Virus record (IMG/VR): IMGVR_UViG_3300025168_000649
Coordinates: 1-24,281 of that record
Source of the DNA: a virus
DNA: 24,281 nucleotides
Strand: one strand, 5' to 3'
Shown: positions 1 through 24,281 of the stretch, piece after piece
How positions within the stretch are numbered: position 1 is the stretch's first letter
Layout: each line of letters begins with the position of its first letter
Made by a program: the position numbers and the translations under genes
The notes under the pieces: model-generated
The model's input: the letters and a program-made list of their open reading frames with translations, nothing else
What the model was told of the DNA's origin: nothing
Database searches by the model: none

Positions 1-2
1 CG

Positions 3-146
3 GCTGTTGAGCTGTTTACCGGCGATAAAGAGATTGAGTTCCGGGGCGGCTTTGAGGAAGACGATCAGATCGTTATCCAGCAAACCCAGCCCCTGCCACT
101 GACTGTCTTGGCAATTTATCCACGCATGAACACATTCGATAGTTGA
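3..146 (+). CDS. C-terminal end of a phage tail or head-tail completion protein (partial)
   Basis: An open frame enters from the left edge and stops at TGA 144-146, giving about 47 C-terminal residues that end PLPLTVLAIYPRMNTFDS. The run of alternating hydrophobics (QIVIQQTQPLPLTVLAIYP) looks like the last beta strands of a virion protein. Its position just before the internal virion proteins, 8 bases ahead of the next start, is where podoviruses carry tail tubular protein B or a P22-type stabilisation protein. That assignment is inferred from order and general resemblance, because no domain is visible in so short a piece. The start lies outside the window. Confidence 0.55.
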   Translation, partial: AVELFTGDKEIEFRGGFEEDDQIVIQQTQPLPLTVLAIYPRMNTFDS

Positions 147-154
147 GGTAAGTA

Positions 155-709
155 ATGAGCTTTTGGCAAATAGCATCCGCTGGTCTGAGCCTTTATCAAG
201 GCATGAAGCAAAAATCAGCTAACGATAAGGCATCTGCACTAGCGCTTCAAATCGGCGATGAAAACGCAAAGATTATTGAGCGCGGTACTGAGATTGCGGA
301 TCGTCAAATCGTAATCCTAAAACGCGCTTTAGATATTTCTAACGAGCGCAAAACAAAAGCATTTGGCGCATTTCAAGGCAAAGGCACCGCAATATATGGC
401 GGTGGCGGCATAGAGTTAAGCCGGGGTGCGCCTGTTAATGTTGCGCGAAGCTCAGCCGCTGAGTTTGAGTATGAGCTGGCAATTGATGCCTACAACACTG
501 AAATCGCAATTTTTGAGCAAGAAGACAAAAAAGTCGAGATCGGTATGCGCGCCAAAGTGAGCCGCATGGGTGGCCAAGCTACAGCATCAGCGTATCAGTC
601 AGCCGGTACGGCAGCGCTTTTAAGTGGTCTTGGAACCAGCCTTACAAAAGCTGAAGATTATGAAATGTTCTCAGGTGATTACTGGAACGATTTTGCCAAC
701 TCTTTTTAA
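155..709 (+). CDS. Putative internal virion protein (T7 gp14-like position), 184 aa
   Basis: The protein begins MSFWQIASAGLSLYQGMKQK, an amphipathic N-terminus, and continues as a long, probably helical stretch rich in Ala, Glu, Lys and Gln. A glycine-rich turn (AIYGGGGIELSRG) sits around residues 77-92 and a short aromatic tail ends the protein. Short, helical, weakly amphipathic proteins directly ahead of two or three very large helical ones are typical of the podoviral internal core, which is ejected with the DNA and helps form the channel across the envelope. A GAGG Shine-Dalgarno (SD) at about 145-148 supports the ATG at 155. No catalytic motif is seen. The role is inferred from gene order and composition. 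Confidence 0.6.
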   Translation: MSFWQIASAGLSLYQGMKQKSANDKASALALQIGDENAKIIERGTEIADRQIVILKRALDISNERKTKAFGAFQGKGTAIYGGGGIELSRGAPVNVARSSAAEFEYELAIDAYNTEIAIFEQEDKKVEIGMRAKVSRMGGQATASAYQSAGTAALLSGLGTSLTKAEDYEMFSGDYWNDFANSF

Positions 710-726
710 TCTAGCGGAGCCGCTTA

Positions 727-2436
727 ATGCCTAGAGTACCAGTTTACGAATCACAAGCAGCGCCAACATTAAGCACTGGCATGGTGAGCTATGACCGCGC
801 TCAAATGGATAGCCGCCCATTTATCCAAGCGGCACTTGCCGAAGGTGAGGCGGCGGCAAAAACAGCCCAAATGATTTCAGATTATGCTGATGGCCGGATC
901 AAAGCTGAAGGCACTCTATCGTCTGACAATGCATTGCTAGGCGCTGAAATGGCCATGCAGCAAGCATCATCCAACATGGTGAGATCCCCTGACCTTGGCG
1001 CTGTGTTTGGCGCTGATTTGACCAATGAATATTCATGGCAAGGCGCTGTTAATGAGATCCAAGCAGACGCACAAAGCTCCCTTAATCCTTATGCGCGCAA
1101 ACTGTTCAACGGCAAATTTCGTTCGTTAGCAACAAAATATGGCGCTAATCTGCGCGTGAAGATAGATGAGCGCGTTGACAAAAGCCTTGTGTCAAGCTGG
1201 CAAGTAAAGCTGACAGAATATAAATTAGGCTTTGGCAATATCAATAATGAAGAGCTGATGCCCAATTCCAAAGAGGCATTGCGCGCTTATAAAGAATACA
1301 CAACAAAAGTTGCAAATGAAGGGTTGGCGCTTGTAGCAAGCGGCAGAATGCTTGAAGAAACTTTGGTTTCAGAAATGCTCAAAGCAAATAAAGACATAGC
1401 TAAAAACGCTATAACAATGCTTTTTAATGAGCAAACAAACCCTGTTGAGGCTTATCAAGCTTTGACCAGCGGTGATGCAGAGGCGCTGAAGCAACTGGCC
1501 AGTGGAGAGAACAGCCACCCTAATGCTGAATATGCATTGCATATGCTAAAGCAAGCAATCCCGGACGCTAGTGAGCGCCAAAAGGTCATAGCAGATCTCA
1601 GGAAGCAAGCTTTTGAACAGTACGACACCAATGCAAAACTAAAAGAAGACGAAGCCAAAAAACTTAAAGAAACAAACACCAAGCTGCAAAACGAGTTCTT
1701 TGAACAAGGAACTAATAATACAAGGCGAGAAGAAATCAAAGAAAAATTAGAAAGCCAAGATTTTATCACGCCGAAAATGCAAAAGCTGATGAAAGATTTT
1801 TTAGCAGTTGGAGGTGTCGGGTTGTTTCGCCAGCCTGAGAGTGAAGGCGGTCTTGGTGATGATGAACAAACAGTCCAAGATATTGAAGCATTAGTTGGCA
1901 TTGGTAAACTGTCACTAGACGATCTAACCAGCGTGTCAAATATGCTAACGCAAGTAACATACAGATCATTTATGAATGATGTTGGTACAATCCGAAACAC
2001 ACAATGGACTGAAGCCGTTAAGGTTATCGAAAGTGAATTTAACTATGCTGAAGAGCGTGGCACAGACATTGAGGAATATGAGAACGCAGCAAAACTGTCA
2101 TTCCGAAGAGCAAAGCGCGCATGGATTAAATTTAAAAGATCCAATCAAGATGCTAGTCCAGAGCAGATAAAAACTGAGCTTAATCGTGTCATCGAAGAAG
2201 AATGGAAAAACTTGGATGTGGTATTAAAGGTTCAGCTTAGATCTGAAGTAGATGGGTTGAAAAATTTCACAGGCTTAATTGCAAAAATCCCAAAATTACA
2301 AAGTGGCGAATATGACTATAGCCAAGTCGTGCCAGTCATAAGGCAACACATAATGCAGAACCCCGGTAGCGCAAGCCAGTTAGCAACAAGAATTGATGAG
2401 CTTTTGTATTTACTTGATATGGTAGGGAGCCGCTAA
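727..2436 (+). CDS. Putative internal virion/ejection protein (T7 gp15-like position), 569 aa
   Basis: This is an almost entirely helical, highly charged protein with no signal peptide. Residues 285-345 are dense in Lys, Glu and Gln with heptad-like spacing (KLKEDEAKKLKETNTKL) and probably form a coiled coil. Length and position match the second core protein of T7-type podoviruses, which multimerises into the ejection tube. The SD GGAG at 716-719 is followed by CCGCTTA and the ATG at 727. Nearly the same initiation string (GGAGCCGCTAATG) precedes the next gene, so the two starts may share an origin or be tuned alike. The stop codon overlaps the next start by one base. No domain is certain. 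Confidence 0.6.
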   Translation: MPRVPVYESQAAPTLSTGMVSYDRAQMDSRPFIQAALAEGEAAAKTAQMISDYADGRIKAEGTLSSDNALLGAEMAMQQASSNMVRSPDLGAVFGADLTNEYSWQGAVNEIQADAQSSLNPYARKLFNGKFRSLATKYGANLRVKIDERVDKSLVSSWQVKLTEYKLGFGNINNEELMPNSKEALRAYKEYTTKVANEGLALVASGRMLEETLVSEMLKANKDIAKNAITMLFNEQTNPVEAYQALTSGDAEALKQLASGENSHPNAEYALHMLKQAIPDASERQKVIADLRKQAFEQYDTNAKLKEDEAKKLKETNTKLQNEFFEQGTNNTRREEIKEKLESQDFITPKMQKLMKDFLAVGGVGLFRQPESEGGLGDDEQTVQDIEALVGIGKLSLDDLTSVSNMLTQVTYRSFMNDVGTIRNTQWTEAVKVIESEFNYAEERGTDIEEYENAAKLSFRRAKRAWIKFKRSNQDASPEQIKTELNRVIEEEWKNLDVVLKVQLRSEVDGLKNFTGLIAKIPKLQSGEYDYSQVVPVIRQHIMQNPGSASQLATRIDELLYLLDMVGSR

Positions 2437-5282
2437 TGGATATGAACAATGTTCAAGGGTTCGCAACGCCATCTGATCAAGCTGTGACAAATACCGACAG
2501 CGGCATCCCTAGAATTGCAATTGACCCGGTAAGTGACACGACACCAATGCCTGACCTTAGTAGTCAATTCCAGATGACTGTTGAGGAAGCCAATGATGCT
2601 GATGCTGTTAATGAAAAGTACAGCATGGCAAACAGTCTACGCAACATTGGCATAGAGCCGTTTCCAGAGCTGGGCGCAGACGCTAGGGGTGTTACACTTG
2701 GTAACATGTCAGCCGGTTCCAGTAGTGGGTCTGTCGGAAATGACATGTCAAAGGGCATGTTTATTGGAGCTGACAAGGGCGCTAGTGAAATGCTTGATGC
2801 AGCGGCATTTATTGCTGGCGCGCCTGTTGAGCTGGCCAAAAATGTCATGAATTTTGGGCTAGAGGCTGTCGGCATGGAGTCGGTCAAGAATGCTTTTGGT
2901 GACATTGATTCGATGAAAGGCATGATGGACAGCTATAAAGGGTTTGTGAATGATGCAATCCCAATGCCTGACGCTATCGTTGATTGGGCAAGCCAGCCTT
3001 ATGACAACCAAGCGCTTGGTGAATTGACGGCCGCCATAACTCAGTTTGGCGTGGCTGGTTTCCCGGCTGCAAAGATGGTCAAAGCCATGACCACATATAA
3101 CCCGGTGGCGCGCGGTTTTATCTGGGGCGCTATAGCTGATTTTACATCCCTTAATCCAGATGACAAAACTATTGTAAATGCAATCACAGAATATCTTGAG
3201 CTGGCACCACCAGCCGAGCGTGACGCTGTATTGCAAGGTTTTATGTCTCAAATAGAAAAATATGATAGTGACAGCGAATTAGTAAAGCGCGCTAAAAACG
3301 CGCAAGATGGTATGTTTATTGGTGCCGTAGTTGAGGGCGCTATCAAGGCTGCCCGGCTGATACCATTTGGCCAGATCATCGATGGAACCAAGCGCGCCAT
3401 AGGCCGGGCTGGCACAGCGGCTGATGCCCGGATTGCTGAGCGCGCGGCTGACACTAGCGTAACGCTAACTGCCGGGGCTGACCCAATGCCAATGATTGAT
3501 GCTGCAATTTCATACGCTGGCAAACTTGCAAGCGGCGAAAAACCTATAATATCTGAAGGTGGGTTGCCAATTAACGCAGACAAGGCCGCTAACGAATTAA
3601 GATTGCACCAAGGCCGAATTGATGCCGTGAAAGAAAAAGGCAAGCCGTATCCCGGTGAGCCGAAAAACCAAAGGACAGTTATCAAAGCACCGGCTGGGTC
3701 TGGTTTGCCTGATATAACCGTTGGAGATATTAAGCCAGAGGATTGGCAATCGCGCATCGAAGCTACAATGTCTCCAGATGAAATCATTGAAACATCACAA
3801 TGGTACAAAAAAGTTTTTGGTGAATTTCAAAAGCAAGCTAATGGTGACCCCAAAGAGATTGCGCGGCTTACTGATGCTTGGTTTGCCGGGCAGCAAAATT
3901 CTAGCCCAAGCCAAACTTTAAATGATGTGCTATTTGTTTATGAGCAAGTCAAAGCTGGTGTGCCAAAAGATCAGCTAAAAGGTAAAGGTCTGCCATCAGC
4001 AAACAAAATTGTTATTGATATCCTTACACAGTCAGAAATTACTGGCGGTGCCGGACAGAAAATATCTGATTTTCTTGACAGCGGTTATGGAAAGAATGTT
4101 CGCTCATTTATGAACAATGACCCGGCTGGCGGCGCGCCATTCGTTGTGGATGTTCACACAGCGCGAGACATGGGGCTTGTTGACGAAACATATGTAAACC
4201 ACATGAAGCGGCTTGGTTATGATGTGCCAGATGACATCGTCATCGATTTTGGTGGCGGCGGCATCAAAGGGGCAATGTACGAAAACCGGGCATTGTTTGG
4301 CGCCCAGTTAACAGATCATCTCAATTCAATTAATTGGATGGGCAAATCTGATTGGGAAGCGGCTGAAGTCCAAGCTATTGGCTGGATGCAATTGTCTGGC
4401 ATGTATGGCACACCGAATGTTGGTGGTGATGTTGTTGACGCTTTTGCTAAAAACACGCGCCGCATTTCTATGGAAGTTGATCCGGGCGAAGGTTCTCCAT
4501 GGGCAACAAAATTTGGTGATGATTACGCAAATTTAGATGACGCAGCTAAAATTAGTATAAATGACCAAGTAACGGCAAAAGCAATAGAGGTTGTTAACAA
4601 GCGCGAAGGTGTAAATCTTGGCGGGGTTGTGCATGGCACTGGCGGTTGGGAGCTGTTCCAAAACCCATCAACTGTGCAGCAAGCAATTGCGTCTAAAGAT
4701 ACGGCAGTGAGAGCGGCGGCTAGGTTAGGGCTGCTTCTAAACCAAACAGAGGTTTGGGTTAATGCACCAAAAAGCATTACAAAAAATCCAAAACATTTTG
4801 CAGTTGATATTATTGAGGATGGCAGCGAATCGTTGCGCGATAGTGAAAAGTTGAAAAGCTTGTTTGAGGCACTTGTTGAAGCAGAGCCAAATGGGCTGTT
4901 TCGTGGGTATCAGCCAATCATAGTTGATGGCAAGCCCGGTATAAAAATTATTATTGATGATGCTGCTATAAAGCAATCTCCTCTAAGTAAAGCGCAAGCT
5001 CAAGATTATATTTTGGATTTTGCAAACAAAAGACTTAGTGAAATTACAGATAAACTTGAAATAAATGCAGAAGTCGATATTATGGAAACCGAACTGACTA
5101 AGCTCAGAAATGATTGGACAAAGGATAAAGACGGTGGCGGTTACAAAAGTTACCTTGGTGGACAGCCCGGAAAAGATGCGATCTCAGGGCAGTCCGATAT
5201 CGATATTGACAGGGGCGAACTTGAGAACCTCTTTGGGGAACTCATCTCAAACGCCAAAAGCGGATCAGCCGAAACAAACTGA
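2436..5282 (+). CDS. Large putative internal virion protein, 948 aa
   Basis: Start ATG 2436 overlaps the upstream stop (TAATG), and SD GGGAG lies just before it. The protein is large and mostly helical, with Gly/Ala-rich hydrophobic stretches near residues 100-150 and 200-240 that could contact membrane, and a long soluble C-terminal half. The region around residues 535-650 contains KISDFLDSGYG and VVDVHTARDMG, followed by alternating aromatic and polar residues. It looks like a folded domain that I cannot name. I see no lytic transglycosylase motif of the kind found at the T7 gp16 N-terminus. It is the last gene before an internal terminator (5348-5370). The virion-core role is inferred from neighbours and size. 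Confidence 0.55.
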   Translation: MDMNNVQGFATPSDQAVTNTDSGIPRIAIDPVSDTTPMPDLSSQFQMTVEEANDADAVNEKYSMANSLRNIGIEPFPELGADARGVTLGNMSAGSSSGSVGNDMSKGMFIGADKGASEMLDAAAFIAGAPVELAKNVMNFGLEAVGMESVKNAFGDIDSMKGMMDSYKGFVNDAIPMPDAIVDWASQPYDNQALGELTAAITQFGVAGFPAAKMVKAMTTYNPVARGFIWGAIADFTSLNPDDKTIVNAITEYLELAPPAERDAVLQGFMSQIEKYDSDSELVKRAKNAQDGMFIGAVVEGAIKAARLIPFGQIIDGTKRAIGRAGTAADARIAERAADTSVTLTAGADPMPMIDAAISYAGKLASGEKPIISEGGLPINADKAANELRLHQGRIDAVKEKGKPYPGEPKNQRTVIKAPAGSGLPDITVGDIKPEDWQSRIEATMSPDEIIETSQWYKKVFGEFQKQANGDPKEIARLTDAWFAGQQNSSPSQTLNDVLFVYEQVKAGVPKDQLKGKGLPSANKIVIDILTQSEITGGAGQKISDFLDSGYGKNVRSFMNNDPAGGAPFVVDVHTARDMGLVDETYVNHMKRLGYDVPDDIVIDFGGGGIKGAMYENRALFGAQLTDHLNSINWMGKSDWEAAEVQAIGWMQLSGMYGTPNVGGDVVDAFAKNTRRISMEVDPGEGSPWATKFGDDYANLDDAAKISINDQVTAKAIEVVNKREGVNLGGVVHGTGGWELFQNPSTVQQAIASKDTAVRAAARLGLLLNQTEVWVNAPKSITKNPKHFAVDIIEDGSESLRDSEKLKSLFEALVEAEPNGLFRGYQPIIVDGKPGIKIIIDDAAIKQSPLSKAQAQDYILDFANKRLSEITDKLEINAEVDIMETELTKLRNDWTKDKDGGGYKSYLGGQPGKDAISGQSDIDIDRGELENLFGELISNAKSGSAETN

Positions 5283-5347
5283 GGCTGACACTAAAGCATA
5301 ATAAAGCTTCACGAATGCATTCAAATCGTGTAGGGTTTTTCTAACAT

Positions 5348-5370
5348 GGGCGCTTCAGCGCCCTTTTTTT
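5348..5370 (+). terminator. Intrinsic terminator inside the late gene cluster
   Basis: GGGCGC (5348-5353), loop TTCA, GCGCCC (5358-5363), then seven T (5364-5370): a perfect six-base-pair GC stem with a U-tract. It lies only 13 bases before the ATG of the next large virion gene, so that gene depends on read-through, antitermination or a promoter that I cannot see. Confidence 0.8.
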
Positions 5371-5383
5371 ATGGGTACAATTC

Positions 5384-8300
5384 ATGTCAATTCAGATGCC
5401 ACCATCTGAGCAAGAGCAACGCGCTCAGCTCAACAGCAACGCTATGGCGAATGTTGCACAAGGTGGTGTTACCGAATTTGCGTCTGATCCCGGCATACAA
5501 GTGGCTGGCAAATTTGATATTGTTGCAAATCTGTTTCAGTTATTCAAAGGCGTTGGCAAAAACGAGCCAGTAGGGCCGCCGACAGTAACTGGAGAAAAGC
5601 CGGTAGCCAAAAAAGGCATCGATGTGAAACCGCGCGTTCCGGCTGAAGGTAACCTTGGGCCGGATGAGCTGGCCTATCGTGATACGCAATCTTTATCTGC
5701 CGCTAAAACATTGTCAGATGATGGCCAAGCTAAATTTAAAGAACAAGGCAACCAAGCAACAGATCTTAGCCCATCAGGCCAAAGACTAGCACAAGCGTTA
5801 TCAGAAGCTGATGATGCGGTAGAGCTGACACCTGACCAGCAATTGCGCGCAACAATTACTGATAGTCAAAGAGGCGTTACGGCTGACAACCAAGGTTTTA
5901 ACCTCACAGAAGATTCGGCTGGCGTTGCAAGCCAAAGTCAGGCTGATGAGGTCATTGAGGCTGCTACGATTGAAGAAGGCTATTTGCGAAGCATCAAAGA
6001 TGGCGCGCCATTTAACTGGGATAAAATCAAACAGCCTGACGATGTAAAGGCTTTGATCCAAGCTGTGTCAGATAGCTTGCCAGATCAGCAACAAGCTGCG
6101 ACTAGGGGCGTTATATCTAATGCAGACACTGTCGAAGCTGCAACAAGTCAATTAGCAGACAGTCTTGGGCTGACAAGAAGTGTATTGAAAAGAAAGCGTG
6201 GTACTGCTTTTGCCAATGCGGCTGAAGCAACAGCGGCCAGAATGCTGTTGTCAGACAGCGCAAAAAAGCTGGCAGATCTTGCCAAGCAAGTAAAAGAGGG
6301 TGGCGGCGATGCTGTCATGCTGCAATTCAGACGGCAGCTTGCAATTCACAACGGCATTCAATTGCAGATTAAGGGGGCGCAAACTGAGGCAGCTAGATTG
6401 CTGCAATCTTTTAATATCCCGGTTACTGAAGGCATGGCCCCGGATGCCGTTGCCTTAATGAACATGGATGTTATAGAGGCATCTGGCGGTGCTAAAAGTT
6501 TAATGATGGCCGCTGATGGCCTGTTAAAAGCTGCCGCAAATGGTGAGGGTGCGTTTAATCAGGCGGCTGAAAAAGGCATTATGTCTCGCTTTCGGCAAGG
6601 CGCTGAGCATCTTTATATCAATGGATTATTGTCTGGCCCAAAAACGCAGTTCAAAAACATTGGCGGCAATCTGTTGTTTATGATTATGCAAGTGCCAGAA
6701 GAGTTTATTGCTGGTGCCATAGGGGCAACAGAAAGAGGCATTCGCCGGGCGGTTGGCTCTGAAATTGATTACACGCAACAACGCTATATGTCTGATGTTC
6801 TTGCTAGATGGACTGGGTATTACAAGTCTTTTGGTGATGCAATGTCAGCGGCAGCAATGGCAGTCAAGACAAATCAGCCCGGCGATGCTGTAAGCAAAGT
6901 TGAAATGAACAATTATCGTTCTGCATCTATAGGCGATACCCCTGTTGCTAGAGCTTTAGATTATTTTTACAAAGGCACAAGTCTACCCACACGATTGCTT
7001 CTTGGCGGCGATGATTTTTTCAAAGTATTGTCACAAAACGGCGAGTTATACGCCAAGGCCAACCGCCAGTACAAAGCAGCATTAGCTAGTGGCATGAACC
7101 AAAAGCAAGCGCAAGACGAAGCTTCTATGGTATTGCTCAGCCCACGACAGTTTGCTGATGAGTTGGATGTTAAGGGGCGTTACGACACCCTGATGACTGA
7201 TCTAGGTCAGTTTGGAAAATCAGCGTCAGCTTTGCAAAACACTTGGTTTGGCCGCTACATACTGCCTTTTGCAACAGCGCCGACAAACGATATTTTAAGA
7301 ACACTAGAGCGCACACCTATTGGTCTAGCGCATCCAGAAATATACGGCAAAGATGCTGGCAAACGCCAGATCAAGTTAGCGCGCTTAGCAAGTGGCGGCA
7401 TGATTATGTCAATGACCGCGATGTACGCTGGTCAGGGCAAAATTACTGGTGCTACGCCAAAAGACAAAAAGACACGCGAAAAACTACCACCGGGATGGCA
7501 GCCTTATTCGTTTGTGTTCCGGGGTGACGATTTCCCTGTCGATGCAGATGGTGAGCCATTGCCGTTGTTCAATTCATTTGGCGCGCCTAACGGCCCTTTG
7601 AAATACATATCTTATAGTGGCATGGGGCCACTAGCCAGCACGATTGGCATTGCTGCCGGTGCTATGCAGAAAATGTCTTTGGCAAGAACGGCAGACGAAA
7701 GGCAGTCTGTTGCGGCCGCAGCGGTTTTTGCAGTAAGTGATTATTTTAGAGAACTACCAATGTTGCAGGGCGTTGCCCAAGTTCTAACGGCGCTGGAGCG
7801 AGGCGATCCTGATTTTATTACCAGAGGCCCATTGGGTTCTATGAACCTAGTGCCGGGTGTGCCAAATCCTTTTTCTGCCTTAACGCGCACAGTCGAGCGA
7901 ATTGGTGACAACACAATTACTAAGACCGGCGCTAATTACGACATTTACACACGCGATGATGTAATTAGCATGAGTGATGCCGGTGATCTAAAACTCGGCG
8001 CGGATGGCAACTATGATTTTCGCTGGGTTGGAATGCCTAAAGGTGAAGCTGGTGAACAAATGTTCAAAGCTGTCCATGATGGCTATTTGAATATGGTGGC
8101 CACCAATGTGTTTGCAGATAACCAATACGCTGAGATCCCGCGCTATGACAGTCTTGGCCGGTTAGTGACAGATGGGCCGTCATACGAAGAGGCACCATAC
8201 ACACGGCTTTACAATGCTTTCAGCCCTATGGTCATTGGCGCATCTGATGACCAGCCAGCCTATGTGGATGAGCTTGTGCGGTTAGATTGGCCGGTGCCAA

Positions 8301-8662
8301 TGCAGCCAGCAAACAGGGTGGTCAAAGGTATTAAGCTCACTGAAATGCAGCTCAGCAATTTGGTTTGGATTGCTAAAGGAAGCCCGGATCAGGTGCCAGC
8401 TAACATGGCTGAGATTGGCATTGTGCCAATACAAGTTCGCGTCAATCGCAGATACAGCTCATTTAAAGATGGGCTGGAAGCATTGATGAATGGCAGAGAA
8501 TATCGGCGCTCAACAGACAAAGAGAAGAAGTCCTTAATTACATCACTTAACGATTCATTTATGGATGCCGCATTTCAAGTTCTGTCTGACATGCCGGGCA
8601 ACGAGCGAATAGGGGAAGCCGCCAGAGACATTGAATCTCTCAAAAAGGATGAGTTACTATGA
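5384..8662 (+). CDS. Large putative ejection protein (T7 gp16-like position), 1092 aa
   Basis: This is the largest gene in the window. The first 200 residues are polar and low in complexity. The middle has hydrophobic helices, for example NLLFMIMQVPEEFIAGAIGA near residues 428-447. The stretch DDFFKVLSQNGELYAKA near 543-559 resembles helical segments in large phage ejection and polyvalent-type proteins. This is consistent with a membrane-inserting internal virion protein that enters the cell with the DNA. No peptidoglycan-cleaving motif was recognised. The ATG at 5384 has no good SD and follows a terminator T-tract by 13 bases; ATG 5396 is a weaker alternative. The TGA overlaps the tail fibre ATG (ATGA). 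Confidence 0.6.
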   Translation: MSIQMPPSEQEQRAQLNSNAMANVAQGGVTEFASDPGIQVAGKFDIVANLFQLFKGVGKNEPVGPPTVTGEKPVAKKGIDVKPRVPAEGNLGPDELAYRDTQSLSAAKTLSDDGQAKFKEQGNQATDLSPSGQRLAQALSEADDAVELTPDQQLRATITDSQRGVTADNQGFNLTEDSAGVASQSQADEVIEAATIEEGYLRSIKDGAPFNWDKIKQPDDVKALIQAVSDSLPDQQQAATRGVISNADTVEAATSQLADSLGLTRSVLKRKRGTAFANAAEATAARMLLSDSAKKLADLAKQVKEGGGDAVMLQFRRQLAIHNGIQLQIKGAQTEAARLLQSFNIPVTEGMAPDAVALMNMDVIEASGGAKSLMMAADGLLKAAANGEGAFNQAAEKGIMSRFRQGAEHLYINGLLSGPKTQFKNIGGNLLFMIMQVPEEFIAGAIGATERGIRRAVGSEIDYTQQRYMSDVLARWTGYYKSFGDAMSAAAMAVKTNQPGDAVSKVEMNNYRSASIGDTPVARALDYFYKGTSLPTRLLLGGDDFFKVLSQNGELYAKANRQYKAALASGMNQKQAQDEASMVLLSPRQFADELDVKGRYDTLMTDLGQFGKSASALQNTWFGRYILPFATAPTNDILRTLERTPIGLAHPEIYGKDAGKRQIKLARLASGGMIMSMTAMYAGQGKITGATPKDKKTREKLPPGWQPYSFVFRGDDFPVDADGEPLPLFNSFGAPNGPLKYISYSGMGPLASTIGIAAGAMQKMSLARTADERQSVAAAAVFAVSDYFRELPMLQGVAQVLTALERGDPDFITRGPLGSMNLVPGVPNPFSALTRTVERIGDNTITKTGANYDIYTRDDVISMSDAGDLKLGADGNYDFRWVGMPKGEAGEQMFKAVHDGYLNMVATNVFADNQYAEIPRYDSLGRLVTDGPSYEEAPYTRLYNAFSPMVIGASDDQPAYVDELVRLDWPVPMQPANRVVKGIKLTEMQLSNLVWIAKGSPDQVPANMAEIGIVPIQVRVNRRYSSFKDGLEALMNGREYRRSTDKEKKSLITSLNDSFMDAAFQVLSDMPGNERIGEAARDIESLKKDELL

Positions 8663-10038
8663 CAATCAGCACCACAAATATTACCAAGTCATATAATGGC
8701 AATGGATCAACGCATTCATTTGCGTATGACTTTCCTATCTTTGCGGATGCGGATTTAACGGTCATTGTGCGCTCAGCGGCTGGCACTGAAAGTACAAAGA
8801 CCCTTAATACCCATTTTATCGTCACTGGCGCTGGTGCATCCTCTGGCGGCAATGTGCTGTTCAAGTTCAATACCGGCACCAGCTCTGACGCGCACCATTC
8901 AAGCACAGACCAGCGCCCGGCTTCTGGCGAGACTGTTGTGATCAGATCAGAGCTAGGCAATACACAAACGCTTGACCTTGTTGCTAACGATCCATTCCCG
9001 GCTTCAAGCTTTGAGACAGCGCTTGATCGTTTGGTGCGAATGGTTCAACAGCATGATGAAGAGCTAGACCGCTCTATCAAGCTGTCACGCACGAACACGA
9101 TGACAAGCACTGAATTTACAACAAGTGCAACAGATCGGGCATCCAAGATCTTAGCATTCGATAGTAGCGGTGAGCTGAGCGTCACGACTGAGCTTGGTAC
9201 ATTCAAAGGCAACTGGGCAGCGTCAACGACATATGCTTTGCGCGATATAGTCAAGGACACAAGCACCGCCAATATATTCATAGCCACGACAGCGCATACT
9301 AGCTCTGGCTCTCAGCCGCTAACAACGAACACCGACAGCGCCAAATGGTCATTGCTTGTTGACGCAGCATCAGCAACGACAGCGGCAACGACTGCCACAA
9401 CAAAAGCAACGGCAGCGGCAAGCTCAGCCACAGATGCAGAAGCAGCCTTAACGACATTTACCAGACAGTATCATGGTGCAGCTAGTTCTGACCCATCCTC
9501 AAATTTAGACGCTGGAGATCTGTACTTCAAAACAGATGGCTCTGGAATGAAGGTTTATTCTGGGAGTGCTTGGATCGATGTCAAGCCAACAAGCTCAGAG
9601 CAAACAAATATAAACACAGTCGCTGGTTCTAACAGTGAAATAGCGGCTCTTGGAGCAAGTGCAGTTATTGCAGATATGGCTCTGCTTGCAACAAGCGATG
9701 TCATAGCTGACATGGCCTTGCTTGCAACATCTGATGTTATTTCTGACATGAACACGCTAGCCACAAGCGATATAATTTCAGATCTAAACACACTCGCAAC
9801 ATCCGATATTGTAACTGACCTAAACATTTTGGCTACGAGCGCAAATGTCACAAACATGGCAACGCTTGGGGCTTCTGGCGTTGTTACCAATATTGCAACA
9901 GTAGCTGGCGCAAACAGTAGTATTTCTAGTGTTGCGGGATCAATATCCAATGTGAACATAGTAGCCAGCAACATTGGAACAATTGGAACCAAGGCAACGG
10001 TAGATGAAGCAACAGCCCTAGCCATTGCGTTAGGATAA
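8659..10038 (+). CDS. T7 gp17-like tail fibre protein, 459 aa
   Basis: Residues 1-150 match the T7 tail-fibre N-terminal domain that anchors the fibre to the tail. Features are the SFAYDFPIFADADLTV strand, HFIVTGAGASSGGNV, a DPFPASSFETALDRLVRMVQ helix and a following Gln/Glu-rich helix. The middle (about 190-310) is Ser/Thr/Ala-rich, with an LDAGDLYFKTDGSGMKVY segment common in phage fibres. The last third carries seven 12-residue repeats (331-414). The protein stops soon after with no recognisable receptor-binding tip or chaperone domain, so tip functions may be supplied by the small proteins downstream. ATGA overlap with the ejection gene; AAAGGATGAG upstream supplies the ribosome site. Confidence 0.85.
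   Translation: MTISTTNITKSYNGNGSTHSFAYDFPIFADADLTVIVRSAAGTESTKTLNTHFIVTGAGASSGGNVLFKFNTGTSSDAHHSSTDQRPASGETVVIRSELGNTQTLDLVANDPFPASSFETALDRLVRMVQQHDEELDRSIKLSRTNTMTSTEFTTSATDRASKILAFDSSGELSVTTELGTFKGNWAASTTYALRDIVKDTSTANIFIATTAHTSSGSQPLTTNTDSAKWSLLVDAASATTAATTATTKATAAASSATDAEAALTTFTRQYHGAASSDPSSNLDAGDLYFKTDGSGMKVYSGSAWIDVKPTSSEQTNINTVAGSNSEIAALGASAVIADMALLATSDVIADMALLATSDVISDMNTLATSDIISDLNTLATSDIVTDLNILATSANVTNMATLGASGVVTNIATVAGANSSISSVAGSISNVNIVASNIGTIGTKATVDEATALAIALG
9649..9900 (+). repeat. Seven 36-bp (12-residue) repeats in the tail fibre gene
   Basis: Seven consecutive 36-base units encode variants of LATSDVIADMAL. Units 2-5 are closest to each other (LATSDVIADMAL, LATSDVISDMNT, LATSDIISDLNT, LATSDIVTDLNI). 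Units 1, 6 and 7 are diverged (LGASAVIADMAL, LATSANVTNMAT, LGASGVVTNIAT). The DNA copies use different synonymous codons, so the array is old or selected at protein level. The pattern of a hydrophobic residue every three to four positions suits a trimeric fibre shaft. Confidence 0.8.
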
Positions 10039-10048
10039 GGAGATATAA

Positions 10049-10405
10049 ATGGCTAATACTTTTAAGGTTGTATCGCATGATGTGATGCCAGCCAGCGCTG
10101 GCACGCCAGAGGCGCTCTATACGACACCGGGATCAACGACAACCGTGGTAATCGGGTTGATTTTGGCAAATGTGCATACGGCGCAAGTTACAGCATCAGT
10201 CAAAGTGGTTTCAAACACATCCGGCGGTGGCCGTTCTGCCGCAAACACCACGACATTCCTTGCTAAAAACATACCCATTCCGGTTGGCGGTTCAGTCTCA
10301 CCGTTGGTGGGCAAGATTGTGCTTGAAACAACTGATGTGCTGCAAATTGACTGTAGTGTTTCTGACAAATTGAGCGTCACCGCAAGCATAATGGAGATAA
10401 CCTGA
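10049..10405 (+). CDS. Small virion-associated protein, probably beta-sandwich, 118 aa
   Basis: The sequence alternates hydrophobic and small polar residues throughout (TTTVVIGLILANVHTAQVTA, then KIVLETTDVLQIDCSVSDKL), typical of a small all-beta protein. It sits directly after the tail fibre with a very strong SD, AAGGAG at 10037-10042, and a spacer matching the T7 gene 10 leader (AAGGAGATATA). This implies high expression. I do not recognise a named family. Short beta proteins here are commonly fibre accessory or decoration proteins, which is inference. The TGA overlaps the next ATG (TGATG). Confidence 0.6.
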   Translation: MANTFKVVSHDVMPASAGTPEALYTTPGSTTTVVIGLILANVHTAQVTASVKVVSNTSGGGRSAANTTTFLAKNIPIPVGGSVSPLVGKIVLETTDVLQIDCSVSDKLSVTASIMEIT

Positions 10406-10590
10406 TGACAACAGAATATCCATTTATCGGCAAAACTGGCGATCAGACTGAATATGTTGCCGTGGTGCGCCAAAACGAAATTGTCATTGATGCTGCGCTA
10501 ACAATAGACGCAACCAATGCTGCGCTTTCCGCTGGCCCGATTACGCAAAACGCCACCGTCACTGTTAATGGATATTGGAGTATCGTATGA
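10405..10590 (+). CDS. Small protein of unknown function, 61 aa
   Basis: A 61-residue protein beginning MTTEYPFIGKTGDQTEYVAV and ending ATVTVNGYWSIV. SD GGAG (10393-10396) lies eight bases before ATG 10405. It overlaps both neighbours by one to four bases, so it belongs to the same translationally coupled string. The short beta-rich pattern suggests a structural accessory of the fibre region. No family is recognised. Confidence 0.55.
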   Translation: MTTEYPFIGKTGDQTEYVAVVRQNEIVIDAALTIDATNAALSAGPITQNATVTVNGYWSIV

Positions 10591-11030
10591 CCAGTCAGTT
10601 AAATGTAGACACCATTGTAGATAAGGCTGGCTCTGGCGGTTCTAATGTCAAGATGGCTAATACATCTACCTATGTATCAGATGGTGGCAATGTTACGCAG
10701 AATACTGCTCAAAGTTTAGCTAAAGCATACCACGCTAACAATTTTGCAACTGGTGCTTTTCTTGATAGCTTTAATATTAGTAGTAAAACGGAACGTGATA
10801 GTGGGTCAATGTACGGTAACTTTACTAATAATATGAGCAGTGCAAATTTTATAGTAGTCGGGGGTGTTGCTGCACAGCCTCCGGGTTCAATGGCAACTTC
10901 AAACACTAATCGTATTATTCTTGTAAATAGTGATACCAGTGCCAGATATGCTGCCAATACATCAACAAGTGCAAATGCTATGAATAATGCAGAATATGTA
11001 TCATCAGCGGCTTTAGGAGACCTCGCATAA
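10587..11030 (+). CDS. GDLA-module protein 1 (small fibre-associated protein), 147 aa
   Basis: First of three tandem paralogues. The N-terminus SQLNVDTIVDKAG is of a type I associate with marine phage tail proteins. The C-terminus is AALGDLA. The middle is Ser/Thr/Asn/Ala-rich and probably beta. I chose ATG 10587 (overlapping the previous TGA as ATGA) over the in-frame ATG at 10575 because GGAG at 10577-10580 lies six bases upstream. Its GDLA codons (gga gac ctc gca) carry the GGAG that can serve as SD for the next paralogue. A virion or receptor-contact role is inferred from position. Confidence 0.65.
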   Translation: MTSQLNVDTIVDKAGSGGSNVKMANTSTYVSDGGNVTQNTAQSLAKAYHANNFATGAFLDSFNISSKTERDSGSMYGNFTNNMSSANFIVVGGVAAQPPGSMATSNTNRIILVNSDTSARYAANTSTSANAMNNAEYVSSAALGDLA

Positions 11031-11434
11031 TGGCTAGTTTACTTAAAGTAGATTCACTAACAGGTGTAACCACCGCTGGTTCTATTAGCGTTACTGGCGA
11101 GGGCAACTCAACCACGACTAATCTTCAACAGGGGTTGGCAAAAGTTTGGGTGCATTATAACGGAGATTCTGGTCATACAATTCAAGACAGTTTTAACGTA
11201 ACCTCCGTAGCAGACGGCGGTGTGGGTCGTGGAACCGTGTCAATCGCAAATGACATGGCTAATGATGATTACACTTTGCAGTATACTGACAGTTGTCCTG
11301 ACACTCCAGCTATAAATGGTTTGTACATACATACTTTTCTAACTGGCGCATATTCTTTAGCAAGCGTGAACAATAGTGGGTCATACACTGATGGTTTAAA
11401 TGTTTGTTCAACAGTATTTGGAGACCTAGCATAA
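11030..11434 (+). CDS. GDLA-module protein 2 (small fibre-associated protein), 134 aa
   Basis: Starts MASLLKVDSLTGVTTAG and ends STVFGDLA, matching the ends of the proteins on either side, while the centre (WVHYNGDSGHTIQDSFNV, then DYTLQYTDSCPDTPAINGLY) is different. Conserved ends with divergent middles suggest a shared mounting scaffold with variable exposed surfaces. TAATG overlap with the upstream gene; GGAG 11016-11019 lies ten bases before the ATG, inside the upstream GDLA codons. No named family recognised. Confidence 0.65.
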   Translation: MASLLKVDSLTGVTTAGSISVTGEGNSTTTNLQQGLAKVWVHYNGDSGHTIQDSFNVTSVADGGVGRGTVSIANDMANDDYTLQYTDSCPDTPAINGLYIHTFLTGAYSLASVNNSGSYTDGLNVCSTVFGDLA

Positions 11435-11829
11435 TGGCAAGCGAACTTAGAGTAAACACCCTGAAGGATGCCGCTGGGAACAACAGCATTGCTACTAGCT
11501 TTGTGGCGGGTGGTAGTGCGAAGGCTTGGTCAAACCATAACATGAGTGGCACGACAACAAGAGCAAGTCTAAATATTGCTTCATACATCGACAATTCGGC
11601 AGGAGAACATTCAATAACCGTCACCAGTGCTTTCAGTTCTGCTAATTATTGTTGGAGTTACGGCGGCAAAAGAGCAAGCGGTGATGGCACTAACTGTTTT
11701 GATGCTTGTGTTGTACGTAACATAAACCCTACCTCAACCGTAACCCGACACAGTGTAAAAGACCACGACAGCACCAGTGATGTAGATGCAGAACATTTGT
11801 GCGTTATGTTTATGGGAGACTTGGCATGA
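11434..11829 (+). CDS. GDLA-module protein 3 (small fibre-associated protein), 131 aa
   Basis: Starts MASELRVNTLKDAAG and ends VMFMGDLA. The start at 11434 (TAATG with the upstream stop) is preferred to the longer in-frame option at 11404 because it aligns with the paralogues and has GGAG at 11420-11423. The centre has several cysteines (CWSYGGKR, then GTNCFDACVVRN), unlike copy 1. Its final GGGAGACTTGGC supplies an SD for the following gene at 11826. Function is inferred as for the other two copies. Confidence 0.65.
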   Translation: MASELRVNTLKDAAGNNSIATSFVAGGSAKAWSNHNMSGTTTRASLNIASYIDNSAGEHSITVTSAFSSANYCWSYGGKRASGDGTNCFDACVVRNINPTSTVTRHSVKDHDSTSDVDAEHLCVMFMGDLA

Positions 11830-12302
11830 CACTGACCCCACAGTTCCAAGGCACACACCTATTTGACAGACTATGCTGGGCTAAAGAAAACCTTGATGGG
11901 GTGCAGTCAGACTATCGTGTAGTCTATGAGGACAGTGTAGACGAGTGCGCTAAAATCCTTGTGCCTGACCCTAATTGGATGGCTTGTGCATTGCAGGGCG
12001 GTATCTTGCCGCCGGTTCAAAGCTATTGGGAGCTTGCCAAGGATGAAGCGCAACCTGACTTTGTGAAGCACACAAGAGGCTATTTGTTGCATAACACAGA
12101 GCCTATGCCAGCCATGACTGAAGAACAGGCGATCGAATATCTTATTATGAAAGACTGCCCGCAATCTGTCTGGAAGACATGGAACGAGGGCAACAAACCT
12201 AAGATGGTTATCTGCCGCAAAGAGCAGCTTCCAGCAACTCGCGAGTGGCGTAATAGTTGGAAAATAAGTGAAGAATTAACAATCGAAGACTTAGCAGCAT
12301 AA
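11826..12302 (+). CDS. Phage protein of unknown function downstream of the fibre genes, 158 aa
   Basis: Begins MTLTPQFQGTHLFDRLCWAK and continues with acidic, aromatic-rich sequence (VPDPNWMACALQGGILPPVQ, then MTEEQAIEYLIMKDCPQSVW, then TREWRNSWKI). I recognise this type of protein from the tail-fibre neighbourhoods of marine phages but know no function for it. ATG 11826 overlaps the previous TGA (ATGA) with SD GGGAG 11814-11818; a longer in-frame start at 11799 would lie well inside the previous gene and lacks support. The even mix of Trp and charged residues suggests a soluble globular protein, perhaps a fibre-assembly partner. Confidence 0.65.
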   Translation: MTLTPQFQGTHLFDRLCWAKENLDGVQSDYRVVYEDSVDECAKILVPDPNWMACALQGGILPPVQSYWELAKDEAQPDFVKHTRGYLLHNTEPMPAMTEEQAIEYLIMKDCPQSVWKTWNEGNKPKMVICRKEQLPATREWRNSWKISEELTIEDLAA

Positions 12303-12312
12303 GGAGTAAATC

Positions 12313-12690
12313 ATGGCTGTAGCAACATACATAGTTGACAAATCCGGTAATCAGATTGATTCCGCTGAGTTGACGAGCAAGCCCAGCGATAGGCATTTTC
12401 GTGGCGCATGGTCATTGTCTGGCAAGGTTATTTCAGAAGATATGACTGCCGCGAAGGTTATCTTCAAAGACAAAATCCGTGAGGTTCGCGCACCACTGCT
12501 TGCGGCAGAGGATGTTGTCTATATGAAAGCACTAGAAGCTGATGACGCATCTGCAAAGTCTGCGTCAGTCACTAAAAAAGCTGCCCTGCGCGATGCGCCA
12601 GCCGCATCAGCGATAGACAGCGCAGACACTATTGCAAAGCTCAAGGCGGCTTGGGATACAAGCGTTCTTGGCGATAGCCCCTACGCTTGA
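12313..12690 (+). CDS. Tail fibre/tail assembly chaperone-like protein, 125 aa
   Basis: The layout is typical of small phage tail assembly proteins. A short beta N-terminus (FRGAWSLSGKVI) leads into a helix starting with KDKIREVRAPLLAAEDVVYM, then a DA-rich stretch, and the end IAKLKAAWDTSVLGDSPYA. The central pattern of Arg, Pro, Leu-Leu and Asp before a second helix resembles DUF4376-like and related tail-fibre assembly families. Optimal SD AAGGAG (12301-12306) lies six bases before ATG 12313. The last codons overlap the next gene's ATG (TGATGG). Function is inferred from this resemblance and from its place at the end of the tail block. Confidence 0.55.
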   Translation: MAVATYIVDKSGNQIDSAELTSKPSDRHFRGAWSLSGKVISEDMTAAKVIFKDKIREVRAPLLAAEDVVYMKALEADDASAKSASVTKKAALRDAPAASAIDSADTIAKLKAAWDTSVLGDSPYA

Positions 12691-12854
12691 TGGCAAAGCC
12701 TACCGCCATATCTGTACAAGCACAGATCGACACGCACGAAGCCGTGTGCGCGGAGCGTTGGCGGGAATCCCTCGTTCGCTTTAAGCGTTTGGAAATGATC
12801 CTCATCGGTCAAGCTGCCACATTGATTGTATTGCTTGTGGCTGAACGCATCTAA
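12690..12854 (+). CDS. XhlA/holin-accessory-like small membrane protein, 54 aa
   Basis: Starts at ATG 12690 overlapping the previous TGA (TGATG) and ends TAA 12852-12854. Residues 10-35 form a charged helix (AQIDTHEAVCAERW, then RFKRLE) and residues 36-50 a hydrophobic segment (MILIGQAATLIVLLV). A charged helix ending in RLE followed by one membrane helix is the layout of XhlA-type lysis accessory proteins. Its place at the head of a run of small membrane proteins and an endolysin supports a role in lysis. The XhlA link is by layout only. Confidence 0.6.
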   Translation: MAKPTAISVQAQIDTHEAVCAERWRESLVRFKRLEMILIGQAATLIVLLVAERI

Positions 12855-12869
12855 AAATCGAGACACATC

Positions 12870-13364
12870 ATGGAGCCATTAACCGTTTTAACGGCAATTT
12901 CTGCTGCGTCAGCATCGATAAAATGGTGCAAGGAACGGCTCCAAGACTGTGAAGATTTAGGCACAGTGGCCGGGCATATTTCAAAGCTGTTGCAGTCTGA
13001 GCAAGCCTTAAACAAGGATCAGTCTTCAAAAGGCTCTGTTGGCATTTCGCTGCAAAGTTCAATTGATTATGTAATTGAAAAGCGCAAAATCCGCGAAACG
13101 CTCGCTGACGCAAAATTGCTAATAAATATGCGCTTTGGGCCGACATGCTACGATGAGATCATTGCCCATTTTAATAATGCACAGCGTGAAGAGAAAGAGC
13201 GCATACAAGAAAAAGAGCGTGAGAAAATTCGTGCGTCTGCGGCTTTGGAAAAAACGCTTGAAAGAATCGCGCTATCGGCATTTGTTATCATTGTGATCGT
13301 TGGCTTTTGCTTGTTCATTTTTGCCGCTGTTAATAACTCTGGCGCAGAAGAAATAATATTATGA
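12870..13364 (+). CDS. Coiled-coil protein with one C-terminal membrane helix, 164 aa
   Basis: Starts MEPLTVLTAISAASASIKWC. A highly charged Glu/Lys/Arg segment (104-132, with EKERIQEKEREK) forms a likely coiled coil running into one strong transmembrane helix at 133-154 (IALSAFVIIVIVGFCLFIFA) and a ten-residue acidic tail. I recognise the MEPLT-type start from marine phage lysis regions but know no assigned function. It could be a spanin-like or holin-partner protein. There is no lipobox and no SAR signal. The SD is poor (only GAGA upstream). The TGA overlaps the next ATG (ATGA). Confidence 0.6.
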   Translation: MEPLTVLTAISAASASIKWCKERLQDCEDLGTVAGHISKLLQSEQALNKDQSSKGSVGISLQSSIDYVIEKRKIRETLADAKLLINMRFGPTCYDEIIAHFNNAQREEKERIQEKEREKIRASAALEKTLERIALSAFVIIVIVGFCLFIFAAVNNSGAEEIIL

Positions 13365-13702
13365 CGCAAAAGAAATTGCAGAAAGACAGTGCATATCAGC
13401 ATCTCGACACAAACTCTGACAATGTCTTGTGTGACGATGAGATTGCTATGGCGCTGGAGTTCAAGCGCCGGGAGCTTGAGGATGCTGATGCGCGGCGAGA
13501 CAGCATGCGCTATATGGCTTGGTTTTGTTTGTTTGGCACACTCAATTATCCGGCTGCAATCCTTATCACTGCAATGCTTGGCTACGACAATACAGCAAAG
13601 TTAATCACTGAAATAGCTCCTACTTATTTCATTTCCAACAGTGCCGTTCTGGGCTTTTATTTTGGGGCAAATGCCTACGCTGACAAGAAGCCAAAAGAAT
13701 AA
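13361..13702 (+). CDS. Small membrane protein with an EF-hand-like loop and two membrane helices, 113 aa
   Basis: Residues 16-27 read DTNSDNVLCDDE, which fits the EF-hand calcium loop: acidic or amide ligands at loop positions 1, 3 and 5, a hydrophobic residue at 8 and Glu at 12. The usual Gly at 6 is Asn. A charged helix follows, then membrane helices at about 51-73 and 83-105, and a short basic tail. Size and topology suit a class II holin or a holin partner. Calcium binding is inferred from the loop alone. It is coupled by overlap to both neighbours. Confidence 0.6.
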   Translation: MTQKKLQKDSAYQHLDTNSDNVLCDDEIAMALEFKRRELEDADARRDSMRYMAWFCLFGTLNYPAAILITAMLGYDNTAKLITEIAPTYFISNSAVLGFYFGANAYADKKPKE

Positions 13703-13923
13703 TGTTTGAAACATTTATTCTAGTCATAACTATGTGGGGCAACGATGGTAACCAGTGGCATTACATTGGCAATCAAATCGCGCTGCAACAAGAAATGACT
13801 GAAGAACAGTGCCTCTATTTAGTCGATGCCACAATGTGGCAAGCCTCTTACAGCAATGAATATTACCAACTCAGAGCGCACTGCTTCCCGGCAGACTGCG
13901 CTGGAAAGGATGAGTGCAAATGA
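13702..13923 (+). CDS. Small Cys/Trp-rich protein of unknown function, 73 aa
   Basis: Starts MFETFILVITMWGNDGNQWH, so the first dozen residues are hydrophobic, followed by a soluble part with EEQCLYLVDATMW, QLRAHCFPADC and a final DECK. I recognise this kind of short protein from marine phage lysis regions, without known function. A short hydrophobic N-terminus and several cysteines could mean an exported or membrane-tethered disulfide protein, for instance a spanin component, but there is no clear cleavage site or lipobox. TAATG overlap upstream, ATGA overlap downstream. Confidence 0.6.
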   Translation: MFETFILVITMWGNDGNQWHYIGNQIALQQEMTEEQCLYLVDATMWQASYSNEYYQLRAHCFPADCAGKDECK

Positions 13924-14300
13924 TACAAGCGCTTATTGGCCCAATTGCTTCATTAGCCGGGTCATTCCTTGAGAACAAAGTCGAGCAATCGAAAGCCAAG
14001 GGCGCGGTTGCCAAAGCAGAGGCCGAAGCCAAGGCCAAGGTTCTAGTCAGCTCAGCGACAAGCGTAGCTGAGTGGGAAAAGATCATGGCGCAGTCCACGC
14101 AAAATTCTTGGCGTGATGAAGCTGTCACAATAGTCGTGCTTGTGCCGGTCTGTTTGGTTTTTGTGCCGGGCATGGAAGATGTCGTAAAGGCTGGCTTTGA
14201 CCGGCTGAACGAGCTGCCCGAATGGTATCAGTATCTGGTGTTTCTGGTTTGCACCAGCGCACTTGGCATCAAAGGCATAGACAAGTTTAGGAAAAAATAA
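13920..14300 (+). CDS. Putative holin-like membrane protein, 126 aa
   Basis: Residues 18-58 are a charged, Ala/Lys/Glu-rich helix. NSWRDE at 62-67 leads into a hydrophobic segment (68-83, TIVVLVPVCLVFVPG), and a second segment follows at 102-118 (WYQYLVFLVCTSALGI). NSWKDE-type motifs before the first membrane helix, and a WYQYLVF helix at the end, are features I know from holin-like phage membrane proteins beside endolysins. ATG 13920 (ATGA overlap) is preferred. GTG 13914 is possible, but AAGGA at 13906-13910 sits nine bases from the ATG and only three from the GTG. Confidence 0.65.
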   Translation: MIQALIGPIASLAGSFLENKVEQSKAKGAVAKAEAEAKAKVLVSSATSVAEWEKIMAQSTQNSWRDEAVTIVVLVPVCLVFVPGMEDVVKAGFDRLNELPEWYQYLVFLVCTSALGIKGIDKFRKK

Positions 14301-14761
14301 TGCAGCTCTCTAGAAATTTTAGCCTTGCTGAAATGTGCAAGTCACAAACCGCTGAGCGCAAAGGCATCCCAAACCAACCTAATGATGAACAGATCAAAGC
14401 GTTGGTGATGCTTTGTGAAAACATATTGCAGCCGGTGCGTGAAGAGTTTGGATCGTTCATTGTTTCATCCGGCTTTAGATCCCCGGAGCTTTGCGTTGCA
14501 ATCGGATCAAAAATTACCAGCCAACATTGCTGCCCGGATAACCTATCAGCCGCTGCCGATTTTGAGGTGGCTGGCTATGACAACCATGATCTCTGTGTTT
14601 GGATCCAAGACAACCTAGTGTTCGATCAGCTTATACTGGAATGCTATACCGGCGAGATGAACAGCGGGTGGGTTCATTGCTCTTATGCAGCAACAGACAA
14701 CCGGGCTGATGTGCTTACCTTTGACAGAACAAATGGGTATCGCAAAGGGTTGATTGCGTGA
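14300..14761 (+). CDS. Endolysin, peptidase M15A-type (D-Ala-D-Ala carboxypeptidase-like), 153 aa
   Basis: A single catalytic domain of the VanY/peptidase M15 type that cleaves peptide bonds of peptidoglycan at the end of infection. The usual start LSRNFSLAEMCKSQTA and the turn SSGFRSPELCVAIGS are present. The zinc ligands are likely His76 (TSQH), Asp87 (AADFE) and His126 (GWVH). His76 and Asp87 are separated by ten residues where the family usually has six, an insertion with two adjacent cysteines. There is no signal peptide or wall-binding domain, so export depends on the holin. AGGA at 14289-14292 precedes ATG 14300, which overlaps the previous TAA. Confidence 0.88.
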   Translation: MQLSRNFSLAEMCKSQTAERKGIPNQPNDEQIKALVMLCENILQPVREEFGSFIVSSGFRSPELCVAIGSKITSQHCCPDNLSAAADFEVAGYDNHDLCVWIQDNLVFDQLILECYTGEMNSGWVHCSYAATDNRADVLTFDRTNGYRKGLIA

Positions 14762-15030
14762 GCGCTGCATGGCAACGCAAAGAAGGCAAGTCCGAATCTG
14801 GTGGACTTAACGCAGCGGGGCGCAGATCAGCAAGAGCGCAAGGCCATAACTTGAAGCCGCCGGTCAGTAGCAAGATGGCATCGAAGTCTGAGAAAGCTGG
14901 CAAACGCCGGGATAGCTTTTGCAGTCGAATGGGCGGGATGAAAAAGAAACTAACCAGCGCCAAGACGGCGCGAGATCCTAATAGTCGGATCAACAAAGCA
15001 CTGAAAAAATGGGATTGCCCGAAAGGATAA
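14758..15030 (+). CDS. DUF6321-like small basic protein, 90 aa
   Basis: A strongly basic protein with the pattern AAWQRKEGKSESGGLNAAGR, NLKPPVSSKMASKS, RRDSFCSRMGGMKKKLTSAK and DPNSRINKALKKWDC. This matches the DUF6321 family as I remember it from phages. The function is unknown; the charge suggests nucleic-acid contact or a packaged basic protein. The start is GTG 14758, overlapping the endolysin TGA as GTGA, and it aligns with the family's usual N-terminus just before WQRK. No ATG is available upstream of the conserved block. Confidence 0.75.
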   Translation: MSAAWQRKEGKSESGGLNAAGRRSARAQGHNLKPPVSSKMASKSEKAGKRRDSFCSRMGGMKKKLTSAKTARDPNSRINKALKKWDCPKG

Positions 15031-15186
15031 ATGATGAGCCTCTATGCAAATATGAATAAACGTAAAGCCGCTGGCACCAGCCGGTCAAAAAAAGACAGCA
15101 CAGTTGACCCGAAAACCTATAGCAAAATGAGCAGCAAGACTGGTGGCTTTGCAGAAAAGAAAAAGACTAAGAAGTCATACGCCTAA
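15031..15186 (+). CDS. Tiny basic phage protein, 51 aa
   Basis: The frame runs from ATG 15031 (or the adjacent ATG 15034, which is better spaced from AAGGA at 15023-15027) to TAA 15184-15186. The sequence MSLYANMNKRKAAGTSRSKK and a Lys-rich end (AEKKKTKKSYA) give very high positive charge. I recognise short LYAN/RKAAGTSR proteins from marine phages beside DUF6321-type genes, without known function. It is the last gene of the late rightward unit; the attachment region follows directly. Confidence 0.6.
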   Translation: MMSLYANMNKRKAAGTSRSKKDSTVDPKTYSKMSSKTGGFAEKKKTKKSYA

Positions 15187-15206
15187 TTGGATACAGATTG
15201 GATACG
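15187..15206 (+). repeat. Left pair of putative integrase arm sites (TTGGATAC)
   Basis: TTGGATACA at 15187-15195 and TTGGATACG at 15198-15206, 11 bases apart. The same two nine-mers in the same order occur on the other side of the tRNA core at 15406-15426. Paired direct repeats flanking the core are what arm-type integrase binding sites look like; the assignment is inference. Confidence 0.6.
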
Positions 15207-15292
15207 CTTTTACCCAAGTAAGCAGCGTATTGGACAAGTAAGAACTGGCTTAAAACCTCACAAAATAGACTTAAACATCCCTATTTTCTTTA

Positions 15293-15337
15293 CTGGGGGT
15301 GTAGGGGTCGTCAGTTCAAATCTGGCCGCTCCGACCA
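15293..15337 (+). other. attP core: 3' half of a tRNA-Pro(GGG) gene
   Basis: The segment folds as the second half of a tRNA. Anticodon loop CTGGGGG (15293-15299, anticodon GGG at 15295-15297), 3' anticodon-stem strand TGTAG, variable loop GGGTC, T-stem GTCAG and CTGGC closing the loop TTCAAAT (15310-15326), acceptor strand CGCTCCG (15327-15333), discriminator A and CCA (15335-15337). No 5' half lies upstream: the bases before the loop are CTTTA, not the CTACA needed to pair. A half tRNA next to an integrase gene is the classic attP core, restoring the host tRNA after integration. Confidence 0.85.
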
Positions 15338-15367
15338 AAAATTAAATAATAAAATCAATATATTACC

Positions 15368-15401
15368 AGCCCTCGGCCTTGATTGGCCGGGGGCTTTTTT
15401 T
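15368..15401 (+). terminator. Strong intrinsic terminator after the tRNA half
   Basis: An 11-bp stem (15368-15378 with 15385-15395, one T-G pair) closed by the loop TTGATT and followed by a T-tract to 15401. It ends rightward late transcription before the integrase unit. It may originally have been the host tRNA's own terminator carried along with the core. The opposite strand has no T-tract, so it acts only rightward. Confidence 0.88.
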
Positions 15402-15405
15402 GCGT

Positions 15406-15426
15406 TTGGATACAATTTTGGATACG
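15406..15426 (+). repeat. Right pair of putative integrase arm sites (TTGGATAC)
   Basis: TTGGATACA at 15406-15414 and TTGGATACG at 15418-15426, 12 bases apart, mirroring the left pair in sequence, order and orientation. Together they bracket the tRNA core. This pair lies just upstream of the operator at 15443. Confidence 0.6.
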
Positions 15427-15442
15427 GTTTTGTTGCATTGTT

Positions 15443-15457
15443 TGACATCATGTGTCA
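15443..15457 (+). promoter_or_regulatory. Operator-like palindrome upstream of the small gene/integrase unit
   Basis: TGACATCATGTGTCA has half-sites TGACA and TGTCA around five bases. The preceding T makes a TTGACA -35-like box at 15442-15447, but no clear -10 follows at the normal distance. The same palindrome class occurs at 19863-19877, 20719-20733 and 20761-20775. The repressor encoded at 19898-20704 is the likely ligand. Confidence 0.6.
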
Positions 15458-15494
15458 TAACTGATTCGTAAGGTATCAAACAAGGGAGCGTAAA

Positions 15495-15725
15495 ATGTTC
15501 GTTACAGACAAAAAAGTAGCAGAGATTGCGGAAGAAATTTTACCGCATTTTGAAGCCGGTGATTTGCACAGTCAGTCCAGAACCAGTGAGATTGCAAGAC
15601 ACGCTAAAGAAGCTCTTGCAGAAAACGGATTGCCAACACGATGGAGCCTTTGTTGCACTGTTGCAAAGGTAGCTCAAATGGCTTGGCGAGAGGAAATCAT
15701 TAAATGTAAAAGGGCGGCGGCTTAA
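15495..15725 (+). CDS. Small protein of unknown function upstream of integrase, 76 aa
   Basis: A largely helical 76-residue protein (VTDKKVAEIAEEILPHFEAG, then TSEIARHAKEALAENGLPTR, then a Cys-containing helix and KCKRAAA). The start ATG 15495 has SD AAGGGAG at about 15480-15487. It is expressed with the integrase (25 bases apart, no terminator T-tract between them) and sits under an operator palindrome. That position suits an excisionase or recombination directionality factor, but I see no clear helix-turn-helix, so this is only a possibility. Confidence 0.55.
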   Translation: MFVTDKKVAEIAEEILPHFEAGDLHSQSRTSEIARHAKEALAENGLPTRWSLCCTVAKVAQMAWREEIIKCKRAAA

Positions 15726-15734
15726 CAGCCGCCC
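15712..15734 (+). promoter_or_regulatory. GC-rich hairpin over the stop codon before integrase
   Basis: GGGCGGC (15712-15718) pairs perfectly with GCCGCCC (15728-15734) across a nine-base loop that holds the upstream gene's stop codon. There is no T-tract, so it is not an intrinsic terminator. It ends two bases before the integrase SD (AAGGGAG, 15737-15743) and may tune integrase translation or protect the mRNA. Confidence 0.5.
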
Positions 15735-15749
15735 GGAAGGGAGCATCGC

Positions 15750-17072
15750 ATGTTTAAAAAAGTAGAAAATTGTAGAGTATATGAGCGCATCGGAAGGCCC
15801 GGTGTCTGGACTGTTGATATGCGTAAACTGGGAAGAGGCCCAACTGTTGGTTCATATTCAAACAAATCTGACGCTATCGATGCAATGGTTGAGGCTGTGC
15901 GTAATTTTAACAAAGGTACGAATCAGGAGCCGGTTGAAGACATCAAGTGTGATGAACTGATTGACAAGTTCATTACAGCTAGAAATGACTTGGCGTTAGT
16001 TGAAGAAAAAATTGAATTGGCATCCGCACAAAATGCAATCCGCGCGATTAAGCTGGCTAGAACTTTTAGGGTTAATGGCAGAGAGTTCCAGAAACTAAAT
16101 TTGTTTGAGGTCTGCAAGTTGCAAAACAAAAGCAGAATTGCGACAGACATTATTCGCGCCATAAAAAATTATGGTGGCGATGTTAAAAGCATGAAAACTA
16201 GATTTATCTTCATAAACATGTTTTTTAAATTTTGTGTCGCAGAGGGTTTTATTTTAATGAACCCACTTGAGGGCAAAGAGTTGCAAGTCAAAGGCGAGGC
16301 AATCAAAGATGCAAAGGCTCCCAAAATACAGCCAGATATTATAGCTGCTTTGCTTGCCGCTGTGGAAAAAGAAGATATAAAAAGCCAAGCAATGATCAAC
16401 ACATATTACGAATCGGGTGTGCGTATGTCAGAGCTGCGTGGCTTGCCCCGGCACAATGTGAGTTGTGAGCGCGATAAACAGACCGGCAAATACATAAACG
16501 CCGGTATTGAAATCAGCCAGACAATCAAACAAGACGGCCAAATAGGCCCACCAAAGTCAAAAAACGGCTATCGCTTTATTCCAATTTCAGATGAGACAAT
16601 GAATTTGGTTGAGCAAGTAATGCTTGCAAGCGCATTTAAAAAGCCAAGTGATCTTGTGTTTGCAAATAGCAATGGCAAGCCAGCCGACAAGCATACGTTG
16701 CAGCGCATGATCAAGCGTGTGGCAAGGCAGTCAGGCATGTTTGATATCCCAACTTTAGAAGCCCAAGTTGTTGCCGCTGGTGGCTACACAGATGGGGCTG
16801 GCAAGTGGGTCAATATTTCATCGATCAAGCACAAGCTTGTGCTTGCCAAGCATATCAAAAGAGCTGTTGATTTGCAGCTATCGAACCTTGGTGACTTTAG
16901 GCATTTCTTTGCAAGCGCACAGTTTAGCAAGATGAAGGATTGGAGAAAGGTCACTGAGTACATGGGCCACCACAACTCGCAGTTTACTGAGGATCAATAT
17001 CAGCATCAGTTTGTAGCAAGCAAAGAGGAACATGGCGAGATCAAGAGCAACATGGCATCGTTCCGCACATAA
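15750..17072 (+). CDS. int: Tyrosine-family phage integrase, 440 aa
   Basis: This is the site-specific recombinase that would integrate the phage at tRNA-Pro through the attP just upstream. Residues 1-60 form a possible arm-binding domain (VWTVDMRKLGRGPTVGSYSN), about 65-180 the core-binding helices, and about 190-440 the catalytic domain. Catalytic residues: Arg225 (SGVRMSELRGL), Lys269 or Lys271 in the beta turn, Arg384 and His385 (GDFRHFFAS), His407 (MGHH) and nucleophile Tyr417 (EDQYQHQF). The first box II histidine is Gly381 here. The stretch 330-375 is a longer link between conserved blocks than usual. SD AAGGGAG (15737-15743) supports ATG 15750. It ends at a convergent terminator. Confidence 0.92.
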   Translation: MFKKVENCRVYERIGRPGVWTVDMRKLGRGPTVGSYSNKSDAIDAMVEAVRNFNKGTNQEPVEDIKCDELIDKFITARNDLALVEEKIELASAQNAIRAIKLARTFRVNGREFQKLNLFEVCKLQNKSRIATDIIRAIKNYGGDVKSMKTRFIFINMFFKFCVAEGFILMNPLEGKELQVKGEAIKDAKAPKIQPDIIAALLAAVEKEDIKSQAMINTYYESGVRMSELRGLPRHNVSCERDKQTGKYINAGIEISQTIKQDGQIGPPKSKNGYRFIPISDETMNLVEQVMLASAFKKPSDLVFANSNGKPADKHTLQRMIKRVARQSGMFDIPTLEAQVVAAGGYTDGAGKWVNISSIKHKLVLAKHIKRAVDLQLSNLGDFRHFFASAQFSKMKDWRKVTEYMGHHNSQFTEDQYQHQFVASKEEHGEIKSNMASFRT

Positions 17073-17095
17073 AAAAGGGGGCGCTTGCCCCCCTT
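17071..17095 (-). terminator. Convergent terminator between integrase and the leftward recombination operon
   Basis: A G5-C5 class stem (GGGGGC 17077-17082, GCCCCC 17087-17092, loop GCTT) with six A on its left side (17071-17076), which read as a U-tract for leftward transcripts. Rightward there is only a short T pair, so it mainly serves the minus-strand operon and also overlaps the integrase stop. Confidence 0.75.
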
Positions 17096-17096
17096 C

Positions 17097-17213
17097 CTAC
17101 AATCCAAGCAGCCTACGCCACCACGGCTTGGCTGCTTTTCTTTTTGCGGCCCACGCGGCTTTGATCTTTCTTGATTGTTCAGCGCGCTGCTTCTTCGTCC
17201 ATGTTCTGCCCAT
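17097..17213 (-). CDS. Tiny very basic protein, 38 aa
   Basis: On the minus strand an ATG at 17213 (a second ATG at 17216 is adjacent) opens a 38-codon frame ending TAG at 17097-17099. The product starts MGRTWTKKQRAEQSRKIK and ends PWWRRLLGL, with about a third of residues Lys or Arg. AAGGGAG sits six bases before ATG 17213, and the frame overlaps the upstream HTH gene by 35 bases. It is the last gene of the leftward operon, just before the terminator. Its composition suggests nucleic-acid binding. The SD and sensible composition argue that it is real despite its size. Confidence 0.55.
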   Translation of the reverse strand: MGRTWTKKQRAEQSRKIKAAWAAKRKAAKPWWRRLLGL

Positions 17214-17412
17214 CATCAGCTCCCTTCATGCTACGAATGCGATCAATCTCTTCGGCGGGTATCCACCATTTGCGGCCATCCCGGACGCTGGCCAATGTGC
17301 CTTTCTTTAACAGGCGATAGGTTGCATCCCGCGTACCCGGTGTCCATCTGCCAAACAGCGCAGTGGCTGCATCGCGAACAGCAAGCAAGGCAGGGCCGGG
17401 GTTTCTATCCAT
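17179..17412 (-). CDS. Excisionase/MerR-type helix-turn-helix protein, 77 aa
   Basis: The sequence from residue 25 (PGTRDATYRLLKKGTL, ASVRDGRKWWIPAEEIDRI) is the HTH_17/excisionase pattern: a short HTH followed by a beta wing with a conserved Arg/Lys and the WIP-AEEI strand-helix. Such proteins act as excisionases or small regulators. ATG 17412 is chosen over longer in-frame starts because it overlaps the upstream stop (ATGGATAG) and places the HTH at the usual distance from the N-terminus. It is in the leftward operon with the recombination genes, so it may be the excisionase for this integrase. Confidence 0.7.
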   Translation of the reverse strand: MDRNPGPALLAVRDAATALFGRWTPGTRDATYRLLKKGTLASVRDGRKWWIPAEEIDRIRSMKGADDGQNMDEEAAR

Positions 17413-17758
17413 TGCTAAAGCCCCCACCAAAACCGCCGCCTGATGGTGCAGCCGGGGCAGCATCATTGTCTTGCGGCTCTTCATACGGCTTGTTGGCAAA
17501 AATATTGACAGACCCCAGATCCTTGTCGTTGTTGTAATCATCATCGACACGCTGCTTGAATTTAACATTGAAGGTCAGGTCATGCTTGATGACCAAGTCG
17601 CGGATCTGGTCACAAGCTTGAAGCTTATCTGAATCAAACTTGTCTGCCTTTTTCGGGTTGACCCAGCAAGCCAGCTTTAGCTTTGCGGGTTCCCCGGCCT
17701 GACCCCGGATACACTCCATCTGAGTGTTATTGTTTGTGAATGTTGGTTTGTTACTCAT
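17405..17758 (-). CDS. Putative ssDNA-binding-like protein beside ERF, 117 aa
   Basis: About ninety residues of mixed beta sequence (LKLACWVNPKKADKFDSDKL, DLVIKHDLTFNVKFKQRVDD, GSVNIFANKPYEE) are followed by an acidic and Pro/Ala stretch and a Gly/Phe tail (PSGGGFGGGFSNG). A compact N-terminal domain with a flexible Gly-rich tail, coupled directly to an ERF gene (ATGA overlap), suggests a phage single-strand binding protein or recombination partner. The usual acidic SSB tip is absent, so the role is inferred from context and composition. No named family recognised. Confidence 0.55.
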   Translation of the reverse strand: MSNKPTFTNNNTQMECIRGQAGEPAKLKLACWVNPKKADKFDSDKLQACDQIRDLVIKHDLTFNVKFKQRVDDDYNNDKDLGSVNIFANKPYEEPQDNDAAPAAPSGGGFGGGFSNG

Positions 17759-18342
17759 TTAAAGCTCTCCAATTTATTGTGATATTCAATGCCCACAGTG
17801 TTATAAACATCAGGCGCTGCGGTTTCTGCCTGTTTGATAATTTCGGTGTTATCTGTATCCCATTTATGAAGCTGCGCTTTGTTGGCGGTTTTGATTATTG
17901 CCAACGATTGATCAGCCCAGCCTTTCCAATCAAAGTTTGCTTCACCATCGTCATCATCATCGTCATCAAGCTCAGCGATCCCGGCGGCAAGGCCAAGGAT
18001 GCCTTGCAGCAAATACCTACGGCCATAGCTCATGGCGCTGCCAAGCTTCTGGCAATGTGTCATGTCATCAACAATGAGGGGCCAAGCCAGATCAGGTGAT
18101 GACCAGCTCACGCCGCTGCTATGCACAATGACCGGCGATATAAAATATTCATTGTTTTCTGTGCGGCGTACCGGGAATGAAATGCCAAGACCGTGATCAA
18201 CCGCTGCTTTTTTAACCAGCGTCATCATCGAACCGATTGATGCGTATTGTGAGCGGTTACCCCGCTTGTCCAGCGTCATAGCGCTGTTTTTGGCTTGGAA
18301 TGCAACCAGTGCCGTTGCTATGGCTTCTGGCATTTGCGTCAT
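17755..18342 (-). CDS. erf: ERF-family single-strand annealing recombinase, 195 aa
   Basis: This is the phage annealing protein of the ERF superfamily, which pairs complementary single strands during recombination and genome circularisation. The hallmark segment is GSAMSYGRRYLLQGILGLA at 101-119, preceded by a mixed alpha/beta N-terminus (SQYASIGSMMTLVKKAAVDH at 31-50). An uninterrupted run of seven aspartates (126-132) follows, and then a basic/helical C-terminal part. The family often carries a short acidic DDDD stretch here; seven in a row is at the long end. It is coupled by ATGA overlaps upstream and downstream, in the order exonuclease, two small genes, ERF, SSB-like. Confidence 0.88.
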   Translation of the reverse strand: MTQMPEAIATALVAFQAKNSAMTLDKRGNRSQYASIGSMMTLVKKAAVDHGLGISFPVRRTENNEYFISPVIVHSSGVSWSSPDLAWPLIVDDMTHCQKLGSAMSYGRRYLLQGILGLAAGIAELDDDDDDDGEANFDWKGWADQSLAIIKTANKAQLHKWDTDNTEIIKQAETAAPDVYNTVGIEYHNKLESFK

Positions 18343-18674
18343 CGTGACATCTCCATCATTCCAAGCATGGTCAAAAGATAGATTGCAGCCGTTCTGCCTG
18401 ACTTGGTTTGCCGCGTGGCCTCAGTCTTGAAGATCAGATTGAGCTGTTCCAGCTTGACGCGCGCCGGGCGATAGCTGTTGCCGGTCATGTTAGTGGCAGC
18501 GCAACCCTCTTCATCAGTCAGGCCGCGCTTGTCATGGCGTTGCAAAGCCTCAAGCACCTTGACCATGTTCTTGCCGAACTTGGGCTTGATCTTGGCGGCT
18601 GACGCTGCGCTGGTGGGGCTGTGAGCCTGATGCGGCGGCTCAATATCAAACAGATCTTGTATCATCATCATCAC
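18339..18674 (-). CDS. Winged-helix-like protein in the recombination operon, 111 aa
   Basis: Residues 35-85 (GKNMVKVLEALQRHDKRGLT, then GNSYRPARVKLEQLNLI) read as a winged-helix fold: helix, turn, a recognition helix with Asn-Ser-Tyr-Arg-Pro-Arg, then a wing that includes KSGRTAAIYLL. Similar NSYRPAR patterns occur in phage DNA-binding proteins near replication or recombination genes. The start is uncertain: four consecutive ATG codons lie at 18674-18663 within an overlap with the previous gene. The last ATG (MIQDLFD) is also plausible. It may be a regulator or a replication accessory. Confidence 0.6.
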   Translation of the reverse strand: MMMMIQDLFDIEPPHQAHSPTSAASAAKIKPKFGKNMVKVLEALQRHDKRGLTDEEGCAATNMTGNSYRPARVKLEQLNLIFKTEATRQTKSGRTAAIYLLTMLGMMEMSR

Positions 18675-18816
18675 TTTCTTTTAGGGTTGCGTTGATAGCG
18701 TTGAGCAACACACCACGCGCGATAGCATCGTTCTGCATTTGCTCTAGAATGTGCCGGATGCGGCGTAGTTCGATTTCTGATTCGGTTAGTCTTTTGCGTG
18801 TAAAAATTTTAAGCAT
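18646..18816 (-). CDS. Small helical protein, 56 aa
   Basis: The start ATG 18816 overlaps the exonuclease stop (TAATG). SD GGAG lies inside the exonuclease codons six bases upstream, which favours this start over the in-frame ATG at 18828. The product MLKIFTRKRLTESEIELRRI continues as a charged helix and ends with an acidic ESDDDDTRSV, possibly a short coiled coil. Coupling places it in the recombination operon. No family or function recognised. Confidence 0.55.
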   Translation of the reverse strand: MLKIFTRKRLTESEIELRRIRHILEQMQNDAIARGVLLNAINATLKESDDDDTRSV

Positions 18817-19823
18817 TACGATCTCCAAATCTTTTGAGCGCGGTCTAAAATTTCCGGGGGCAGATCACGCCACACAAACATGTGATCCCACTGAGGGTCA
18901 CAAAGCCTCAACAGCTCTTCGGTGGTGTTGGCGGCAGCGAGTAGGCGTTCACGCCGCACACAAGCTTCCCTGATGGCGGCAACCCCGGCATGAAGCTGAT
19001 CAAGCGTTGGCTTGAAGACGCGATAGCCAAGCCTGTTGGCATATACGATTTGCGGCCAGATATCAGTGATGTGCCAGTACCCAGCGATCTGCATCAAATT
19101 GTTGAAAGGTATTTCTTTTGGAAGGCTCCCGGCTGATGGCTTGTCTGTGCCAGCGCCCCGATCCCATTTGGTCTTCAGCTCCACGCCGCCTTCTTGGAAA
19201 TCGCCGTAACCTTTATAGGGTAGCTGCACATCGTCAAACTTGCCGGTCAGCTCTTTCTGCCCGGTAATGCGGTTGGCGCCGGCAAACGCCTCGCGCAAGC
19301 CGTCAAGTGCATTGCTGCACACCAGCTCAAATTCATGGTGTGTTGGTATGATATCTTTTTTAGGAACAGACCCATCAGCGCCATAACGCACTGTGGTCTT
19401 GTGTTCCAGCTCACGCTTGTCTTTGTCGGCATCACGCCATGACGCGCCAGAAAAGCCTTGAAGCTCATTGATGGCGTTTTTAAAGGCATCAGTCGGGCTT
19501 AGATCGTTGACAGCTACATCGGTGCAATAGTTCTCAACAGCCCGGCCAGAGATCAATGGCGGCTTATCGCCTGACTGCGTTCTGCCCCGGCTGTCAACGT
19601 AAACGCCATGCATGTCGATAATTTTTTGTGCTTCAGCCTTATCGCCCTTTGCCTCACCAGCTAAGACTGCCTTGGCATTCTCGCGTTCTGATCTGACAAC
19701 AGCTTTGTCAAAGAACGTAAAGCCGTCAGGCTTGTTTGGCTGGCTGTGATGATAGTAAGAGTGCCGGGCTGCTTGCCTGACAAAGTCTTGTTTCTGTGGC
19801 TTAGAAAAGTTTTTAAATGACAA
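18816..19823 (-). CDS. PD-(D/E)XK exonuclease-like protein, 335 aa
   Basis: Residues 160-250 carry a nuclease core: HEFELVCS helix, TGKFDDVQL with Asp197, GGVELKTKWD with Glu215 and Lys217 (the E-x-K pair), then LMQIAGYWHIT, a helix like the Gln-bearing motif of lambda-exonuclease/Cas4-type enzymes. It would resect double-stranded ends to make substrates for ERF. The N-terminal 130 residues (ARHSYYHHSQPN, AVENYC) are not recognised. The start codon is TTG at 19823, supported by GGGAG (19831-19835) seven bases upstream and by the lack of a better start. It is first in the leftward operon, behind a promoter overlapped by an operator. Confidence 0.7.
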   Translation of the reverse strand: MSFKNFSKPQKQDFVRQAARHSYYHHSQPNKPDGFTFFDKAVVRSERENAKAVLAGEAKGDKAEAQKIIDMHGVYVDSRGRTQSGDKPPLISGRAVENYCTDVAVNDLSPTDAFKNAINELQGFSGASWRDADKDKRELEHKTTVRYGADGSVPKKDIIPTHHEFELVCSNALDGLREAFAGANRITGQKELTGKFDDVQLPYKGYGDFQEGGVELKTKWDRGAGTDKPSAGSLPKEIPFNNLMQIAGYWHITDIWPQIVYANRLGYRVFKPTLDQLHAGVAAIREACVRRERLLAAANTTEELLRLCDPQWDHMFVWRDLPPEILDRAQKIWRS

Positions 19824-19848
19824 AGAACCGCTCCCAAAGTGTGGAACG

Positions 19849-19878
19849 GTTCTATCAGGTCATGACATACAGTGTCAA
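19849..19878 (-). promoter_or_regulatory. Promoter of the leftward recombination operon
   Basis: On the minus strand TTGACA (19873-19878) is followed after 18 bases by TAGAAC (19849-19854). The -35 box is a perfect match and the -10 box a four-of-six match. The operator 19863-19877 covers the -35 box and spacer, so binding would block RNA polymerase. The transcript would start about 20 bases before the TTG start codon. Confidence 0.6.
19863..19877 (+). promoter_or_regulatory. Operator-like palindrome at the recombination operon promoter
   Basis: TGACATACAGTGTCA is a perfect TGACA-N5-TGTCA palindrome lying over the leftward -35 region, between the end of the repressor gene and the exonuclease start. 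It is the most symmetric of the four copies together with 15443-15457. Confidence 0.65.
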
Positions 19879-19897
19879 GCGTTATGCTTGGAGCGCA

Positions 19898-20704
19898 TTA
19901 ATCTACGATTTTAAGGCCATCTGTTTTGCTATCAGTAACAGGTTCATTCATTTTTACCTGATAGATTTTTTCGTAAAAAGCCTTACGATCAGGCGTTTGT
20001 TTTTGGACTAGCTTTTCATAATGACGCGCGATAAATGGTGATTCGTAATCAACCATGACAATGTTTTCTAACCGGCGCTGGTGAAGGAACCAAGCAACCG
20101 GCGCAGCCCAGCGGATATCAAGATCGGTTAATATTCTGCTTTCTTCTGGCACACCAACAACATCTGTGAGGGTGTACAAAGCATTGTGATGTTGCGGCCA
20201 TAACACACCGGAGAACATGACCCCGGCCTTGGTCATGACGTAACATTTGTTCATAATTGCGTTTTGATCGATTTTATTGTCAGCCACAGAGCTTATCTTA
20301 ATCATGGTCAAGCTATCGTGATAATGACGCCAAGGCGATTGAGTGTTTTGGTCTAGGTTCCAGTATATGCATGCCCAGCCTTCACTAAAGTTGCCGTGCA
20401 GTACCATACCTTTTTTAAAATAGGTCTTGTCTTTTTGAAAGCGATTGATGAGCTTCATGTTCTGTGTATCAGGATCAGTGTGCCAGACACCTAGAATTGG
20501 TATCGGGGGGCTGGTATAGGCAATCTCATACGGCTGGCATTTTAGAATGCGCGCATAGTCTTCGACATCTTGAAGCGTCATGCTAATTTTGCTGTGGATG
20601 TGGCGCGACACGGTTTCTGGCGTCACGCCCTTTTCTTCAGCGAGTGCCTTCTTTGACATACCGGCCACGCTGATCATTTCATCTAAGTTATTTCCCATGT
20701 ACAT
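19898..20704 (-). CDS. CI-like phage repressor with N-terminal HTH, 268 aa
   Basis: Residues 16-36 (MSKKALAEEKGVTPETVSRHI) form an XRE-type helix-turn-helix and the next helices (LQDVEDYARILKCQPYEIA) complete the domain. The remaining 200 residues (PIPILGVWHTDP onwards) are mixed alpha/beta with many Trp and Tyr. I see no S24/LexA GDSM serine or Lys dyad, so induction may not work by RecA-triggered self-cleavage. ATG 20704 is chosen because GGGAG (20713-20717) precedes it by eight bases; ATG 20698 is a possible alternative. It is divergent from the Cro-like gene with two operators between. Together these point to the lysogeny repressor. Confidence 0.75.
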   Translation of the reverse strand: MYMGNNLDEMISVAGMSKKALAEEKGVTPETVSRHIHSKISMTLQDVEDYARILKCQPYEIAYTSPPIPILGVWHTDPDTQNMKLINRFQKDKTYFKKGMVLHGNFSEGWACIYWNLDQNTQSPWRHYHDSLTMIKISSVADNKIDQNAIMNKCYVMTKAGVMFSGVLWPQHHNALYTLTDVVGVPEESRILTDLDIRWAAPVAWFLHQRRLENIVMVDYESPFIARHYEKLVQKQTPDRKAFYEKIYQVKMNEPVTDSKTDGLKIVD

Positions 20705-20718
20705 AATGTAAGCTCCCA

Positions 20719-20733
20719 TAACACTTTGTGTCA
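20719..20733 (+). promoter_or_regulatory. Operator-like site near the repressor start
   Basis: TAACACTTTGTGTCA matches the TGACA-N5-TGTCA class with one weaker half (TAACA). Its right half forms a leftward TTGACA box (20729-20734), and TACATT at 20705-20710 gives a candidate -10 with an 18-base spacer. Transcripts from it would start close to the repressor ATGs, which would suit autoregulation and a nearly leaderless repressor mRNA. Confidence 0.5.
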
Positions 20734-20760
20734 AACCTGATTGTCTATACCTAATTATCT

Positions 20761-20775
20761 TGTCATCACATGTCA
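20761..20775 (+). promoter_or_regulatory. Operator-like palindrome and candidate cro promoter region
   Basis: TGTCATCACATGTCA sits within a wider imperfect palindrome, CTTGTCATCACATGTCAAG (20759-20777). It covers a weak rightward -35 (ATGTCA, 20770-20775) with TATTAA (20792-20797) as -10 after 16 bases, ahead of the Cro-like gene. Its centre is 42 bases, about four helical turns, from the other operator at 20719-20733, so two repressor molecules could bind on the same face. Confidence 0.55.
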
Positions 20776-20816
20776 AGCCTGATACTTATGCTATTAAATA
20801 TAAAGCGAGGACAGGT

Positions 20817-21035
20817 ATGACACTTGATCAATATCGGCAGAGCAAAGGGCTTAGTTACTCAGCGTTAGCGCGGGTTACCGGCGCTAGTCATGCGGCAGTG
20901 GCACGGCGCTGGTGTCTGCCATCAAGCCACAAGGATGCAAAGATCCCGAACCGCAAATTTATGATGCGAATCGTAAATGTCACGGATGGTGCCGTCCAGC
21001 CAACCAGCTTTTATGGCGTTGTATTTAATGACTGA
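20817..21035 (+). CDS. Cro-like helix-turn-helix protein, 72 aa
   Basis: The short protein starts MTLDQYRQSKGLSYSALARV and has an HTH at about 12-32 (LSYSALARVTGASHAAVARRW) with the usual Ala-Arg-x-x-Gly-Ala turn and an Arg-Arg-Trp recognition helix end. ATG 20817 is chosen (GAGG at 20807-20810 upstream). The longer in-frame start at 20760 would lie inside the operator. Being divergent from the repressor and first in the rightward early operon, it is probably the Cro-type antagonist. Eight bases overlap the next gene. Confidence 0.7.
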   Translation: MTLDQYRQSKGLSYSALARVTGASHAAVARRWCLPSSHKDAKIPNRKFMMRIVNVTDGAVQPTSFYGVVFND

Positions 21036-21444
21036 GGATCAGCTTCAGGACTATGTCGTGCAGTGGCTTGACGCCTCACTGCCGGTCAATGCCGTCTTGC
21101 ACCACAGCCCCAATGAAGGCACCCGGCATATCAGCTACAAGCGGCGCTTGAAGAAGCTTGGCACCAAATGGGGCTGGCCTGATCTGGAACTGTTCATTGA
21201 TGATGCCGGTTGGCTCGACAATGTAAAGCGCTTGCCGATCTTCATTGAGCTGAAGCGGCCACGAGGCGGCAAGGTGTCTGACAATCAAAAGACAATGCAT
21301 GAAGAGCTGCGCTTGGCTGGTTCGCACCTTGTTGTGGCCAAGAGGCTGCAAGAGGTGGAGCTGTTCTTATCGCCGCTAATCAAGCTGCGCCAGACAGGTC
21401 AGGCCAATCTTGTGAAGCAGATTTGCGAGGCCGCTGGTGGATAA
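21028..21444 (+). CDS. VRR-NUC domain nuclease, 138 aa
   Basis: Nearly the whole protein is a VRR-NUC domain, a PD-(D/E)XK nuclease fold found in phage and Fan1-type proteins and linked to branched-DNA cleavage. The order is HHSPNEGTR (25-33), RRLKKLGTKWGWPDLELF (39-56, catalytic Asp52), FIELKRPRGGK (72-82, Glu74 and Lys76) and SDNQKTMHEELRLAGSH (84-100, with Gln87). ATG 21028 overlaps the cro stop. ATG 21013 is in frame but adds five residues ahead of the conserved start. It probably resolves or trims recombination or replication intermediates. Confidence 0.85.
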   Translation: MTEDQLQDYVVQWLDASLPVNAVLHHSPNEGTRHISYKRRLKKLGTKWGWPDLELFIDDAGWLDNVKRLPIFIELKRPRGGKVSDNQKTMHEELRLAGSHLVVAKRLQEVELFLSPLIKLRQTGQANLVKQICEAAGG

Positions 21445-21631
21445 GCTCATGGACATTGTTATCCCGGTGCTTAGGTATCCCGAAATCGGCGTGGAATACA
21501 TGAAGGAATGTTCCGAATGCATGGCCCTTGGTTGCTGGGAATGTGACTACAGCGGTCATAGACAACTGACAGAGGATGAAGAAATTGAAGTGTACCAAAT
21601 GCTCCAAAGACACAACTGTCAAAGACAGTAG
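21437..21631 (+). CDS. Small zinc-ribbon protein, 64 aa
   Basis: Cys25, Cys28, Cys33 and Cys36 (CSECMALGCWEC) form a tight CxxC-x4-CxxC knuckle likely to bind one zinc. A hydrophobic beta N-terminus (IVIPVLRYPEIGVEYMK) precedes it and an acidic helix (TEDEEIEVYQMLQRH) follows. Start GTG 21437 has GAGG at 21427-21430 with a six-base spacer; ATG 21449 is an alternative. It overlaps the VRR-NUC gene upstream and the NrdR-like gene downstream. The function is unknown; a nucleic-acid or protein adaptor is likely. Confidence 0.6.
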   Translation: MDKLMDIVIPVLRYPEIGVEYMKECSECMALGCWECDYSGHRQLTEDEEIEVYQMLQRHNCQRQ

Positions 21632-21917
21632 GTTGCACCACGACAACACGATCAGGCGGCGCAGGGCTTGTCTTGCTTGCGGCTATCGATTTTCCACAAG
21701 TGAAGAGCTGTTCATTCCCATGCCATTAAAGAAGGGGCCGTTGCCAGCGCTGAAGGTCAAGACTGAGTACCGGCAAAAGGTTACCACAAAGCCGCCAGTT
21801 AGACCGGCTGAGCTGCTTCACAAAGAAGATCTGGAGCCGTCATTCGGGTCAGAGAACCTGACTGATGAAGAGCTGGAAGCCATGATTTGGGATGGAAGGA
21901 TACCCAACCGTGATTGA
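21576..21917 (+). CDS. NrdR-like zinc-ribbon protein without ATP-cone, 113 aa
   Basis: Residues 1-45 match the N-terminal zinc finger of the ribonucleotide reductase repressor NrdR: CTKC (Cys6, Cys9), DSRLHHDNTIRRRRACLACG (17-36) and YRFST. NrdR normally continues with an ATP-cone that senses dATP, but here the rest is a Pro/Lys-rich linker and an acidic tail (NLTDEELEAMIWDGRIP). It may therefore bind DNA at NrdR boxes without nucleotide sensing, or have been adapted to another use. The start overlaps the previous gene by 56 bases and the SD (AGAGG) abuts the ATG, so translation may depend on coupling. Confidence 0.65.
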   Translation: MKKLKCTKCSKDTTVKDSRLHHDNTIRRRRACLACGYRFSTSEELFIPMPLKKGPLPALKVKTEYRQKVTTKPPVRPAELLHKEDLEPSFGSENLTDEELEAMIWDGRIPNRD

Positions 21918-22317
21918 TGAAGCGCTCATAGAAGCCGACACAGAGCTGTTAAGGCTCTTGACGCTAGGATTGGGGCCATTTGCCATTGCAGAGGCATACA
22001 GCATCCCTGTTCGGCGATTATCGACAGACAACCAGCTTTCATTCGATGAAACCCACCAGTCATTGCCGGAATACCTCAAAGGAAGCCCCGGCATCCTGAC
22101 ATGGGATTATTTGCGGTCAGCGTTGGCTGACAAGGTTATGGAGATTTGGATCAATGAAGAGAAAGAACAAGGTCAGGCATTTTTCACCGCAAAAGGGCAT
22201 GACAGAGAAATGCGTTGTATGCAGCAAAGAACATCAGATGAGCCAAGGAACATGGGTGATCTTGGGAACCGGGGAGCTGACATGCAGCAACAACAAATGT
22301 TGGAGGATATTACATGA
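21892..22317 (+). CDS. Protein of unknown function with an overlapped C-terminus, up to 141 aa
   Basis: The first 95 residues look like a normal globular protein (IDEALIEADTELLRLLTLGL, PFAIAEAYSIPVRRLSTDNQ, DYLRSALADKVMEIW). After about residue 90 the sequence becomes Gln/Met/Arg-rich and less protein-like, exactly where a second frame encoding a zinc-ribbon begins (22154). The start may be ATG 21892 or GTG 21910, which has AAGGA nine bases upstream. The true C-terminus is uncertain: the genes may overlap, or a +1 frameshift may join them. No family recognised. Confidence 0.5.
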   Translation: MEGYPTVIDEALIEADTELLRLLTLGLGPFAIAEAYSIPVRRLSTDNQLSFDETHQSLPEYLKGSPGILTWDYLRSALADKVMEIWINEEKEQGQAFFTAKGHDREMRCMQQRTSDEPRNMGDLGNRGADMQQQQMLEDIT

Positions 22318-22363
22318 CCAGCGCTTATCAGTTACCAAACGGCAACATACAGATCAGCTTTAG
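22154..22363 (+). CDS. Zinc-ribbon-like protein overlapping two neighbours, 69 aa
   Basis: This frame has EKCVVCSKEHQMSQGTWVIL followed by TGELTCSNNKCWRILHD: two cysteine pairs (CVVC and CSNNKC) about twenty residues apart. That is a convincing zinc-ribbon pattern and very unlikely in a random shadow frame. It overlaps the previous gene in a different frame by 164 bases and the PP-loop gene by 50. Possible starts are ATG 22154 (weak SD) and ATG 22199 (AAAGGG too close). It is either a real overlapping gene or the continuation of the upstream frame after a frameshift. Confidence 0.5.
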   Translation: MKRKNKVRHFSPQKGMTEKCVVCSKEHQMSQGTWVILGTGELTCSNNKCWRILHDQRLSVTKRQHTDQL

Positions 22364-23129
22364 TGGCGGCAGAACATCAGCCTATATGCTGCATCAGATA
22401 TTGCAAGCCAATGGCGATCTGCCAGAGCGCGCAAAGGTAGTTTTTGCAAACACAGGCAGAGAAATGCCGGAAACGCTCGATTTTGTTCAAGAATGTGCCG
22501 AACGATGGCGCGTTCCAATAACGTGGGTGGAATATAGAAATTTAGACGGCAAGCACAGCTTTGAAACTGTGAACCACAACAGTGCCTCAAGGGATGGGGA
22601 GCCATTCGCTGCAATCATAAATCATTATAATAGATTGCCAGACAAGATTCGCCGTTTTTGCACGCAGCAATTAAAAATTCGTCCAAGTGTTTTGTATTTG
22701 CAATCACTTGGCTGGAAAAGTTGGCACAATGCGGTGGGCATCCGCGCAGATGAAGCAAGGCGCATAAAACAAAGCCCAGTCCAATATATAAAATACTGGT
22801 GGCCTTTGAATGATACCAAAATACGCAACCCTGACATTTTAGAGTTTTGGGGAAAGCAAAGGTTAGCTTTCGATTTTGATTTGAACATTACAACCACAAG
22901 TAATTGTGATGGGTGTTTTTTGAAATCAGAAGCAAATCGGGCGGCTATGTTTCGATCTCACCCAGAGCGCATGCAATGGTGGATCGACATGGAAAAGCAG
23001 ATCGGAAATCAGTTTATTTATGGGCAGAGTTATCAAGATTTAGGTGATTTTATTTGCCGTCAATCTGATTGGATTTTTGATGATAAGAGCTTCTTTTGTC
23101 AGGCAGACGATGGGGAGTGTACCGGATGA
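22314..23129 (+). CDS. PP-loop ATPase / PAPS reductase-like enzyme, 271 aa
   Basis: Residues 14-23 (ISFSGGRTSA) form the PP-loop that binds the ATP or adenylyl phosphates, and VVFANTGREMPETLDFVQEC (42-61) is the following strand-helix typical of adenine nucleotide alpha hydrolases in the PAPS reductase/DndC group. RRFCTQQLKI (113-122), GIRADEARR (142-150) and SNCDGCFLK (196-204) complete the pattern. Cys116, Cys198, Cys201 and perhaps Cys248, Cys262 or Cys269 could hold an iron-sulfur cluster. Phage members are uncharacterised or tied to nucleic-acid or nucleotide thiolation; the substrate is unknown. Excellent SD GGAGG (22302-22306) fixes ATG 22314. Confidence 0.8.
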   Translation: MTSAYQLPNGNIQISFSGGRTSAYMLHQILQANGDLPERAKVVFANTGREMPETLDFVQECAERWRVPITWVEYRNLDGKHSFETVNHNSASRDGEPFAAIINHYNRLPDKIRRFCTQQLKIRPSVLYLQSLGWKSWHNAVGIRADEARRIKQSPVQYIKYWWPLNDTKIRNPDILEFWGKQRLAFDFDLNITTTSNCDGCFLKSEANRAAMFRSHPERMQWWIDMEKQIGNQFIYGQSYQDLGDFICRQSDWIFDDKSFFCQADDGECTG

Positions 23130-23392
23130 GCGATCCACAAGATCTAGCGATAGAAGCCGCACAGACAATGAAAGACCGGGGCAAGAAGCTGGGGCCGTAT
23201 CAGCCGCTGTACAAGGAACTAGCAATTAGATGGACATTGGTGCTTGGCGTTGAGGTCACGCCAGCTCAGACAGCCAGAATGCTTGTCGAGATGAAGCTGG
23301 CGAGATGGAACGCCGGGTTTGATGAGGATCACGCAGTGGATGGCGCCAATTATTGTTTTATAGCAGCGGCATTGGAAGGCGAATCGGAATGA
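23126..23392 (+). CDS. DUF6378-like small phage protein, 88 aa
   Basis: The pattern AAQTMKDRGKKLGPYQPLYK, ELAIRWTLVLGVEVTPAQTA, RMLVEMKLARWNAGFDEDHA, VDGANYCFIAA agrees with DUF6378 proteins as I recall them: a small helical family common in phages, of unknown biochemical role, resembling MazG-type nucleotide-handling helices in size and acidic/Trp pattern. ATG 23126 overlaps the PP-loop stop (ATGA). GGGGAG (23111-23116) supplies the SD. An in-frame start at 23096 would sit inside the PP-loop gene and is less likely. Confidence 0.7.
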   Translation: MSDPQDLAIEAAQTMKDRGKKLGPYQPLYKELAIRWTLVLGVEVTPAQTARMLVEMKLARWNAGFDEDHAVDGANYCFIAAALEGESE

Positions 23393-23853
23393 GCTTTAAG
23401 AATTTTAAATTGGTAAATTTGCATAAGGATAATCCTGTTAAGGATAATCCTGTTAAGGATAATCCTTTAATGGATAAGCCTTTTAAGGATCAGCCGAACC
23501 AATTTATTGATTTAACCAAACAGGATAAGCCTCAACTCGCTTCGCTCGATTATACTGAAAGCAGTAATTCATCAGATCAACCATGTCAACAGGATAGATC
23601 ATACGAAATACGCGACATGTTGAGGACGATCACCAAAAAGACAAACCAGAACTACGTTACAGCCGTTTCCAAAGCAAAAAATGATCCGCTGTTGTTTCGC
23701 AAAGACCGGGCGTTGCGGCATCTGCGCCCAACAATGTCAGCCGACAGATTCACAGACACACTCAAAGCAATCTCAAAGATGGATCACACGCAAGTTTTGG
23801 ATTGGGTGATTGAGGCAGAGCGGCACTTGGAAAGGAACCGTCATGGACATTAA
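23389..23853 (+). CDS. Unknown protein with N-terminal KDNPV repeats, 154 aa
   Basis: Residues 13-37 are five tandem five-residue units (KDNPV, KDNPV, KDNPL, MDKPF, KDQPN). A polar linker (about 38-72) follows, then a helical C-terminal domain (SYEIRDMLRTITKKTNQNYV, FRKDRALRHLRPTMSADRFT, VLDWVIEAERHLERN). The C-terminal half is positively charged and could contact DNA. ATG 23389 overlaps the previous TGA (ATGA), which fixes the start. The repeat DNA contains perfect small palindromes (see the repeat entry). No family or function recognised. Confidence 0.6.
   Translation: MSFKNFKLVNLHKDNPVKDNPVKDNPLMDKPFKDQPNQFIDLTKQDKPQLASLDYTESSNSSDQPCQQDRSYEIRDMLRTITKKTNQNYVTAVSKAKNDPLLFRKDRALRHLRPTMSADRFTDTLKAISKMDHTQVLDWVIEAERHLERNRHGH
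23425..23499 (+). repeat. Five 15-bp units with AGGATAATCCT palindromes
   Basis: The first two units are identical (AAGGATAATCCTGTT at 23425-23439 and 23440-23454); units 3-5 diverge progressively. The 11-base palindrome AGGATAATCCT is perfect in units 1-3 (23426-23436, 23441-23451, 23456-23466), altered in units 4 and 5, and a near copy (AGGATAAGCCT) lies at 23522-23532. The arrangement could be a protein-binding iteron array within the gene or simply a coding microsatellite. Confidence 0.75.
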
Positions 23854-24256
23854 CGAGCTGCACACGATGATGCTGGACATGGCTGTGACTGAGCGCCGAC
23901 TGCCCAAGGCTATCAGGGTTCAAAAGCAAGCATCATGGCCAGACTATCCAATGGACTGGCATGGCTATGGATGGACGCAGCAAGGTGAGGTCAGGCTTAG
24001 ACCAACCGGGGATCAGATCGATGCAATGGATGAGGCGCATGGCATGTTGATGGCCATGGATCAGGATAGTAGGCGGCTCATCATGGCAGTGGCACACAGT
24101 GCAGTGGGAAGGGATCGTGGCCCAAGGTGGAGCAAACTGGCTCACATACTAGGTCTGAATGATCCAAGGATCGTCAAGCGCAACTACAGAGATGCGCTGA
24201 CAAAGATGTATTATCGATCTATATCGTATCGGGCGCAAACAAGCGCTCTAACATAG
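23843..24256 (+). CDS. DUF6362-like helix-turn-helix protein, 137 aa
   Basis: A helical N-terminus (LDMAVTERRLPKAIRV), a Trp/Pro-rich middle (SWPDYPMDWHGYGW), LRPTGDQIDAMDEAHGMLMA (52-71) and a C-terminal HTH-like segment (RWSKLAHILGLNDPRIVKRN, 95-114, then YRDALTKMYYR). This order resembles DUF6362 proteins and the region 4 fold of sigma factors. It may be a DNA-binding regulator of later genes. ATG 23843 is chosen because AAGGA (23832-23836) lies six bases upstream; an in-frame start at 23810 lacks an SD. It partly overlaps the preceding gene. Confidence 0.65.
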   Translation: MDINELHTMMLDMAVTERRLPKAIRVQKQASWPDYPMDWHGYGWTQQGEVRLRPTGDQIDAMDEAHGMLMAMDQDSRRLIMAVAHSAVGRDRGPRWSKLAHILGLNDPRIVKRNYRDALTKMYYRSISYRAQTSALT

Positions 24257-24281
24257 TTTGTAATGGCTTGAGGTTGTGCCA

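Follow-up and report, generated by a model that had tools for sequence, protein, structure and literature searches.

Evidence for a complete lambda-type attP in an uncultured marine podovirus, with arm repeats and tRNA targets that appear to be exchanged independently among its relatives

The DNA analysed here, an IMG/VR virus record of 24,281 bases (hereafter the window, meaning the whole stretch), belongs to a marine, uncultured temperate podovirus. We conclude, with a probability of about 0.93, that its positions 15187–15425 constitute the complete lambda-type attP of this phage, that the phage encodes a heterobivalent tyrosine integrase and that the molecule is unrecombined. The order of the parts is that of lambda: P-arm sites, core, IHF site, P′-arm sites, integrase. 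The features of the region are as follows.

15187–15194, plus strand: predicted P-arm integrase site 1, TTGGATAC (repeat count; same offset in relatives)
15198–15205, plus strand: predicted P-arm integrase site 2, TTGGATAC (same basis)
15293–15337, plus strand: attP core, 3′ half of tRNA-Pro(GGG) from anticodon loop to CCA (read from the sequence; 44/45 against the SP154 and SP205 tRNA genes)
15293–15299, plus strand: anticodon loop CTGGGGG, probable 7-nt strand-exchange overlap
15353–15365, plus strand: predicted H′-like site, IHF consensus AATCAATATATTA (consensus match)
15368–15401, plus strand: terminator-like hairpin with a T run, between core and P′ arm (from sequence; conserved in relatives)
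15406–15413, plus strand: predicted P′-arm integrase site 1, TTGGATAC (repeat count; same offset in relatives)
15418–15425, plus strand: predicted P′-arm integrase site 2, TTGGATAC (same basis)
15495–15725, plus strand: 76-aa ORF between attP and integrase (no family; DNA not conserved in relatives)
15750–17072, plus strand: tyrosine integrase (PF00589, E 7e-16)
15750–15923, plus strand: integrase N-terminal domain, aa 1–58, predicted arm-binding (tracks the arm repeat, not the tRNA; mosaic joint at 15924)
15924–17072, plus strand: integrase core-binding and catalytic part, PF00589 (tracks the tRNA target)

A sequence-only reading of this DNA had described, next to a tyrosine integrase gene, a tRNA-Pro(GGG) that lacks its 5′ half and has a correctly paired T arm, and had taken it to mark an attP. 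Each element of that description was confirmed. Positions 15293–15337 read, in order, CTGGGGG (anticodon loop, GGG at 34–36), TGTAG (3′ strand of the anticodon stem), GGGTC (variable loop), GTCAG-TTCAAAT-CTGGC (T arm, with five pairs, one of them G.U) and CGCTCCG-A-CCA (acceptor). The motif made of T arm, acceptor and CCA occurs once in the window, compared to 0.003 occurrences expected from 300 Markov-resampled windows. Alphaproteobacterial tRNA-Pro(GGG) genes match the half tRNA at 97.8% over 46 nt, and ARAGORN calls such genes tRNA-Pro(ggg). In the window itself ARAGORN called no tRNA; neither a D arm nor a 5′ acceptor strand was found upstream of the core, where CTTTA pairs only partly with TGTAG, and no complete tRNA lies upstream by either ARAGORN or reading. 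A functional phage-encoded tRNA was considered and rejected, as there is no complete cloverleaf. Identity between phage and host begins at the 5′ edge of the anticodon loop, here and in relatives with tRNA-Asp and tRNA-Glu cores, which suggests the loop as the probable overlap for strand exchange.

The arm repeats and the IHF consensus had not been noticed in the sequence-only reading. TTGGATAC is present in four identical direct copies in the window (0.56 expected), all beside the core and nowhere else. Of 14 family members, 10 have a full match to the IHF consensus at +43 to +45 (combined p ~7e-16). Thus, repeats on both sides, an IHF consensus, an adjoining integrase and the same architecture in relatives all support the assignment of the half tRNA to an attP. 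A search of viral contigs for the TTGGATAC arm-core-arm pattern returned four matches, all to one unrelated sequence that lacks a tRNA half. No excisionase was identified; the sole candidate is the 76-aa ORF, which has no family match and which we can only guess to be a directionality factor.

In the integrase alignment residues R225, K269/K271, R384, H407 and Y417 are invariant, and the first His of the HxxR motif is replaced by Gly in the window's integrase family. In lambda Int, N-terminal domains bind the arms and C-terminal domains bind the core, as is established (PMC4880445). A structural model of the N-terminal domain of the window's enzyme has a β-β-α topology (pLDDT 78.7); the full-length model is of low confidence (pLDDT 51.6). 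Comparison of the N-terminal domain with the PDB by sequence and by fold gave no significant match, an AP2-domain protein appearing at Z 4.2 among unrelated hits in the fold search; the comparison thus gives no evidence of kinship with the lambda N-terminal domain or with AP2 domains. A search of viral contigs with the integrase alone gave no confirmed match, and a search of annotated phages gave one, at 26%. The prediction that residues 1–58 form a separate arm-binding domain comes from covariation with the arm repeats among relatives.

Relatives of the attP-integrase region were gathered by means of a tail protein, an early protein, leader DNA and integrase alignment. In each, direct repeats stand in two pairs; counted from the start of the T arm, their positions are about −123, −112, +96 and +108. 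The repeat sequence is uniform within a phage and varies between phages.

TTGGATAC: the window, L199
GGGGAGTAA: L185, L190, L193
TTGGGTAC: L186, L192, L194, and also the more distant L200
TTGGGGAAGATT: L189, L202
TTGGCAAC: L196, L203
TTGGGGAACC: L201

The core of the relatives is half of tRNA-Pro(GGG), tRNA-Asp(GTC) or tRNA-Glu(TTC), always starting at the anticodon loop (with anticodons assigned by eye), and five arm classes are each found with two tRNA types. The window and a phage from G564 (L169, from the same record as L199) have the same arms and different tRNAs; their integrases are 91% identical in the N-terminal domain and 27% in the rest. Conversely, L201 and L203 share the tRNA and differ in arms, with 93% identity in the C-terminal part and 49% in the N-terminal domain. 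Among 13 sequences, N-terminal similarity was 82% for sequences of the same arm class and 56% for those of different classes (a difference as large in 0 of 20,000 label shuffles) with little effect of the tRNA (1205 of 20,000), and C-terminal similarity was 81.5% within a tRNA class and 40% between classes (1 of 20,000) with no effect of the arms (4242 of 20,000); as label shuffles ignore ancestry, these counts are not probabilities. L200 was aligned and left out of the permutations. Other, more distant phages were left out of the covariation test: L168, with a Thr half downstream of its integrase, L173 and L177, with Pro(TGG) halves, and L174–L176, with a complete tRNA-Asn.

At the DNA level the window and L169 form a mosaic with abrupt joints: homology extends to 15497, foreign DNA follows as far as 15708, homology returns at 15709–15924 (ending at aa 58), and after a foreign stretch to 17064 the two are homologous once more. 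Contig L132 is 99.8% identical to the window over 17097–24071 and, ahead of that stretch, carries the C terminus of an Asp/Glu-type integrase in place of the window's own (L132 1–283 versus window 16814–17096), so that the exchange on this backbone looks recent. Judged from these sequences, the relatives show what appears to be a repeated natural domain swap, in which an N-terminal arm key and a C-terminal tRNA key are exchanged independently.

Genomes of the SAR116 order contain junctions of the kind that integration at such an attP would produce. In G508, of the SAR116 order (L238 = G508:C12:28000-38000), the order is complete tRNA-Pro(GGG), IHF-like site, P′ arms at +96 and +107, one 472-aa gene, P arms (−122, −111) and, 1.8 kb away, a half tRNA; the two tRNA copies lie at record positions 34571–36423, and there is no integrase. 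The P arm is 72% identical to that of the window and 82% to that of L193. The 472-aa gene encodes five DUF4379 zinc-finger repeats and a T5orf172-like end that scores below the cut-off. This element is either a deletion remnant or an integrase-less satellite. In G519 a complete tRNA-Pro(GGG) precedes the terminator and P′-arm repeats of the window's family. By their sequence, the G508 and G519 junctions are attL- and attR-like, as would be expected for this attP family.

Other islands were observed at the same tRNA gene. G518 (L237 = G518:C1:60000-79000) has two tandem elements at one tRNA-Pro(GGG) (positions 61296, 74168 and 76155) with different arm repeats, one of 12.9 kb with CTCCGTCAA and one of 1.9 kb with TGTCTCCA, a GAF-like gene and no integrase. 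A 21.7 kb island in G264 (G264:C1:179034-200880, L025–L027) lies between tRNA-Pro(GGG) and a displaced 116-bp copy of its 3′ end and carries a type I Zorya anti-phage system (ZorA-D, identified by PADLOC). In SP205 (L010 4137–7120) a 2.9 kb island with a methyltransferase-like gene and no integrase lies between tRNA-Pro(GGG) and a 64-bp partial copy; the 17 bp that follow the tRNA, including an IHF consensus, are identical to the P′ arm of the window.

Gene content on the two sides of the attP bears on the state of the molecule.

155–15030, plus strand: late region, virion genes and M15 peptidase
5384–8662, plus strand: internal virion protein
8659–10038, plus strand: tail fibre
14300–14761, plus strand: M15 peptidase
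17755–20776, minus strand: early/lysogeny genes, leftward
17755–18342, minus strand: Erf-like annealing protein
19898–20776, minus strand: Cro/C1-type repressor candidate
20977–24256, plus strand: early genes, divergent rightward
20977–21444, plus strand: VRR-NUC
22314–23129, plus strand: PAPS-reductase-like
23810–24256, plus strand: DUF6362

The sequence-only reading had placed late phage genes on one side of the half tRNA and early ones on the other; late genes (virion genes, M15 peptidase) do lie to its left and early ones (Erf-like gene, repressor candidate, early operon) to its right. There is good support for the further claim of that reading, that the phage is unintegrated: the core links a P arm to a P′ arm in one uninterrupted stretch, phage genes lie to either side, and a site in this contiguous state is unrecombined, with neither attL nor attR. 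Extension through relatives revealed no host DNA, phage genes continuing past both ends. The start of L056 matches window positions 23238–24233, and L056 from 12113 on matches the window's left end; L056 thus bridges right end to left end, and from this relative we estimate that about 11.1 kb is absent from the window and that the genome is about 35.4 kb long. The translations of L002, a 91% relative at the left end, include capsid and tail tubular genes upstream of that end. L133 matches the last 2.3 kb of the window at 100% identity and then runs on into what was named by eye as a terminase-small-subunit-like gene.

Two further repeats were observed in this part of the genome. After the terminase-small-subunit-like gene, at L133 4237–4260, about 1.9 kb past the window's right end, lies a second TTGGATAC-like pair (TTTGGATACAGAATGGATACGCTTT). 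In the early region of the window (23409–23498) there is a 15-nt tandem repeat of the TAAGGATAATCCTGT type, with copies in register.

Three other explanations of the junction were weighed. It could lie inside a tandem double prophage, where two head-to-tail copies give an attP-like junction within the chromosome. The junction sequence would then be the same as in free phage, and G518 demonstrates that tandem elements do occur at tRNA-Pro(GGG); however, two near-identical adjacent copies would be required, and several close relatives keep the phage-attP-phage order, the ordinary state of virion or replicating DNA, which makes this origin improbable. Far less probable still is that the half tRNA is an inert relic, or the displaced attR of a lost element, and not the working site of the integrase: displaced halves of tRNA-Pro(GGG) are common in marine alphaproteobacteria, but such a half has host DNA on one side, while in the window neither arm is broken, the two are in phase and their repeats covary with the adjoining integrase. 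A mis-join of two phages at attP/integrase, once suggested by the lack of a close match to the integrase C-terminal part in the first search, deserves next to no credence, as DNA homology to L169 spans the attP (14821–15497) and picks up again at 15709 and at 17065, independent contigs repeat the gene order and composition has no step at the junction. An unrecombined attP in free phage DNA is the preferred reading.

The half tRNA had also been put forward as a handle on the host. The target, tRNA-Pro(GGG), is supported; the look-up of a host by exact match failed, the exact 40-mer being found in none of the GTDB species genomes searched and in no viral contigs. In searches at the family, order and class level the nearest tRNA to the window's exact variant had one mismatch. 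A degenerate pattern retrieved five tRNA-Pro(GGG) genes, all in alphaproteobacterial MAGs. The SP154 and SP205 genes match the half tRNA at 44 of 45 positions, and both MAGs are marine and labelled Rhodospirillaceae; in SP205 the gene is preceded by plsX, fabH, ihfA and merR (named by eye, merR by Pfam). Siblings L201–L203 share the target, and the C-terminal parts of their integrases are 54–55% identical to that of the window. The L202 and L203 halves are identical over 45 nt to tRNA genes in the order of G264, which we take to be Ca. Puniceispirillum marinum IMCC1322, a SAR116 bacterium. From the 44/45 matches and the sibling halves, the most likely host is a marine alphaproteobacterium that belongs to, or is close to, SAR116 or Rhodospirillaceae-like groups; absence of the exact 40-mer means that it is bracketed and not named. 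The suggested search for prophages with this integrase found none in the five tRNA-bearing genomes or in 385 genomes of the class, a search with no positive control.

On the proposed mechanism, the integrase would be of the lambda heterobivalent type, with residues 1–58 gripping all four TTGGATAC copies in the arms and its C-terminal part binding and cutting the core, probably with the anticodon loop CTGGGGG as overlap. By bending the DNA at 15353, IHF would fold the P′ arm back onto the core. Recombination would take place between the phage circle and the tRNA-Pro(GGG) gene of the presumed host; the 3′ half from the phage would make the tRNA whole again, and the displaced 3′ half of the host gene would come to lie at the far end. 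A wider reading is possible and, we think, rather doubtful: N-terminal domain with arm sites, and C-terminal part with tRNA half, might act as interchangeable keys (six arm types, three tRNAs), a change of arms might let elements share one tRNA without mutual excision, and the integrase-less mini-islands of G508 and G518 might be satellites moved by a phage integrase.

Phages lambda and HK022 have arms in common and differ in core. Like the window, they have arm sites on both sides of the core and an IHF site in the P′ arm (PMC4880445 for lambda), and an integrase with separate N-terminal arm-binding and C-terminal core-binding parts, predicted in our case. In contrast to them, the core of the window is a tRNA half, its four direct repeats are of another sequence, its N-terminal domain has no sequence match to solved structures and no Xis sites were identified. 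In Cluster K1 mycobacteriophages (PMC3203893) a core formed by the tmRNA 3′ end adjoins the integrase; as in the window, it is flanked by two repeat pairs and a terminator separates it from the right arm, and arm variation goes with N-terminal substitutions. There the core is constant and few positions vary, whereas in the window's lineage the variation extends to entire N-terminal domains and sets of arms, and the tRNA changes independently.

Mizuno et al. 2013 (PMC3861242; G16, G18) linked groups of uncultured Mediterranean phages to Ca. Puniceispirillum by integrase and att, a SAR116 link through a tRNA-fragment attP like that of the window; their group G18 is similar to our phage in size and composition (35.8 kb, 44.2% G+C). 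The virion module is homologous to that of HTVC010P-type pelagiphages, as judged from single proteins: the N terminus of the window's tail fibre is 58–65% identical to that of the group, and tail tubular protein B of a 91% relative is 54% identical to those of HTVC010P and HTVC035P. Genome size, about 35 kb, is alike. Unlike these phages, the window has an integrase, an attP, a repressor candidate and an Erf-type early region, as well as a 569-aa virion protein without match there, and probably a different host.

The attP of the window is itself a textbook tRNA attP and provides a host handle for an uncultured temperate podovirus with HTVC010P-like tail proteins. The literature on arm and N-terminal swaps offers only partial precedents, in lambda/HK022 and the mycobacteriophages; here a single lineage varies in both keys. 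More valuable than the single site are the relatives, since they constitute a natural combinatorial set of N-terminal domains matched to arm repeats and C-terminal parts matched to cores, with which the arm-recognition code of tyrosine integrases becomes directly testable.
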